Assembly: GCF_001422735.1 (NCBI RefSeq)
Contig: NZ_LMLZ01000012.1
Coordinates: forward strand, 280,920 to 344,919
Reading direction: 5' to 3'
From: Acidovorax sp. Leaf78
Lineage (GTDB): Bacteria; Pseudomonadota; Gammaproteobacteria; Burkholderiales; Burkholderiaceae_C
Length of the DNA: 64,000 nt
The position numbers and the translations under genes are program-made. The first letter of the stretch is position 1, and each line of letters opens with the position of its first letter. The notes under the pieces are model-generated. The model saw nothing but the letters and a program-made list of their open reading frames with translations. It made no database searches and was not told the DNA's origin. This document shows, in pieces, positions 1 to 64,000 of the stretch.

Positions 1-324
1 AACTTCACGCTGGCGCACACCTGGGCCACATGCTCGATCAAGCCTTCCTGGCCGGCTTCGGTCAGGTAGTGGGGTAGCAGCAGGATGCCGTGGGCGCCCA
101 GGCGCTCGGCTTCTTGTGCATGGGCGATGGCGGTACGGGTGGGGCCACCGGCACCGGCAATGATCGGCACCTTGCCGCGGCAGGTGTCCACCGCGGTCTT
201 GACCACCTGGCCGTACTCGGGGCCCGACAGCGAGAAGTACTCCCTGCTCGTCGAAGTCGGTGATGGGGAACGACAGCAGGCCGGAGCCCATGATGGATTT
301 GAGTTCTTGCGGGTTCATGGTCAT
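1..324 (-). pseudogene. kdgD: 5-dehydro-4-deoxyglucarate dehydratase, 5' part, internally deleted and frameshifted
   Basis: The reverse strand starts with [20 protein letters not shown] followed by ITDFDEQG, the typical KdgD N-terminus. KdgD converts 5-dehydro-4-deoxy-glucarate to 2-oxoglutarate semialdehyde in aldarate and hexuronate breakdown. Straight after that stretch the reading frame changes, and the family sequence resumes in another frame as [20 protein letters not shown], continuing through [20 protein letters not shown] to the window edge. By comparison with the family about 29 residues are missing at the junction (near 256-240), including the Gly-Gly-Thr-Gly region of the active site. 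The lost length is not a multiple of three. The gene lies 42 bp downstream of a Bug receptor gene on the same strand, so the two probably form one transcript. It is either a true pseudogene or an assembly or base-call error. The 3' end is outside the window, and no Shine-Dalgarno is visible before the ATG. Confidence 0.75.
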
Positions 325-366
325 TGCAACGAGGAGGAAGGTGAATGAAAAAAAGTGGGGACGTAC

Positions 367-1341
367 TCAGTCGAGCTTGATGTTGGCGGCCTTCACCACG
401 GCGGCCCAGCGCGCGCGTTCTTTGGCAAAGAACTGGTCTTGCTCGGTGGGGGTCATCGTGACTACTTCAGCACCCTGGCCGGCCAGGCGCGAGCGGATTT
501 CAGGCGCGCGGATGGCGGTGATGAGGGCCTTGTTGAGCTTTTGCACCACGGCTTCGGGCGTGCCGCGTGGCACCAGGATGCCCTGCCATGTGCCCGACTC
601 GTACCCCGCCACGCCCTGTTCGGCAATGGTGGGCACGTCGCCGATCAGCGGCATGCGCGTGGCCTTGGACACGCCCAGCACCTTGAGCTTGCCGTTCTGC
701 ACCTGGGGCAGGGTGGCCAGCATGCCGTTCATCAGCACCTGGGTCTGGCCTGCCACTGTGTCCTGGATGGCGGTCACGCCACCCTTGTAGGGGATGTACT
801 GCCAGCGCGCGCCGCTCGCGCGCTCCAGCGCCACGCCCGCCAGGTGGGGGGCGCTGCCGGTGGCCGTGACCGCAAAGTTCAGGTCGTTCTTCTTGGAGTA
901 GGCGACCAACTCCTTGAGGTTGCTCACCGGCACGGAAGGGTGCACCACCAGCAGGTGGGGCGAGTAGGCCAGCATGGTCACGCCACGCAGGTCTTTGGAA
1001 GGGTCGAACGACAGCTTGGTATAGACCGAGGGGCTGATGGCCAGTGCGCCCACGTCGCACAGCAGAACGGTGTAGCCGTCCGGCTCTGCCTTGGACACGA
1101 AGTCTGCACCCAGGTTGCCGTTGGCACCGGGCTTGTTCTCGACAATGACGCTTTGCTTGAGTGCTTCGGACAGCGACTGGCTGATGGAGCGCGCAATGAT
1201 GTCGGAGCTGCCACCTGGAGGGTAGGGCACCACGATGCGCAGGGTCTTGGCAGGCCAGTCGGTGGCGGTCTGTGCCGTAGCGGAGGCTGCTGCCAGGGCG
1301 GCGGTGCAGGCCAGAAGAATGGCGCGGCGGTTGAAAGTCAT
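367..1341 (-). CDS. Bug-family (TctC-like) periplasmic solute receptor
   Basis: This 324-residue protein has a Sec signal peptide (MTFNRRAILLACTAALAAAS, cleavage near TAQTA). The mature part shows the Bug signature: RIVVPYPPGGSSDIIAR near residues 35-51, the VENKPGANGNLGADFV ligand loop, PDGYTVLL, YIPYKGG and a C-terminal WAAVVKAANIKLD. Bug proteins bind carboxylates in the periplasm, some feeding tripartite tricarboxylate transporters. No TctA or TctB membrane gene is present, so this is an orphan receptor, as is common in Comamonadaceae and Bordetella. AAAGGAG lies a few bases before the ATG and supports the start. Being just upstream of kdgD on the same strand suggests a sugar acid (glucarate or galactarate) as ligand; that is inference. 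A GntR-type operator candidate lies at 1365-1384, close to its promoter. Confidence 0.9.
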   Translation of the reverse strand: MTFNRRAILLACTAALAAASATAQTATDWPAKTLRIVVPYPPGGSSDIIARSISQSLSEALKQSVIVENKPGANGNLGADFVSKAEPDGYTVLLCDVGALAISPSVYTKLSFDPSKDLRGVTMLAYSPHLLVVHPSVPVSNLKELVAYSKKNDLNFAVTATGSAPHLAGVALERASGARWQYIPYKGGVTAIQDTVAGQTQVLMNGMLATLPQVQNGKLKVLGVSKATRMPLIGDVPTIAEQGVAGYESGTWQGILVPRGTPEAVVQKLNKALITAIRAPEIRSRLAGQGAEVVTMTPTEQDQFFAKERARWAAVVKAANIKLD

Positions 1342-1364
1342 GGAATGTCTCCTTTGCTTGGGTT

Positions 1365-1384
1365 GTTGTTAGTCATCGTACAAC
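1365..1384 (-). promoter_or_regulatory. GntR/FCD-type operator candidate before the Bug-kdgD genes
   Basis: On the minus strand this reads GTTGTACGATGACTAACAAC, with GTTGT/ACAAC ends. It shares GTTGTAYGAYGAC with the site at 1574-1590, which faces the other way. It fits the FadR-subfamily consensus TNGTNNNACNA except at one position. It lies about 24-43 bp upstream of the Bug start codon. The rest of the 1342-1723 intergenic stretch holds no gene that I can support. Confidence 0.45.
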
Positions 1385-1573
1385 TAAGCGAGGGACAGCG
1401 CAATCACTCAAGGCTAAAAGCGCGGGTTTACCCTCAAAAAATCAGGGTAATCACTGATATTTTAGGTAGGAATTCTCTGTGTTCTCATAGGGAAAAGGCG
1501 GCTTGGAGGTTCTTTCAAAACCTCGGGTAATCCCTTTGCCACGCCTGTGATCAGTCGAGACACAATGGCGCCC

Positions 1574-1590
1574 ATGTTGTATGACGACAT
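1574..1590 (+). promoter_or_regulatory. GntR/FCD-type operator candidate before the lactonase genes
   Basis: The imperfect palindrome ATGTTGTATGACGACAT contains TTGTATGACGA, an exact match to the known FCD GntR consensus TNGTNNNACNA. It lies 134 bp upstream of the lactonase ATG and repeats the motif found near the divergent Bug gene. Together the two sites suggest one regulator, not encoded in this window, controlling both arms of the locus. Confidence 0.45.
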
Positions 1591-1723
1591 ATCACGATCC
1601 GCGTGCAGGGCCGGCATTGTGGCGTCGTTGTGCGGTGACTGCTGACCCACGCGCCGGAGCCGGCGGCCGTCATCAACCAGCGCAGAGGCAACTTTCAAGC
1701 CGTTTAAAACCAAGGGGACAGGG

Positions 1724-2830
1724 ATGATCGCAGCACTTCGCACTTCGCGCCGCGGCGCACGACTGGCACAGCTGGCGCTTGCCGCAGGCACCGCATTCGC
1801 CACGCCTGGCGCGTGGGCCGCCACCTGGGTGTATGTCTCCAACGCCGATAGCCAGGATGTGTCGGTGTTCGAACTGGACCGCAGCGCCGCGGCGCTCAAG
1901 CCGGTGGACACGACCGCAGTCGGCGGCATGGCCATGCCCATGGCCGTGAGCCCGGACAAGAAGGTGCTGTACGTTGCATTGCGCTCGCAGCCGTTCCGCG
2001 TGGTGAGCCTGGCGATCGACCCCGCCAGCGGCAAGCTGCGCAAGTTGGGCGAGGCCCCGCTGGCCGACAGCATGGCCAATATCGACACCGATGCCACGGG
2101 GCGCTGGCTGTTTGCGGCCTCGTACCCCGGTCACAAGATCACGGTCAATAGCATTGGCAAGGACGGCGCGGTGGGGGCGGTGCAGCAACTCATCCCTACG
2201 GCGCCGAACGCGCACGCCATTCACGCCGACGCGACCAACCGCTTTGTGTTCGCCACCAGCCTGGGCGGCGACAACCTGTCGGCCTGGCGCTTCGATGCCG
2301 AAACCGGCAAGCTTTCTGCGAACGAACCCGCCCTCACCACGGTGGCACCTGAAAAATCGGGCCCGCGCCACTTTGTGTGGGACAAGGGCCAGCGCTTCAT
2401 GTACGTGCTGAACGAACTGGACGCCGCCGTGCACGTGATGGCCTACGACGCTGCGCGCGGTGGCCTGCGCTCGGTGCAGCGCGCCAGTGCACTGCCAACG
2501 GGCTTTACCGGCAAGCCCTGGGCGGCCGACCTGCACCTGTCGCACGATGGCCGCACCCTGTATGCGTCCGAGCGCACCTCCAGCACGCTCAGCAGCTTCC
2601 GGGTCGATGCGGCCACGGGCCAGTTGCAGCCGCTGGGCCAGGTGCCCACCGAAAAATCCCCGCGCGGCTTTGCGGTGGACTCGTCCGGCCGCTTCCTCAT
2701 CGCCGCAGGGCAGGAGTCGCACCAGGTGTCGCTGCACCCCATCGACCCCGCCACCGGCATCCCCGGTGCGCCCACGCGCGTGCCCGCGGGCAAGAACCCC
2801 AACTGGGTCGAGATCGTCGACCTGCCCTGA
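1724..2830 (+). CDS. exported lactonase, seven-bladed beta-propeller (Pgl/YbhE-like)
   Basis: This 368-residue protein starts with a Sec-type signal peptide (basic RTSRRGAR, then a hydrophobic core ending in GAWA-A near residue 32). Mature sequence WVYVSNADSQDVSVFELD and repeated blade motifs (AVSPDKKVLYVAL, DATGRWLFAASY, PRHFVWDKGQRFMYVLNELD, DLHLSHDGRTLYASER, FAVDSSGRFLIAAGQES) match the lactonase propeller family (PF10282). E. coli Pgl of this fold is cytoplasmic and hydrolyses 6-phosphogluconolactone; the export signal here points to a non-phosphorylated sugar lactone in the periplasm. AAGGGGACAGGG precedes the ATG. It is followed after 66 bp by a second lactonase of another fold and then a Bug receptor, so it probably belongs to an aldarate or aldonate lactone uptake operon. 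The exact substrate is not visible from sequence. Confidence 0.85.
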   Translation: MIAALRTSRRGARLAQLALAAGTAFATPGAWAATWVYVSNADSQDVSVFELDRSAAALKPVDTTAVGGMAMPMAVSPDKKVLYVALRSQPFRVVSLAIDPASGKLRKLGEAPLADSMANIDTDATGRWLFAASYPGHKITVNSIGKDGAVGAVQQLIPTAPNAHAIHADATNRFVFATSLGGDNLSAWRFDAETGKLSANEPALTTVAPEKSGPRHFVWDKGQRFMYVLNELDAAVHVMAYDAARGGLRSVQRASALPTGFTGKPWAADLHLSHDGRTLYASERTSSTLSSFRVDAATGQLQPLGQVPTEKSPRGFAVDSSGRFLIAAGQESHQVSLHPIDPATGIPGAPTRVPAGKNPNWVEIVDLP

Positions 2831-2896
2831 GCCCGGCGTCCGACAACGCACTGGCACCGAAGCGAACCCGATGACAACCCGAGGAGACACCGCCGC

Positions 2897-3994
2897 ATGA
2901 GCCCGCAGCCACCGACCGACCAGGCCTCCAACCCCACAGCCTCAACGGCCCCCACCGCAGCGCCGGCCTCGCGCCGTGCCTTCATGGCCGGCGCCATCGC
3001 CGCCGCAGGCACCGGCGGCCTGGCGCAGGCCCAGTCCTTTGACTTCAAGCCCAACCAGCGCTACCCCGATCCGGCCGTGCAGGTGCTCGACCCGTCGTTT
3101 GCCAAGTACCGCCTGTTCAGCAGCAGCGTGGAGCAGATCGCCACCGGCTTTCGGTGGGTAGAGGGGCCTGTGTGGGTGGGCGACGGCCGCTACCTGCTGT
3201 TCTCGGACATCCCCAACAACCGCATCGTCCGCTGGGACGAGGCCACGGGCCAGACGGGCGTGTTCCGCCACCCGGCCAATTTCTCGAACGGCCTGGCGCG
3301 CGACCGGCAGGGCCGCCTTCTGGTGTGCGAGCACCTCACGCGCCGCGTGACCCGCACCGAATACGACGGCAGCATCACCGTGCTGTCCGACGGCTTCAAC
3401 GGCAAGCGCCTGAACTCTCCCAACGACATCGTCTGCAAGAGCGACGGCTCCATCTGGTTCACCGACCCGCCGTTCGGCATCGGCGGCCATTGGGAGGGCG
3501 ACAAGGCCACGTCCGAGCTGCCGCATTCCGTCTACCGCATCGACCCGAGCAGCGGCAAGACCGAGCTGGTGCTGAATGACCTGGCCGGCCCCAACGGCCT
3601 GTGCTTCTCGCCCGACGAAAAACGCCTGTACATCGTCGAAGGCCGCGCGCAACCGAACCGACTGGTCTGGGCGTTTGACGTGGGCACCGGCGCACGCCTT
3701 GCCAACAAGCGCGTGCACATCGACGCGGGTGGACCGGGCGCCCTCGACGGCATCAAGTGCGACGAGGACGGCAACCTGTGGTGCGGCTGGGGCAGCAATG
3801 GCTCGCCCAGCGCCAGTGCGGCCGACCTCGACGGCGTGATGGTGTTCAACCCCGCGGGCAAGCCCATCGGCCACATCCGCCTGCCCGAGCGCTGCGCCAA
3901 CCTGGTGTTCGGCGGGCTCAAGAAGAACCGCCTGTTCATGGCCAGCAGCCATTCCGTCTACGCGCTGTACGTGGAGACGCGGGGCGCCGTCTAG
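2897..3994 (+). CDS. SMP-30/gluconolactonase family protein with Tat-like signal
   Basis: The 365-residue protein has a long N-terminus ending in SRRAFMAGAIAAAGTGGLAQA, a twin-arginine type signal. The mature domain is the six-bladed SMP-30/Gnl/Lre propeller: WVEGPVWVGDGRYLLFSDIP with the metal-binding Glu in EGP, then NSPNDIVCKSDGSIWFTDPP with the conserved Asn-Asp, then GPNGLCFSPDEKRLYIVE, and DGIKCDEDGNLWCGWG with the catalytic-type Asp. These enzymes hydrolyse sugar lactones using a divalent metal. GAGGAG lies nine bases before the ATG. The gene sits between a different exported lactonase and a Bug receptor, so two unrelated lactonases appear to act in the periplasm on what the receptor then captures. 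That division of work is inference; the family call is firm. Confidence 0.88.
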   Translation: MSPQPPTDQASNPTASTAPTAAPASRRAFMAGAIAAAGTGGLAQAQSFDFKPNQRYPDPAVQVLDPSFAKYRLFSSSVEQIATGFRWVEGPVWVGDGRYLLFSDIPNNRIVRWDEATGQTGVFRHPANFSNGLARDRQGRLLVCEHLTRRVTRTEYDGSITVLSDGFNGKRLNSPNDIVCKSDGSIWFTDPPFGIGGHWEGDKATSELPHSVYRIDPSSGKTELVLNDLAGPNGLCFSPDEKRLYIVEGRAQPNRLVWAFDVGTGARLANKRVHIDAGGPGALDGIKCDEDGNLWCGWGSNGSPSASAADLDGVMVFNPAGKPIGHIRLPERCANLVFGGLKKNRLFMASSHSVYALYVETRGAV

Positions 3995-4080
3995 GCGCCA
4001 TCGCACGCCTACCTGGCCCTGGGCCTAGCCCCCTCATTCCACCCGTTTCATCCCATCATCCACAAACCAGGAGACTTTCC

Positions 4081-5073
4081 ATGCAACGCAGAACCCTCAT
4101 CCACACGGCCGCTCTGGCCGCCGCTGTGGGCCTCGCCGCCCTGCCGGCTGCGGCCCAGGGCACCTGGCCCACCGGCAAGACCATCAGCTACGTCGTGCCG
4201 TTTGCCGCAGGCGGCACCACCGACACGCTGGGCCGCCTGATCGGCCAGCAGCTGGGCACGGCCCTCGGGACCACCGTGGTGGTCGAGAACAAGGGCGGCG
4301 CGGCTGGCAGCATCGGCTCCGAAGCCGCGGCCCGTGCCGCGCCCGACGGCTACACGCTGCTGGGCGGCACCGTGAGCTCGCACGCCATCAACGTGAGCCT
4401 CTACCCCAAGCTGGGCTACGACCCCATCAAGTCGTTCAGCCCGGTCACGCTGATCGGCACCAACCCGGTGGTGCTGGTGGTGTCTGCCAACAGCCCGCAC
4501 AAGACGCTCAAGGACGTGCTGGCTGCGGCCAAGGGTAAAGAGGGCGGCCTGTCGTCGGCATCGGCCGGTACGGGCAGCTCGCAGCATCTGGCGGTCGAAT
4601 TGCTGGCCTTCAAGTCGGGCGTGAAATTCACGCACATCCCGTACAAGGGCAGCGGCCCGGCCATCCAGGACGTGATCAGCGGCCAGGTCGACATGATGTT
4701 CGACACCACCGTGGTCGCGGCCCCGCACATCCAGAGCGGCAAGCTTCGCGCCATCGCGGTGACCTCGCCCAAGCGCCTGGCGTCGATGCCCGACGTGCCC
4801 ACGGTGGCAGAGTCGGGCGTGAACGGCCTGGCGGACTTTCAGGTGCAGTCGTGGCAGGCCATTTTCGTGCCGGCCAACACGCCGGCACCCATCGTCACGC
4901 GCCTGCATGACGAGATCCGCAAGATTCTGGCCCAGCCCGACATGCAGACGCGCCTGAAGGGCTTCGGCATGGAGCCTGCCGACATGACCACCGCCCAGAT
5001 CGCGACGTTCCAGAAGGCCGAAGTGGACAAGTGGGCCCAGGTGATCAAAGCCGCCAATATCAAGGTGGACTGA
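4081..5073 (+). CDS. Bug-family (TctC-like) periplasmic solute receptor
   Basis: The chosen start follows CAGGAGAC by a few bases and gives a 330-residue protein beginning MQRRTLIHTAALAAAVGLAA, a clear Sec signal cleaved near AAAQG. The frame is open upstream, but that part is a shadow of the preceding gene. Family marks are ISYVVPFAAGGTTDTLGRLI, VVENKGGAAGSIGSEAAARA, PDGYTLLGG, THIPYKGSGPAIQDVISGQV and a C-terminal WAQVIKAANIKVD. The last motif closely mirrors that of the divergent Bug protein at 367-1341, so the two are probably paralogues serving related ligands. It is the third gene of a lactonase-lactonase-receptor set and is followed by a strong intrinsic terminator. No membrane components are nearby. 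Confidence 0.92.
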   Translation: MQRRTLIHTAALAAAVGLAALPAAAQGTWPTGKTISYVVPFAAGGTTDTLGRLIGQQLGTALGTTVVVENKGGAAGSIGSEAAARAAPDGYTLLGGTVSSHAINVSLYPKLGYDPIKSFSPVTLIGTNPVVLVVSANSPHKTLKDVLAAAKGKEGGLSSASAGTGSSQHLAVELLAFKSGVKFTHIPYKGSGPAIQDVISGQVDMMFDTTVVAAPHIQSGKLRAIAVTSPKRLASMPDVPTVAESGVNGLADFQVQSWQAIFVPANTPAPIVTRLHDEIRKILAQPDMQTRLKGFGMEPADMTTAQIATFQKAEVDKWAQVIKAANIKVD

Positions 5074-5113
5074 GCCACCAGCTTTTTTCCAGTGATCTCC
5101 CTGTAAGTAGGTT

Positions 5114-5146
5114 GCGGAATGGTCTTCGGGCCATTCCGCTTTTTTT
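5114..5146 (+). terminator. intrinsic terminator after the lactonase/Bug operon
   Basis: A nine-base-pair stem, GCGGAATGG with CCATTCCGC, closes an eight-base loop containing TTCG and is followed by seven T residues. It starts 41 bp after the Bug stop codon. The T run touches the stop codon of the convergent HTH gene, so termination could also help separate the two transcripts. Confidence 0.9.
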
Positions 5147-5450
5147 ATGGAGCGTCGGCAGAGAGGGCCGCGCCGGGGCGCCGGGCCAGCACGTAGTGGG
5201 GGTGCTGCCCGGTGAGCAGCAGGAACATGGCGTACGCGGGCCCCTGCATGTTGCGTTCATCGGTATTGCTCTCGAGCGCCTGCCAGGTGCGCGACTGCAC
5301 GCCGCCGCGGCTGCCGGTCTGTAGTGGATAACCCATCAGCTCCGCGGCCTGGGCCTGGCTGAGGCCGGCGGCGGTGCGGCTGGCCTTGAGCTGGTCGCCG
5401 GTGGGGATGGGCATGGCAATGGGGATGGCAGGGCGTGGAATCTCGGGCAT
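5145..5450 (-). CDS. small XRE-like helix-turn-helix protein
   Basis: About 101 residues from the ATG at 5450 (MPEIPRPAIPIAMPIPTGDQ). The middle reads LKASRTAAGLSQAQAAELMG, a classic XRE HTH first half. A glycine-rich spacer and RTWQALESN follow, then MFLLLTGQHPHYVL. This pattern (Trp-Gln-x-x-Glu, then a short Leu-rich C-terminus) resembles small single-domain regulators seen in Acidovorax and Xanthomonas genomes. The target is unknown. An in-frame ATG at 5507 would add 19 residues, but those would be encoded by a copy of the dispersed repeat (5458-5519), so 5450 is preferred. No clear Shine-Dalgarno is seen before either start. Confidence 0.65.
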   Translation of the reverse strand: MPEIPRPAIPIAMPIPTGDQLKASRTAAGLSQAQAAELMGYPLQTGSRGGVQSRTWQALESNTDERNMQGPAYAMFLLLTGQHPHYVLARRPGAALSADAP

Positions 5451-5457
5451 GGTTTTG

Positions 5458-5519
5458 CTATGAAAATGAGAGCTTTTTGCGCTGCAGGGGGGCGCGTCAG
5501 AGGCCATTTTTAGTCAAAA
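5458..5519 (+). repeat. dispersed Comamonadaceae-type repeat, copy 1
   Basis: The run from ATGAAAATGAGAGC through TTTTTGCGC and GTCAGAGGCCATTTTTAGTC matches the layout of the copies at 33140, 41466, 46009, 56469 and 59243: an ATAGC-like block, GCGCTTG-like core, AGAGGCC and a T run. It is divergent in the middle. It lies between the HTH gene and the Sel1 gene. Confidence 0.55.
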
Positions 5520-5680
5520 TACCCCGCCGACATATGGGTGTGGCGCAGGCGCGTCATTGGAGAAGATAGAGGAACGGCCGCGATGCCTGTCGACGTGGGC
5601 AGCTCCTAGAATTATTCTCACTTGACGAGCGTCAACACTGACAACAAGCCGCGCACCCAGCGGCATCCGAGGAGGGATTC

Positions 5681-7732
5681 GTGAGTTACACCATCCAGAT
5701 CTGGGAAAAGCCCGCGGATTGGCCTTGGCCCACCACCAAGGCCGAAGCGGACGCGCAGTACGAGCGTGCGGAGGCTGCTCCCCAGCTGCCCATGAACCCT
5801 AAGTTCGCAGCCTGGGCCCAGGCCGTCGAGCAGCGGTTTCCGGGGTTCTGGGACGTCTACCTCGGTGGCCCGGAGTTGACCGATCCCACCTGGGGTGTGG
5901 GTATCAACACCCGTTCTTCGGACTGGGGCCAGCCGTTTGACGATGGCTGGGAGCAGGCAGTCCGGTTGGGTCTGAACTTGTATGACCCGCAAAGCGGTGT
6001 GCATTACTTGGCCAACGGCGATGCGCCCGAAGAGCCGGATCTGCCGGTGCGGCGTGCGGCGCGCTTTCGCGAGGCTGGCGACGATGCCGGAGCCTGGGCG
6101 GAGTACCGCCGCTGGGCTGCGCGGGGCAACCCGCATGCCGTCTACGCGCTGGGCCGGGCCTTGCGCTTTGGCACCATGGGCCAGCGCAGGCACTTTGACC
6201 TGGCAGCCGCGCTGCAGCTCATGGGCGCACACGATGCGGAAACTCGTCAGGATGCCCAGACGTTTTTCCAGCGGTTTCCCGACGAAGCCAAGTCGCGCAT
6301 ACAGGTGTTGATGGCGCGCCTGAAGTCGGCGCCAGGCGAGCAACTGCTGCAAATCATCGACCACGATCGCAAAGCGGTGGACGCCGCTGTGGCCCGCAGC
6401 GAGCAATTGGCCCTGTACTCGCGCAAACACATCGAAGCCACTGATGCCCTGCAGCCTGCTGCGGCCCAGGGCCACGAGGTCGCAGCCTTCCTGCATGCGC
6501 TGGATACCGTGATCGGCTGGGAGCAGCCCAACTACGAAAGCGCCCGCTACTGGTGCCAGCGCGCGGCCGAGTGGGACCACGAGCCCGCCAAGCGCCTGCT
6601 GGCCGTGATGCACGAGCGGGGCTGGGGCGGCACGGTGGACACGCAGCAAGCCATGAAGTGGAGCGCCGCCGCGCAAGAGCAACGGCAACGGGCGCAGACA
6701 AAGCAGCGGGCAATGGAGGAGGCCGAATCGCCCGGCGGCCTGAGCCTCGTGCCCATGGCGCCCGCCTCACCTGCGCCTGGCCCAGCAGCACCTGTAGCCT
6801 GGACCGGCAACGTGCTGCGCGACCTGCCAGGCTGGTATGCGCGCGAAGGCAACCCCCATGCCGCCTTTCACCTGGGGACGAGTGACGAGCACGGCCGCTA
6901 TGGCGCACCTGTCAACCTGGCCCAGGCCCGTGCCTGGTACGCCCATGCGGCAGAGGCGGGCCATGCCGATGCCACCTACAACCTGGGGAACTTCATCGAG
7001 AGCGGAAAGGGAGGCGCCAAGGACGTGCTGATGTCCAAGGCGCTGTTCATGCTGGCCAACACGCGCGGCACCACCATGCAGGTAGCCGACCTGCGTATCC
7101 GGCGTGAAGAGCAGAGCCCCGTGCGCGCCCTGGTGGCCGCGCTGCGCGAGCCGGGACGCCTCTGCGCAGTGCTGAAGGAGCGGAGCCTTTTGGCACCAGT
7201 GGCGGTTGTTGCACCTGTGGCGCCTCTGCCGTCAGCCGGCAAGCCCCTGGCGGCCACTGCGGCAGCAGGCCTGTCTGCCACGGAGTGGGGCCGCACGGGC
7301 GAGGCCGCGGCACAGACCGCCGGGAGTCCGCGCAATACACCCGCTGCACCTGCTACCTCTACCGCCAGGCCGCGCCCTCCAGCCACGTTGGACGACGGCG
7401 AGAGCGAAGCGCTGCCGGGGAGCGCAGGCCGCCGAGGGCGAAACAGCCCGGCCGCCACTTCGGGTTTTTCGTTGCACTTGGGCCATGTGGCGCTGGCCAT
7501 CGGTGTGGCCAATGTGGTGTTGCTCATTGCGTTCGTGAAGCCTGGCGCGAGTTTTCGGATGGCGATGGCGGCGCTGGGGTTGGTCGCAGCCTTCGGTGCC
7601 TGGCGCACCGCGCGCGATTTCGACTGGTCGGTGCCTGCGCGCGCTGTGGCGGCGGTGTTGGCGGCCGTGCCCATCTTGGGCATGGCCGTGTGCCTGAGTT
7701 TGCTCTTCAAGGCCGTGCGAGAGCGCGGGTGA
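5681..7732 (+). CDS. Sel1-repeat protein with C-terminal membrane segments
   Basis: The 683-residue protein starts at a GTG preceded by GAGGAGGGA. Residues 1-120 form a unique, Trp-rich N-terminal region (IQIWEKPADWPWP, then WGVGINTRSSDWGQPFDDGW). Sel1-like helical repeats follow in at least three stretches, for example AARGNPHAVYALGRALRFG, SARYWCQRAAEWDHEPAKRL and ARAWYAHAAEAGHADATYNL. A Pro/Ala-rich linker of about 90 residues leads to two or three hydrophobic segments in the last 90 residues (GHVALAIGVANVVLLIAFV, MAALGLVAAFGAW, VLAAVPILGMAVCLSLLF). The repeats would therefore face the cytoplasm as a tail- or hairpin-anchored scaffold. Sel1 proteins mediate protein contacts in envelope and secretion systems; a specific role cannot be read here. 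It stands alone between minus-strand genes. Confidence 0.75.
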   Translation: MSYTIQIWEKPADWPWPTTKAEADAQYERAEAAPQLPMNPKFAAWAQAVEQRFPGFWDVYLGGPELTDPTWGVGINTRSSDWGQPFDDGWEQAVRLGLNLYDPQSGVHYLANGDAPEEPDLPVRRAARFREAGDDAGAWAEYRRWAARGNPHAVYALGRALRFGTMGQRRHFDLAAALQLMGAHDAETRQDAQTFFQRFPDEAKSRIQVLMARLKSAPGEQLLQIIDHDRKAVDAAVARSEQLALYSRKHIEATDALQPAAAQGHEVAAFLHALDTVIGWEQPNYESARYWCQRAAEWDHEPAKRLLAVMHERGWGGTVDTQQAMKWSAAAQEQRQRAQTKQRAMEEAESPGGLSLVPMAPASPAPGPAAPVAWTGNVLRDLPGWYAREGNPHAAFHLGTSDEHGRYGAPVNLAQARAWYAHAAEAGHADATYNLGNFIESGKGGAKDVLMSKALFMLANTRGTTMQVADLRIRREEQSPVRALVAALREPGRLCAVLKERSLLAPVAVVAPVAPLPSAGKPLAATAAAGLSATEWGRTGEAAAQTAGSPRNTPAAPATSTARPRPPATLDDGESEALPGSAGRRGRNSPAATSGFSLHLGHVALAIGVANVVLLIAFVKPGASFRMAMAALGLVAAFGAWRTARDFDWSVPARAVAAVLAAVPILGMAVCLSLLFKAVRERG

Positions 7733-7804
7733 TCCGGCACCATGACCGCGGCGGAACCCCTCCCGGTGCCTGCCGAAGCCAACCGGGCAGACCAGGCATT
7801 GCCG

Positions 7805-8134
7805 TCAAGCGGCCGACACCTCGTGCTGCAGCATCTGCGCAAAGTAGGACTCGGGCGTGATGTTGGTGTAGTTCGGGATGTCCGCCGTCAGCTCCGCGGC
7901 CGTCTGGCGCGCTGCTGCTTGCGCCTGTGCGAGGTCGCTGAAGAAGGCGTTGGTCAGTGCCACCACCTGCCCGGGGCGGGGCTCGCCGGGGTAGAGCACG
8001 CGATCGCTCTCCAGCCGCACCAGGCCTAGCGGCTGCAGGGCCGCACGGGCAATGAGCATATGCTCGCTGTGGTAGTAGTCGTGGTCGAAGCTGGCGCCCT
8101 CGCGCCAGCGGTACAGGGCTGTGATCTTGATCAT
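7805..8134 (-). CDS. EthD-domain small protein
   Basis: This 109-residue protein, MIKITALYRWREGASFDHDY followed by YHSEHM, matches the dimeric alpha-beta barrel EthD family (PF07110). The features are an initial beta strand with a hydrophobic core, a Phe-Asp-x-x-Tyr-Tyr-x-x-His motif, and a second strand around VVALTNAFFSD. EthD was named for its link to an ether-degradation cytochrome P450 cluster, but most members are uncharacterised and resemble small monooxygenases or lactone isomerases. Neither neighbour suggests a pathway. The ATG is followed immediately by the conserved first strand, so the start is secure. Confidence 0.75.
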   Translation of the reverse strand: MIKITALYRWREGASFDHDYYHSEHMLIARAALQPLGLVRLESDRVLYPGEPRPGQVVALTNAFFSDLAQAQAAARQTAAELTADIPNYTNITPESYFAQMLQHEVSAA

Positions 8135-8345
8135 GCAGCGTGTCTCCCGTCAAAGGCCGCCGCCATGGCCGCCTGCGGCTTGAACGGTAAGGGCGCGCAG
8201 CCCGTGTCTGCAGCCGCTTGCGCGACAGTGCACGGCGACGGGGCCGATGATGGGCGTCATGGGAGTGCATTGCTCGGTGCCGCCAAACCTTCTTGGTGCG
8301 TGCACGCAGCCTCTTTCGAAGGAAAAGCGCGGCGTCGAACAGGTG

Positions 8346-8840
8346 CTACAACAGCACCCGACCCTCGGCAGGAAAGGCGCCTGACTGCAGTTCTTCGCGG
8401 GTCAAAGGTCGGCCCTGCCACACGGTGGCGTGCGCGGCGCCCGTCGCAACCCCCAGCTCGCGCAAGGCACGAATCTCCACCTGGGTGTATCCGCCCTCCG
8501 GGTCTCCGAGGGGGTGGATCACCATGCGCGGCGACGGGGTCATCAGGCGCTTCCAGCCAGCGGGAGCGGCCTGGATGACGAAGTGCTTGAGCACCGCTTC
8601 CGCCAGCACGAAGTCGGACACCAGGGACCGCGGATGCCCGAACGGGTTGGCCCACGACCCGCCCGACTGCGCCGCAGCCTGCCTGGCTGCGCGGCCTACC
8701 GCCAGGACGCTCGGCGTCGCGCCCGGAGACAACGCCACCTCCGGCAGGTCGCGGACCCGCACGTTGGACTTCACATTGAGCACGCTGACCTCGGCCGGCG
8801 AGAGCTGCACGTAGTACACGGGGAGCAGGGATTGGAGCAT
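8346..8840 (-). CDS. MreB-like protein reduced to the N-terminal actin-fold part
   Basis: The 164-residue protein begins MLQSLLPVYYVQLSPAEVSV. It continues with NVKSNVRVRDLPEVALSPG, VLAVGRAARQAAAQ, NPFGHPRSLVSDFVLAEAVL, then MVIHPLGDPEGGYTQVEIRA and HATVWQGRPLT. These blocks resemble the first actin-like subdomain of rod-shape protein MreB (phosphate-1-like strand, Ala-x-Gly-x-x-Ala, HPRxLVSDF). However, the length is about half of MreB, the typical glycine-rich nucleotide loops are missing, and no complete ATP site is visible. It is probably a shortened MreB-like paralogue rather than a broken gene: it starts and ends cleanly and is not followed by MreB remnants. The function is unknown; binding to MreB filaments is only a guess. 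Confidence 0.6.
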   Translation of the reverse strand: MLQSLLPVYYVQLSPAEVSVLNVKSNVRVRDLPEVALSPGATPSVLAVGRAARQAAAQSGGSWANPFGHPRSLVSDFVLAEAVLKHFVIQAAPAGWKRLMTPSPRMVIHPLGDPEGGYTQVEIRALRELGVATGAAHATVWQGRPLTREELQSGAFPAEGRVLL

Positions 8841-9077
8841 GGCGCTTTGACAAGGGGATGCCGCGAGCCTAGCACTGCGTGGCCTTGTGCCGCCACACGC
8901 CGAACCCCGGCGCGACGCTGCTGGAGGAGGGCGGTGAAAGCCTGAATGACCCGGTCACCGCGCCAACCAGCGCGCGGCAATCTCAAAAGCCCCATCGCGA
9001 GCGCACCCGTGGATCGCACTTTCCCGCGCCACAGGTGCGACCCCCAGGTGGGGGAGGCCCTCAGCGCCTTGAGGGGC

Positions 9078-10907
9078 CTACTCCTCCTCGCCCAGGAACC
9101 CGCCGCTCTGGTGGCCCCACAGCCGTGCGTAGACGCCGCCTTGCGCCAGCAGTTGCGCGTGGGTGCCTTCCTCGACAATGCGGCCGGCATCCAGCACGAT
9201 GAGCCGGTCCATGGCCGCGATGGTGGACAGACGGTGCGCAATGGCGATCACGGTCTTGCCCTCCATCAGGGTGTCCAGGCTTTGCTGGATGGCGGCTTCC
9301 ACTTCGGAGTCGAGCGCGCTGGTGGCTTCGTCCAGCAGCAGGATGGGCGCGTCCTTGAGCATCACGCGCGCAATGGCCACGCGCTGGCGCTGTCCACCCG
9401 ACAGCTTCACACCGCGCTCGCCCACCTGGGCGTCGTAGCCGGATCGGCCCTGCAGATCGTTCAGGTTGTCGATGAACTCCGAGGCCTCGGCGCGCTGCGC
9501 TGCGGCGTGCATGTCTTCCTCGGTCGCGTCCGGGCGGCCATACAAAATGTTGTCGCGCATCGAGCGGTGCAGCAGCGACGTGTCCTGCGTGACCATGCCG
9601 ATGTTGCGGCGCAGGCTGTCTTGCGTCACGAGTGCGATGTCCTGCCCGTCGATCAGTACCCGGCCCGAGCGCACGTCATGAAAGCGCAGCAGCAAGTTGA
9701 CCAGGGTGGACTTGCCCGCGCCCGAGCGGCCGATGAGGCCGATCTTCTCGCCGGGCCGAATGGTGAGCTGCAACTGGTCGATGACGGGGCGGCCATTGCC
9801 GTAGGCAAAGCTCACATTGTCGAAGTGGACCTCGCCTTGGGTCACCTGCAGGGGCTGCGCGTCGGGTGCATCCACCACGGTGCGCGGCTTGGTCAGCGTG
9901 TTGATGCCGTCCTGGATCGTGCCCACACTCTCGAACAGCGTGGTCATCTCCCACATCACCCAATGGGCGTGGCCGGACACACGCAGCGTCATGGCAATGA
10001 CGGCGGCGACGGCGCCAGCGCCCACCTCGCCCAGCGTCCAGAGCCACAGCGCGGTGCCGCAGGCGCCCAGGATCATGCCCACCACCAGCGCCTGGTTCAC
10101 GATCTCGAAGCGGCTCACCAAACGCATCTGCGCGTAGCCCGTGAGCTTGAAGGCATCCATCGCCGCCCGCGCAAATTCCGACTCGCGCCGCGTGTGCGAG
10201 AAGAGCTTGACGGTGGCGATGTTGGTGTACGCGTCGGTGATGCGCCCGGTCATCACCGAGCGCGCATCGGCCTGCGCCTTGCCCACCTTGCCAAGGCGCG
10301 GCACGAAGTACCAGCACGCCAAGCCGTAGGCCACGATCCACACGGCGAAGGGCACGATCAACCGCGCATCGAAACCCGCCAGCAGCACGAGGATGGTGAC
10401 AAGGTAGATACCCATGCCGATCACCACATCGGTGGTCGTGAAGATCATGTCGCGCACTGCCAGTGCGGTCTGCATGATCTTGGTGGTGATGCGGCCTGCA
10501 AACTCGTCGGCGTAGAACGCCATGCTCTGGCCGAGCATCAGGCGGTGAAAGTTCCAGCGCAGGCGCAGCGGAAAGTTGATGGCCAGCACCTGGTGCTTGA
10601 GGCTGGTCTGCAAGCACACCAGCACCAAGGTGCCCATCAGCAGGGCCACAATGCCCAGGATGGCGCCCTTGCGCTCGGCCCACAAAGCGGCTGGAGCCAC
10701 CGTGGAGAGCCAGTCGACCACATGCCCGAGCACGGCGAAGAGCAGGGCCTCGAACACGGCAATCGCGGCGGACACGACCGCCATCGCGACCACGTAGCCG
10801 CGGACGCCCCGGGTGCCGTCCCAGACGAAGGCCATGAAGTCCTTCGGCGGCAGATGGGGTTCCGCAGGGGGATAAGGGGAAATGCGGCTTTCGAAATACT
10901 TGAACAC
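9078..10907 (-). CDS. ABC exporter, fused membrane and ATPase domains (MsbA/MDR type)
   Basis: The 609-residue half-transporter starts at a GTG with AAGGAG eleven bases upstream. The N-terminal half has about six membrane helices, beginning near residue 38 (GYVVAMAVVSAAIAVFEALL), with helices at VALLMGTLVLVCLQ and YLVTILVLLAGF. The ATPase domain (about 355-609) carries Walker A GRSGAGKSTLV, Q-loop MVTQDTSLLHRS, signature LSGGQRQRVAIARV, Walker B ILLLDEATSALD and the switch AHRLS. All catalytic residues are intact. Such homodimeric exporters move lipids or drugs across the inner membrane; the substrate is not evident. There is no accessory gene beside it. An imperfect GC-rich hairpin (GGCCCTCA/TTGAGGGGCC) just after the stop could help termination but has no T run. 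Confidence 0.9.
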   Translation of the reverse strand: MFKYFESRISPYPPAEPHLPPKDFMAFVWDGTRGVRGYVVAMAVVSAAIAVFEALLFAVLGHVVDWLSTVAPAALWAERKGAILGIVALLMGTLVLVCLQTSLKHQVLAINFPLRLRWNFHRLMLGQSMAFYADEFAGRITTKIMQTALAVRDMIFTTTDVVIGMGIYLVTILVLLAGFDARLIVPFAVWIVAYGLACWYFVPRLGKVGKAQADARSVMTGRITDAYTNIATVKLFSHTRRESEFARAAMDAFKLTGYAQMRLVSRFEIVNQALVVGMILGACGTALWLWTLGEVGAGAVAAVIAMTLRVSGHAHWVMWEMTTLFESVGTIQDGINTLTKPRTVVDAPDAQPLQVTQGEVHFDNVSFAYGNGRPVIDQLQLTIRPGEKIGLIGRSGAGKSTLVNLLLRFHDVRSGRVLIDGQDIALVTQDSLRRNIGMVTQDTSLLHRSMRDNILYGRPDATEEDMHAAAQRAEASEFIDNLNDLQGRSGYDAQVGERGVKLSGGQRQRVAIARVMLKDAPILLLDEATSALDSEVEAAIQQSLDTLMEGKTVIAIAHRLSTIAAMDRLIVLDAGRIVEEGTHAQLLAQGGVYARLWGHQSGGFLGEEE

Positions 10908-11382
10908 GTAGCAAGGCTCCTTGGAACCTGTTCCATGTCTATGGGGGTGATCGCACTGGATTGGACTGGAATGACGGGACGCGTGTAGCGCGCCCTTGGG
11001 ACTTTTGCCCGTGCAAAGCAGCAGGCGCGCGAGCCACGGCCGAGTTCATCGGCCCGAAATCACTCCAACCCCCTCTGGCAACCAGGTTGCCGAGCGGTCC
11101 GCGGCCCGGCGGCTTGGCGGCGTTCAGCGCTTGTGGACAGTCGGCAACGACGACAGCGTCGGCTGCGCGACCCGCCAAGCGTCTGTCCCGGCCGGCACTA
11201 GGCGACACTGAAAGACGTAGGAAACAGGTGGTGAACCCGTGATGGTAGAGGACCTGCGGTACTGGGGTGTGTCAGAAGAGGCCTTGTCCGCGGATTGCAT
11301 GGGTGAACCGTAGGGGCTGCCAGCGCTGGCGCCGTTTTTGTGCGCGCATTATTTTGCGCGGTCGCGCAGGCCGGCCGCCGCG
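10908..11382. other. 475-bp gene-poor spacer
   Basis: Several short frames are open on both strands, but none has a ribosome site, conserved motif or plausible composition. No tRNA or strong terminator was recognised. The stretch should hold the promoter of the ABC exporter (its right-hand neighbour on the minus strand) near 10908-11000. Nothing else can be supported. Confidence 0.5.
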
Positions 11383-11850
11383 CTACAGCAGCACGGTGAC
11401 CACCACGATCACCACGCCCAGCGCCAGATTAACGGCCACCCACTGGCGGATGCTGGCCATGGCCTGGCCGCCAGCGGGCCAGTCCGATGCTGCCACTGCG
11501 CGCTGCAGGCGCTTGAACAGTGCAAAGCGGATGTGGCCGAAGATGGCCATCATCACGATGCCCAGCGTGGCCATGATCGTCCAGTCGAGCGGCATCGCAA
11601 AGGCGCCGCCAGATTGCACCGTCTGCTTGGCCACCCGGCCGATCATCCAGAGCCCGCTGGCCAGCACCACCACCACAGCCACCGTCACGGCGGCCAGAAA
11701 GCGCTGCAGCACGTCGTGCATCAGGCGCAGGCGCTGCGGCGGCTCCAGCGACTGGGCGGCGGGACGTAAAAAGAAATGGGCAAAGACCATGCCGCCGATC
11801 CACACGACGATGGAGAGAATGTGGGCGAGTTTCAGAGCGTTGTAGAGCAT
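11383..11850 (-). CDS. CopD-like four-helix integral membrane protein
   Basis: This 155-residue protein is almost entirely membrane segments: ALKLAHILSIVVWIGGMVFA, then FLAAVTVAVVVVLASGLWMI, WTIMATLGIVMMAIFGHI and VAVNLALGVVIVVVTVLL at the very C-terminus. The first helix has the His-x-x-x-x-x-x-Trp-x-Gly-Gly pattern of the CopD copper-resistance domain (PF05425), and His also occurs in the third helix, compatible with heme or copper binding. The frame is open farther upstream, but the ATG at 11850 starts directly before the first helix, and the upstream residues look non-coding. No copper genes lie nearby, so copper handling is only a family-level suggestion. Confidence 0.75.
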   Translation of the reverse strand: MLYNALKLAHILSIVVWIGGMVFAHFFLRPAAQSLEPPQRLRLMHDVLQRFLAAVTVAVVVVLASGLWMIGRVAKQTVQSGGAFAMPLDWTIMATLGIVMMAIFGHIRFALFKRLQRAVAASDWPAGGQAMASIRQWVAVNLALGVVIVVVTVLL

Positions 11851-12122
11851 GGTGGGGTATTTGAAATTGCCTGGTGTGCGGTGGATCCGAGCGAGGTCGC
11901 TTTGCGGCGGCGGGCCTTGCGCACGGATTGTGCCGCGAAGCGCTGTTGCGGCGACCCTCCGGCGCGTAGGGCCACAGGGCGCAGGGCTTGAAACACCATC
12001 GGCGTGCCCGTTGACCACACCTGTCAGTCACGTACCCAGCGACTGCTTTCGCCGCTTTCTCCCAGACCGGCTGTCGATGTGGAGCAGACGCGGTGTGCTG
12101 CGTCAGACAGGGCGAGCGGGCT

Positions 12123-13487
12123 TCACGGCGCCGCCATGCGCACCTGATTGCCGCCGTGCTTTTTGGACAAATACATGGCCTCGTCTGCGTGGGTCAACAG
12201 GTGGTGCGCGTCGGCTCCGTGCTCTGGGTAGACCGACACGCCGATGCTGGGCTGCACGGCCAGACGGTGCCCGCCCACCTCGAAGGCTTCGCTGAACGCA
12301 GCCAGAATCTTGCCTGCCACCGAGGCCGCGTGGTCGCGCACGTGGCCAGACTCCAGCAGCACCACGAATTCATCCCCGCCCAGCCGCGCCACCGTATCGG
12401 AGCTTCGCACGCAACTTTGCAGACGCTGCGCGACCTGCAGCAGCAGCAGGTCTCCCATCGCATGGCCCAGGGTGTCGTTCACGTCCTTGAACCGGTCCAG
12501 GTCGATGAACAGCAACGACAGCAGGCGCTCCTCCCGCCGCGCGCGGGCAAGCGCCGTGCTCAGGCGGTCCAGGAATAGCTGGCGGTTGGGCAACTGCGTG
12601 AGCTGGTCGTACTGGGCCATGCGCTCCAGCCGCTCGTGCAACTGCTTGCGCTCGATGGCGGCCGCCACCTGGGTGGAGACGAACTGCAGCAGTTCTTTGT
12701 CCTTGTCGGTGTACCGCCCTTGCTCCGTGTAGCTCTGCAGCACCAGGGCGCCCAGCACCCCGTTCTGGGTGGACAGCGGCACGGCCAGCCAATACAGCGG
12801 GGCGCCAGGGGCGGGTGCGGCCTGCGGTAGCGGCAGCACGCGGTGCATCGTCTCGGGCGTGATGAGCAGTGTGGTGCCGTTGTGGATGACTTCGCGGCAC
12901 AGCCGGATCTGCTCGTCCGACACGGGCGCCGGAGCGCCCGGCAAAGACCCGTCGCCGGGGCGCGCGTGGTACGGAAAGCTCAGCGTGCCGCTACCCGCGT
13001 CGTGCAAGGCCACCGAAAAGTGGGCTGCGTGCAGCAGCACGCCCACGATCTCGTGAATGCGCTGGAACAGCGACTCCAGCGTGCGCGCGGCATGCGCTGC
13101 CTCGGAGATTTCGTAGATGGCCGACTGCATGGATTCGGTGAACTTGCGCTCGGTGATGTCGTGCGCCACAGCCAGACGGACCTTGCGGTCGGGCAGCCAG
13201 CGCGCGGTCCAGCGGATGTGGGCCACCGTGCCGTCCTTGCGCAGGTAGCGGTTTTCGAACTGCAGCTGCAACTGGCCCTCCATCACCCGCTGCGCTTGTT
13301 GCTGTGTGCCGGGCAGGTCGTCCGGGTGTACCAGGTCCAGCATGCGCAGTCCTACGGCTTCATCGGGCGTGTAGCCAAAGATGCGTTCGAACGCCGGGCT
13401 TACGAAAACAATGGTGCTGTCCGGCTGCACGACGCAGACAGCGTCCAGCAACAGGTCGACGATGTTCGCGGAGGAAATTCTTTGCAT
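12123..13487 (-). CDS. PAS-GAF-GGDEF diguanylate cyclase
   Basis: From the ATG at 13487 the protein is 454 residues. A PAS domain (about 5-125) contains PDSTIVFVSPAFERIFGYTP, followed by a PAC-like segment ending DITERKF. A GAF domain (about 140-285) follows, ending ELLQFVSTQVAAAIERKQ. The C-terminal GGDEF domain (about 295-454) has the metal-binding Asp in FIDLDRFKDVND, the intact RLGGDEFVVL signature and an RSSD inhibitory I-site five residues before it. It should therefore make cyclic-di-GMP and be product-inhibited. No membrane segment is seen, so it is cytosolic. The frame extends upstream, but the extra sequence is not domain-like. It is transcribed away from the giant adhesin gene, with 1.17 kb between them, which makes local control of adhesion by its product an attractive inference. 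Confidence 0.88.
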   Translation of the reverse strand: MQRISSANIVDLLLDAVCVVQPDSTIVFVSPAFERIFGYTPDEAVGLRMLDLVHPDDLPGTQQQAQRVMEGQLQLQFENRYLRKDGTVAHIRWTARWLPDRKVRLAVAHDITERKFTESMQSAIYEISEAAHAARTLESLFQRIHEIVGVLLHAAHFSVALHDAGSGTLSFPYHARPGDGSLPGAPAPVSDEQIRLCREVIHNGTTLLITPETMHRVLPLPQAAPAPGAPLYWLAVPLSTQNGVLGALVLQSYTEQGRYTDKDKELLQFVSTQVAAAIERKQLHERLERMAQYDQLTQLPNRQLFLDRLSTALARARREERLLSLLFIDLDRFKDVNDTLGHAMGDLLLLQVAQRLQSCVRSSDTVARLGGDEFVVLLESGHVRDHAASVAGKILAAFSEAFEVGGHRLAVQPSIGVSVYPEHGADAHHLLTHADEAMYLSKKHGGNQVRMAAP

Positions 13488-14660
13488 GGACTGTGCGTAT
13501 CCGCGGGCGTAAGCAGAAAGCCCATTGTGCAGTGCCGTGCATCGGGTTGCCGCCCGCTGTGTGCAAACGCCACGCTGACGCGCGTTGGCTTGACGGCTTC
13601 CATGGCGGGCCGCTTGGTGCCGGGCTGCATGGGGTGGGCGGCGTGACGCATCCCTATGTGTTGAGAGTTGCGCCCTGAGAGCAGGCCTGCGCTTATGCGG
13701 GACTGTCCGCGGAAGGAACATTGCGCAGCACTCTTTCTGGCGTTCGTTTTTTGCAGCAAGACCAGCCTGCAATTCAGTGGAAACGGCCGCGGCGCCCGGT
13801 CACACAGATGCGAAATTCTGACTTGCACAAGTCAGAATAATATGTTGTGAGCACTGCAGATTTCGGTGGAATATGTCTTGTTGAAAAAAATGCCTGTTGC
13901 CATCGCTCCAATCGGCAGATTGTTGTGTGGGAAGAATTTTTTTGAAATTTTACGATTTCATCAACAAAGATAATTCACCTTCTTGTTGAATCGTCCCAGC
14001 CGGTTCAGTCACTTTTTGGTAACTCGCTTGCGCAACCGTAAGCATTCTGAGTTGACTTTGCCATCTGGAATGTGCCCACCTCGCACAACAGCCTTGCATT
14101 GGGCAAATAGAAAAGAGGACTTGGCGGGTTCAGTGCCCGTGCTCGGGAACAGATCCCAAGTGTGATGTAGATAGGCCCCCCTTGCCGGGCAGGCCTACTA
14201 ACAACTGCAGTGCAAAGCCGCGAAGGCTAATGCATCGTGAAATCAGCGTTTATGCAGTGTGTGTTCAATACTGAACTTTGATCAGGCGGATTTGGCCGCA
14301 GGTTAAGTCGTGGCATCAGCCAGTGGTCGTGTGAATCTCACCACGGCGGCGGTATTGAATCGATCAAATTATTTGCAGATTCATTGATCTTCACCTCCAA
14401 GGTGGCAATTGGCAATAGTTCGGCCCCATGGCGAAATTTTCGTCTCACGCGCCAAAGTTTTTGTTGTTTCGATGATGTCTGCTCTCGCGGCGATGTTCAA
14501 AATCTGAATGAAGTCATTCCGGCCACCTTGATTGGACTGTTGGGTTTTGTTTTGTTGTCTACATGTTGAATGCTATTTGCAGTATTGATTTATTTTCCTG
14601 CCACTTAGTGCGTGGTCTGGTAAATATTTTTACTCATAATTATTAATTGATTGAAATAAA
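13488..14660. other. 1.17-kb AT-rich non-coding region before the adhesin
   Basis: No supported gene lies here; the few open frames are short and lack ribosome sites. Base composition drops sharply: the 60 bases from 13921 are about 28 percent GC and those from 14581 about 32 percent, while flanking genes are much richer. It holds a 24-bp palindrome (13815-13838), three TTGTTGA/TCAACAA boxes (13878, 13962, 13983), and a strong hairpin with TAGGCC/GGCCTA arms at about 14172-14199. The region probably carries the adhesin promoter, a long leader and sites for several regulators. AT-rich promoters of this kind are typical targets of H-NS-like silencers. Confidence 0.6.
13815..13838. promoter_or_regulatory. 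perfect 11-bp-arm palindrome, operator candidate
   Basis: ATTCTGACTTG and its exact complement CAAGTCAGAAT are separated by two bases. The arms have full dyad symmetry and short spacing, as expected for a dimeric transcription factor site rather than a terminator. It is 327 bp from the diguanylate cyclase start and 822 bp from the adhesin start, so it could act on either. I do not recognise the motif. Confidence 0.55.
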
Positions 14661-17600
14661 ATGACCGCTGAAGTCTACGCATCCGTTGTGAAGATTGATA
14701 AATCCGCAATTTCAGGCGCGGTAAATATTGACAGGCCGATGGCGCCCAAAACAGTGGCGACTCCCGGTCAGGGTGTGGCAAGAATCAGCGCCAGAGGGGG
14801 TGTTTCCATCGAATTGACGCAGGCCAACACCCAAAAGGCTCCCGAAGTAGTCAAGGTGCGCCGTGTTGGTGCTGATCTGCAGGTTGATTTTCTGGAAGAC
14901 GGCACGGGCAGCTCTGACCTGATCATCGAAGATTTTTACGACCAGGATGGTTCCAGATTGGTGGGCTACGGAAGTGACGGGGCCGTCCACGACTACATCC
15001 CCCAGGCAGGCGGTTCCGATCAAGGGCTGGCCGGATTAGTCGACGGCGGCGAGGGGGCCATGCAGGTGCTGGGCGACTCAGCCGTGGGTGGCGGTGTGGG
15101 CGAGGGATTCGGGGCCATGCCCATGCTGCTGTTGGGCGGTGCTGCACTTTCGACGGTGGCCATTGCCACTTATGGGTCAAACCCGCCTGTCGCTGCGGCA
15201 CCTTCCAAGCCTAGCGCGCCGACCAGTTACAACGACAACTCTGCACCGGTCACCAGTGCCCGCAGCACTGCGGCTGCCACCAACGACACCACACCGGGCT
15301 TGAACATCGGCACTGGCCTCGTCAATCCAAAGTTGTACGTCAATGGCAAAGAAGTCGCCGCGACTTACGACGCGACCACCGGCACACTCACACCCAATGC
15401 GCCGCTGCCCGAAGGGTCTTACAAGCTGACCTACTCATACGCCAACAGCGATGGCGTCTACAGTGAGCAAAGCGATCCTATGGTGTTGGTGGTGGACACC
15501 ACCGCACCGGCCAAACCGGCCAGCGCCGCGGGGTACAACGACAACGTGGGCGCAGTGCAAAACGCCAACAGCACTGCCGCCACCACTGACGACAGCACTC
15601 CCGGGCTGAACGTCGGCAAGGGTCAAACCGGTGCAAAACTGTACGTGGATGGCGTACAAGTGCCTGCCACTTACGATGCCGAAACAGGGACCCTCACGCC
15701 CAGCAAGCCGCTGGCAGACGGCCCCCACAAAATCACCTACACCGTCAGCGACGAGGCCGGTAACGAAAGCCTCCAGAGCGACCCTATTTCGGTCGCAGTG
15801 AACACCGCCAACTTGGTCAAACCGCCTGCGCCCACCGTTTACGACGATAACTCCGCCCCCATCGTCAATGCCCAAAGCACGGCATCGACCACCAATGACA
15901 CCACGCCCGGGCTGAAGGTTGGTACCGGGCTGAGCAACCCCAAGCTGTACGTGGACGGCACCGAGGTGCCTGCCACGTACGACGCCACGACTGGCACCCT
16001 CACGCCAAATGTGCCATTGTCCGAAGGCAAACACAGCCTCACCTACGCCAACACCAGCGCGTCAGGCACGCTGAGCGAGCAGAGCGACGCCCTGGTCGTG
16101 ACGGTGGACACGACGCCACCGGCCACGCCCACCACGGCGCCTGTGGGCTACAAGGATGACGTGGGATCGGTGCAAAACTCCAGCAGCACGGCGGCAGCAA
16201 CCGATGACACCAAGCCTGGCATCCTGGTGGGCCAGAACCTCACGGACACGCCGAAGCTGTACGTGGACGGCGTGCAGGTGCCTGCGGTCTACGACGCGGC
16301 CACCGGCACGCTCACACCCAGCAGCGCATTGACGGAAGGCGCGCACACCGTCAGCTACACGCTGACCGACGCAGCCGGCAACGAAAGCGGCAAGAGCCCA
16401 GCGCTGAGCCTGACGGTGGACACCACCGCGCCAAAAGCCGGCAGCGAAGGCGCTTTGACGCTGACGGACGACGTGGGTGCGGTCAGGGGCGAGGTGGCCC
16501 TCGGCGGCGTGACCGACGACGCAAGGCCCACGTTCAAAGGCACCGGTGCTGGTGCCGACGTGGCCAAGGTCAATGTGTATGACGGCAACACCCTGGTGGG
16601 CACCGCCACGGGCAACAGCAACGGCAACTGGAGCTTCGAGCCCACGACGCCAATGAGCCCTGGCGACCACAACCTGACGGCGCGCCCCGTGGATGCGGCG
16701 GGCAATGAGGGGCCAGCCAGCAGCGGGTGGAATTTCAAGGTGCAGGGCGACACGCCCGCCGCTCCCGCGATCACGGGCGTGACTGACAACGCCGGTGGCG
16801 TGACGGGCAGCATTGGCAAGAACGGCACGACCGACGACACCACGCCTACAGTCAGCGGGACTGGCACGGCGGGCACCACCGTCAAGCTGTACGCCAACGG
16901 CCAGGAGGTAGGCTCGACCACGGTGGCCGCAGATGGCACCTGGACGGCAACCAGCAGCGCTCTTGCGGGCGATGGCACCAAGCTGCTGACGGCCAAGACG
17001 ATCGATAGCGCAGGCCAGTCCAGCGCGGAAACGGTGGCCTACACGATTGTGCTGGACACCACAGCGCCCACCAAGCCGGGAGTGGCAACAGCCACGGACG
17101 ACCAGGGCGCCGTCACAGGCCCCATCGCCAACGGCGGTGCGACCGATGACACCACACCCACGCTGAGCGGCTCCGGTACGCCAGGCGACACCATCAAGGT
17201 GTACGACAACGGCACCTTGCTGGGCAGCGCACCGGTGCAGCCCAACGGCAGCTGGAGCTTTACACCCGCCACGCCGCTGGGCAGCGGCGCGCACACCATC
17301 ACCACCACCGCGACCGATGCGGCAGGCAACATCAGTGCGGCGAGCGACCCACTGAACATCTCGGTGGACACCAGCGGACCAGCGACAGGCAGCGAAGGCA
17401 CGCTGACACTGCTGGATGACGTGGGGTCGGTCAAGGGCGAGATCACGCGCGGCAGCATGACGGACGACGCGCGGCCCACCTTCAAGGGCATGGGCGCCGG
17501 CGCCGACGTGGCCAAGGTCAACGTGTACGACGGCGCTACGCTGCTGGGCAGCGCCGTGGTGACCAACGGCAGCTGGATCTTCGAGCCCGCCACGCCATTG

Positions 17601-20600
17601 GCCAGCGGCGACCACAACCTGACCGCGCGCCCGGTGGACGCGGCCGGCAATGAAGGCCCTGCCAGCACCGGATGGAACTTCAAGCTCCTGGGGGATGCGC
17701 CTGCGCAGCCGGCGATTACCGGCGTGAATGACAACGCTGGCAGCGTGACCGGCAACATTGCCAAAGGCGCGACCACGGACGACACCACCCCCACGGTCAG
17801 CGGCACGGGCACGGCGGGCACCACCGTCAAGCTGTATGCCGATGGTGTGGAAGTTGGCTCAGCCACCGTGGCACAAGACGGCACCTGGCGGATCGCCAGC
17901 AGCACCCTCACCGGCGACGGCACCAAATTGCTCACCGCCAAGGCCTTCGACGGCGCGGGCCAGTCCAGCAACGAAACCGGCGCGTACGCGATCGTGCTGG
18001 ACACCACGGCCCCGGCCAAGCCCGGCGTGGCCACGGCCAATGACGACCAGGGCGCCGTCCAGGGGCCGGTGGCCAGCGGCGGTACCATCGACGACGCCAC
18101 CCCCACGCTCAGCGGCGCGGGCACGCCCGGCGACACCATCAAGGTCTACGACAACGGCACGCTGCTGGGCAGCGCTGCGGTGCAGGGCAATGGCAGCTGG
18201 AGCTTCACCCCCACGACGCCGCTGGGCAGCGGTGCGCACGCCATCACCACCACGGCGACCGATGCGGCGGGCAACACCCGTACGGCCAGCGACCCGCTGA
18301 ACTTCACGGTGGACACCAGCAACGTCACTGTGTCGGTGGGCAAGGCAGTGGACGATGCCGGCAGCAAGAAGGGCGACCTGGCCAACGGTGCGAGCACCGA
18401 TGACACCACGCCCACGTTGGTGGGCACGGCGGCGGCCGGCGCCACCGTCACCGTCAAGGAAGGCGGGGCCACGCTGGGCACTGCCACGGCAGACGCCAGC
18501 GGCGCCTGGAGCTTCATCCTGCCTTTGCAGACACAGGGACAGCACAACTACACCGTCGAGGCCCGCAATGCGGCCGGCACCACCGGCAGCACCAGCTTCG
18601 CGCTCATCGTCGACACCACGCCCCCGGCAGTACCGTCCATCGGCGGCGCCACGGACGACGTCGGCACCGTGCAGGGGCCCGTCGCCAACGGCGCGAGCAC
18701 CGACGACACCACACCTACGCTGTCGGGCACGGGCGCCACAGCCGGCGACACCATCAAGGTCTATGACAACGGCGCGCTGCTGGGCAGCACCACCGTGCAG
18801 GCCAACGGCAGCTGGAGCTTCACGCCCCTCACGCCGCTGACCGACGGCAGCCACCCGCTGACGGCGACCGCCACCGACTCGCAGGGCAACGAAAGCACGC
18901 CGAGCGTGGCCTACACCCTCAAGGTCGACACCACGGCCCCGGCCACGCCGACGGCCGCACCTGCGGGCTACAAAGACGACATGGGCGCGGTGCAGAGCGC
19001 CAGCAGCACGGCGCAAAGCACCGACGACACGCGCCCCGGCATCCTGGTAGGGCAAAACCTGACGGACACACCCAAGCTGTACGTGGACGGTGTGGCGGTA
19101 GCTGCCGCGTACGACCCGGCCACCGGCACGCTGACCCCGGTGGCGGGCCTCGCCGACGGCGCCCACACCTTCAGCTACACGCTGACCGACGCGGCGGGCA
19201 ACGAGAGCGGCAAGAGCCCGGCGCTCGCCATCACCGTGGACACCGGCGCGCCTGCCACCGGCAGCGAAGGAACCCTTACGCTGCTGGACGACGTGGGCAC
19301 CGTCAAGGGCGAAATCGCCCGCGGCAGTGTGACCGATGACGCACGGCCCACCTTCAAGGGCACCGCCGCCGGTGCCGACGTGGCCAAGGTCAACGTGTAC
19401 GACGGCGCGACGCTGCTGGGCAGCGCCGTGGTGACCAACGGCAGCTGGATCTTCGAGCCCGCCACGCCACTGGCCAGCGGCGACCACAACCTGACGGCGC
19501 GCCCGGTGGACGCAGCCGGCAATGAAGGCCCCGCCAGCGCTGCCTGGACTTTCAAGCTGCTGGGCGACGCACCCGCGGCGCCCGCCATCACCGGCGTCAG
19601 CGACGACGCAGGCAGCGTGACCGGCTCCATCGCCAAAGGCGCCACGACCGACGACACCACGCCCACCGTCAGTGGCACCGGCACGGCCGGCACTACCGTC
19701 AAGCTGTATGCCGACGGCGTGGAGGTCGGCTCCACCACCGTCGCGCAGGACGGCACCTGGCGGGTGACGAGCAGCGCGCTCGTGGGCGACGGCACCAAGC
19801 AACTTACCGCCAAAGCCATCGACGGCGCAGGCCAGGCCAGTCCCGAGACGGGGGCCTATGCGGTCGTTCTGGACACCACGGCACCCGCCAAGCCGGCTAC
19901 GGCTACGGCCAGCGACGACCAGGGCTCAGTGCAGGGCCCGGTGCCCAACGGCGGTACCACCGACGACGCTTACCCGACGCTGAGCGGATCCGGCACGCCG
20001 GGCGACACGGTCAAGGTCTACGACAACAACGGCAACGGCGCCACCTTGCTGGGCACAGCGCTGGTGCAAGGCAACGGCAGCTGGAGCTTCACCCCCACGA
20101 CGCCGCTGGGCAGCGGTGCGCACGTCATCACCACCACGGCGACCGACACGGCGGGCAACACCAGTGCGGCCAGCGACCCGCTCAACATCACGGTGGACAC
20201 CAGCAACGTCAGCGTGTCGGTCGGCAAGGCCACCGACAACGCCGGCAGCAAGCAGGGCGATCTGGCCAACGGTGCGAGCACTGACGACACCACACCGACT
20301 CTGGTGGGGACGGCGGCCGCCAACGCGACGATCACCGTCAAGGAAGGCGCCACCACCGTGGGCACGGCCACGGCCGACGCCAGCGGTGCCTGGAGCTTCA
20401 CGCTGCCTGCGCAGACACAAGGCCTGCACAACTACACCGTCGAGGCGCGCAATGCGGCGGGCACCACCGGCAGCACCAGCTTCGCCCTGACCATCGACAC
20501 CGCCGCTCCGGCCGTGCCGGCCATCGGCGATATCACTGACGACGTCGGCACGGTGCAAGGCCCGGTCGCCAACGGCGCCAGCACCGACGACACCACACCC

Positions 20601-23600
20601 ACGCTGTCGGGCACCGGTGCCACGGCGGGCGACACCATCAAGGTCTTTGACAATGGCGTGCTGCTGGGCAGCACGCAGGTCAGGCCGGGCGGCAGCTGGA
20701 GCTTCACCCCGCAGACACCGCTGACCGACGGCAGCCACCCGCTGACGGTGACCGCCACCGATCCGCAGGGCAACGAAAGCACGCAGAGCGCGGCCTACAC
20801 GGTCCGGGTGGACACGGCGGCTCCGACAACCCCCACGGCAGCACCCGCAGGCTACAAGGACGACGTGGGCGCGGTGCAAAGCGCCAACAGCACGGCTCCC
20901 GCCACCGACGACACCCGCCCGGGCATCCTGGTGGGCCAGAACCTCACCGACACGCCCAAGCTGTACGTGGACGGCGTGCAGGTGGCTGCGGCCTACGACC
21001 CCGTCACGGGCACACTCACCCCCAGCACTGCGCTGGCCGATGGCGCGCACAACATCAGCTACACGCTCACCGACGCAGCCGGCAACGAAAGCGGCAAGAG
21101 CCCGGCGCTGAGCCTGACGGTGGATACCAGTGCACCGACCTCCGGCAGCGAAGGCACATTGACCCTGCTGGACGACGTGGGCGCCGTCAAGGGCGAGATC
21201 ACCCCGGGCAGCATGACCGACGACGCTAAGCCCACCTTCAAGGGCATGAACGCTGGGCCCGACGTGGCCAAGGTCAATATCTACGACGGCGCCACACTGC
21301 TGGGCAGCGCCGTGGTGACCAACCGCAGCTGGAGCTTCGAGCCCGCCACACCGCTGGCCAGCGGAGACCACAACTTCACGGCGCGCCCTGTGGACGCTGC
21401 AGGCAACGAAGGCCCCGCCAGTACCGCGTGGAACTTCAAGCTGCTGGGCGACGCCCCGCGGGAGCCCGCCATCACCGGCGTGAGCGACAACGCTGGCGGT
21501 GTGCAAGGCAATATCGCAAAGGGCGCGGCCACCGACGACACGACGCCCACCGTCAGCGGAACGGGCGCCGCTGGCACCACCGTCAGGCTCTACGCCGACG
21601 GCGTGCAGGTGGGTTCGACCACCGTGGCGCAGGACGGCACCTGGCAGGTGACGAGCAGCGCGTTGACAGGCGACGGCACCAAGCTGCTGACGGCCAAGGC
21701 CTTCGACGGCGCAGGCCAGTCGAGCACCGAAACCGGTGCCTATGCGATCGTGCTGGACACCACCGCACCGGCCAAGCCAGGCGTGGCCACGGCCAATGAC
21801 GACCAGGGCGCGGTCCAGGGCCCGGTGTCCAACGGCGGCACGACCGACGACTCCACACCCACCCTGAGCGGCTCCGGCACGCCGGGCGACACGGTCAAGG
21901 TCTTTGACAACGGCGTCCTGCTGGGCAGTGCATCGGTGCAGGCCAACGGCAGCTGGAGTTTCACGCCCACCGCGCAGCTGGCCAGCGGCGCGCACGCCAT
22001 CACCACCAACACCACCGATGCGGCCGGCAACACCAGTGCAACCAGCGATCCGCTGAACTTCACGGTGGACACGAGCAATGTGAACGTCTCCGTCGGCAAA
22101 GCGATGGACAACGCTGGCCCCAAGCAGGGCGACCTGGCCAACGGCGCCAGTACCGACGACACCACGCCCACACTGGTCGGCACGGCAGCGGCCGGCGCCA
22201 CCATCACCGTCAAGGAAGGAGCCACCACGCTGGGCACGGCCACAGCCGACGCCAGCGGTGCCTGGAGCTTCCTGCTGCCGACGCAGGTGCAAGGCCTGCA
22301 CAACTACACGGTGGAGGCCCGCAACGCCGCGGGCACCACGGGCAGTACCAGCTTCGCCCTGACCATCGACACGACGCCTCCCGCAGTGCCGACCATCGGC
22401 GGCGTGTCTGACGACGTGGGCACCGTGCAGGGCCCGGTGGCCAGCGGCGCGGCCACGGACGACACGACGCCCACGCTCACCGGCTCAGGCGCCACCGCGG
22501 GCGACACCATCAAGGTCTACGACAACGGCGCGCTGCTGGGCAGCACGACGGTGCAGTCCAACGGCAGCTGGAGCTTCACGCCCACGGCACCCCTCACGGA
22601 AGGCAGTCACCCGCTGACAGTGACCGCCAGCGATCCGCAGGGCAACGAAAGCACGCCGAGCGCGGCCTACACGGTCAGGGTCGACACCACGGCCCCGTCC
22701 GCACCGGTCGCACCTGCGGCCTACAAGGACGACGTGGGCGCGCTGCAGAGCGCGAACAGCACTGCGCCGACCACCGACGACTCCCGCCCGGGCATCCTGG
22801 TGGGGCAGAACCTCACCGACACGCCCAAGCTGTATGTCGATGGCGTGGCGGTGGCGGCGGCTTACGACCCGGCGACCGGTACCCTCACACCCGCCACTGC
22901 GCTCGCCGAAGGCCCGCACAGCATCAGCTACACGCTGACCGACGCGGCCGGCAATGAAAGCAGCAAGAGCCCGGCGTTCAGCCTTACCGTGGACACGAGC
23001 GGCCCGGCGGCCGGCGGCGAAGGCACGCTGACCCTGCTGGATGACGTAGGCTCGGTCAAGGGCGAGATCGCCCGTGGCGGCATGACCGACGACGCACGCC
23101 CCACGTTCAAGGGGACCGGCGTAGGCGCCGACGTAGCCAAGGTCAACGTCTACGATGGCTCCACGCTGCTGGGCAGCGCCGTCGTGACGAACGGCGCCTG
23201 GAGCTTCGAGCCTGCCACCCCGCTGGCCAGCGGTGACCACAACCTCACCGCGCGTCCGGTGGACGCCGCGGGCAACGAAGGACCCTCCAGCGCTGGCTGG
23301 AACTTCAAGCTGCTGGGCGATGCCCCCGCACAGCCGGCCATTACCGGCGTGAGCGACAACGCAGGCAGCGTGACGGGGACCATCGCCAAGGGCGATACAA
23401 CGGACGACACCACACCCACCGTCAGCGGCACCGGCACGGCAGGCACCACCATCAAGCTCTACGCCGACGGTGTGGAAGTCGGCTCCACTACCGTGGCCCC
23501 GAACGGCACCTGGAGCGTGACGAGCAATGCCCTGACTGGCGACGGCACCAAGCTGCTGACGGCCAAGGCCATCGACGGCGCGGGCCAGTCCAGTGCCGAG

Positions 23601-26600
23601 ACGGGTGCCTATGCCATCGTGCTGGACACCACTGGTCCGGCCAAGCCGAGCGCGCCCACGGCCACGGACGACCAGGGCGCCGTGCAAGGCACCGTGGCCA
23701 ACGGCAGCACGACCGACGACGCCACCCCGACCTTCAGCGGCTCGGGCACGCCGGGAGATACCGTCAAGGTCTACAACAATGGCACACTGCTGGGCAGCGC
23801 AGTCGTACAAACCAATGGCAGCTGGAGTTTCACGCCCACGGCGCAACTGGCCAGCGGTGCGCACGCCATCACCACAACGGCCACGGACGCGGCCGGCAAC
23901 ACCAGCGTCACAAGCGACCCGCTGAATTTCACGGTGGATACGAGCAACGTGACCGTCTCGGTGGCCAAGGCCACCGACAACGCGGGCAGCAAGCAGGGCG
24001 ACCTGGCCAACGGCGCAAGCACCGACGACACCACGCCCACGCTGGTCGGTACGGCAGCGGCCAACGCGACGATCACCGTCAAGGAAGGCGCCACCACGGT
24101 GGGCACGGCCACGGCCGACGCCAGCGGTGCGTGGAGCTTCATCCTGCCGGCGCAGGCGCAAGGCCAGCACAACTACACCGTGGAGGCCCGCAACGCGGCG
24201 GGCACCACGGGCAGCACCACCTTCAGCCTGACGATCGACACCACGGCACCTGCGGTACCGTCCATCGCCAATGTCACGGACGACGTGGGCACGGTACAGG
24301 GCCCGGTGGCCAACGGCGCGAGCACCGACGACACCACGCCCACGCTGTCGGGCACGGGCGGGACGGCCGGCGACACCATCAAGGTCTACGACAACGGCGC
24401 TCTGCTGGGCGCCACCACCGTGCAGGCCAACGGCAGCTGGAGCTTCACGCCCACCGCGCCTCTGACCGAAGGCAGCCATCCGCTGACCGTGACGGCCACC
24501 GACCCTCAGGGCAACGAGAGCACGCCGAGCGCGGCCTACACCGTCAAGGTCGACACGACGGCACCGAGCACCCCGGCGGCACCACCCGCAGGCTACAAGG
24601 ATGATGTGGGTGCGGTGCAGGGCGCCAACAGCACGGCACCGACTACGGACGACACCCGCCCGGGCATCCTGGTGGGGCAGAACCTCAGCGACACGCCCAA
24701 GCTGTACGTCGATGGCGTGGCGGTGGCCGCCGCCTACGACCCGGCCACCGGCACACTCACGCCCACGGCGGCACTGCCCGACGGCGCTCACACGTTCAGC
24801 TACACGCTGACCGATGCGGCAGGCAACGAAAGCAGCAAGAGCCCGGCATTGAACATCACCGTGGATACCGGTGCGCCTCCGGCTGGAGCAGCACCCACAA
24901 GCTACGACGACAATTCCGCGCCGGTCACCAATGCCAACAGCACGGCACCGGCCACCAACGACACCACGCCCGGCATCAATGTCGGCACAGGCCTGACCAA
25001 CCCCAAGCTGTATGTCAACGGCACGGCTGTGGCTGCGACCTACAACGCGGCGACGGGCACACTCACGCCGAACGTTCCGCTGGCTGACGGAACCTACAAC
25101 CTGACCTTTACGTCCGCCAACAGCGCGGGCACGGACAGTGCCCAGAGCGGCCCCTTGGTGCTCAAGGTGGACACCACGCCACCGGCGGCGCCCACGATTG
25201 CCTTGGACCAGGACACTGCAGGCACTCAGACGGGTTCGTCGAGCGACGCCTACACCAGGAACGGAAGCTACACAGCAGGCGGCGTGGAGCAAGGCGCGGT
25301 CGTCCAGTACAGCCAGGACGGTACCAACTGGAGCGCGAGCAAACCCACCGCGGTGGAGGGGGCCAACACGATCAGTGTTCGCCAGATCGATGCAGCGGGC
25401 AATGTGAGCGGCAGCAACTCCGTGTCCTTCACTCTGGACACGAGCACCGCTGCGCCCAGCCAGACAACGGCGCAGAACGTCTTCGTTGGTACCGCGCCGT
25501 CCTTTGTGCTGACTGGGCAGCAGGTCAACACCACCACGGCGGGCGATCAGTCCGGTCCTGTCACGGTGAAGACCAGCAACGGCGGCTATTTCACAGCCTG
25601 GTACGACAACGCACTGAACGACCCTGCAGGCGCGGTGCACGGGCAGTACTACACCGCCAATGGCATCAAGATCGGCAATGAGCTGACTTTTGGTGGCGGC
25701 AACTGGCAGGTCAACGGCAACGGCTATGCCAACATGCCGATGCTGAGCGCCGTGGCGCTGGACAATGGCAAGGTGGTGCTGTCATGGCAGACCGAGGACT
25801 CCAACGGCGGTGTGGGCGGAGGCGGCTCCAACGCCACCAGCGAAGTGGCCTATGCAACGGCCACCCTGACAGGCAGCACGGCTTCGGCAGGTGCGCCCAC
25901 GTTGGCGAACACGACACTGGCTGGAAACCAGTCCGGCCCGGCCATGGTGGCTACCAAGGATGGCGGATTCTTCATGGCCTGGTACAACGCGGACGACACG
26001 GACCCCCAAGGCGTGGTGCGCGGACAGTTCTTCGATGCCAATGGGAACAAGACCGGTGGGGAGCTCCAACTGGGTAGCTGGCAGGTCAATGGCGACTCCT
26101 GGGCTGTGGGTCAGCCACCGCTGAGCGCCGTGACACTCAGCAATGGCGGCATCGCAGTGGCATGGACGGCTGAAGGCGGCCCGGCAGGCCCCAACACGGC
26201 GTCTACCGAAGTAGCTCAGGTCGTGGTGTCCAGCACGGGCACGGTGGGCCCGCAATCCGTGGCCAACACCACGACGGCAGGCAACCAGGGCGCGCCGGTG
26301 ATGGTGGCGACCAGCGATGGCGGTTACTTCATCGCCTGGTTCAACGACGACAGCAGCGTCAAAGGCGGCCAAGGCCAGATCAGCGGCCAGTACTTCAATG
26401 CCAGCGGCAGCAAGGTCGGTGGTGAGGTGGCCCTGGGCACCTGGGTGGTCAATGAAAACACCCAGGTCGACATGCCTTTCCTGACGGCCACCGCGCTCCA
26501 GGGTGGCAAGGTCGCCGTGGGCTGGCAAACCGAAGACAGCACCAACAACACCGGCCCCACGGACACCAACGAGGCAGCGATGGTGGTGGTGAGCAACAAC

Positions 26601-27941
26601 GCTGGTGCAGTGACGGTCAGTGCCCAAACCATGGTCAATACGACTACGGCAGGGAACCAGTCCCCGCCGACCATGGTCGGATTGGACACCGGCGGATTCT
26701 TTGCTGCCTGGTATGACGATTCCTGGGCTGACCCGGGCAATTCCGTGATTCGCGGCCAGTACTTCAACGCTCAGGGCGCGAAGGTCGGCAGCGAAATTCT
26801 GGTGAGCAACTACCGGGCGGAACTCAGCGACGCGGGAGAGCAGCCACCGCTGCACGTCACCGCGTTGGTCGGTGGCAAGGTGGTGGTGTCCTGGAACACC
26901 GAGGCTGACGATGCCAGGGACGGCAGCGGTGCCGCTGTCTACCAGGCCGTCATCGACATGCCCGCCACGACAGTGGTCAATGGCACGGCGGAACTGAACA
27001 GCACGGTGACGCTGAAAGACGGTGCAGGCACCGTCCTCGGTACGACGGTGACGGATGCGCAGGGACAGTGGCAGATCACGACGAGCGAAGTGCAGGACAG
27101 CACCAGGCCCTTGTACGCGACCGTGGTCGACAAGGCCGGCAACAGCGTGACCAAGCCCATCAACTTCACGCCGCCGGTGGTGTTGGACCTGAACCACGAT
27201 GGCCACATCGAATACGGCCATGTCGTGATGGACGTGACCGGAGACGGCGTAGCGGAGCGCACCGCCTGGACAGGCGCCAACGATGGCGTGCTGGTGTGGG
27301 ACAAGCACGGCGATGGCGTGGTGCACGACAGCAGCCAGTACGCCTTTACCCAGTACGGCGGCAGCACCGACCTGCAAGGCCTGGCCGCACGCTTCGATAC
27401 CAACCATGATGGCGTGTTCGATGCGAACGACAAGGAGTTCTCGCAGTTCGCGGTGTGGCGCGATGCCAACCAGAACGGTTTGAGCGATGCGGGCGAGGTC
27501 CGGTCGCTGGCCGACTGGGGCATCACGTCCATCGGTTTGACCAGCGATGGACAGGTGCGGCACGGCGACGGCGTGATCGAGTTCGGGCGCACATCGGCCA
27601 CCATGGCTGACGGATCGTCGATGTTGGTGGCCGACGCCATGTTCGCCCACGATTCGCTGGACGCCCTGGTGCAAAACGCCACTGTCGCTCCGCACGGCAA
27701 CCCGGGCACGGACGACGCATCGCCTGTCACGGTGGATATGAAGCCGTTGGAGGTCCATGCCTTTGCCACCAAGCCGCTGTTGGTGACGGTCGACGGCAAC
27801 GATGCAGGGCGACTGGACGGTGCTGGCGCGAAGCACGCGGATGCGACGGCGTCCATCGACGACCACACACCCGACGTGTGGCACAGCGCGATGGCGAATC
27901 TGCTGGTCGACCAGCAAGCCGCGCTGCACCCGGTGCTCTGA
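14661..27941 (+). CDS. giant BapA-type adhesin, 4426 residues
   Basis: Residues 1-175 form a BapA-like prefix: an N-terminus without Sec signal, a segment with VRRVGADLQVDFLEDGTGSS and LIIEDFYDQDGSRLVGYGSD, then a hydrophobic stretch near 150-172 (MPMLLLGGAALSTVAIATYG). About 33 Ig-like modules of roughly 104 residues follow (about 185-3610), each with TDDTTPT-like starts, LYVDG or VYDNG centres and an LxVDTTAP linker. Next come four 119-127-residue units (about 3623-4105) with GGYFTAWYD and GKVVLSWQTED motifs, probably beta-propeller blades. The last region has EF-hand-like loops DLNHDGHIEYG, DTNHDGVFDAND and DANQNGLSDAGE. No RTX nonapeptides are seen. The following TolC-ABC-HlyD genes match the Salmonella bapABCD order, so export is by type I secretion to the surface. 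There is no clear Shine-Dalgarno. Confidence 0.92.
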   Translation: MTAEVYASVVKIDKSAISGAVNIDRPMAPKTVATPGQGVARISARGGVSIELTQANTQKAPEVVKVRRVGADLQVDFLEDGTGSSDLIIEDFYDQDGSRLVGYGSDGAVHDYIPQAGGSDQGLAGLVDGGEGAMQVLGDSAVGGGVGEGFGAMPMLLLGGAALSTVAIATYGSNPPVAAAPSKPSAPTSYNDNSAPVTSARSTAAATNDTTPGLNIGTGLVNPKLYVNGKEVAATYDATTGTLTPNAPLPEGSYKLTYSYANSDGVYSEQSDPMVLVVDTTAPAKPASAAGYNDNVGAVQNANSTAATTDDSTPGLNVGKGQTGAKLYVDGVQVPATYDAETGTLTPSKPLADGPHKITYTVSDEAGNESLQSDPISVAVNTANLVKPPAPTVYDDNSAPIVNAQSTASTTNDTTPGLKVGTGLSNPKLYVDGTEVPATYDATTGTLTPNVPLSEGKHSLTYANTSASGTLSEQSDALVVTVDTTPPATPTTAPVGYKDDVGSVQNSSSTAAATDDTKPGILVGQNLTDTPKLYVDGVQVPAVYDAATGTLTPSSALTEGAHTVSYTLTDAAGNESGKSPALSLTVDTTAPKAGSEGALTLTDDVGAVRGEVALGGVTDDARPTFKGTGAGADVAKVNVYDGNTLVGTATGNSNGNWSFEPTTPMSPGDHNLTARPVDAAGNEGPASSGWNFKVQGDTPAAPAITGVTDNAGGVTGSIGKNGTTDDTTPTVSGTGTAGTTVKLYANGQEVGSTTVAADGTWTATSSALAGDGTKLLTAKTIDSAGQSSAETVAYTIVLDTTAPTKPGVATATDDQGAVTGPIANGGATDDTTPTLSGSGTPGDTIKVYDNGTLLGSAPVQPNGSWSFTPATPLGSGAHTITTTATDAAGNISAASDPLNISVDTSGPATGSEGTLTLLDDVGSVKGEITRGSMTDDARPTFKGMGAGADVAKVNVYDGATLLGSAVVTNGSWIFEPATPLASGDHNLTARPVDAAGNEGPASTGWNFKLLGDAPAQPAITGVNDNAGSVTGNIAKGATTDDTTPTVSGTGTAGTTVKLYADGVEVGSATVAQDGTWRIASSTLTGDGTKLLTAKAFDGAGQSSNETGAYAIVLDTTAPAKPGVATANDDQGAVQGPVASGGTIDDATPTLSGAGTPGDTIKVYDNGTLLGSAAVQGNGSWSFTPTTPLGSGAHAITTTATDAAGNTRTASDPLNFTVDTSNVTVSVGKAVDDAGSKKGDLANGASTDDTTPTLVGTAAAGATVTVKEGGATLGTATADASGAWSFILPLQTQGQHNYTVEARNAAGTTGSTSFALIVDTTPPAVPSIGGATDDVGTVQGPVANGASTDDTTPTLSGTGATAGDTIKVYDNGALLGSTTVQANGSWSFTPLTPLTDGSHPLTATATDSQGNESTPSVAYTLKVDTTAPATPTAAPAGYKDDMGAVQSASSTAQSTDDTRPGILVGQNLTDTPKLYVDGVAVAAAYDPATGTLTPVAGLADGAHTFSYTLTDAAGNESGKSPALAITVDTGAPATGSEGTLTLLDDVGTVKGEIARGSVTDDARPTFKGTAAGADVAKVNVYDGATLLGSAVVTNGSWIFEPATPLASGDHNLTARPVDAAGNEGPASAAWTFKLLGDAPAAPAITGVSDDAGSVTGSIAKGATTDDTTPTVSGTGTAGTTVKLYADGVEVGSTTVAQDGTWRVTSSALVGDGTKQLTAKAIDGAGQASPETGAYAVVLDTTAPAKPATATASDDQGSVQGPVPNGGTTDDAYPTLSGSGTPGDTVKVYDNNGNGATLLGTALVQGNGSWSFTPTTPLGSGAHVITTTATDTAGNTSAASDPLNITVDTSNVSVSVGKATDNAGSKQGDLANGASTDDTTPTLVGTAAANATITVKEGATTVGTATADASGAWSFTLPAQTQGLHNYTVEARNAAGTTGSTSFALTIDTAAPAVPAIGDITDDVGTVQGPVANGASTDDTTPTLSGTGATAGDTIKVFDNGVLLGSTQVRPGGSWSFTPQTPLTDGSHPLTVTATDPQGNESTQSAAYTVRVDTAAPTTPTAAPAGYKDDVGAVQSANSTAPATDDTRPGILVGQNLTDTPKLYVDGVQVAAAYDPVTGTLTPSTALADGAHNISYTLTDAAGNESGKSPALSLTVDTSAPTSGSEGTLTLLDDVGAVKGEITPGSMTDDAKPTFKGMNAGPDVAKVNIYDGATLLGSAVVTNRSWSFEPATPLASGDHNFTARPVDAAGNEGPASTAWNFKLLGDAPREPAITGVSDNAGGVQGNIAKGAATDDTTPTVSGTGAAGTTVRLYADGVQVGSTTVAQDGTWQVTSSALTGDGTKLLTAKAFDGAGQSSTETGAYAIVLDTTAPAKPGVATANDDQGAVQGPVSNGGTTDDSTPTLSGSGTPGDTVKVFDNGVLLGSASVQANGSWSFTPTAQLASGAHAITTNTTDAAGNTSATSDPLNFTVDTSNVNVSVGKAMDNAGPKQGDLANGASTDDTTPTLVGTAAAGATITVKEGATTLGTATADASGAWSFLLPTQVQGLHNYTVEARNAAGTTGSTSFALTIDTTPPAVPTIGGVSDDVGTVQGPVASGAATDDTTPTLTGSGATAGDTIKVYDNGALLGSTTVQSNGSWSFTPTAPLTEGSHPLTVTASDPQGNESTPSAAYTVRVDTTAPSAPVAPAAYKDDVGALQSANSTAPTTDDSRPGILVGQNLTDTPKLYVDGVAVAAAYDPATGTLTPATALAEGPHSISYTLTDAAGNESSKSPAFSLTVDTSGPAAGGEGTLTLLDDVGSVKGEIARGGMTDDARPTFKGTGVGADVAKVNVYDGSTLLGSAVVTNGAWSFEPATPLASGDHNLTARPVDAAGNEGPSSAGWNFKLLGDAPAQPAITGVSDNAGSVTGTIAKGDTTDDTTPTVSGTGTAGTTIKLYADGVEVGSTTVAPNGTWSVTSNALTGDGTKLLTAKAIDGAGQSSAETGAYAIVLDTTGPAKPSAPTATDDQGAVQGTVANGSTTDDATPTFSGSGTPGDTVKVYNNGTLLGSAVVQTNGSWSFTPTAQLASGAHAITTTATDAAGNTSVTSDPLNFTVDTSNVTVSVAKATDNAGSKQGDLANGASTDDTTPTLVGTAAANATITVKEGATTVGTATADASGAWSFILPAQAQGQHNYTVEARNAAGTTGSTTFSLTIDTTAPAVPSIANVTDDVGTVQGPVANGASTDDTTPTLSGTGGTAGDTIKVYDNGALLGATTVQANGSWSFTPTAPLTEGSHPLTVTATDPQGNESTPSAAYTVKVDTTAPSTPAAPPAGYKDDVGAVQGANSTAPTTDDTRPGILVGQNLSDTPKLYVDGVAVAAAYDPATGTLTPTAALPDGAHTFSYTLTDAAGNESSKSPALNITVDTGAPPAGAAPTSYDDNSAPVTNANSTAPATNDTTPGINVGTGLTNPKLYVNGTAVAATYNAATGTLTPNVPLADGTYNLTFTSANSAGTDSAQSGPLVLKVDTTPPAAPTIALDQDTAGTQTGSSSDAYTRNGSYTAGGVEQGAVVQYSQDGTNWSASKPTAVEGANTISVRQIDAAGNVSGSNSVSFTLDTSTAAPSQTTAQNVFVGTAPSFVLTGQQVNTTTAGDQSGPVTVKTSNGGYFTAWYDNALNDPAGAVHGQYYTANGIKIGNELTFGGGNWQVNGNGYANMPMLSAVALDNGKVVLSWQTEDSNGGVGGGGSNATSEVAYATATLTGSTASAGAPTLANTTLAGNQSGPAMVATKDGGFFMAWYNADDTDPQGVVRGQFFDANGNKTGGELQLGSWQVNGDSWAVGQPPLSAVTLSNGGIAVAWTAEGGPAGPNTASTEVAQVVVSSTGTVGPQSVANTTTAGNQGAPVMVATSDGGYFIAWFNDDSSVKGGQGQISGQYFNASGSKVGGEVALGTWVVNENTQVDMPFLTATALQGGKVAVGWQTEDSTNNTGPTDTNEAAMVVVSNNAGAVTVSAQTMVNTTTAGNQSPPTMVGLDTGGFFAAWYDDSWADPGNSVIRGQYFNAQGAKVGSEILVSNYRAELSDAGEQPPLHVTALVGGKVVVSWNTEADDARDGSGAAVYQAVIDMPATTVVNGTAELNSTVTLKDGAGTVLGTTVTDAQGQWQITTSEVQDSTRPLYATVVDKAGNSVTKPINFTPPVVLDLNHDGHIEYGHVVMDVTGDGVAERTAWTGANDGVLVWDKHGDGVVHDSSQYAFTQYGGSTDLQGLAARFDTNHDGVFDANDKEFSQFAVWRDANQNGLSDAGEVRSLADWGITSIGLTSDGQVRHGDGVIEFGRTSATMADGSSMLVADAMFAHDSLDALVQNATVAPHGNPGTDDASPVTVDMKPLEVHAFATKPLLVTVDGNDAGRLDGAGAKHADATASIDDHTPDVWHSAMANLLVDQQAALHPVL
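16149..24593 (+). repeat. nested repeats in the adhesin: six-module super-repeat of about 1.87 kb
   Basis: The module starting YKDD(V/M)G recurs at 16149, 18969, 20853, 22722 and 24594. Spacings are 2820, 1884, 1869 and 1872 bp. Each of the last three units holds six distinct Ig-like module types in fixed order. The first unit has nine modules because types 2-3-4 occur twice; the 936-948 bp excess fits three modules of about 312 bp. Copies of the same type are far more alike than neighbouring types, showing block duplication. Confidence 0.85.
25527..26975 (+). repeat. four-copy propeller-like repeat in the adhesin C-terminal part
   Basis: Units begin with an NTTxAG(D/N)Q motif at 25527, 25908, 26265 and 26637 (spacings 381, 357 and 372 bp). 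Each unit has two halves: one with GGYFxAWYDD, a GQYF motif and a KxGxE motif, the other with ALxxGKVxVxWQTED. This is reminiscent of the DGGFVVTW-type repeats of other large secreted proteins. Four units with two halves each could form eight propeller blades. Confidence 0.7.
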
Positions 27942-27957
27942 TTCCGGGAGCGACCGA

Positions 27958-27993
27958 AGCCACGGGCCACCAGGTCCGTGGCTATTTCTTCTC
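27958..27993 (+). terminator. terminator/attenuator between adhesin and secretion genes
   Basis: AGCCACGG pairs with CCGTGGCT around a ten-base loop, followed by the T-rich tract ATTTCTTCTCT. It begins 17 bp after the adhesin stop and precedes the TolC gene. The T tract is interrupted, so partial read-through is likely. Hairpins in this position are known in haemolysin operons, where they give far more substrate than exporter. Confidence 0.65.
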
Positions 27994-28085
27994 TGTGCAT
28001 GGATTCCCTGGCGCCCCGTCCGGTGCGAATGGGCGCAAGCCAGCCCACAAGCAAATTGGCAGATCAACAAACAAGTGAGTGCGGA

Positions 28086-29381
28086 TTGAAAAAGAGTAGT
28101 GCCTTGGTGGCCGGAGCCGCACTGCGTGGGTGCAGGGGCGTGGGCCTGGCCCTGTGCCTTCACATGGGGGGAGTAGCGCTCGCGCAGCCCACCATGTCGC
28201 CGGTGTTGCTGAACCTGATCCGGCAGACAGTGGAACTGCATCCTTCGGTACGGATGGAGTCTGCCTTCGTGCGGGCGGCCAAGGAGGATGTGTCTGCCGC
28301 GGATTGGCAGCGTTACCCCACGTTGGCTGCCCAGACCTCGTCCAACACCCCACGCCTGTCCACACAGCTCAGCCTGGAGCAGCCGCTCTGGACGGGCGGG
28401 CGCCTGGATGCGCAGCGGGATATGGCCCGGGCGCAGGAGGCGCTGCAGGTGGCCCAGAAGAAAGAGGTCCAGTACCAGCTGGCGACCAAGGTGGTGGACT
28501 CGTGGGTGGCGATGGTGCAGGCCGACGAGCGCATCAAAGAGACGGGCCGGACCATCGACCAGCTCGAGCGCTACAAGGCAATGATGCGCCGGCGTGTCGA
28601 CGCACAGGTGTCGCCCCAGATCGAATTCACGTTGCTGGAATGGCGGACGTTTCAGGCACGGGTCGATCTGCAGCAGACGCGCACGGCGCGCACGCTGTCC
28701 CGCAACCGCCTGCGCCAGCTGGTCGGGCACGAGCCCGAAAGCGATGCCGCATGGGACGCAGAGCAACCCCTGGCGGCGCTGGCGACGACCGCATCGGAAA
28801 CCCGGCATGCGCTGGGCCGGCAGATCGACGATGCCATCGACGTGCACCCCTCGGTGCGCAAAGCGCGGGAGCGGGCACGGGTGGTGCAGTACCAGGCCGA
28901 CGTGCAGCGGGCCGGGCTCGGGCCCGAGGTGTATTTGAGGGCGCAATACAGGGCCGGTGGTGCGGCGGTGCCGGGTGAGCGCAGCGTCTTCGTCGGTGTG
29001 CGATACCAGCCCGGCGCGGGCTTGTCCTCGCTGGCCACCAGTCGGGCTGCGTCTGAGCGGGCGCAGGGGCAATTGTTTGCGGCGGAGACCGCGCAGCGCG
29101 AGCTCAACGAACAGATGCGCACCGATCTGGAGAACATGGCCAGTGCGCAGATGCGCGCCGATGCCTTGGCGACCGCCGTCGGGTCCTCCACGGACGTGCT
29201 GGTGTCGAACGAAAGGCTGTTCATCGCGGGCAAGCGCAGTTGGCAGGAAGTTCTCAACACCGTGCGCGAGGGGGGCGACAACCGCCTGGCGCTGGTGGAC
29301 GCGCGCGCGGCCTTGCTGGCAGCCTACTACCGCCTGCAGGTGGTGCGTGGCGATCTGGATTGGCAGCAGAGTGCGCCGTGA
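28086..29381 (+). CDS. TolC-family outer membrane channel of the adhesin secretion system
   Basis: With the TTG start at 28086 the protein has 432 residues and begins LKKSSALVAGAALRGCRGVG, a normal Sec signal ending GVALAQ. An in-frame ATG at 27978 lies inside the terminator hairpin and would bury the signal, so it is rejected. The mature protein has the duplicated TolC pattern: LIRQTVELHPSVRMESAFVR with coiled-coil helices (AAKEDVSAADWQRYPTLAAQ), LSLEQPLWTGGRLDAQRDMA, and in the second half DDAIDVHPSVRKARERARVV and NERLFIAGKRSWQEVLNTVR. Such trimeric channels span the outer membrane and dock to the HlyD adaptor. It is the second gene of the adhesin-TolC-ABC-HlyD order and resembles LapE and BapB by context. 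Confidence 0.87.
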   Translation: MKKSSALVAGAALRGCRGVGLALCLHMGGVALAQPTMSPVLLNLIRQTVELHPSVRMESAFVRAAKEDVSAADWQRYPTLAAQTSSNTPRLSTQLSLEQPLWTGGRLDAQRDMARAQEALQVAQKKEVQYQLATKVVDSWVAMVQADERIKETGRTIDQLERYKAMMRRRVDAQVSPQIEFTLLEWRTFQARVDLQQTRTARTLSRNRLRQLVGHEPESDAAWDAEQPLAALATTASETRHALGRQIDDAIDVHPSVRKARERARVVQYQADVQRAGLGPEVYLRAQYRAGGAAVPGERSVFVGVRYQPGAGLSSLATSRAASERAQGQLFAAETAQRELNEQMRTDLENMASAQMRADALATAVGSSTDVLVSNERLFIAGKRSWQEVLNTVREGGDNRLALVDARAALLAAYYRLQVVRGDLDWQQSAP

Positions 29382-29508
29382 TCGTGCGGTCTGTCCTGCA
29401 GATTCGGCGGCACTGCGCGCGTTGGTCATTCTTTTCCTTTTTCAACCTGTCTGCCACATGGCCCACGAGTTCCGTGTGTGCGCGACAGGCTCGTTTTTTT
29501 TGGTTCCC

Positions 29509-29535
29509 GTGATGCACGTGATGCGTGTGATGCCG
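29509..29535 (+). repeat. three tandem 9-bp GTGATGC repeats
   Basis: GTGATGCAC, GTGATGCGT and GTGATGCCG follow each other directly, 28 bp before the ABC transporter ATG. They come just after an eight-base T run (29494-29501). They could be a slippage-prone leader or a regulator site; no function is known. Confidence 0.5.
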
Positions 29536-29563
29536 TGTGCGGCAAGGTCCAAGTGCGTTTTCC

Positions 29564-31693
29564 ATGAATAACAACCCCATAGAGCATTCCCTGGCGTGGG
29601 CTTTAGAACGACTGGCCCAGTTACAGGGCGTCAGCATCAATATGATGCGCTTGCGTGCCGCCGTGGAACGGCATGGACGGCCGGGTTCCATGTCGGGCGT
29701 GACCGCTGTGTGCGCCAGCCTCGATTGGTCCGCGCCCGTGATGATGAACCACCCCGACCGGGTGATGCTGCCGCTGCTGTGCAAAACGAAAAGCGATGGA
29801 TGGGGCGTGGTGGTGGACCGCGACCCGCAGCAGCGGTGGGTGGTCGAGTTTGCCGATGGCACCCGCCCCGTGGACGAGGCCGCGCTGACCCACTCCGCGA
29901 TGGTGGCGATGCGCCAGCGGGGCGTCGCCGCGCAGTCCGACACGTTCGAGGCCGTGCTCAAGAATGCGCTGCGCCCATACCGGGGCGTGCTGGTGGAGGC
30001 CGCTCTGGCGTCGGTGTTCATGGGCCTGCTGGCACTGGCCATCTCGCTGTTTTCGATGCAGGTCTACGACCGGGTCATTCCCACCCGCAGCGAATACACC
30101 CTGATCATCCTTGGCATCGGCGTGCTGCTGGCCATCTTGCTGGAGACGGCGATGAAGTTCGCGCGATCCCGCGTCATGGATTCCCTCACGGCCGGCCTGG
30201 ACAGCCGTTTGTCCCGGGACATCTTCCAGCGTTTGCTCAGCGTACGCATCGATCAGCTGCCCAGCTCGGTCGGCAGCCTGGCAGGGCAGATACGGGGGTA
30301 CGAGCAAGTGCGCGGGTTCTACACCGGAAGCACGCTGTTTGCGCTGGTGGACTTTCCGATGGCGCTGTTGTTCCTGGCAGTGCTGATGGTCATCGGGCAC
30401 CCGCTGGTGGCACTGGTGCCTTTGGTGTGCGGGTTGATGGCCTTGGTGGTGGGTGTCAGCCGGCACCGGCGCGTGAACGCTCTGGCCAGCCAGGGGTTAT
30501 CGGCCGCGAGCCGCAAGACCGGCTTGCTGGTCGAGGTGGTGGAAGGCGCCGAGACCATCAAGGCGGGTGTGGGCAGTTGGAAGTTCCTCTCGCGCTGGAT
30601 TGCAGTCAACAGCGACACCATCCGGCAAGACCTGGACATGCGCCATGTGAGCGAGGGCGCGGGGTACTTCGCAGCCACGCTCCAGCAGTTCAGCTACGTC
30701 GGCATCGTGATGCTCGGCTCCTGGGTCATCATCAATGGGGGCATGACGATGGGGGCGTTGATCGCCTGCTCGATCATTGGTGGCCGCATCATGGCGCCGC
30801 TGGTGACGCTGCCGGGCCTGATCGTCCAGCATGCCCATGCGCAGGCGGCCACCCGTTCGCTTGAAAAGCTCTACGCGCTGGAGGCTGACAACCATGGCGT
30901 ACCGCGTCCCTTGGTGCCCCAAAAGCTGCAGGGCCACTATGTGCTGCAGGATGTGGCGTTTGCCTATGGCAAGAATGCCCCGGCCGTCTCTATCAAGAGC
31001 CTGACGATTCAGCCCGGCGAAAAGGTAGCGGTGATCGGGCCCATCGGCTCGGGCAAGTCGTCGCTGCTCAAGCTGCTGGCCGGCCTGTACCGGCCTACGT
31101 CGGGCCGGGTGCTGGTCGACAGCCTGGACATGGCCCAGGTGAACCAGCAGGTCATCAGCCAGCACATCGGCTACCTGCAGCAGGAGCACCGCTTGTTCCA
31201 CGGCACCTTGCGCGAAAACCTGCTCATCGGCATGCCCGACCCAGGCGACGACGCGATGCAGATGGCCTTGCAGCGGTCCGGCCTGATCCAGTTCGTGGCG
31301 GGCCATCCGCGTGGGCTGGACCTGCCCATCCACGAAGGGGGCAAAGGGCTGTCGGGCGGGCAGCGGCAACTGGTGGCCTTCACGCGCCTGCTGTTGACGC
31401 AGCCTACCGTGCTGCTGCTCGACGAGCCCACGGCCAACATGGATCTGGCACAGGAAAAGCGCTGCCTGTCGGTACTGGGCGAGGAGGCGGGTGTGGGCAA
31501 AACGCTGATCGTGGTCACCCACAAGTCGAGCGTGCTCCCGCTGGTGGACCGCATCGTTGTCGTGTCCGGCCACAAGGTCGTGATGGACGGGCCCCGGGAT
31601 GCCGTGCTGATGCGCTTGAAGAAGGCGTCAGAGCCCGTGTCCGTACAGCCGTCCAACGCGGCCGCGCAAGGTGTGCAGGTGGTCACCGCATGA
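29564..31693 (+). CDS. type I secretion ABC transporter (LapB/BapC-like)
   Basis: The 709-residue protein starts MNNNPIEHSLAWALERLAQL. Residues 1-135 resemble a C39 peptidase-like domain (LQGVSINMMRLRAAVERHG, then WGVVVDRDPQQRWVVEFADG), but I see no catalytic Cys at the expected N-terminal position, so it is probably a non-cleaving docking domain as in LapB. The membrane domain (about 150-430) includes ALASVFMGLLALAISLFSMQ with VYDRVIPT, the classic T1SS motif. The ATPase has Walker A GPIGSGKSSLLKLL, Q-loop GYLQQEHRLF, signature LSGGQRQLVAF, Walker B VLLLDEPTANMD and switch THKSS. It powers export of the adhesin from the cytoplasm through the TolC channel. A weak 6-bp stem (CCTGTC/GACAGG) and T run lie upstream of it. 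Its stop overlaps the next start by four bases. Confidence 0.93.
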   Translation: MNNNPIEHSLAWALERLAQLQGVSINMMRLRAAVERHGRPGSMSGVTAVCASLDWSAPVMMNHPDRVMLPLLCKTKSDGWGVVVDRDPQQRWVVEFADGTRPVDEAALTHSAMVAMRQRGVAAQSDTFEAVLKNALRPYRGVLVEAALASVFMGLLALAISLFSMQVYDRVIPTRSEYTLIILGIGVLLAILLETAMKFARSRVMDSLTAGLDSRLSRDIFQRLLSVRIDQLPSSVGSLAGQIRGYEQVRGFYTGSTLFALVDFPMALLFLAVLMVIGHPLVALVPLVCGLMALVVGVSRHRRVNALASQGLSAASRKTGLLVEVVEGAETIKAGVGSWKFLSRWIAVNSDTIRQDLDMRHVSEGAGYFAATLQQFSYVGIVMLGSWVIINGGMTMGALIACSIIGGRIMAPLVTLPGLIVQHAHAQAATRSLEKLYALEADNHGVPRPLVPQKLQGHYVLQDVAFAYGKNAPAVSIKSLTIQPGEKVAVIGPIGSGKSSLLKLLAGLYRPTSGRVLVDSLDMAQVNQQVISQHIGYLQQEHRLFHGTLRENLLIGMPDPGDDAMQMALQRSGLIQFVAGHPRGLDLPIHEGGKGLSGGQRQLVAFTRLLLTQPTVLLLDEPTANMDLAQEKRCLSVLGEEAGVGKTLIVVTHKSSVLPLVDRIVVVSGHKVVMDGPRDAVLMRLKKASEPVSVQPSNAAAQGVQVVTA

Positions 31694-32955
31694 AGATCGA
31701 ACCCATGATGGACGCCCAGGCACCCGCCCGTGGCATGGCGGTGTCACAACCTCAACCACAACGACAGCGTGCCGCTGACGCACACGCCCATGCTCACGCA
31801 GATATCGCAGACCTGCTGGCACCGCAGCGCCGGTCCCGCTGGACGCTGCGCGTCGCGATGGTCGGCATCGTGGCTCTGGTGACCTGGGCCGCAGTTTCCA
31901 AGATCGACCAGGTGACGCGCGCACAGGCCCAGGTGATCGCCAGCGCCCGCACGCAGGTCATCCAGGCGGTAGACCCGGGCGTGGTAACCCGCCTACACGT
32001 GCGCGAGGGCGACGATGTGAAAGCGGGGCAACTGCTGGTGACCCTGGAAAAGGCCCGGGCGGAAGCCGCGGTGGACGACGCGCAGTCCAAGGTGGCAGCC
32101 CTTCGCTCAGCTTTGGTGCGCCTGCGCGCCGAGGTCTATGGGGAACCCTTGAAGTTCGATGCAGAGCTGCTGGCATACCCCGAATTCGTGCGCAACCAGC
32201 GTGCGCTGTACGAGCGGCGCAAGCAGGCGATCGACGAGGATGTGGCCTCGCTGCGCGGCGCGATGGACTTGGCCAAACAGGAACTGGACATGAACCAGAA
32301 ACTGGTGGCCACCGGCGACGTGAGCCTGGCCGACGTGCTGCGGCTCAAGCGCATGGTCGCCGAGATCCAGGCGCAGATCGCCAACAAGCGGAACAAGTAC
32401 TTCCAGGACTCGCAGGCGGAGATGACCAAGGCCCAGGAGGAACTGAACACACAGGTCGAGCAGGTGCGCGACCGCAAGCAGGTGATGGAGCACACCGAAC
32501 TGTTCGCTCCGCTGGGCGGCCAGGTCAAGAGCATCCAGTTGACGACCGCAGGTGCCGTGGTCAAGCCCGGCGACGTCATCATGGAAATCGTGCCCACCGG
32601 CGGGGATTTGATCCTGGAGGCCAAGATCAACACCGCCGACATCGCCTTCGTGGAAATAGGGCAGGTCGCGAGCGTCAAGCTCGATGCGTACGACTACTCG
32701 ATCTTCGGCACCATGAAGGGCGAAGTCTTCTACGTGAGCCCCGACACGCTGGAGGAAAACCGCCAGGGCAAGATGGAGCCCTACTACCGGGTGCAGATCC
32801 GCATCCGGGGCAAGGAGTTCACCAAGGGCAGCGACGTCAAGATCAGGCCGGGCATGACGGCCTCCGTCGACATCAAGGCGATGGAGCGGACGGTGTTGAG
32901 CTACCTGACCAAGCCCCTGACCAAGACGTTGTCGCAATCGATGGGTGAGCGGTGA
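31690..32955 (+). CDS. HlyD-family membrane fusion protein (LapC/BapD-like)
   Basis: The 421-residue protein overlaps the ABC gene by ATGA, implying translational coupling. A His/Ala-rich cytoplasmic N-terminus (about 1-55) precedes one membrane helix (WTLRVAMVGIVALVTWAAVS). Periplasmic lipoyl/beta-barrel motifs follow: VIQAVDPGVVTRLHVREGDD with VKAGQLLVTLE, two long coiled-coil helices (about 115-255; LRGAMDLAKQELDMNQKLVA and MTKAQEELNTQVEQVRDRKQ), then LFAPLGGQVKSIQLTTAGAV and GDVIMEIVP. The C-terminus has KIRPGMTASVDIK, the usual HlyD ending. It bridges the ABC pump and the outer membrane channel. It is the last gene of the set: neither a LapD-like receptor nor a LapG-like protease gene follows. 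Confidence 0.93.
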   Translation: MKIEPMMDAQAPARGMAVSQPQPQRQRAADAHAHAHADIADLLAPQRRSRWTLRVAMVGIVALVTWAAVSKIDQVTRAQAQVIASARTQVIQAVDPGVVTRLHVREGDDVKAGQLLVTLEKARAEAAVDDAQSKVAALRSALVRLRAEVYGEPLKFDAELLAYPEFVRNQRALYERRKQAIDEDVASLRGAMDLAKQELDMNQKLVATGDVSLADVLRLKRMVAEIQAQIANKRNKYFQDSQAEMTKAQEELNTQVEQVRDRKQVMEHTELFAPLGGQVKSIQLTTAGAVVKPGDVIMEIVPTGGDLILEAKINTADIAFVEIGQVASVKLDAYDYSIFGTMKGEVFYVSPDTLEENRQGKMEPYYRVQIRIRGKEFTKGSDVKIRPGMTASVDIKAMERTVLSYLTKPLTKTLSQSMGER

Positions 32956-33139
32956 AGGTGAAGGTGACGGTGACGGCTCCCGCGGCTCCCGTCACCGGGG
33001 CGGGTTGCCGAGCGCTGCCTTTGGTGTGGCGCGCTGGCGCATTCAAGAGACTGCGGGCATGCGCCGCCACAGCGGCACCGCGGCATCGCGGCACCGCGCG
33101 AGAGGGCTTGCAGGCAGCGGCAGGGTACGGTAGGGTTTG

Positions 33140-33197
33140 CTATTAAATATGTAGCTGGTTGCGATTGTTGGACAAGCGATAGCGCCCATTTTTACTC
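33140..33197 (+). repeat. dispersed Comamonadaceae-type repeat, copy 2
   Basis: Recognisable blocks are TATTAAATATGTAGCTGG, TTGCGATTGTTGGACAAGCG and ATAGCGCCCATTTTTACTC. It sits in the convergent spacer between the HlyD gene and the PrpB-like gene and overlaps the last codons and stop of the latter. Upstream of it, 32945-32985 is a short GGTGAAGGTGACGGT microsatellite-like run. Confidence 0.65.
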
Positions 33198-34055
33198 GTA
33201 CTTCTTCTCCAGCGCATCCCACTGCGGCTTGCACACCAGCCGCTGGCGTTCGGCAAACGGCGCCACCATCGCGGGGTCCTCATCCACACGGCGCTCGTCG
33301 CGCAGCACGGTCAGCACCTTCTGCATGCCGGCCACTGCGCCCTGCAATGCCGCGTTGGCGTACAGCACCAGCCCGTAGCCCAGGCCCGCCAGCTCGTCGG
33401 CGCTGAAGATGGGCGTCTTGCCGCCGATCACCATGTTCATGAGCTGGGGCCGGTCGGCCAGGCGCCGGGGCAGGGCGCGGATCTCGTCGGCCGTGGTGAC
33501 GGCTTCCACGAACAGGATGTCGGCCCCCGCCTCGCCAAACCGCTGCGCGCGCTCGACCGCCGCCTCGAAACCCTGGGCGGCGCAGGCGTCGGTGCGCGCC
33601 ATGATCAGGGTGCCCGGGTCGCGGCGCGCGTCCACGGCGGCCTTGATCTTGCCCAGCATCTCGTCGGTGGGGATCACCTCCTTGCCGTTGAAATGCCCGC
33701 AGCGCTTGGGCGAGACCTGGTCTTCCAGCTGGATGCAGTCGGCACCCGCGCGCTCCAGCGTGCGCACCGCGTGGTACGTGTTGAGCGCGTTGCCGAAGCC
33801 CGTGTCGGCATCGACGATGAGCGGCAGCTCCACCGCGTCGCGGATGCGTGCCGTGTGGTCGGCGATGTCGGTGAGGCCCATGAACGCCTGGTCGGGCAGG
33901 CCGAACCACATGTTGGTGACGCCTGCGCCAGTGACGTAGAGCGCCTCGAACCCCAGGTCGGCCACCACACGGGCGGACAGGGCATTGAACGCGCCTGGCA
34001 CGATGACGCCCCGGCGGGCTTCGGCCAGGGCCTTGAGTTGTTGTTTGGTGTTCAT
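33192..34055 (-). CDS. isocitrate lyase/PEP mutase family lyase, PrpB-like
   Basis: This 287-residue TIM-barrel enzyme reads PGAFNALSARVVADLGFEAL, then VDADTGFGNALNTYHAVRTL with the metal-binding Asp pair, DCIQLEDQVSPKRCGHFNGK with the Lys-Arg-Cys-Gly-His catalytic loop, and MARTDACAAQGFEAAVERAQ. The family includes 2-methylisocitrate lyase, dimethylmalate lyase and oxaloacetate decarboxylase. The local sequence (YVTGAGVTNMWFGLPDQAF) differs from textbook PrpB (a Ser-Gly-Gly-Gly-Val-Ala type), so the substrate is uncertain. It is the last gene of the prpC-acnD-prpF cluster, nine bases after prpF, which supports a role in cleaving methylisocitrate to pyruvate and succinate. Alternatively it acts on a related C4-C6 acid. 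No strong Shine-Dalgarno is seen. Confidence 0.8.
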   Translation of the reverse strand: MNTKQQLKALAEARRGVIVPGAFNALSARVVADLGFEALYVTGAGVTNMWFGLPDQAFMGLTDIADHTARIRDAVELPLIVDADTGFGNALNTYHAVRTLERAGADCIQLEDQVSPKRCGHFNGKEVIPTDEMLGKIKAAVDARRDPGTLIMARTDACAAQGFEAAVERAQRFGEAGADILFVEAVTTADEIRALPRRLADRPQLMNMVIGGKTPIFSADELAGLGYGLVLYANAALQGAVAGMQKVLTVLRDERRVDEDPAMVAPFAERQRLVCKPQWDALEKKYE

Positions 34056-34064
34056 AAGGGTGTG

Positions 34065-35255
34065 TCAGAAGCAGTCGGCGGGGATGCGAATGCACCCTTC
34101 CATGAGAATGCGGGCGCTGCGGCTCATCAAGGCTTTGGTCACCGTCCATTGGCCACCGTGATGCGTGGCCTCGGCGCCCACGCGCAGCGTGCCCGAGGGG
34201 TGCCCGAAGCGGACCGCGTTGCGCGCCCCACCGCCCGCTGCCAGGTTGACCAGCGTGCCAGGGATGGCGGCGGCTGTGCCGATGGCCACCGCGGCGGTCC
34301 CCATCATCGCGTGGTGCAGCTTGCCCATGGAGAGCGCACGCACCAGCAGATCGATGTCGTGTGCTTCGATGCGCTTGCCGCTGGAGGCGGTGTAGGCCGC
34401 GGGCGGCGCCACGAACGCGATCTTGGGCGTGTGCTGGCGGGTGGCGGCATCCTCCAGTTCGCGGACCAGGCCCATGCGCAGCGTGCCGTGGGCGCGGATG
34501 GCTTCGAAGCGTGCGAGCGCCGCGGCGTCGCCGTTGATCGCGTCCTGCAGCTCGGTACCGGCGTAGCCCAGGTTGTGGGCATTGAGAAAAATGGTGGGAA
34601 TGCCCGCGTCTATCAGCGTGGCGGGGAAGCTGCCGACACCTGGTACCTCCAGCGTGTCCACCACGTTGCCGGTAGGGAACATCGATCCCGCGCCTTCCGC
34701 ACCGTCGGCGGGGTCCATGAATTCGAGTGGTATTTCGGCCGCTGCAAAGGTCACGCCGTCTAACTCGAAGTCCCCGGTCTCCTGCACCTGCCCGTTCGCG
34801 ATCGGCACATGCGCCACGATGGTCTTGCCGATGTTGGCCTGCCAGATGCGCACGTCCAAGGCACCGTTGCTCGGGATGCGCGCTGCATCGATCAACCCCA
34901 TGTGGATGGCGCAGGGGCCCACGGCGGCCGAGAGGTTGCCACAGTTGCCGCTCCAGTCCACGAACGGCTGGTCGATGGACACCTGGCCGAAGAGGTAGTC
35001 CACATCATGCCCGGGCCGCAGGCTGCGCGACAGGATCACGGCCTTGCTGGTGCTGGACGACGCATTGCCCAGGCCGTCGATCTGCTTGCCGTACGGGTCC
35101 GGGCTGCCCAGAGCGCGCAGCAGGATGGCGTCGCGGGCGGCGCCGGGCTGGCGGGCCGGGGCGGGCAGGTCGTCCAGGCGGAAGAAGAGGCCTTTGCTGG
35201 TGCCGCCGCGCATGTAGGTGGCGGGGATTTTGAGTTGGGGTGAGGAGGGTGTCAT
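34065..35255 (-). CDS. prpF: PrpF, AcnD-accessory aconitate isomerase
   Basis: The 396-residue protein has the PrpF start YMRGGTSKGLFFRLDDLP, then SPDPYGKQIDGLGNASSSTS with KAVILS, and VDWSGNCGNLSAAVGPCAIH with the conserved cysteine. Later blocks are GSMFPTGNVVDTLEVPGVG, DAGIPTIFLNAHNLGY, KLHHAMMGTAAVAIGTAAAI and the HPSGTLRVGA motif. PrpF has the diaminopimelate-epimerase fold and isomerises the trans product of AcnD so that the methylcitrate cycle can proceed in organisms lacking PrpD. Its position next to acnD fits exactly. It is separated from acnD by 179 bp containing two inverted REP-like elements, an unusually long gap inside an otherwise tight cluster. Confidence 0.93.
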   Translation of the reverse strand: MTPSSPQLKIPATYMRGGTSKGLFFRLDDLPAPARQPGAARDAILLRALGSPDPYGKQIDGLGNASSSTSKAVILSRSLRPGHDVDYLFGQVSIDQPFVDWSGNCGNLSAAVGPCAIHMGLIDAARIPSNGALDVRIWQANIGKTIVAHVPIANGQVQETGDFELDGVTFAAAEIPLEFMDPADGAEGAGSMFPTGNVVDTLEVPGVGSFPATLIDAGIPTIFLNAHNLGYAGTELQDAINGDAAALARFEAIRAHGTLRMGLVRELEDAATRQHTPKIAFVAPPAAYTASSGKRIEAHDIDLLVRALSMGKLHHAMMGTAAVAIGTAAAIPGTLVNLAAGGGARNAVRFGHPSGTLRVGAEATHHGGQWTVTKALMSRSARILMEGCIRIPADCF

Positions 35256-35321
35256 GGGGTGGAGGGTCTACGTTTGCGGGGAGGGCGTGTGGGCTTTGCC
35301 AATGGGTTGGTGGTTGCGCTG

Positions 35322-35503
35322 AGGCCCCCTCTCCCCCGGCCCCTCTCCCGCGAGGGGAGAGGGGAGGGGTGCATGGCGCTGGTGTTGTTCGGGATGTTCT
35401 CTCGGATGATTGAAGTGCGCCCAGCCAATGATCGTCAGCCGTGCTTATCCAGGGAAGCCCCTCTCCCCTCGCGGGAGAGGGGTTGGGGAGAGGGGGCCGA
35501 GGC
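35322..35503. repeat. inverted pair of GC-rich REP-like hairpins (REPIN-like)
   Basis: The left copy (35322-35369) has a perfect stem, CCCCTCTCCC/GGGGAGAGGGG, around GCGA. The right copy (35457-35503) is its reverse complement, including the GGGGAGAGGGGGCC flank. About 87 bp lie between them. Two REP units in opposite orientation are the definition of a REPIN. The right copy is translated as the tail of AcnD. Confidence 0.75.
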
Positions 35504-38119
35504 ACCACCGCCACCCCGCTCCAGAAAATCCTGCGCAAACCTCTGCAGCACGCCCCCCGCTTCATACACCGACACCTCCTCCGCCGTGTCCAGCCGGCAG
35601 GCCACAGGCACCCGCAGCACCTCGCCGCTTCGGCGCCGCACCACCAGCGTCAAGTCAGCCCGCGCCGTGCACAGCCCCTCCACGCCATAGACCTCGGTGC
35701 CATCCAGGCCCAGCGTCAGCCGGTTCGTGCCGGGCTGGAACTCCACGGGCAGCACCCCCATGCCGATCAGGTTGGTGCGGTGGATGCGCTCGAAGCCCTC
35801 GGCCACCACCACTTCCACACCCGCCAGGCGCACGCCCTTGGCGGCCCAGTCGCGCGAGGAGCCCTGGCCGTAGTCGGCGCCGGCGATGATGATCAAGGGC
35901 TGGCGGCGGTTCAGGTAGGTCTCCATGGCCTCCCACATGCGCAGGATCTGGCCTTCGGGCTCCACCCGGGCCAGCGACCCGGGCTGCACGCTGCCGTCGG
36001 GGTTGCGCACCATCTCGTTTCGGAGCGTGGGGTTGGCAAACGTGGCCCGCATGGCCGTCAGGTGGTCGCCGCGGTGCGTGGCGTAGGAGTTGAAATCTTC
36101 CTCGGGCACGCCCATGCGGTGCAGGTACTCGCCGGCTGCGCTGTCCCGCAGGATGGCGTTCGACGGCGAGAGGTGGTCGGTGGTGATGTTGTCCGGCAGG
36201 ATGGCCAGCGGGCGCATGCCCTGGCGCGTGCGCGGTTGGGCCGCCAGGGCCCCCACGCCGTCGGTGTCCCAGTAGGGCGGGCGGCGAATGTAGGTGGACT
36301 CCGGGCGCCAGCCGTACTGCGGGCTCACCGCGTCGCCAGTGTCGGCGCGGATCGCGAACATGGGCTCGTAGACGGCGCGGTACTGTGCGGGCTTGACGGC
36401 GCCTTTCACCACGGCGTCGATCTCTGCATCGCTCGGCCAGATGTCTCGGAGGCGGATCTCCCGGCCGTCCACCACCGCCAGCACGTCGTTTTCGATGTCG
36501 AAGCGCACCGTGCCCGCGATCGCATAGGCCACCACCAGCGGCGGCGAGGCCAGGAAGGCCTGGCTGGCGTACGGGTGGATGCGGCCGTCGAAGTTGCGGT
36601 TGCCCGACAGCACGGCGGTCGCGTACAGCTGGCGGTCGATGATCTCTTGCCTTATGGCGGGGTCGAGCGCGCCCGACATGCCGTTGCAGGTGGTGCAGGC
36701 AAAACCCACGATGCCGAAGCCGAGGTGTTCCAGGTCCTGCAGCAGGCCTGCTTCCTGCAGGTACAGCTCGACGGCCTTGGAGCCGGGGGCGAGCGATGTT
36801 TTCACCCAGGGCTTGCGCGCCAGGCGCAAGCGGCGGGCGTTGCGCGCCAGCAGCGCCGCCGCGATCACATTGCGCGGGTTGGAGGTGTTGGTGCAGCTTG
36901 TGATGGCGGCAATCACCACGGCGCCATCGGGCAGGGTGCCTTCGTGGGCCGCCGGCATCTGCCATGCGCGGGCGATGCCGCGGGCCGCCAGGTCGCTGGT
37001 GGCCACGCGCGCGTGCGGGTTGGACGGGCCCGCCATGTTGCGCACGACGCTGGACAGATCGAAACTCAGCGTGCGCTCGTACACCGCATCGCTCAGCGTG
37101 TCGGACCACAGGCCTGCGGCCTTGGCATAGGTCTCCACCAGACGGACCTGGACCGGCGTGCGGCCCGTGAGCGTCAGGTACTCGAGCGTCTGGTCGTCGA
37201 TGCTGAACAGGGCCGCGGTCGCGCCGTACTCGGGCGCCATGTTCGAGATGGTCGCGCGGTCGCCGATGGTGAGCCTAGCGGCGCCCTCGCCGTAGAACTC
37301 CAGGTAGGCGCCGACCACCTTGGACCGGCGCAGGAACTCGGTCAGCGCCAGTACCACGTCGGTGGCGGTGATGCCGCTCTGGCGCTGGCCGGTGAGCTGC
37401 ACGCCCACGATCTCCGGCAGACGCATCCACGACGCGCGGCCCAGCATCACGTTCTCGGCCTCCAGGCCGCCGACGCCGATGGCAACGACGCCCAGCGCAT
37501 CGATGTGCGGCGTGTGGCTGTCGGTGCCCACGCAGGTGTCGGGGTAGGCCACGCCGTTGTCGGCATGGACCACGGGCGACATCTTCTCCAGGTTGATCTG
37601 GTGCATGATTCCGTTCCCTGCGGGGATGACCTGCACATTGGAAAAGGCCTTTTTCGTCCACTCGATGAAGTGAAAGCGGTCTTCGTTGCGGCGGTCTTCG
37701 ATGGCGCGGTTTCTTGCGAATGCACCGGGGTAGGACCCGCCGCATTCCACGGCCAGCGAATGGTCCACGACCAGTTGCACGGGCACCACGGGGTTCACCT
37801 GGGCGGGGTCCCCACCCGCGGCCGCGATGGCGTCGCGCAGGCCCGCCAGGTCCACCAGCGCGGTCTGGCCCAGGATGTCATGGCACACCACACGCGCCGG
37901 AAACCACGGAAAGTCGCGCTCGCGCCGGCGCCCGATCAGCTGGCGCAGGCAGTCGTCCACGATGGCCGGGTCAGCCCGGCGCACGATGTTCTCGGCGTGC
38001 ACACGCGATGTGTAGGGCAGGGTGGCCCACGCGCCGGGCGTGAGGGCATCGACGGCCGCGCGGGCGTCGAAGTAGTCCAGTGCGGTGCCGGGCAAGGGCC
38101 GGCGATGTCGGGTGTTCAT
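35435..38119 (-). CDS. acnD: AcnD, Fe/S-dependent 2-methylcitrate dehydratase, with repeat-derived tail
   Basis: The 894-residue aconitase-family protein starts MNTRHRRPLPGTALDYFDAR, the diagnostic AcnD N-terminus. Conserved blocks include FPWFPARVVCHDILGQTALV, VVDHSLAVECGGSYPGAF and TCVGTDSHTPHIDALGVVAI. Fe-S ligands are Cys in ITSCTNTSNP and two in GFACTTCNGMSG, and the swivel domain has GADYGQGSSRDWAAKG. The enzyme dehydrates 2-methylcitrate in propionate breakdown and needs PrpF. Known AcnD proteins are about 865 residues; the extra C-terminus here (SPQPLSREGRGAS and LDKHG) is encoded by an inserted REP-like element. ATGs at 38122 and 38119 are both possible; 38119 fits the family. It is preceded by another REP copy and prpC. 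Confidence 0.95.
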   Translation of the reverse strand: MNTRHRRPLPGTALDYFDARAAVDALTPGAWATLPYTSRVHAENIVRRADPAIVDDCLRQLIGRRRERDFPWFPARVVCHDILGQTALVDLAGLRDAIAAAGGDPAQVNPVVPVQLVVDHSLAVECGGSYPGAFARNRAIEDRRNEDRFHFIEWTKKAFSNVQVIPAGNGIMHQINLEKMSPVVHADNGVAYPDTCVGTDSHTPHIDALGVVAIGVGGLEAENVMLGRASWMRLPEIVGVQLTGQRQSGITATDVVLALTEFLRRSKVVGAYLEFYGEGAARLTIGDRATISNMAPEYGATAALFSIDDQTLEYLTLTGRTPVQVRLVETYAKAAGLWSDTLSDAVYERTLSFDLSSVVRNMAGPSNPHARVATSDLAARGIARAWQMPAAHEGTLPDGAVVIAAITSCTNTSNPRNVIAAALLARNARRLRLARKPWVKTSLAPGSKAVELYLQEAGLLQDLEHLGFGIVGFACTTCNGMSGALDPAIRQEIIDRQLYATAVLSGNRNFDGRIHPYASQAFLASPPLVVAYAIAGTVRFDIENDVLAVVDGREIRLRDIWPSDAEIDAVVKGAVKPAQYRAVYEPMFAIRADTGDAVSPQYGWRPESTYIRRPPYWDTDGVGALAAQPRTRQGMRPLAILPDNITTDHLSPSNAILRDSAAGEYLHRMGVPEEDFNSYATHRGDHLTAMRATFANPTLRNEMVRNPDGSVQPGSLARVEPEGQILRMWEAMETYLNRRQPLIIIAGADYGQGSSRDWAAKGVRLAGVEVVVAEGFERIHRTNLIGMGVLPVEFQPGTNRLTLGLDGTEVYGVEGLCTARADLTLVVRRRSGEVLRVPVACRLDTAEEVSVYEAGGVLQRFAQDFLERGGGGASAPSPQPLSREGRGASLDKHG

Positions 38120-38175
38120 CATGGTGTTGTGTCGCTCGGCTTCAAATACCTGTCAGTTCGTCACTGTCTTTCGAT

Positions 38176-38222
38176 TCCCCTCTCCCCTCGCGGGAGAGGG
38201 AGAGGGAGAGGGAGAGGGAGAC
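38176..38222. repeat. REP-like element with a GGGAGA tandem array
   Basis: CCCCTCTCCCCTCGCGGGAG repeats the stem of the pair at 35322-35503, but its 3' side has expanded into about five tandem GGGAGA units. It lies in the 122-bp spacer between prpC and acnD. Expansion or contraction here could change spacing or RNA structure in the transcript. Confidence 0.7.
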
Positions 38223-38241
38223 GATGCAGCGCTCATGGCTG

Positions 38242-39405
38242 TCAAACACGGTCCTCGATCCGCACAAACGGCAGATTGTCCGGCCCGGTGTAATGCGCAC
38301 TGGGGCGGATGATCTTGTTGTCCAGGCGCTGCTCGATGATGTGCGCCGCCCAGCCGCTCGTGCGCGCGATCACGAACAGCGGCGTGAACATGGCGGTGGG
38401 CACGCCCATCATGTGGTAGCTCACCGCACTGAACCAGTCGAGGTTGGGGAACATGCTCTTGGCCTCCCACATCACCGACTCGAGCCGCTCGGCGATGTCG
38501 AACATCTTGGTGCTGCCCGCCTCCTCGGACAGGGACCGCGCCACGCCCTTGATGACGCCATTGCGCGGGTCGCTCACGGTGTAGACCGGGTGGCCGAAGC
38601 CGATCACGACCTCCTTGGCCTGCACGCGCCGGCGGACGTCGGCCTCTGCCTCGTCCGGGCTGTCGTAGCGCTTCTGGATCTCGAAGGCTACCTCGTTGGC
38701 CCCGCCGTGCTTGGGGCCGCGCAGTGCTCCGATGGCGCCGGTGATGCACGAATACACATCGCTGCCCGTGCCCGCCACGACGCGCGCGGTGAAGGTCGAT
38801 GCGTTGAACTCGTGCTCGGCATACAGGTTGAGCGAGGTGTGCATCGCGCGCTCCCAGGCCGCGCCGGGCCGGGTGCCATGCAGCAGGTGCAGGAAGTGGG
38901 CGCCGATGGAGTCGTCGTCCGTCTCGACGTCGATGCGCTTGCCCTGGGTGCTCCAGTGGTACCAGTACAGCAGCATGGAGCCGAGCGAGGCGAGCAGCCG
39001 GTCGGCGATGTCCCTGGCGCCGGGCGTGTTGTGGTCGTCCTTTTCGGGCAGCACGCAGCCCAGGGCCGAGACGCCGGTGCGCATCACATCCATCGGGTGG
39101 CTGCTGGCAGGCAGCTTTTCCAGCGCGTCCTTCACGCTGGCCGGCAGGCCGCGCAGGGCCTTGAGTTTGGTTTTGTAAGCCTTGAGCTCGGCGCGCGTGG
39201 GCAGCTTGCCGTGCACCAGCAGGTGGGCGATCTCTTCGAATTCGCAGACGTCGGCGATATCGAGGATGTCATAGCCCCGGTAGTGCAGGTCGTTGCCCGT
39301 GCGGCCCACGGTGCACAGCGCAGTGCTGCCGGCAGTCACGCCCGACAGCGCGACGGATTTCTTGGGCTTGAAGCCTGCGGTAGGGGTCGTTGTTTCCATG
39401 GTCAT
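38242..39405 (-). CDS. prpC: 2-methylcitrate synthase (citrate synthase family)
   Basis: A 387-residue protein from the ATG at 39405, which has CAGGAGA five bases upstream. Family marks are [20 protein letters not shown] with [26 protein letters not shown] containing a catalytic His, [17 protein letters not shown] and the [14 protein letters not shown] motif with the second catalytic His. A C-terminal [20 protein letters not shown] with AAHIIEQR carries the last catalytic region. The short length and sequence are typical of PrpC rather than the longer hexameric GltA. It condenses propionyl-CoA with oxaloacetate in the cytoplasm. It lies between a hotdog thioesterase (16 bp upstream) and acnD, in the propionate cluster. 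Confidence 0.92.
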
Positions 39406-39421
39406 GGGGTCTCCTGGGGTG

Positions 39422-39811
39422 TCACTGTGGTGCCAGATAGGCATGGGCGATGGGTGCGGGGCGGCCCTTGGCATCCACCGCCACCATCTCGAACACCCCC
39501 TGGAGCACCTCTTCGGCGGGCGAGCCCAGCGCCTGCGCGAAGCCGGCCACGCACACGGTGAGCGAGCTGCGCCCGAGCCGCGTCGCCCAGGCGCGCAGGG
39601 TGAGCACATGGCCCACGCCCACGGGCGCCACGAATCGCACGTCGCTCACGCCGGCCATCACCACGTTGCTGCCGGCCGCGCTGCGGGCAGCCAGAAACGC
39701 CGCCTTGGACATGAGTAGCAGCGCATGCCCGCCGAACAGGGTGCCGTAGTGGTTGGCGTGCTCGGGAAAGATGATTTCCGTGAGCTCCAGGGTGCCGTTG
39801 GGGGTTGTCAT
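39422..39811 (-). CDS. acyl-CoA thioesterase, hotdog fold (YciA-like)
   Basis: The 129-residue protein reads [20 protein letters not shown] with [20 protein letters not shown], the hotdog signature with its central helix. [20 protein letters not shown] and LTVCVAGFA form the beta sheet. Acidic and glycine residues around HYGTLFGG match the active-site loop of acyl-CoA thioesterases. It is the first gene of the propionate operon, 16 bp before prpC and facing the fatty-acyl regulator gene. It probably removes excess propionyl- or other short acyl groups from CoA, preventing sequestration of the cofactor. The substrate is inferred from context alone. Confidence 0.85.
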
Positions 39812-39855
39812 GCTTCGCAATCTACGCACAATAGCGGCCCTGCAGAAGGGCTGAA

Positions 39856-39906
39856 TTGGCGAATGTTTGCGAATGAAATCCCTGCAGATTGCAAATTTTG
39901 CGAAGT
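39856..39906. promoter_or_regulatory. repeated TTTGCGAAT boxes in the divergent propionate promoter
   Basis: TTGGCGAATG (39856), TTTGCGAATG (39866) and TTTGCGAAGT (39897) recur at 10- and 31-base intervals, that is, on one face of the helix. ATTGCAAATT (39888) partly inverts the motif. The known RamB-type regulators of short-chain acid genes bind TTTGCAAA-like sites, and the neighbouring regulator belongs to that group. The region serves both divergent genes. Confidence 0.5.
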
Positions 39907-39928
39907 TATTTGTTGCCGAGGCCAATCG

Positions 39929-41416
39929 ATGAAAAAGACGTTCATGGGCGTGCGCCTGCGCCGCCTGCGCGAGGAGCGGGGCATGACCCAGGTGGCGCTG
40001 GCGCGCGCGCTGGACCTGTCGGCGAGCTACCTCAACCAGCTCGAACAGAACCAGCGGCCGCTCACCGTGCCGGTGCTGCTCAAGATCAACGCGGTGTTCG
40101 GCGTGGATGTGCAGCGCTTTTCGGACGATGACGAGGCGCGCCTGATCACCGGCCTGCGCGAGGTGCTGTCCGACCTGCCCGCGGGCCTGGGCGGCGAGGG
40201 CGCGGGCGACGCCGTGTCGCTGGCCGAGATCCGCGAGCTGGCCGCCGGCATGCCGGCAGTGGCCCGCACGCTGCTGGCGCTGCACCAGCGCCACCGCCAG
40301 GCCCTGGAGCGGCTGGAGGCGCTGAGCGCCCAGAACGCCCAGTGGGGCCTGGGCGACGAGCGCGGCGCGGCGGCGCCGCCGCCGCTGGCGGGCGGCCACC
40401 TGCCCATGGCGTACGAAGAAGTGCGCGACTTCTTCTTCGCGCGCCAGAACCACATCGCAGAGCTGGACGATGCGGCCGAGCGTTGCTCCGCCGAATGGGC
40501 CCTGCAGCCGGGCCGCGCGGGCGAGGCGCTGGCCCAGCGGCTGCTGCAGGCCCACGGGGTGCGGGTGGTGAGCGCGATCGATCTGCCGGGCCAGGCCCAG
40601 CGGGTGTTCGAGCCCGGCTCCGGCGTGTTGCAACTCGCGGCCGGGCTGGAGCCCGGGCAGCGCGCTTTCCAGATGGCAACGCAGCTGGCGTTTCTGGAAA
40701 TGGGCCCGCCACTGGCGCGGCTCGCGGACGCGGCGGGCTTGTCGAGCGACCAGGCGCGGGCGCTGGCGCGCATCGGCCTGGCCAACTACTTCGCCGGGGC
40801 GCTGGTGTTGCCCTACACCGCCTTCTTGCGCGCGGCCGAGGCGGTGCGCTACGACATCGACCGCTTGGGCCACGAGTTCGGCGTGGGTTTCGAGACGGTG
40901 TGCCATCGGCTGTCCACCCTGCAACGGCCCGGCGCGCGGGGTGTGCCGTTTTTCTTCATCCGGGTGGACCGGGCGGGCAACATCAGCAAGCGCCAGTCGG
41001 CCACCCACTTTCACTTCAGCAAGATCGGCGGCACCTGCCCGCTGTGGAACGTGTACGAGGCGTTCGCCCAGCCGGGCCGCATCGTGCCGCAAATCGCCCG
41101 CATGCCCGACGGGCGGGCCTACCTGTGGGTGGCGCGCACCGTGTCGCGCGGCGGCATGGGGTGGGGCTTGCCGGGCAAGGAGTTTTCCGTGGCGCTGGGC
41201 TGCGATGTGCGGCACGCGCCGCAGCTGGTCTATTCGCAAGGGCTCGACCTGGCCAACCCCGACGCGGCCGTCCCCATCGGCATGGGCTGCAAGGTCTGCG
41301 AGCGGCCGGCCTGCCCGCAGCGCGCCTTTCCGCCCATCGGCCGGGCGCTGGATGTGAACGAGAACCGCAGCCGGTTCGCGCCCTACCCGGTGGCTGCCAC
41401 CGCGGGGGCAGGGTAG
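39929..41416 (+). CDS. short-chain fatty acyl-CoA regulator (XRE + IrrE-like + ScfR C-terminal domain)
   Basis: This 495-residue protein begins MKKTFMGVRLRRLREERGMT with an XRE helix-turn-helix at about 8-62 (QVALARALDLSASYLNQLEQ). An IrrE/ImmA-like central part follows (about 200-300; FQMATQLAFLEM, then RIGLANYFAGALVLPYTAFL). The C-terminal domain of the RamB/MccR/ScfR group (about 330-480) includes FEVCHR-like FETVCHRLSTLQRPGARGVP, FHFSKIGGTCPLWNVYEAFA and the cysteine cluster GCKVCERPACPQRAFPP. Members of this family sense propionyl-, methylcitrate- or acetate-derived metabolites and control prp or glyoxylate genes. The divergent position against the thioesterase-prpC-acnD-prpF cluster and the repeated TTTGCGAA boxes point to local activation of that operon. 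The start ATG follows a GAGG-containing leader. Confidence 0.9.
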   Translation: MKKTFMGVRLRRLREERGMTQVALARALDLSASYLNQLEQNQRPLTVPVLLKINAVFGVDVQRFSDDDEARLITGLREVLSDLPAGLGGEGAGDAVSLAEIRELAAGMPAVARTLLALHQRHRQALERLEALSAQNAQWGLGDERGAAAPPPLAGGHLPMAYEEVRDFFFARQNHIAELDDAAERCSAEWALQPGRAGEALAQRLLQAHGVRVVSAIDLPGQAQRVFEPGSGVLQLAAGLEPGQRAFQMATQLAFLEMGPPLARLADAAGLSSDQARALARIGLANYFAGALVLPYTAFLRAAEAVRYDIDRLGHEFGVGFETVCHRLSTLQRPGARGVPFFFIRVDRAGNISKRQSATHFHFSKIGGTCPLWNVYEAFAQPGRIVPQIARMPDGRAYLWVARTVSRGGMGWGLPGKEFSVALGCDVRHAPQLVYSQGLDLANPDAAVPIGMGCKVCERPACPQRAFPPIGRALDVNENRSRFAPYPVAATAGAG

Positions 41417-41465
41417 ACCCTTGGGCTGACGATGCATTGGTGCGGCGTCTATGCAGTTTGCTCAT

Positions 41466-41521
41466 GAATTCATAGCGCCTTGCGCATGACCGTATTGCGG
41501 TGGACGCTCTTTTGTCTCAAT
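41466..41521 (+). repeat. dispersed Comamonadaceae-type repeat, copy 3
   Basis: The blocks GAATTCATAGCGCCTTGCGC, ATTGCGGTGGACGC and TCTTTTGTCTC follow the order of the other copies, with several mismatches. It lies in the 249-bp spacer between the acyl-CoA regulator and the GGDEF-EAL gene. Confidence 0.5.
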
Positions 41522-41665
41522 AATGGGCGGTAACCAGTTGTTATCACTTTCCGGGCTCCAAAAGCCCGTGAGATTGCAGCTATCCTGCGCTGTTACCACA
41601 GGTCCCAGCCTCCGATCCGGCCACCGCGAAGCCCTCGTCGAACACGCCTGCCCAGCCCGCAAACC

Positions 41666-44600
41666 ATGTCCTCCTTCACCTATTCAGGTAGCTACCGGCA
41701 TTGGTTGCCCGGGATAGGTGTGGCCACGCTCGGTATCGCGCTGAGCCTGTGGCTGGCCTGGCAGCAGTCCCAGGCCGTGGCCCAGGTCGGGCAGGCGCGG
41801 TTCGTGCAGGAGGCCCGGTCGTTCGCCGATGCGCTGGGCCAGCGCATCGAGGGGCACACCGAGGTCGTCAACGGCCTGCGCGGGCTGTTCACTGCCAACC
41901 CCCACCTCACGCGCGCCGAGTTCGAGCGCGCCGCCAGCGACCTGGAGGTGGGCCAGCGCTACGCCGGCGTGCGCAACCTGTCGTTCACCCGCTGGGTGCC
42001 GGGCTCCGAGCGCGCCGCCTACGAGGCCCGGGTGCGCGCCGACCGGTCCATCTCCGCCAACGGCTACCCCGACTTCGCCATCCGCCCGCCGGGGGAGCGG
42101 GCCGAGTACTTCGTGGCCGAGTACCTCTGGCCCATGTCCGGCAACGAGAGCGTGCTGGGCCTCGACATCAGCGCGCAGCCCACCAACCTGGCGGCCATGC
42201 AGTACAGCCGCGACAGCGGGCACACCGTGGCGTCCGCGCCGTTCGATCTGCTGCAGGAAGAAACGCACCGCCCAGGCTTCGTGATCCGCGTGCCGGTGTT
42301 CGACTACACCGCCGGCACGCCCGAGCCACGCTTCGTGGGCGCGGTGGCCTCCACCATCCGGGTGTACGACCTGGTGCAGGCGCTGGGCAGCCAGGGCTTG
42401 CTCAATGGCATCTCCATTGCGATGGCCGACCACGGGTCGGTGCGTGCGGGCTCTACCGATGCCACGGTGCGCACGCTGCTCACGCAGTCGTCTGCGGCGC
42501 TGCCGGATTCGCAGCCCTTCGTGCGCGACTTGCTGGTGCACGACCGCCGCTGGCGGCTCACGTTCCGGCCAGCGCGCTCGTTCCTGTCGGCGTCCGAGGC
42601 CCGGTTGCCCATCCTGGCGGGGGCCGGCGGGGTGCTGGTATCGCTGCTGTTGGCCTCCACCGTGGGGCTGCTGGTGCGCCAGCGCACTATGGCGCTGGTG
42701 CGCGCTCAGGCGTCCGACGATGCGCGGCGCGAAAGCGATGAGCGCTTTCGCGCGCTGTTCAACCAGGCCAGCGTGGGCGTGGCCATGCTGGACAGCACCA
42801 CGGGGCGGTTCCTGCGCGTGAACCAGCGCTATGCGGACATCGTGGGCTACACGCCCGGCGAGATGCTCACCATGAGCTTCCAATCCATCACCCATCCGGG
42901 CGACCTGGCGGCGGATGTGCAGCAGCTCGAACGGCTCAAGGCCGGAGAGATCCCGGAATACCGGCTGGAAAAGCGCTACCTGCACAAAGAGGGCCGCGTG
43001 GTCTGGACGGACCTCACCGTGTCGCCGGGTGCCACCCCCGACAACCACATCGCCGTGGTGCAGGACATCACCTCGCGCAAGCTCATGGAAGACACGCTGC
43101 GCACCAACGAGCACCGGTTGCGCGGCATCCTGGAGCGCCTGCCCATGGGTCTGTGCCTTGTCCATCCGGACGGGCGCATCGGCTTTCGCAACCAGCGGTA
43201 TGTGGAAATCTGCGGGTACACCGAGGCCGAGGTGCCCGATGTGGACCTCTGGTGGCAGCGCGCCTTCCCCAACGTGGCCGAGCGCGAAGGCGTGCGGGAC
43301 AGCTGGCGCGCGGCGGTCAAGCGCGCGGCCGGGGTGGATGGCGTCATTCCGGGTGCCGAATACCTCATCACCTGCCGCGACGGCACCAAGCGCCCGGTCG
43401 AAGTCTCGGGCGTGCAGGTGGAGGGTGGACACCTGGTCACCATGCAGGACCTGAGCCAGCGCAAGGCGGCCGAGGAAGAAATCAACAACCTGGCCTACTA
43501 CGACCCGCTCACCAGCCTGCCCAACCGCCGCCTGCTCATGGACCGGCTGCAGCAGGCGCTGGCCGCCAGCACGCGGCACCACCGCAGCGGCGCGTTGCTG
43601 CTGCTGGACCTGGACAACTTCAAGACGCTGAACGAAACCCGCGGCCACGACAGCGGGGACCACCTGCTGCTGCAGGTGGCGCAGCGCCTGCGCGAATGCG
43701 TGCACGAGGACGACACCGTGGCCCGCCAGGGCGGCGACGAGTTCGTGGTGGTGCTGGAAGACCTGGGCGACAACCCCGAGGAAGCCGCCGCGCGCAGTGA
43801 AGAGGTAGGCCAGCGCATCCTGGCCGCGCTGCGTGCGCCCTACATGCTGCACGGCACCGCGCACCACAGCTCGCTGAGCATGGGCGTGACCGTCTTCAGC
43901 GGCACGCGCGAGACGGTGGACGAACTCCTCAAGCGCGCGGACCTGGCGCTGTACCAGGCCAAGAGCGCCGGCCGCGACACGCTGCGCTACTACGACCCCA
44001 AGATGCAGGCCGCCGTGAGCGCCCGCGCCACGCTGGAGCGCGACATGCGCATCGGCCTGGCGCTGGGCCAGTTCGAGCTGTACTACCAGCCGCAGATCGA
44101 CCGGGGCCGCATCACCGGGGCCGAGGCGCTGCTGCGCTGGCGCCACCCGCGCGACGGTTTTGTCTCGCCCGCGCACTTCATCCCCCTGGCCGAAGAGACG
44201 GGGCTTATCCTGCCGCTGGGCGAATGGGTGCTCAAAGCCGCCTGCCAGCGCCTGGCTTCCTGGGCCGCGCACCCCGAGCTGGCCGCGCTGAGCCTGGCGG
44301 TGAACGTGAGCCCGCGCCAGTTCCACCAGTGCGACTTCGTGGCGCAGGTGCTCGCAGCGCTGGCCAGCTCGGGCGCGCCGGGCCACCAGCTCAAGCTGGA
44401 GATGACCGAAGGCCTGCTGCTGCAGGATGTGGAAGACACCATCGAGAAGATGGGGCAACTCAAGGGTTATGGGCTGGGTTTCTCGCTGGATGATTTCGGC
44501 ACCGGGTATTCTTCGCTCGCCTACCTCAAGCGGTTGCCGCTGGACCAGCTCAAGATCGACCAGAGTTTTGTACGCGATGTGCTCACCGACCCCAACGATG

Positions 44601-44809
44601 CCGCCATTGCGCGCACCGTGGTCGCCCTGGGTACCAGCCTGGGATTGCGCGTAATTGCCGAGGGGGTGGAGACGGAAGCCCAGCGCGAATTCCTGGAGCG
44701 CCACCAATGCCACGCCTGGCAGGGCTACCTGTTCAGTCCGCCGGTGCCGGCGGCCGAATTCGAAGCGCTGGTGCGCACTACCAATGCCCCCGGATCGCAG
44801 CTTGCGTGA
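41666..44809 (+). CDS. CHASE-PAS-PAS-GGDEF-EAL cyclic-di-GMP enzyme
   Basis: The 1047-residue protein has a membrane helix at 14-32 (LPGIGVATLGIALSLWLAW), a periplasmic CHASE domain (about 60-270; GLRGLFTANPHLTRAEFERA, RPGFVIRVPVFDYTAG) and a second helix near 313-337. PAS domains span about 355-480 and 485-605, each followed by a PAC-like end (QDITSRKL). The GGDEF domain has RQGGDEFVVV, but the I-site position reads HEDD instead of RxxD, and the usual ND before GH is NE. The EAL domain keeps AEALLRWRHP, NVSPRQFH, LEMTEG, LDDFGTGYSSLAYLK, KIDQSFV and EGVE, so phosphodiesterase activity is likely intact. It is a bifunctional or mainly degrading c-di-GMP enzyme that senses small periplasmic molecules. 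A GGDEF protein gene follows 57 bp downstream. Confidence 0.93.
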   Translation: MSSFTYSGSYRHWLPGIGVATLGIALSLWLAWQQSQAVAQVGQARFVQEARSFADALGQRIEGHTEVVNGLRGLFTANPHLTRAEFERAASDLEVGQRYAGVRNLSFTRWVPGSERAAYEARVRADRSISANGYPDFAIRPPGERAEYFVAEYLWPMSGNESVLGLDISAQPTNLAAMQYSRDSGHTVASAPFDLLQEETHRPGFVIRVPVFDYTAGTPEPRFVGAVASTIRVYDLVQALGSQGLLNGISIAMADHGSVRAGSTDATVRTLLTQSSAALPDSQPFVRDLLVHDRRWRLTFRPARSFLSASEARLPILAGAGGVLVSLLLASTVGLLVRQRTMALVRAQASDDARRESDERFRALFNQASVGVAMLDSTTGRFLRVNQRYADIVGYTPGEMLTMSFQSITHPGDLAADVQQLERLKAGEIPEYRLEKRYLHKEGRVVWTDLTVSPGATPDNHIAVVQDITSRKLMEDTLRTNEHRLRGILERLPMGLCLVHPDGRIGFRNQRYVEICGYTEAEVPDVDLWWQRAFPNVAEREGVRDSWRAAVKRAAGVDGVIPGAEYLITCRDGTKRPVEVSGVQVEGGHLVTMQDLSQRKAAEEEINNLAYYDPLTSLPNRRLLMDRLQQALAASTRHHRSGALLLLDLDNFKTLNETRGHDSGDHLLLQVAQRLRECVHEDDTVARQGGDEFVVVLEDLGDNPEEAAARSEEVGQRILAALRAPYMLHGTAHHSSLSMGVTVFSGTRETVDELLKRADLALYQAKSAGRDTLRYYDPKMQAAVSARATLERDMRIGLALGQFELYYQPQIDRGRITGAEALLRWRHPRDGFVSPAHFIPLAEETGLILPLGEWVLKAACQRLASWAAHPELAALSLAVNVSPRQFHQCDFVAQVLAALASSGAPGHQLKLEMTEGLLLQDVEDTIEKMGQLKGYGLGFSLDDFGTGYSSLAYLKRLPLDQLKIDQSFVRDVLTDPNDAAIARTVVALGTSLGLRVIAEGVETEAQREFLERHQCHAWQGYLFSPPVPAAEFEALVRTTNAPGSQLA

Positions 44810-44866
44810 CCGGGCCACCCGCCCGGCAGCCCTGCAGCCGCCCGCCAAGGAAGACATCCGCAGACC

Positions 44867-45955
44867 ATGTTCCTGCTGAAGAAAAAGCCTGCTGCCTCGT
44901 CCGCCACATCCACCGCGCCTCCCGCGCCGGGAGGCGCGTTCGACGCCCAGCGCGAAAAGTCCGCCATCGCCGAGATGCTGCTCAAGCGCTCGGCACAGCT
45001 GATCCTGGGCCGCGGCGAGCTGGAGATCATCCGCGGCATCTGCCAGGCCATCGTGGAGATCACGCCCCACATCCGCCTGGCCTGGACCTGGTTCGGCCCG
45101 TCCGACACGCAGACCATCCGCCCGCAGGTGTTCGCCGGCCCGGCGTCTGCCTACGCCGAGTCGCTGTGCATCGAGCGCAATCTGCTCACCCGCATCGGCC
45201 CGGCGTTCTCGGCGCTGGACAGCGGCGCACCGGCCGAGCCTTTCACGGTGTCGCAGTTCTCGCTGTTCGGCCCGTGGCGCGACGCGGCACGCCAGCACGG
45301 CATCCACCACGTGGTGGCGCTGCCCATCCGCTCTGCGTTCAACGGCTACAGCGGCATTTTCGTGCTGTACGCCGACCGCGGCGGCTACTTCGATGAAGTG
45401 GGCGTGAGCCTGTTCGCCACCCTGGCCGAGCTGTTCGGATCGCTGATGACCGTGGCGTCCGAGCGCAGCGAGCTGCAGCGCGCGGCCTACCACGATGCGC
45501 TCACGGGCCTGCTCAACCGCCACGCCCTCGACCTGATTGACCGGCGCGTGTACCGCACCTCGCTGTTCGAGCCGGCGTCCTCGCTGCTGATGCTGGACCT
45601 GGACCGCTTCAAGAACATCAACGACCAGCACGGCCATTCCGTGGGCGACAAGGCCCTGCAGGCCGTGGCCCGCACGCTGCAGGAAGCCCTGCGCCGCGGC
45701 GACGAGGTGGTGCGCTGGGGCGGGGAGGAGTTCATGGTGTGCCTGCCGCAGACGCCGCTGCAGGACGCCCTCATCGTGGCCGAGAAGTTGCGCAAAAGCG
45801 TGGCGGCCCTCACCGACCCGGTGCCGCTGTCGGTGTCCATTGGCGTGTGCGAGATACCGTGCCTGCAGCACCTGTCCGAGGCGGTGGCGCGCGCCGACCA
45901 GGCGCTGCTGCAAGCCAAGGCCGATGGGCGCAACCAGGTGTGCGTGCTGCCCTGA
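44867..45955 (+). CDS. GAF-like sensor with GGDEF diguanylate cyclase domain
   Basis: The 362-residue protein has a basic, Pro/Ala-rich N-terminus (MFLLKKKPAASSATS), then a GAF-like sensory region (about 35-205; LILGRGELEIIRGICQAIVE and ALPIRSAFNGYSGIFVLYAD). The GGDEF domain (about 205-362) starts AAYHDALTGLLNRHALDLID. It has LMLDLDRFKNINDQHGHSVG with the metal Asp, an RRGD I-site and the active-site variant RWGGEEFMVCL, which is catalytically competent. No membrane segment is seen. It lies 57 bp after the GGDEF-EAL gene on the same strand, so the two are probably co-transcribed as an opposing pair for cyclic-di-GMP. Confidence 0.9.
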   Translation: MFLLKKKPAASSATSTAPPAPGGAFDAQREKSAIAEMLLKRSAQLILGRGELEIIRGICQAIVEITPHIRLAWTWFGPSDTQTIRPQVFAGPASAYAESLCIERNLLTRIGPAFSALDSGAPAEPFTVSQFSLFGPWRDAARQHGIHHVVALPIRSAFNGYSGIFVLYADRGGYFDEVGVSLFATLAELFGSLMTVASERSELQRAAYHDALTGLLNRHALDLIDRRVYRTSLFEPASSLLMLDLDRFKNINDQHGHSVGDKALQAVARTLQEALRRGDEVVRWGGEEFMVCLPQTPLQDALIVAEKLRKSVAALTDPVPLSVSIGVCEIPCLQHLSEAVARADQALLQAKADGRNQVCVLP

Positions 45956-46008
45956 TGGCCCGCTGGCGCCAGCCGGCATTCCGGGCAGTGATCCGGCGCC
46001 GCGATAAT

Positions 46009-46072
46009 CAAAATTGATAGCGGCTGGCGCTTGCCCATCAAGCGGTAGAGGCTGTTTTTGCCAAATATTGGC
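46009..46072 (+). repeat. dispersed Comamonadaceae-type repeat, copy 4 (best preserved)
   Basis: The unit reads AAAATTGATAGCGGCTGG, CGCTTGCCCATCAAGCGG, TAGAGGCTGTTTTTGCC in sequence. CGCTTG and CAAGCG can form a small hairpin with a five- or six-base loop. It lies between the GGDEF gene and smc. Confidence 0.75.
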
Positions 46073-46241
46073 CGGCCGGGCACCTGTGCAGCCTTGCCAA
46101 CGGCCGACCATGGGAGACGCCCCCAGGCGGCGCGGTATCATTCCGGCCTTGCCGCAGCCTGTGCGCTCCTTGCCTGGAACGCCCCTGCGGCACCACTTTT
46201 TGCCACTGAAGTCCCGCCCCTCATTGCCTGCCCCTTGACCC

Positions 46242-49200
46242 GTGCGTCTTACCTCCATCAAGCTTTCCGGTTTCAAGTCGTTCGCTGAACCCACCAACTT
46301 CATGCTGCCCGGCCAACTGGTGGGCGTGGTGGGTCCGAACGGCTGCGGCAAGTCCAACATCATGGACGCGGTGCGCTGGGTGCTGGGCGAGAGCAAGGCG
46401 AGCGAGCTGCGCGGCGAGTCCATGCAGGACGTGATCTTCAGCGGCACCACCACCCGCAAGCAGGCCAGCCGCGCCAGCGTGGAGCTGGTGTTCGACAACT
46501 CCGACCACCGCGCCGGCGGCCAGTGGGGCCAGTACGGCGAAGTGGCGGTGCGCCGCGTGCTCACGCGCGACGGCACCAGCAGCTACTACCTGAACAACCA
46601 GCCCGTGCGCCGCCGCGACGTGCAGGACGTGTTCCTGGGAACGGGCCTGGGGCCCCGCGCCTACGCCATCATCGGCCAGGGCACCATCAGCCGCATCATC
46701 GAATCGCGCCCCGAAGAGCTGCGCCTGTTCCTCGAAGAGGCCGCGGGCGTCTCCAAGTACAAGGAGCGCCGCCGCGAGACCGAAAACCGCCTGTCGGACA
46801 CGCGCGAGAACCTCACGCGGGTCGAAGACATCCTGCGCGAGCTGAACGCCAACCTCGAAAAGCTGGAAAAGCAGGCCGAAGTGGCCGCCAAGTACAACGC
46901 GCTGAACTCCGACGCCACGCTCAAGCAGCACCAACTGTGGTTCCTGAAGCGCGCCGACGCCGAAGCCGATCAGACCAAGGTGCGCCTGGACGGCCTGCAG
47001 GCCGTGAACGACCTCGAGTCGCGCATGGCCGACCTGCGCGCGGTGGAGTCCGACCTCGAAACCATCCGCCAGGCCCACTACGCGGCCGGCGACCAGGTCA
47101 ACCAGGCCCAGGGCCGGCTGTATGAAGCCACGGCCGAAGTCGGCAAGCTCGAAGCCGAGATCCGCTACGTGGTCGAAGGCCGCCAGCGCGTGGAGCAGCG
47201 CCTCGTCACCCTGGCCGAGCAGATCGCACAGTGGCAGGCCCGCAAGGAAGAAGCCGACATCGAACTGGAGAATCTGGCCGGTGCCGGTGTGGATGCCGAA
47301 GAGCGCGCCGAGATGCTGGCCGCGCAGGTCGAAGAGCAGGCCATGCAGATGCCCGACCTGGAAGACGCCCTTCGCCAGGCCCAGAGCCGTGCCAGCGAGC
47401 AGCGCGGCAGCGTGGTGCAGGTGCAGCAGCAGATCGGCGTGCTGGCCGCCGAGCAGCGCAGCATCGACGAGCAAAGCCGCCAGCTCGATGGCCGTTTCGA
47501 GCGGCTGCGTACCGACCGCAACGCACTGGCCGCCCCTGACGAAGCGCGCCTGACCAACCTGCGCGAGCAACTCGAAGAAGCCCAGGAGATTGCCGAAACC
47601 ACCGAGGCCCGCCTGCACGAGCTGCAGGAGTCCGTGCCCCAGCTCGACGACGACCGCCGCACGCGCCAGCAGGCCGTCAATACCGAAAGCGCCCGCCAGG
47701 CCGACCTGTCGGCCCGCATGGAGGCCCTGAAGGCGCTGCAGGAAAAGGTCAAGACCGACGGCAAGCTGCGCCCCTGGCTGGCCAAGCACGGCCTGGACGG
47801 TTTGCAGGGCCTGTGGAGCCGCATCCACATCGAAAAGGGCTGGGAAAACGCGCTGGAAGCCGCGCTGCGCGAGCGCCTGGGCGCGCTCGAAGTCGGGCGG
47901 CTGGACATGGTGCGCGGCTTTCTCGGATCGGGCGGCACCGACGCACCGCCCGCACGGCTGGCGTTCTACAGCGCGCCGGCTGCCGGCCAGCCCGACGCAC
48001 CCTCGCAGAACCCCCGCCTGTCGGACCTGCTGCGTCTGAACGATGCCGGCCTGCGTGCCGTGCTGACCGACTGGCTGCAAGGCTGCACCACCGCCCCCAC
48101 GCTGGACGAGGCCCTGAACCTCCGCGCCAGTCTGCAGCCGGGCGAGGTTGTCTTCGTGCCCACCGGCCATTCGGTCAGTGCCCACAGCGTGAGCTTCTAT
48201 GCGCAGGACTCCGAGCAGTCCGGCCTGCTGGCCCGCGCGCAGGAGATCGAACACCTGGACAAGGAACTGCGCGCCCAGGCCCTGATCGCCGACGAGTCAC
48301 GCAGTGCGCTGGTCCGTGCCGAGGCCGCGTATGCCGACGCCTCGCAGCGCCTGGTTGCCGCCCGCCGCGAGGCCACCGAGACCCAGGGCCGCGCGCACGA
48401 GCTGCAGGTGGAAACCATGCGCCTCACCCAACTGGCCGAACAGACCCGCGCCCGCAGCCAGCAGATCGACACCGACCTGGCCGAGGTCGAGGCCCAACTG
48501 GCCGACCTGCAGGAACGCCGCGTGGCGGCCGAAGCCCGCTTTGAAGAGCTGGACATGCAGCTGGCCCACAGCCAGGAGCGCGAAGCCCAGCTGGGCGACA
48601 GCGTGATCGAGGCCGAGCGCAAGCTGGCCGCCTGCCGCGAGCAGCAGCGCGCGCTGGAGCGCCAGGCGCAAGAGGCCACGTTCTCCCAGCGCAGCTTGGA
48701 GGCGCGCCGCGGCGAGCTGAACCGATCCATCGAAACCGCCACCCAGCAAGCGACCGCGTTGGCCGACGAGCAACAGCGCGCGCGTGACGAACTGGCCCGC
48801 CTGTCCGACGCCGCCGCGCAGGGCGGGCTGCAGCAGGCCCTGGACGTGAAGATGGAGCGCGAAAAGGCCCTGGGCGCTCAGCGCAGCGAATACGACGACC
48901 TCACCACCAAGCTGCGCAGCAGCGACGAGCGCCGCATGCAGCTGGAACGGGCCCTGGACCCGCTGCGCGCCCGCATCACCGAATTCCAGCTCAAGGAACA
49001 GGCCGCGCGCCTGGGCCTGGAGCAGTACACCACGCTGCTGGCCGATGCGCAGGCCGACCTCGACGCCATCGCCCAGTCGATTGCGGACGGCAATGTGCGC
49101 GTGACCGGCCTGCAGAGCGAGATCGACCGCCTGCACCGCGAGATCACCGCGTTGGGTGCGGTCAACCTGGCCGCGCTGGACGAGCTCAAGCTCGCCAGCG

Positions 49201-49766
49201 AGCGCAAGATCTTCCTCGATGCGCAAACCGCCGACCTGACCGAAGCCATGAACACGCTGGAAGACGCGATCCGCAAGATCGACGGCGAAACGCGCCAGCT
49301 GCTGTCGGGCACCTTCGAGACGGTGAACGGCCATTTCGGGCGCATGTTCCCCGAGCTGTTTGGCGGCGGGCAGGCCAAGCTCATCATCACCGGCGACGAG
49401 ATCCTGGACTCCGGCGTGCAGGTGATGGCGCAGCCTCCCGGCAAGAAGAACCAGACCATCCACTTGCTGTCCGGCGGCGAAAAGGCCCTCACGGCCATCG
49501 CGCTGGTGTTCGCGATCTTTCAGCTCAACCCTGCGCCGTTCTGCCTGCTGGACGAGGTGGACGCGCCGCTCGATGACGCCAACACCGAGCGCTACGCCAA
49601 GCTGGTGTCCAGCATGTCCAAGGGCACGCAGTTCCTGTTCATCAGCCACAACAAGATCGCGATGGAGATGGCCGAGCAGCTCATCGGCGTGACCATGCAG
49701 GAGCAGGGCGTCTCGCGCATTGTGGCGGTGGACATGGAAAGCGCACTGTCGATGGCTGAAGCATGA
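46242..49766 (+). CDS. smc: chromosome partition protein SMC
   Basis: The 1174-residue protein starts at a GTG (RLTSIKLSGFKSFAEPTNFM) with the SMC N-terminal ATPase: Walker A GPNGCGKSNIMDAVRWVLGE near residues 32-51. Two long coiled coils (about 170-500 and 660-1010) flank a hinge at about 505-650 (ALEAALRERLGALEVGRLDM, RLAFYSAPAAG). The C-terminal head has the signature LLSGGEKALTAIALVFAIFQ and Walker B FCLLDEVDAPLDDANTERY. The length is normal. SMC with ScpA/B compacts and separates sister chromosomes. No Shine-Dalgarno is obvious, but the family start matches the GTG. The order smc-zipA-ligA is typical for Comamonadaceae. Confidence 0.97.
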   Translation: MRLTSIKLSGFKSFAEPTNFMLPGQLVGVVGPNGCGKSNIMDAVRWVLGESKASELRGESMQDVIFSGTTTRKQASRASVELVFDNSDHRAGGQWGQYGEVAVRRVLTRDGTSSYYLNNQPVRRRDVQDVFLGTGLGPRAYAIIGQGTISRIIESRPEELRLFLEEAAGVSKYKERRRETENRLSDTRENLTRVEDILRELNANLEKLEKQAEVAAKYNALNSDATLKQHQLWFLKRADAEADQTKVRLDGLQAVNDLESRMADLRAVESDLETIRQAHYAAGDQVNQAQGRLYEATAEVGKLEAEIRYVVEGRQRVEQRLVTLAEQIAQWQARKEEADIELENLAGAGVDAEERAEMLAAQVEEQAMQMPDLEDALRQAQSRASEQRGSVVQVQQQIGVLAAEQRSIDEQSRQLDGRFERLRTDRNALAAPDEARLTNLREQLEEAQEIAETTEARLHELQESVPQLDDDRRTRQQAVNTESARQADLSARMEALKALQEKVKTDGKLRPWLAKHGLDGLQGLWSRIHIEKGWENALEAALRERLGALEVGRLDMVRGFLGSGGTDAPPARLAFYSAPAAGQPDAPSQNPRLSDLLRLNDAGLRAVLTDWLQGCTTAPTLDEALNLRASLQPGEVVFVPTGHSVSAHSVSFYAQDSEQSGLLARAQEIEHLDKELRAQALIADESRSALVRAEAAYADASQRLVAARREATETQGRAHELQVETMRLTQLAEQTRARSQQIDTDLAEVEAQLADLQERRVAAEARFEELDMQLAHSQEREAQLGDSVIEAERKLAACREQQRALERQAQEATFSQRSLEARRGELNRSIETATQQATALADEQQRARDELARLSDAAAQGGLQQALDVKMEREKALGAQRSEYDDLTTKLRSSDERRMQLERALDPLRARITEFQLKEQAARLGLEQYTTLLADAQADLDAIAQSIADGNVRVTGLQSEIDRLHREITALGAVNLAALDELKLASERKIFLDAQTADLTEAMNTLEDAIRKIDGETRQLLSGTFETVNGHFGRMFPELFGGGQAKLIITGDEILDSGVQVMAQPPGKKNQTIHLLSGGEKALTAIALVFAIFQLNPAPFCLLDEVDAPLDDANTERYAKLVSSMSKGTQFLFISHNKIAMEMAEQLIGVTMQEQGVSRIVAVDMESALSMAEA

Positions 49767-49923
49767 GCTGCTGCCCCCATGTCGCTGTGCGCCTGCCCCA
49801 GTGTGGGAGCGCGACCTACGGCAGTCCGGCGCTGGCAAATCTATGCTGCGCGCTGGCGTGCCGCGCCAATCGCGCAACTCTGTGGTGCACACCGGGCAAC
49901 GGGATAGCTAGAACCATCTTTTT

Positions 49924-53201
<3,278 letters not shown>

Positions 53202-53228
53202 GGCACCTTTCATTTTTTCGAGTTTTTG

Positions 53229-55556
53229 ATGCGCACATTGCTGCTCTCCTTCAAGGCCCGTGCCGCGGCGTTCTTCCGCTGGCTGGCGGGCCTGTTCGCC
53301 TGGATGCCCCGGCCGTTGCGCCTGGCACTGTTCTGGGGGGCGCTGTCGGTGCCCGCGGCGGTGCTGGTGTACACGCTGGCGCTGATCCCGTTCACGCCGT
53401 CCACCGCCGACATCCGCAAGGCCAAGAGCGAGCTGCCCGCGCAGCTCATGTCGGTGGACGGCAAGCTGCTGGCCGAGTACCGCTGGGCGAACCGCGAATG
53501 GGTCGAGCTCGACAAGATCTCGCCCCACGTGGTGGACGCGCTGATCGCCACCGAGGACCACCGTTTCTACAACCACTTCGGGCTCGACTGGCGCCGCACG
53601 GCGTCGTCGGTGGTGCACACGCTGCGCGGCGACCCGCAGGGCGGCTCCACCATCACGCAGCAGCTGGCGCGCAATCTGTTCCCGGACGAGATCGGCCGTT
53701 CGCGGGTGTTTCCGCAGGCTTTGACGCGCAAGCTCAAGGAGGCGATCACGGCGGTCAAGATCGAGGCCTCGTACAGCAAGGACGAGGTGCTGGAGACGTA
53801 CCTCAACACCGTACCGTTTCTGTACAACGCCTACGGCATCGAGATGGCGGCCCGCACGTACTTCGACAAGTCGGCCGACAAGCTCACGGTGCTCGAAAGC
53901 GCCACGCTGATCGGCATGCTCAAGGGCACGGCCTACTACAACCCCGTGCTCAACCCCGAGCGCGCCCAGGCACGGCGCAACACCGTGCTGTCGCAGATGG
54001 TCAAGCGCGGCAAGCTGGAGCAGGCGCAGTTCGACGACCTGCAAAAGCGCCCGCTGCGCGTCAACTTCGAGCGCCAGACCGAGGTCATGGGCCCGGCGCC
54101 GCACTTTGCGATCCAGCTGCGCAAGCAGCTCATCGACTGGGCCGACAGCCATGGCTACAACCTGTATGCCGATGGCCTGGTGATCCGCACCACCATCGAC
54201 TCGCGCCTGCAGAACTTTGCCAACCAGGCGGTCGCCCGCCAGGGCAAGCAGCTGCAAACCGTGGCCGACGCCGCCTGGAGCAAGCGCGACGGCTGGGGGC
54301 CGGGCAACGAGCTGGTGCAGACGCTGGTGCGCGAAAGCGCCGAGTTCCGCACGGCCGTCGACAAGGGCGAGACGCCCGAGGACGCCCAGAAGGCGCTGCT
54401 GGCGGACGAGGCCTTCCTGCAGAAGCTGCGCGCCGACAAGACGCGCGTGCAGGCCGGCTTTCTGGCGCAGGACCCTGTCACCGGCCACGTGCTGGCCTGG
54501 GTGGGCAGCCGCGACTTCGCGCAGGACCCGTTCGACCATGTGCAGGCAGCGCGCCGCCAGCCGGGCTCCACCTTCAAGCCCTTCGTCTACGGCGCCGCGT
54601 TTGCGCAGGGCGCCCAGCCCACCGACATGCTGATGGACGCTGCGGTGGAAATCCCCTTGGGCGGCGGCCGCGTGTGGCGCCCCACCGACGGCGGCCCGCC
54701 GAGCGACCAGCCGATGAGCCTGGCCGACGGCCTGGCGCTGTCCAAGAACACCATCACCGCCCAGGTGATGCACCAGGTGGGCCCGGCCCGCGTGGCCGAG
54801 GTGGCGCGGGCGCTGGGCGTGCGCCAGTCGCCGCTGGAAGAAGTGCCCTCGCTGGCACTCGGCACGAGCCCGGTGACGCTCAAGGAGATGATCTCGGCCT
54901 ACAGCAGCATCGTGAACCTGGGCCGCTATGTGGAGCCGGTGCTCATCACCAGCATCGAGGACCGCCACGGCAAGGTGCTGGAGACCTTTGCCAAGCCCGT
55001 GCCCGAGGCCGTCTTCGACGCGCGCGCCGCCCAGGTGCTGCGCAACACCATGCGCGGTGCGGTGGACCGGGGCACGGCCACGGCGATCCGCTCGCGCTAC
55101 GGCATCCAGGCCGACGTGGCGGGCAAGACGGGCACCACGCAGGACAACACGGACGGCTGGTTCATCCTGATGCAGCCCCATGTGGTGGCGGGCGCCTGGG
55201 CCGGCTTCAACGACGGCCGCATCACGCTGCGCAGCGACCATTGGGGGCAGGGTGCCCGCAGTGCGCTGCCCATGGTGGGCGAGTTCATGCAGCAGGCCAT
55301 CCGCACCAAGGTGGTGGATGGGCAGGAGCGGTTCTTCGACGAGTTCGACACCACACCGCCGCCGTCGCAAATGCCGCCACCGGGGGATGCTCCGCTCGGC
55401 GCCATGCGCGACTGGATCCGCGGGCTGTTTGGCAGCGACCCGCAATCGCAGCCCCAGATGCCGGGCCAAGGGCCCGGTGGGCTGCCACCGGTGACGCACG
55501 ACCCACCGGGTTCGACGGCACCGCCGGTGCCTGCCGAGGAACGCACGGGCGGTTAG
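53229..55556 (+). CDS. class A penicillin-binding protein (PBP1A type)
   Basis: The 775-residue protein has a membrane helix at about 35-58 (ALFWGALSVPAAVLVYTLAL). The glycosyltransferase 51 domain has the catalytic Glu109 in ATEDHRFYNHFGLDW, QGGSTITQQLARNLF and KDEVLETYLNTVPF. The transpeptidase domain has SxxK at Ser447 (RQPGSTFKPFVYG), the SxN motif in LALSKNTITAQ, and KTG in VAGKTGTTQDNTDGW. A Pro/Gly-rich tail of about 75 residues follows. It polymerises and crosslinks peptidoglycan in the periplasm. ATG 53229 follows a TTG at 53226 in frame; ATG is preferred. It starts 27 bp after ligA, so read-through from that gene is likely. Confidence 0.95.
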   Translation: MRTLLLSFKARAAAFFRWLAGLFAWMPRPLRLALFWGALSVPAAVLVYTLALIPFTPSTADIRKAKSELPAQLMSVDGKLLAEYRWANREWVELDKISPHVVDALIATEDHRFYNHFGLDWRRTASSVVHTLRGDPQGGSTITQQLARNLFPDEIGRSRVFPQALTRKLKEAITAVKIEASYSKDEVLETYLNTVPFLYNAYGIEMAARTYFDKSADKLTVLESATLIGMLKGTAYYNPVLNPERAQARRNTVLSQMVKRGKLEQAQFDDLQKRPLRVNFERQTEVMGPAPHFAIQLRKQLIDWADSHGYNLYADGLVIRTTIDSRLQNFANQAVARQGKQLQTVADAAWSKRDGWGPGNELVQTLVRESAEFRTAVDKGETPEDAQKALLADEAFLQKLRADKTRVQAGFLAQDPVTGHVLAWVGSRDFAQDPFDHVQAARRQPGSTFKPFVYGAAFAQGAQPTDMLMDAAVEIPLGGGRVWRPTDGGPPSDQPMSLADGLALSKNTITAQVMHQVGPARVAEVARALGVRQSPLEEVPSLALGTSPVTLKEMISAYSSIVNLGRYVEPVLITSIEDRHGKVLETFAKPVPEAVFDARAAQVLRNTMRGAVDRGTATAIRSRYGIQADVAGKTGTTQDNTDGWFILMQPHVVAGAWAGFNDGRITLRSDHWGQGARSALPMVGEFMQQAIRTKVVDGQERFFDEFDTTPPPSQMPPPGDAPLGAMRDWIRGLFGSDPQSQPQMPGQGPGGLPPVTHDPPGSTAPPVPAEERTGG

Positions 55557-55623
55557 CGGTCAGACATGCGCAGCGCTGGAGTCATCGCTCTGGTCGTGGC
55601 AGCGTTGCCTCGCCGATCCCTGC

Positions 55624-55848
55624 CTAGAGCGTTGTGTGCCGAACGCCCGGCCAGATGACCGCCTGCGCCACGATCACGGTCTGGCCGTTGAACGTGGCTG
55701 CGGGCGAGCCGTGCAGCACGTAGCCCAGCGCCAGCGCATCGCTCACCCGGCGGCAGAACGCGGCATCGTCGGGGCCGGTGAGCAACCGGTAGCTGGGCAT
55801 CCCGTCCGGTGGTGCCGCCGCAGTGGGTGGGGCAGAAGGCAAGGGCAT
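55624..55848 (-). CDS. DUF1737 small protein
   Basis: The 74-residue protein contains the DUF1737 pattern SYRLLTGPDDAAFCRRVSDA followed by LALGYVLHGSPAATFNGQTV and IVAQAVIW. The first 16 residues (MPLPSAPPTAAAPPDG) are low-complexity, so translation may begin at the second Met, at 55800. Members of this family are small cytoplasmic proteins without known function, usually beside unrelated genes. It is convergent with the PBP gene and lies 57 bp beyond the end of the minus-strand NUDIX gene. Confidence 0.75.
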   Translation of the reverse strand: MPLPSAPPTAAAPPDGMPSYRLLTGPDDAAFCRRVSDALALGYVLHGSPAATFNGQTVIVAQAVIWPGVRHTTL

Positions 55849-55905
55849 GGTGGGTAGGGTAGGGTGGGGTGGGGTGCGACCGCCAGCGTGTCGCTGTGCG
55901 GCTCG

Positions 55906-56457
55906 CTACTCGATGTCGATGCAGTGCAGTCCGAAGCTGCCCGTCTTGCGGTCCGCGAAGTAGGCCTCCAGCGTTTCCTTGACCGTGCGAAAGGCGATCT
56001 CGTCCCACGGGATCTCGTCTTCGGTGAACAGGCGCGCCTCGATGGTCTCGAAACCCGGGTTGAACTGGTCGCTGAGCAAGTGGGCCCGGTAGAAGAAATG
56101 CACCTGCCCCACGCGGGGCACATTGAGCAGGCTGAACAGCGGGCCCATCTCGATCTGCGCACCGGCTTCCTCATCCGTCTCGCGCGCGGCGCCCTGGGCC
56201 GTGGTTTCTTCCAGCTCCATGAACCCGGCCGGCAGCGTCCACTTGCCCCAGCGCGGCTCGATGTTGCGCTTGCACAGCAGCACGCGCCCATCCGCCATGA
56301 CGGGCACCGTGCCCACCACATTGAGCGGGTTTTCGTAGTGCACGGTGTTGCAGGCAGGGCAGACGGCACGCAGCTTGGTATCGCCGTCGTCGGGCAGGCG
56401 GTAGACCACGGCGGTGCCGCAGGCGCGGCAGTGTTGGATGGGGCTGCGGAAGGTCAT
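55906..56457 (-). CDS. NUDIX hydrolase with N-terminal zinc ribbon
   Basis: From the ATG at 56457 the protein is 183 residues: MTFRSPIQHCRACGTAVVYR with a Cys4 zinc ribbon (CRAC and CPAC, 22 residues apart). The NUDIX box is GFMELEETTAQGAARETDEE followed by AGAQ, with all consensus Gly and Glu residues. The preceding RWGKWTLPA is the usual strand. Zn-ribbon NUDIX proteins hydrolyse NADH-type or other nucleoside diphosphate substrates. A longer version starting with TTG at 56475 would fall inside a dispersed repeat (56469-56526), so the ATG is preferred. The substrate is not readable. Confidence 0.88.
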   Translation of the reverse strand: MTFRSPIQHCRACGTAVVYRLPDDGDTKLRAVCPACNTVHYENPLNVVGTVPVMADGRVLLCKRNIEPRWGKWTLPAGFMELEETTAQGAARETDEEAGAQIEMGPLFSLLNVPRVGQVHFFYRAHLLSDQFNPGFETIEARLFTEDEIPWDEIAFRTVKETLEAYFADRKTGSFGLHCIDIE

Positions 56458-56468
56458 GCGTGGTTTTT

Positions 56469-56526
56469 GGTTCAAATAGGCCGCTACCGCTTGTTCAGCA
56501 TGCGCAAGCAGCTATGAAAAGCATAG
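56469..56526 (-). repeat. dispersed Comamonadaceae-type repeat, copy 5
   Basis: On the minus strand: TTTTCATAGCTGCTTGCGC, then GCTGAACAAGCGGTAGCGG and CCTATTTGAACC. This is close to the copy at 46009 and forms the leader of the NUDIX gene, ending 12 bp before its ATG. Confidence 0.7.
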
Positions 56527-56618
56527 TGTAGCGGGCGGCGCGGGCGCCAAGGCCTGTGCGCAGGGCCGGCCAATGCAAGGCCGTGCACAGCGGGCCACGG
56601 TGCACGCGCCGTCGGTGG

Positions 56619-57314
56619 TCACACCACGGTCAGGCGCAGCGTGCCCAGGCCTTCCACGCCACCTTCCAGCACATCACCGCGTACCACGGCGCCCACGCCT
56701 TCGGGGGTGCCTGTGTAGATCAGGTCGCCGGGCTGCAGCTCCCAGGCTGCAGACAGGTGCTCGATGGTCTCGGCGATGTTCCAGATCAGCTGCGCCACGG
56801 TGCTGCGCTGCTTGTCGGCACCGTTGACCTGCAGCCAGATGCCGGCGTTGGCGACGTCGCCCGCCTGGGCTGCGGGCGTGATGGGGCCGATGGGTGCGCT
56901 GGCGTCAAAGCCCTTGCCGATGCACCAGGGGCGGCCTTGCTTCTTCATGTCGTTCTGCAGGTCGCGGCGCGTCATGTCCAGGCCCACGGCGTAGCCGTAG
57001 ATGTGCGAGAGCGCGTCGGCGGCAGCGATGTTCTTGCCGCCCTTGCCAATGGCCACCACCAGCTCGATCTCGTGGTGCAGGTTGGCGGTGAGGGTGGGGT
57101 AGGGCAGCTGGCCCGTTTCGCCCGCGTTGACCACCACGATGGCATCGGCCGGCTTCATGAAGAAGAAGGGCGGCTCGCGGCCGGTGAAGCCCATCTCCTT
57201 GGCATGCTCTTCGTAATTGCGGCCCACGCAGTAGATGCGGTGGACGGGGAAACGGTCGCCGCTGCCGACCACGGGCACGCTGGCCACTGGCGCGGGAGAA
57301 AACACGTAGCTCAT
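56619..57314 (-). CDS. nagK: fumarylacetoacetate hydrolase family, fumarylpyruvate hydrolase-like
   Basis: The 231-residue single-domain enzyme has the FAH motifs RIYCVGRNYEEHAKEMGFTG, FFFMKPADAIVVV, ANLHHEIELVVAIGKGGKNI with the metal-binding Glu residues, and GYAVGLDMTRRDLQNDMKK. It ends PGDLIYTGTPEGVGAVVRGD. The short length and sequence fit fumarylpyruvate hydrolase (NagK) of the gentisate pathway rather than the two-domain tyrosine-pathway FAH. It would yield fumarate and pyruvate. A MarR regulator is divergent from it, and a zeta-type GST isomerase lies beyond that, which supports the same pathway. Gentisate dioxygenase itself is not in the window. Confidence 0.82.
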   Translation of the reverse strand: MSYVFSPAPVASVPVVGSGDRFPVHRIYCVGRNYEEHAKEMGFTGREPPFFFMKPADAIVVVNAGETGQLPYPTLTANLHHEIELVVAIGKGGKNIAAADALSHIYGYAVGLDMTRRDLQNDMKKQGRPWCIGKGFDASAPIGPITPAAQAGDVANAGIWLQVNGADKQRSTVAQLIWNIAETIEHLSAAWELQPGDLIYTGTPEGVGAVVRGDVLEGGVEGLGTLRLTVV

Positions 57315-57500
57315 GTCTGCCTTTCTTGTGTCGCTCGATGTGAATGAGGGGCCGGGCCGTTGTCAGCCGCCACGGGCCGCAAGGGGCCGCGACAGGTGCG
57401 GCGAGGGGGTCTGTGGACCCGGGGGGCGCCGCAGCCAGCCCGAAAGTGGCAGTGTGCCATGGCTGCAAGGCCCGTGCAGCCAGAGGCTACACTCGCGCCC

Positions 57501-57956
57501 ATGGCAAAGAGCTTCGATTTCCACAACACGCCAGGCCACCTGGTGCGCCGCGCACACCAGCGCACCGTGGCCCTTTTCATGGAAGAGACGGCCGGGTTCG
57601 ATGTGACGCCTGTGCAGTTCGCCATCCTGCATGAGCTGCTGGCCCAGCCGGGCGAAGACCAGGTCACCCTCGCATCGCGCGTGGCATTTGATGCGGCCAC
57701 GTCGGGGTCGGTGATCGGCCGGCTGGAGAAACGCGGCTGGATCCGCCGCGAACCCGACACCCGCGACCGCCGCCGCAAGCTGCTGTGGATCACGCCCGAA
57801 GGCGAGGTCGCCGCCTTGCAGATGCGCGACGCCGCGCAGCGCGTGCAAGAGCGCCTGATGGCCCCGCTCGATGCGCAGGAGCGCAGCGACCTGATGGCGA
57901 TGCTGACCAAGGTGGTCTACCAGCACCAGGACCCGGCAGGCGCCTCGGGGGCCTGA
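57501..57956 (+). CDS. MarR-family transcriptional regulator
   Basis: This 151-residue protein starts at ATG 57501 (MAKSFDFHNTPGHLVRRAHQ). The frame extends upstream, but residues before this Met look non-coding. Winged-helix motifs are FDVTPVQFAILHELLAQPGE, VTLASRVAFDAATSGSVIGR with LEKRGWIRREPDTRDRRRKL, and a C-terminal dimerisation helix. The basic wing DTRDRRRK is characteristic of MarR. It is divergent from the fumarylpyruvate hydrolase and upstream of the isomerase, so it probably represses the aromatic ring-cleavage genes and responds to an aromatic acid. The ligand is not known from sequence. Confidence 0.9.
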   Translation: MAKSFDFHNTPGHLVRRAHQRTVALFMEETAGFDVTPVQFAILHELLAQPGEDQVTLASRVAFDAATSGSVIGRLEKRGWIRREPDTRDRRRKLLWITPEGEVAALQMRDAAQRVQERLMAPLDAQERSDLMAMLTKVVYQHQDPAGASGA

Positions 57957-58107
57957 CCGGCTCGCTGAAATCGTTTTGACACCGCTCTGACACAGCCCTG
58001 AGATCACTTTGCCAGCCGGACGGCTGATCGCTTCGCGGCAGTCCGCCGCAGGCATGGCCCACTGACCCGTGGCGCCGGGTGCGCCGAATCAAAGACATCC
58101 ATACCGC

Positions 58108-58776
58108 ATGCAGCTCTACAACTACTTTCGCTCCTCGGCCTCTTACCGTGTGCGCATAGCGCTGGCGATCAAGGGCCTGGACTACGACTACCTGCCCGTG
58201 CACCTCGTCAAGGGCGAGCACCAGCAGCCCGCCTACACCGCCCGCGTCGGCGATGCCCTGGTGCCCACGCTGGTGACCGACGACGGCGCCGCGCTGGTGC
58301 AGTCGATGGCGATCATCGAGTATCTGGACGAAACGCATCCCACGCCCGCGCTGCTGCCCGCCGACCCGCTGGCTCGGGCCCGCGTGCGCGCGCTGGCGCA
58401 GATGGTGGCGTGCGAGATCCATCCCATTAACAACCTGCGGGTGCTCAAGTACCTGGTGCGCGAACTGAAGGTGGAAGAAGACGCCAAGAACGCCTGGTAC
58501 CACCACTGGGCCCGCAGCGGCCTGGAGGCCTTCGAGCGCCAGCTGGCGTTGCTGGCCCGGGAGCGCGAGAGCCAGGGCCTGCCGCCATCACAGCTGTGCT
58601 GGGGCGACACGCCCACGCTGGCCGACTGCTGCCTGGTGCCGCAAATCTTCAATGCCCAGCGGTTCAAAGTGAACCTGGACGGCCTGCCGCTCACCATGGG
58701 CGTACACGCCGCGTGCCTGGCCCTGCCGGCATTCCAGAAGGCCCAGCCTTCGGCCTGTCCGGACCACGAAGCTTGA
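58108..58776 (+). CDS. nagL: maleylpyruvate/maleylacetoacetate isomerase (zeta GST)
   Basis: The 222-residue protein is a zeta-class glutathione transferase: MQLYNYFRSSASYRVRIALA carries the Ser-Ser-x-Ser-x-Arg-Val-Arg active-site motif. ALVPTLVTDDGAALVQSMAI with IEYLDET is the thioredoxin half, and the helical half has CEIHPINNLRVLKYLVRELK. It uses glutathione to isomerise cis ring-cleavage products. The sequence alone does not separate maleylpyruvate (gentisate) from maleylacetoacetate (homogentisate); the neighbouring fumarylpyruvate-type hydrolase favours the former. Its stop overlaps the TTG start of pgeF by four bases. Confidence 0.85.
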   Translation: MQLYNYFRSSASYRVRIALAIKGLDYDYLPVHLVKGEHQQPAYTARVGDALVPTLVTDDGAALVQSMAIIEYLDETHPTPALLPADPLARARVRALAQMVACEIHPINNLRVLKYLVRELKVEEDAKNAWYHHWARSGLEAFERQLALLARERESQGLPPSQLCWGDTPTLADCCLVPQIFNAQRFKVNLDGLPLTMGVHAACLALPAFQKAQPSACPDHEA

Positions 58777-59666
58777 CTGACGCCATCGCTACCGCAGAGG
58801 CCGCTGACTGGCTGGTGCCCGACTGGCCTGTGCCCCCGGGCGTGCACGCACTGTGCACCACGCGCGCTGGCGGGGTCAGCCAGCCGCCTTATGACAGCCT
58901 GAACCTGGGCATCCACGTTGGCGACGACCGTGCGGCGGTGCGCGCCAATCGGCTGCGACTGGAGGCCCGTGTGCAGGCGGTGTCCGCGGGCGTGCGGCCT
59001 GTCTTCTTGAACCAGGTGCATGGTGACGGCGTGGTGCAGCTTGACAGCGCCACAGCCGATGGCACGGATGCCGATGCCTGCGTGGCCACGGAAGCCGGCG
59101 TGGCCTGCACCATCATGGTGGCCGACTGCCTGCCGGTGCTGCTGGCCCACCGCTCGGGGGCTGTGGTGGCTGCAGCGCATGCAGGGTGGCGGGGCTTGGC
59201 GGGGCAGGGGGGCCAGGGTGTGCTGGAGGCTGTGGTAAAGCGTTTTGGTGCCCTTGCGCTTGCCCATCAAGCGCCAGGCGCTATCAATATCGAAGCAAGC
59301 GTGCTGGCAGCATCTGGGGGGGCGACCCTTGGTGCCGCACCGGACACCATGGTTTGGCTGGGCCCTTGTATCGGGCCCACCGTGTTCGAGGTCGGTGCCG
59401 AGGTGCGTGCAGCGTTCTGCGATGTGTCTGCGGCCGCGCAGGGCTGCTTCACGCCCCGTGCCGGCCTGCCAGGCAAGTACCTGTGTGATCTGGCAGGACT
59501 GGCGCGGTTGCGGCTGGAGGCCCTGGGCATCACCAGTATCTACGGCAATGACAGCAGCCCCGCCTGGTGCACGGTGACCAATGCTTCACGGTTCTTTTCG
59601 CACCGGCGCGACAGCGGTACCCTGGGCAGCAGCGGGCGCTTCGCCGCCTGTATCTGGCGCGACTGA
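58773..59666 (+). CDS. pgeF: PgeF-family multicopper-like oxidase (YfiH) with a repeat insertion
   Basis: The 297-residue protein begins at a TTG overlapping the nagL stop (TTGA), with residues LTDAIATAEAADWLVPDWPV. Family motifs are CTTRAGGVSQPPYDSLNLGI, the metal ligands in VFLNQVHGDGVVQLD, MVADCLPVLL and AAAHAGWRGLAG, then WLGPCIGPTVFEVGAEV. E. coli YfiH has 243 residues. The excess includes about 30 residues between HAGWRG and WLGP, and the segment FGALALAHQAPGAINIEAS is encoded by a copy of the dispersed repeat (59243-59291). PgeF acts on purine nucleosides or cell-wall intermediates and editing. The insertion falls in a loop, so the fold is probably preserved. Confidence 0.87.
   Translation: MTDAIATAEAADWLVPDWPVPPGVHALCTTRAGGVSQPPYDSLNLGIHVGDDRAAVRANRLRLEARVQAVSAGVRPVFLNQVHGDGVVQLDSATADGTDADACVATEAGVACTIMVADCLPVLLAHRSGAVVAAAHAGWRGLAGQGGQGVLEAVVKRFGALALAHQAPGAINIEASVLAASGGATLGAAPDTMVWLGPCIGPTVFEVGAEVRAAFCDVSAAAQGCFTPRAGLPGKYLCDLAGLARLRLEALGITSIYGNDSSPAWCTVTNASRFFSHRRDSGTLGSSGRFAACIWRD
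59243..59291 (-). repeat. dispersed repeat, copy 6, in frame inside pgeF
   Basis: The minus strand reads ATATTGATAGCGCCTGGCGC, then TTGATGGGCAAGCGCAAGGG and CACCAAAAC, closely matching the copies at 46009 and 56469. It is translated in pgeF without a stop codon and without a frame change. Confidence 0.75.
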
Positions 59667-59951
59667 GCCTGATGCAGGTGTCGGGTCAACAACACCACCG
59701 TCGACCCCTGCATTTACTGGTTGGGCTGCCGCCTGCTGTGCGTCGTACGCGGCCTGCTCAGCCGCCTGGCGCGCCTTGATCTTCCGTTTGCGTGACGGTG
59801 TCCCGAGGATGTACACCAGGATGCTCATGGGCAGCAGGCCATACAGCACAAAGGTGACGATCGCGCCCAGCACTGTGCCCACGGGGCTGGTGGCTTCGGC
59901 CACGGCCATCATGAGAGTGACGTAGGTCCAGACGATGACGATCAGGTACAT
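59586..59951 (-). CDS. small two-helix membrane protein
   Basis: The 121-residue protein from ATG 59951 has two membrane segments, MYLIVIVWTYVTLMMAVAEA and TVLGAIVTFVLYGLLPMSIL, then a basic KxRK-rich cytoplasmic segment (SRKRKIKARQ) and an Ala/Pro-rich tail. I recognise a pattern common in Comamonadaceae beside phaC, but no function is known. Its 3' part overlaps the end of pgeF by 81 bp on the opposite strand. The stop-codon side is Ala/Val/Pro-rich, with no conserved motif. No Shine-Dalgarno is visible, so the exact start is less certain. Confidence 0.6.
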   Translation of the reverse strand: MYLIVIVWTYVTLMMAVAEATSPVGTVLGAIVTFVLYGLLPMSILVYILGTPSRKRKIKARQAAEQAAYDAQQAAAQPVNAGVDGGVVDPTPASGSVAPDTGGEAPAAAQGTAVAPVRKEP

Positions 59952-60102
59952 TGGTTGCGGGTATTGAATTGAACAAGCGGTTGGATGTAAGAACACGTTC
60001 CGAGATGGGTTGAAGCCGTTGCCTTGCACAAGTCGGTAAGCAACAATGAAGTCGAGAGACAAAGCCCAGCCGCTGCGAACGACCAACCACCGAGGAAAGA
60101 AC

Positions 60103-61815
60103 ATGAATTCTGAATCACCCTGGGCCGAGAGCGCCCAGCAGTTCCAACAGATTTTCGGGCAAAGCTGGTCGCAGGCATTGCAGTCGTTCCAGAAGATGGA
60201 TCTTGGAGCATCCACATCTGCCTCCGCACCCACCGCTCCCCAGCTTCAGTTCTCCCCGTCCAAGCTGCAGGCCTTGCAGCAGCAGTACCTGGATGAAGCC
60301 AAACAATTGTGGGCGCAAGGCCTGCAGGGCACGCCCGAGGTCAAGGACCGGCGGTTTTCCGGCGAAGGCTGGGCCGCCAACCCGGTGGCCGCATTCTCTG
60401 CCGCAGCCTACCTGCTCAACGCACGCACCCTGATGGGCCTGGCCGACGCGGTGGAGTCCGACGAGAAGACCAAGGCGCGCATCCGCTTCGGCGTGGAGCA
60501 GTGGATGGCCGCCATGGCGCCCAGCAACTTCCTGGCCTTCAACGCCGAAGCGCAGAAGAAAGCCATCGAGACCAAGGGCGAGAGCATTGCCAAAGGCATG
60601 CAGAACCTGCTGCACGACATCACGCAAGGCCATGTCTCCATGACGGACGAGAGCCTGTTCGAGGTGGGCCGCAATGTGGCCACTACCGAAGGGGCCGTGG
60701 TGTTCGAGAACGAGCTGTTCCAGCTGCTCGAATACAAGCCGCTCACCGCCAAGGTGTACGAGCGCCCATTCTTGCTGGTGCCGCCTTGCATCAACAAGTT
60801 CTACATCCTCGACCTGCAGCCCGAGAACTCGCTCATTCGCTACGCAGTGGACCAGGGCCACCGCACTTTCGTGGTCAGCTGGCGCAACCCCGACGACACC
60901 CTGGCACACAAGGCCTGGGACGACTATGTCGAAGACGGCGCCATGGCGGCCATCGACGTGGTGCAGAGCATCACCGGGGCCGAGCAGATCAATGCGCTGG
61001 GTTTCTGCGTGGGGGGCACCATCCTGAGCAACGCCCTGGCGGTGCTGGCAGCGCGGGGTGAAGAGCCCGTGGCCAGCGCCACCTTCCTCACCACGCTCAT
61101 CGACTTTTCGGACACCGGCATTCTGGATGTGTTCATCGACGAAGCCTTCGTCAAGTTCCGCGAGATGCAGATGGGCCAAGGTGGGCTGATGAAGGGGCAG
61201 GACCTGGCATCGACCTTCAGCTTCTTGCGCCCCAACGACCTGGTGTGGAACTACGTGGTGGGCAACTACCTCAAGGGCGAAACGCCGCCACCGTTTGACC
61301 TGCTGTACTGGAACAGCGACAGCACCAACCTGCCGGGCCCGTTCTACGCGTGGTACCTGCGCAATTTCTACCTGGAGAACAGCCTGGTCAAACCCGGTAA
61401 GCTCACCGTGTGCAGCGAGAAGATGGACCTGGGCCAGCTGACCATGCCCGTGTACATCTACGGCTCTCGCGAGGACCACATCGTGCCTGCCACCGCGGCC
61501 TATGCCTCCACCCAGGTGCTGCCGGGCAAGAAGCGCTTCGTGATGGGCGCATCGGGCCACATCGCCGGCGTGATCAACCCGCCCTCCAAGGGAAAGCGCA
61601 GCCACTGGATACGTGCCGACGGCAAGTTCCCGGCCACGCTGGACCAGTGGCTCGAAGGTGCCACCGAGCACCCTGGCAGTTGGTGGACCGACTGGTCCGG
61701 CTGGCTCAAGGGCCATGCCGGCAAGCAGATCGCCGCGCCCAAGGCGTACGGCAAGGGCACCAAGTTCAAAGCCATCGAGCCCGCGCCAGGCAGCTACGTT
61801 AAGCAAAAGTCCTGA
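60103..61815 (+). CDS. phaC: class I polyhydroxyalkanoate synthase
   Basis: The 570-residue protein has GAGGAAAG before its ATG (MNSESPWAESAQQFQQIFGQ). The variable N-terminus (about 1-200) precedes an alpha/beta hydrolase core. Catalytic residues are Cys302 in the lipase-like box GFCVGGTI, Asp in YIYGSREDHIVP, and His in GASGHIAGVINPPSKGKR. PPCINKFYILDLQPENSLIR and SWRNPDDTLAHKAWDDYV are typical class I motifs. It polymerises 3-hydroxyacyl-CoA, mainly 3-hydroxybutyryl-CoA, on granule surfaces. The order phaC-phaA-phaB is the Cupriavidus type. The phaC stop lies in a tandem AAAAGTCCTG repeat, a harmless curiosity. Confidence 0.97.
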   Translation: MNSESPWAESAQQFQQIFGQSWSQALQSFQKMDLGASTSASAPTAPQLQFSPSKLQALQQQYLDEAKQLWAQGLQGTPEVKDRRFSGEGWAANPVAAFSAAAYLLNARTLMGLADAVESDEKTKARIRFGVEQWMAAMAPSNFLAFNAEAQKKAIETKGESIAKGMQNLLHDITQGHVSMTDESLFEVGRNVATTEGAVVFENELFQLLEYKPLTAKVYERPFLLVPPCINKFYILDLQPENSLIRYAVDQGHRTFVVSWRNPDDTLAHKAWDDYVEDGAMAAIDVVQSITGAEQINALGFCVGGTILSNALAVLAARGEEPVASATFLTTLIDFSDTGILDVFIDEAFVKFREMQMGQGGLMKGQDLASTFSFLRPNDLVWNYVVGNYLKGETPPPFDLLYWNSDSTNLPGPFYAWYLRNFYLENSLVKPGKLTVCSEKMDLGQLTMPVYIYGSREDHIVPATAAYASTQVLPGKKRFVMGASGHIAGVINPPSKGKRSHWIRADGKFPATLDQWLEGATEHPGSWWTDWSGWLKGHAGKQIAAPKAYGKGTKFKAIEPAPGSYVKQKS

Positions 61816-61927
61816 AAAGTCCTGACTTGAAGGCCTGAGAGAATTACCCGGCGAGACCGCCATTCACGCAAACCAGACAAGCTCGCCAGCGGGCCTGCAC
61901 CGACCCAACCACAAAGAAGGACATTCC

Positions 61928-63106
61928 ATGGAAGACATCGTCATCGTTTCGGCCACCCGCACTGCTGTGGGCAAGTTTGGTGGCGCATTGGCCAAGACCC
62001 CGGCGACCGAACTGGGCGCCATCGTGATCCGCGAAGCCATCGCACGCGCGGGCCTGTCGTCCGACCAGATCGGCGAAGTCATCATGGGCCAGGTGCTGAC
62101 CGCCGGCGTGGGGCAAAACCCCGCCCGCCAGGCCTCCATCAAGGCCGGTGTGGCCAAGGAAACTCCGGCCCTCACCATCAACGCCGTGTGCGGCTCGGGC
62201 CTCAAGGCTGTGATGCTGGCCGCCCAGGCCGTGGCCTGGGGCGACAGCGAGATCGTGGTGGCGGGCGGACAGGAAAGCATGAGCCTGGCCCCCCACGTGC
62301 TGCCCGGCTCGCGCGACGGCCAGCGCATGGGCGACTGGAAGCTCGTCGACACCATGATCGTGGACGGCCTGTGGGACGTCTACAACCAGTACCACATGGG
62401 CATCACCGCCGAGAACGTGGCCAAGCAATACGGCATCACCCGCGACATGCAGGACGCCCTGGCGCTGGGCAGCCAGCAAAAGGCTGCGGCCGCGCAGGAC
62501 GCCGGCAAGTTTGCCGATGAGATCGTGGGCGTGAGCCTGGCGCAAAAGAAGGGCGACCCCATCCTCTTCAACGCCGACGAATACCTCAACCGCAAGACCA
62601 ATGCAGAAGCCCTGGCCGGCCTGCGCCCCGCCTTCGACAAGGCAGGAAGCGTCACCGCTGGCAATGCATCGGGCCTGAACGACGGCGCAGCCGCCGTGGT
62701 GGTGATGAGTGCCAAAAAGGCGGCGGCCCTCGGCCTCAAACCCCTGGCCCGCATCGCGTCCTTTGGCACCACGGGCCTCGACCCCGCCACCATGGGCATG
62801 GGCCCCGTGTCGGCCACGCGCAGGGCGCTGGAGCGCGCCGGCTGGAACGCCGCCGACGTGGACCTGTTCGAGCTGAACGAAGCCTTCGCTGCGCAAGCCT
62901 GCGCGGTGAACAAAGAGCTGGGGATCGATCCGTCCAAGGTCAATGTGAACGGCGGCGCCATTGCCATCGGCCACCCCATCGGCGCATCTGGCTGCCGCAT
63001 CCTGGTCACGCTGCTGCATGAAATGCAGCGCCGTAACGCGAAGAAAGGCATCGCCGCACTGTGCATTGGCGGTGGCATGGGCGTGTCCTTGGCCCTCGAA
63101 CGCTGA
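61928..63106 (+). CDS. phaA: acetyl-CoA acetyltransferase (beta-ketothiolase)
   Basis: The 392-residue thiolase has the nucleophilic Cys88 in ALTINAVCGSGLKAVMLAAQ, then the conserved GGQESMSLAPHV, the His-containing NVNGGAIAIGHPIGASGCRI and the second catalytic Cys in ALCIGGGMGVSLALER. The start is preceded by a GAAGGA-like site (AAAGAAGGACATTCC). It condenses two acetyl-CoA to acetoacetyl-CoA, the first step of PHB synthesis, and lies 112 bp after phaC. A terminator follows 68 bp after its stop. Confidence 0.97.
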   Translation: MEDIVIVSATRTAVGKFGGALAKTPATELGAIVIREAIARAGLSSDQIGEVIMGQVLTAGVGQNPARQASIKAGVAKETPALTINAVCGSGLKAVMLAAQAVAWGDSEIVVAGGQESMSLAPHVLPGSRDGQRMGDWKLVDTMIVDGLWDVYNQYHMGITAENVAKQYGITRDMQDALALGSQQKAAAAQDAGKFADEIVGVSLAQKKGDPILFNADEYLNRKTNAEALAGLRPAFDKAGSVTAGNASGLNDGAAAVVVMSAKKAAALGLKPLARIASFGTTGLDPATMGMGPVSATRRALERAGWNAADVDLFELNEAFAAQACAVNKELGIDPSKVNVNGGAIAIGHPIGASGCRILVTLLHEMQRRNAKKGIAALCIGGGMGVSLALER

Positions 63107-63174
63107 TCGGCATCCACTGGGGACCGGGATCGCGCAGGAGCCTCTGCGATCCCTTTGTCGCTGGGACAGCCGTG

Positions 63175-63203
63175 AAAAAGCCGCGCTTTGGCGCGGCTTT
63201 TTT
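63175..63203 (+). terminator. intrinsic terminator between phaA and phaB
   Basis: AAAAAGCCGCGC pairs with GCGCGGCTTTTTT around a TTTG loop, followed by a run of six T. It starts 69 bp after the phaA stop. It is nearly symmetric with an A run upstream, so it could work in both directions. It implies that phaB has its own promoter or depends on read-through. Confidence 0.9.
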
Positions 63204-63402
63204 GTTTCCGGTTGTCGCCGGCGCTTAAGCGCAGACACGCACCAAAACAGTGACGAACAGCAGGAGACGTGGATAGCGCTTGCTGCAGGCATACCAATAT
63301 GTCGAAAACGAAAGGGGCTTCAGTGTTTTCCTTCACGGCAGTGCCTGAATTCTTGGTTAGAGTGGCGGTGAGCGCATCACACAATCAACAAGGAGAAATC
63401 AC

Positions 63403-64000
63403 ATGAGCCAGAAAGTTGCATACGTCACCGGCGGCATGGGCGGCATCGGCACCGCCATCTGCCAGCGCCTGCACAAAGAGGGCTTCAAGGTCATCGCTGG
63501 CTGCGGCCCGACCCGTGACCATGCCAAATGGCTGGCTGAACAAAAGGCCCAGGGCTACAGCTTCTACGCGTCCGTGGGCAATGTGGGGGATTGGGATTCC
63601 ACGGTGGAAGCCTTCGGCAAGACCAAGGCCGAGCACGGCACCATCGACGTGCTGGTGAACAACGCCGGCATCACCCGCGACCGCATGTTCCTCAAGATGT
63701 CGCGCGAAGACTGGGACGCAGTCATCGAAACCAACCTCAACAGCATGTTCAACGTCACCAAACAAGTGGTGGCAGACATGGTGGAAAAAGGCTGGGGCCG
63801 CATCATCAACATCAGTTCCGTCAACGGCGAAAAAGGGCAGGCCGGTCAGACTAACTATTCGGCGGCCAAGGCCGGTATGCATGGTTTCTCGATGGCATTG
63901 GCCCAGGAGCTCGCCACCAAGGGTGTGACCGTGAACACCGTGAGCCCTGGATACATCGGCACCGACATGGTCAAGGCCATCCGTCCTGACGTGCTGGAGA
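63403..64000 (+). CDS. phaB: acetoacetyl-CoA reductase, 3' end outside the window
   Basis: The first 199 residues of a short-chain dehydrogenase start at an ATG with AAGGAGAAA upstream. YVTGGMGGIGTAICQRLHKE is the NADPH-binding Gly-x-x-x-Gly-x-Gly site. VLVNNAGITRDRMF is the NNAG motif, INISSVNGEKGQAGQTNYSA has the catalytic Ser and Tyr, and AAKAGMHGFS supplies the Lys. It reduces acetoacetyl-CoA to (R)-3-hydroxybutyryl-CoA for PhaC. About 47 residues are missing at the window end. It lies 296 bp after phaA, beyond the terminator. Confidence 0.95.
   Translation, partial: MSQKVAYVTGGMGGIGTAICQRLHKEGFKVIAGCGPTRDHAKWLAEQKAQGYSFYASVGNVGDWDSTVEAFGKTKAEHGTIDVLVNNAGITRDRMFLKMSREDWDAVIETNLNSMFNVTKQVVADMVEKGWGRIINISSVNGEKGQAGQTNYSAAKAGMHGFSMALAQELATKGVTVNTVSPGYIGTDMVKAIRPDVLE

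Follow-up and report, generated by a model that had tools for sequence, protein, structure and literature searches.

An old six-module super-repeat, stable in the few alleles compared, in a putative giant adhesin gene of Acidovorax

The stretch of DNA analysed here (the window; 64,000 nucleotides from Acidovorax sp. Leaf78) carries a gene for a putative giant adhesin that heads a type I secretion (T1SS) operon, with outer membrane efflux, ABC and HlyD genes adjoining it at 27978-32955. Translation of the 4426-aa reading frame gave 0 internal stops across 14661-27941, and Pfam Big_13 matches in 32 stretches of the protein mark a long array of Ig-like domains. Splitting at the linker motif yielded 33 Ig-like modules, one at aa ~186-277 and then 32 more. 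Family and operon thus both favour the original prediction of a giant adhesin with Ig-like modules, and the predicted number of about 33 agrees with the count. The features of the locus are as follows.

12123..13772, - strand: PAS-GAF-GGDEF protein, likely a diguanylate cyclase, divergently oriented neighbour (PF00990; start uncertain)
14661..27941, + strand: putative giant adhesin gene, single open frame
14661..15188, + strand: N-terminal domain (aa 1-176), without Pfam match, the part most divergent from Acidovorax sp. Leaf191
15216..16103, + strand: head Ig modules 0-2 (F'-F-F'), from linker splitting; start of module 0 approximate
16104..16415, + strand: module 3, first type-6 copy, from linker splitting
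16416..17363, + strand: extra three-module set 1-2-3 (modules 4-6), present too in Leaf191 and Acidovorax sp. sic0104
17364..19235, + strand: super-repeat unit 1 (types 1-6, modules 7-12), from linker splitting and DNA self-comparison
19236..21119, + strand: super-repeat unit 2 (modules 13-18; module 15 with a 4-aa insertion)
21120..22988, + strand: super-repeat unit 3 (modules 19-24; type 6 shorter by one residue)
22989..24860, + strand: super-repeat unit 4 (modules 25-30)
24861..25433, + strand: tail Ig modules 31 (F') and 32, from linker splitting
25434..26940, + strand: predicted beta-propeller, candidate adhesive head, with four ~122-aa repeats at 25523-26904
26964..27152, + strand: single Ig domain (Big_6; Pfam)
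27171..27662, + strand: domain like the FrpC self-processing module (SPM) (PDB 6sjw, E 2.3e-16; match itself 27213-27662)
27783..27938, + strand: last 52 residues, candidate secretion signal
27978..29381, + strand: outer membrane efflux protein, TolC-like, T1SS (PF02321; TIGR01844 at 72.7 bits, below cut-off)
29537..31693, + strand: T1SS permease/ATPase, LssB-like (PF00664, PF00005; TIGR03375 at 660.8 bits against a cut-off of 693.1)
31690..32955, + strand: HlyD-family T1SS adaptor (PF13437; TIGR01843 above cut-off)

The modules follow the order F'-F-F'-6-[1-2-3]-[1-2-3-4-5-6]x4-F'-x. Modules of type 6 begin at 16104, 18924, 20808, 22680 and 24549, and their spacings of 2820, 1884, 1872 and 1869 bp reproduce to the base the predicted period of 1869-1884 bp in three consecutive units; the 2820 bp predicted for an enlarged first unit reflect one additional three-module set, modules 4-6. 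Self-comparison of the DNA, proposed beforehand as a check, gave the expected diagonals of about 1.87 kb (1872, 1869 and 1884 bp) together with others at 2820, 3741-3756 and 5625 bp, and the best 240-bp window at the 1872-bp shift reached 92.1% identity. These diagonals were absent from codon-shuffled controls (n=20), in which the top window, whatever the shift, was 47-50% identical and no shift exceeded 75%. Mean DNA identity between modules, likewise proposed as a check, was 79-85% for the same type and 46-67% for different types. The nesting of the super-repeats, and duplication of whole sets as blocks at some time, are therefore retained from the original prediction. Tandem Repeats Finder, for which the longest period given was 500, did not report the array. 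A search of the source genome with unit 2 returned nine matches among the best 40 of 398 candidates scored, all within the adhesin gene. Against solved structures the same unit matched one sequence, 2yn3/2yn5, titled 'putative inner membrane protein', which we take to be SiiE.

Residues resembling calcium sites were counted by motif in the 32 modules other than module 0. A linker D was present in 31/32 modules and a mid motif in 30/32, and a D before AGN/AGQ/QGN was found in 26/32, being missing from four type-4 and two F' modules. The NCBIfam model Ca_tandemer scored 674 bits on the adhesin.

Beyond the array, the predicted beta-propeller is an unannotated four-fold repeat with kin in large surface proteins, many of them alphaproteobacterial by name. 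At the start of the SPM-like domain Thr/Pro stands in place of the scissile Asp-Pro in the window, in the partial protein P0018 and in Leaf191, and since no Asp precedes the Pro, Asp-Pro cleavage is not expected; the SPM-like domains of P0021, P0038, P0039 and P0041 are also without the Asp. No RTX family match was found in the C-terminal part.

Within the window gene the super-repeat units are 83-84% identical to one another in DNA, with dS between these paralogues of 0.54-0.62. Exact repeats reach 60 bp at most, and the best identity between units over 500 aa is 86%. Values of dN well below dS indicate purifying selection on the adhesin protein. At this identity, and with exact runs so short, the copies should recombine poorly; in synthesised adhesin repeats, according to the available text of PMC7493085, DNA identity was lowered to <75% to curb recombination.

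The same array was found in Acidovorax sp. Leaf191, where module order is identical position by position; module 15 again carries the 4-aa insertion, module 24 is again short by one residue, and the signature residues of unit 3 recur. In the Leaf191 draft the frame is broken twice, once in module 11 and once in module 29, around a 98-bp exact repeat common to the two; these breaks may be either artefact or mutation, and both modules were excluded from counts. Among modules of types 1-6, 52 have a counterpart. For 35 of these, the nearest module was that at the same position in the other genome; the other 17 had their nearest module in their own genome (10) or at another position of the other genome (7). 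In a DNA tree of joined units (Leaf191 units 1 and 4 taken without type 5), units 2, 3 and 4 paired by position with 100% support each, unit 1 was not paired by position (41% support), and a tree grouping units by genome was rejected (AU p 8.6e-8). The lowest dN of each unit was to the same-position unit in 4/4 cases (0.034-0.060 versus 0.075-0.102 for all other pairs). Same-position dS between window and Leaf191 was 0.40-0.68, the unit 1 pair (W1-L1, 0.683) lying at the paralogue level. The 3428-aa partial protein P0018 covers the stretch between the end of module 7 and the C-terminus, and there is identical to the window protein at 3398/3428 residues (99.1%) with 0 indels.

In Acidovorax sp. 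sic0104 the orthologue is an in-frame gene of 1099 aa (L033:982-4278) that comprises the N-terminus, head modules, types 6, 1, 2, 3, 1 and part of 2, and the last ~50 residues. When the sic0104 genome was searched for the missing C-terminal region, the sole match was to the last 52 residues, the same part that is present in the short gene, which makes collapse by assembly less likely. In the type trees, sic0104 modules 3-6 joined the same-position modules of window and Leaf191 (support 0.22, 0.84, 0.93 and 0.98), so that the order of the head, including the extra set, probably predates the three-way split. The short gene shows that length can change, yet gain or loss of whole units was seen nowhere in this small sample. 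With one genome per species in the genome sets, strain variation was judged on P0018 together with two sister species; by these sequences, module number and order appear stable in the few alleles compared (one sister genome, one partial allele and one short form).

The N-terminal 276 aa of the adhesin matched 7 of 47 genus genomes at E 1e-3; three of these are orthologues by score (the source genome, G023 and G015) and four were weak (E 1.7e-4 to 4.1e-4). Among 24 genomes of other families in the order, G042 alone matched, weakly (36% identity, E 4.9e-10). Close matches to the HlyD gene came from the same three genomes (86-100% identity; next 39%), and an HlyD match of any kind was present in 46/47 genus genomes. 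With orthologues of the N-terminal region and close HlyD matches confined to three genomes, the adhesin gene and its operon are present in few of the species in this set. Related loci were located in Leaf191, sic0104 and a Hydrogenophaga MAG. The protein searches covered lengths of 2434-7745 aa (for P0001) and 604-1923 aa (for sic0104) and scored the candidates sharing most words with the query; among those scored for the N-terminal query, a full-length orthologue was not found.

Divergence from Leaf191 is uneven along the window. Identity per kilobase of DNA is 95-99% over 33-42 kb and 97% over 53.5-57.5 kb, and falls to 78-96% over 9-33 kb, the region of deepest divergence, with its minimum at the adhesin N-terminus; smaller drops lie at 1-2 kb (86%) and 42-46 kb (88-93%). 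The dS values are 0.37 for the upstream ABC gene, 0.54 for the GGDEF gene, 1.21 for the adhesin N-terminal domain (third positions 52% identical), 0.24 for the adhesin C-terminal part, 0.43 and 0.44 for the T1SS ABC and HlyD genes, and 0.02-0.05 for the three genes immediately downstream. Positions 5428-9013 of the window had no match reported in the Leaf191 region compared. On these comparisons, the simplest reading is that the adhesin locus was replaced in one lineage by an old divergent allele, with the array kept in both.

Taken together, the locus probably encodes a giant adhesin of the BapA/SiiE-like kind, secreted by a type I system and stiffened by calcium, with a six-module super-repeat that is old and has since been stable. 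The stalk of 33 Ig-like modules would hold a distal C-terminal head, made up of the predicted propeller, the Ig domain and the SPM-like calcium domain, off the cell. Tandem duplication of a six-module block may have lengthened this stalk long ago, from its anatomy most likely through unequal recombination of one copy with another, and a further three-module duplication would have been added at the stalk head. The copies would since have diverged, and with adjacent modules dissimilar, recombination between them is presumably rare. Module number and order would then have been kept, probably by selection acting on how far the stalk reaches or on how its modules fit together.

The original prediction instead derived the super-repeats from recent, repeated recombination and considered unit number likely to differ between strains, an account we regard as improbable. 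It can draw on the clear DNA period, with windows up to 92%, on conversion tracts of marginal significance within the gene, and on its seeming occurrence in a distant relative. Bap-like proteins of Enterobacter hormaechei measure 4361 aa (P0011), 4882 aa (P0006/P0010) and 5403 aa (P0007), in steps of exactly 521 aa, and unit copies in P0006, P0007, P0010 and the unnamed protein P0009 are 97-99% identical over 500 aa; P0008 (4568 aa) is off the step. Steps and near-identical copies of this sort have the look of recent unit duplication, and in the Enterobacter relative entire units seem to be gained and lost. The window gene does not have that look: unit dS, the 60-bp limit on exact repeats and the best 500-aa identity of 86% all speak against recency, and recent amplification was rejected on dS, exact-repeat length and positional pairing between genomes. 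Nor was the expected strain length variation found, Leaf191 and partial P0018 (from the end of module 7) having the same module number and order where comparable, and the AU test points the same way. That the array is an artefact of assembly is less probable still. Assemblies often misstate how many repeats a giant adhesin has (available part of PMC7493085), and the Leaf191 draft is broken twice at its 98-bp exact repeat, but exact repeats in the window gene are no longer than 60 bp and the same order recurs in the separate records of Leaf191 and P0018, which makes an artefact unlikely.

A slower process, in which unit number is fixed while short tracts move by low-rate, ongoing gene conversion and so bring same-position divergence near the paralogue level, is possible but doubtful. 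In its favour, same-position dS between window and Leaf191 is near or at paralogue dS, unit 1 is unpaired, 17/52 modules are nearest to something other than their positional counterpart, and candidate tracts reached p values near 0.03. In the run-length permutation test, the window gene gave one tract (W1/W4, global p 0.028), the joint window and Leaf191 set gave a W1/W2 tract (p 0.03, 300 shuffles), and Leaf191 alone gave no tract (lowest p 0.51), all uncorrected for the three sets tested. Against it, the unique N-terminal region, which has no internal donor, is more divergent still, so that divergent alleles alone can explain the same-position dS. Mean identities within a genome and between genomes at different positions also agree within ~0.01 for all six types (the Leaf191 type-5 within-genome mean being a single pair), and within-genome homogenisation was rejected on this agreement.

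Under the preferred reading of an old, stable super-repeat, we suggest tentatively that adhesin-T1SS alleles (dS 0.2-1.2) circulate between lineages, that divergence of the units blocks unequal recombination, and that selection fixes the length and register of the stalk. If true, such a locked super-repeat would act as a ruler and not as a contingency locus. A multi-module super-repeat unchanged between two deeply diverged alleles contrasts with repetitive adhesins, which are often variable in length; RtxA has 5-40 repeats by strain (PMC7493085, in the text available). Set beside the Enterobacter proteins, the window gene poses the question of whether unit identity or selection on reach sets stalk length. 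In a self-shift survey of 78 proteins, multi-module periods led in others too, e.g., P0019 (523/1046 aa). Expansion by multi-domain blocks has long been known, nebulin growing by blocks of 7 domains according to the excerpt available of PMC1553488; it shares this mode of growth with the window adhesin, which differs in being a bacterial Ig-like stalk.

Among characterised systems, SiiE of Salmonella enterica resembles the window adhesin in its Ig-like stalk, in T1SS export as predicted here, and in aspartates that may be calcium sites in the window protein; it has 53 BIg domains, and its type I Ca2+ sites resemble the window motifs by our own matching from sequence to the available text of PMC5466336. 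The predicted beta-propeller and the SPM-like end would set the window adhesin apart from SiiE, and the latter domain, for all its match to the FrpC module, is without that module's Asp before Pro. The large adhesins BapA, Bap and LapF share Big_13/Big_6 modules with it, and several protein matches are so named. The BapA prefix PF22783, which several BapA-like matches carry, gave no match at E 10 in window aa 1-180 or the sic0104 N-terminus, a search in which HMMER filters can drop weak matches. Adhesins controlled by LapG, such as LapA, are similar in pairing a large T1SS adhesin with a neighbouring GGDEF gene; LapG control was rejected, the protease (PF06035) not being found in the source genome (0/1, three candidates scored; 1/14 control genomes positive). 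The NCBIfam model NF040520 (BLP2 of A. baumannii) scored 1524 bits, its cut-off being 750. BLP2 likewise has Ig-like repeats, but with 728 aa and four of them (PMC4647330, available text) it was rejected as an identity for a protein of 4426 aa and 33 modules; the high score is probably that of repeats summed, and this equivalog model may mislabel such long-array proteins. DDxP proteins, which occur in Variovorax also, are modular and T1SS-linked as well, but have repeats of 136-304 aa ending in DDxP (available part of PMC7730722), whereas the window modules measure ~104 aa and carry a DDxxP internally, and that family was rejected on module length and motif place. In literature searches, this protein was absent among the matches listed for super-repeats, higher-order repeats and repeat-number variation in bacterial adhesins, as was the word Acidovorax among those listed for Acidovorax adhesins. 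The reading that fits best is of a higher-order repeat in a BapA/SiiE-like stalk that is ordinary in kind and, on the few alleles compared, notable for its stability.
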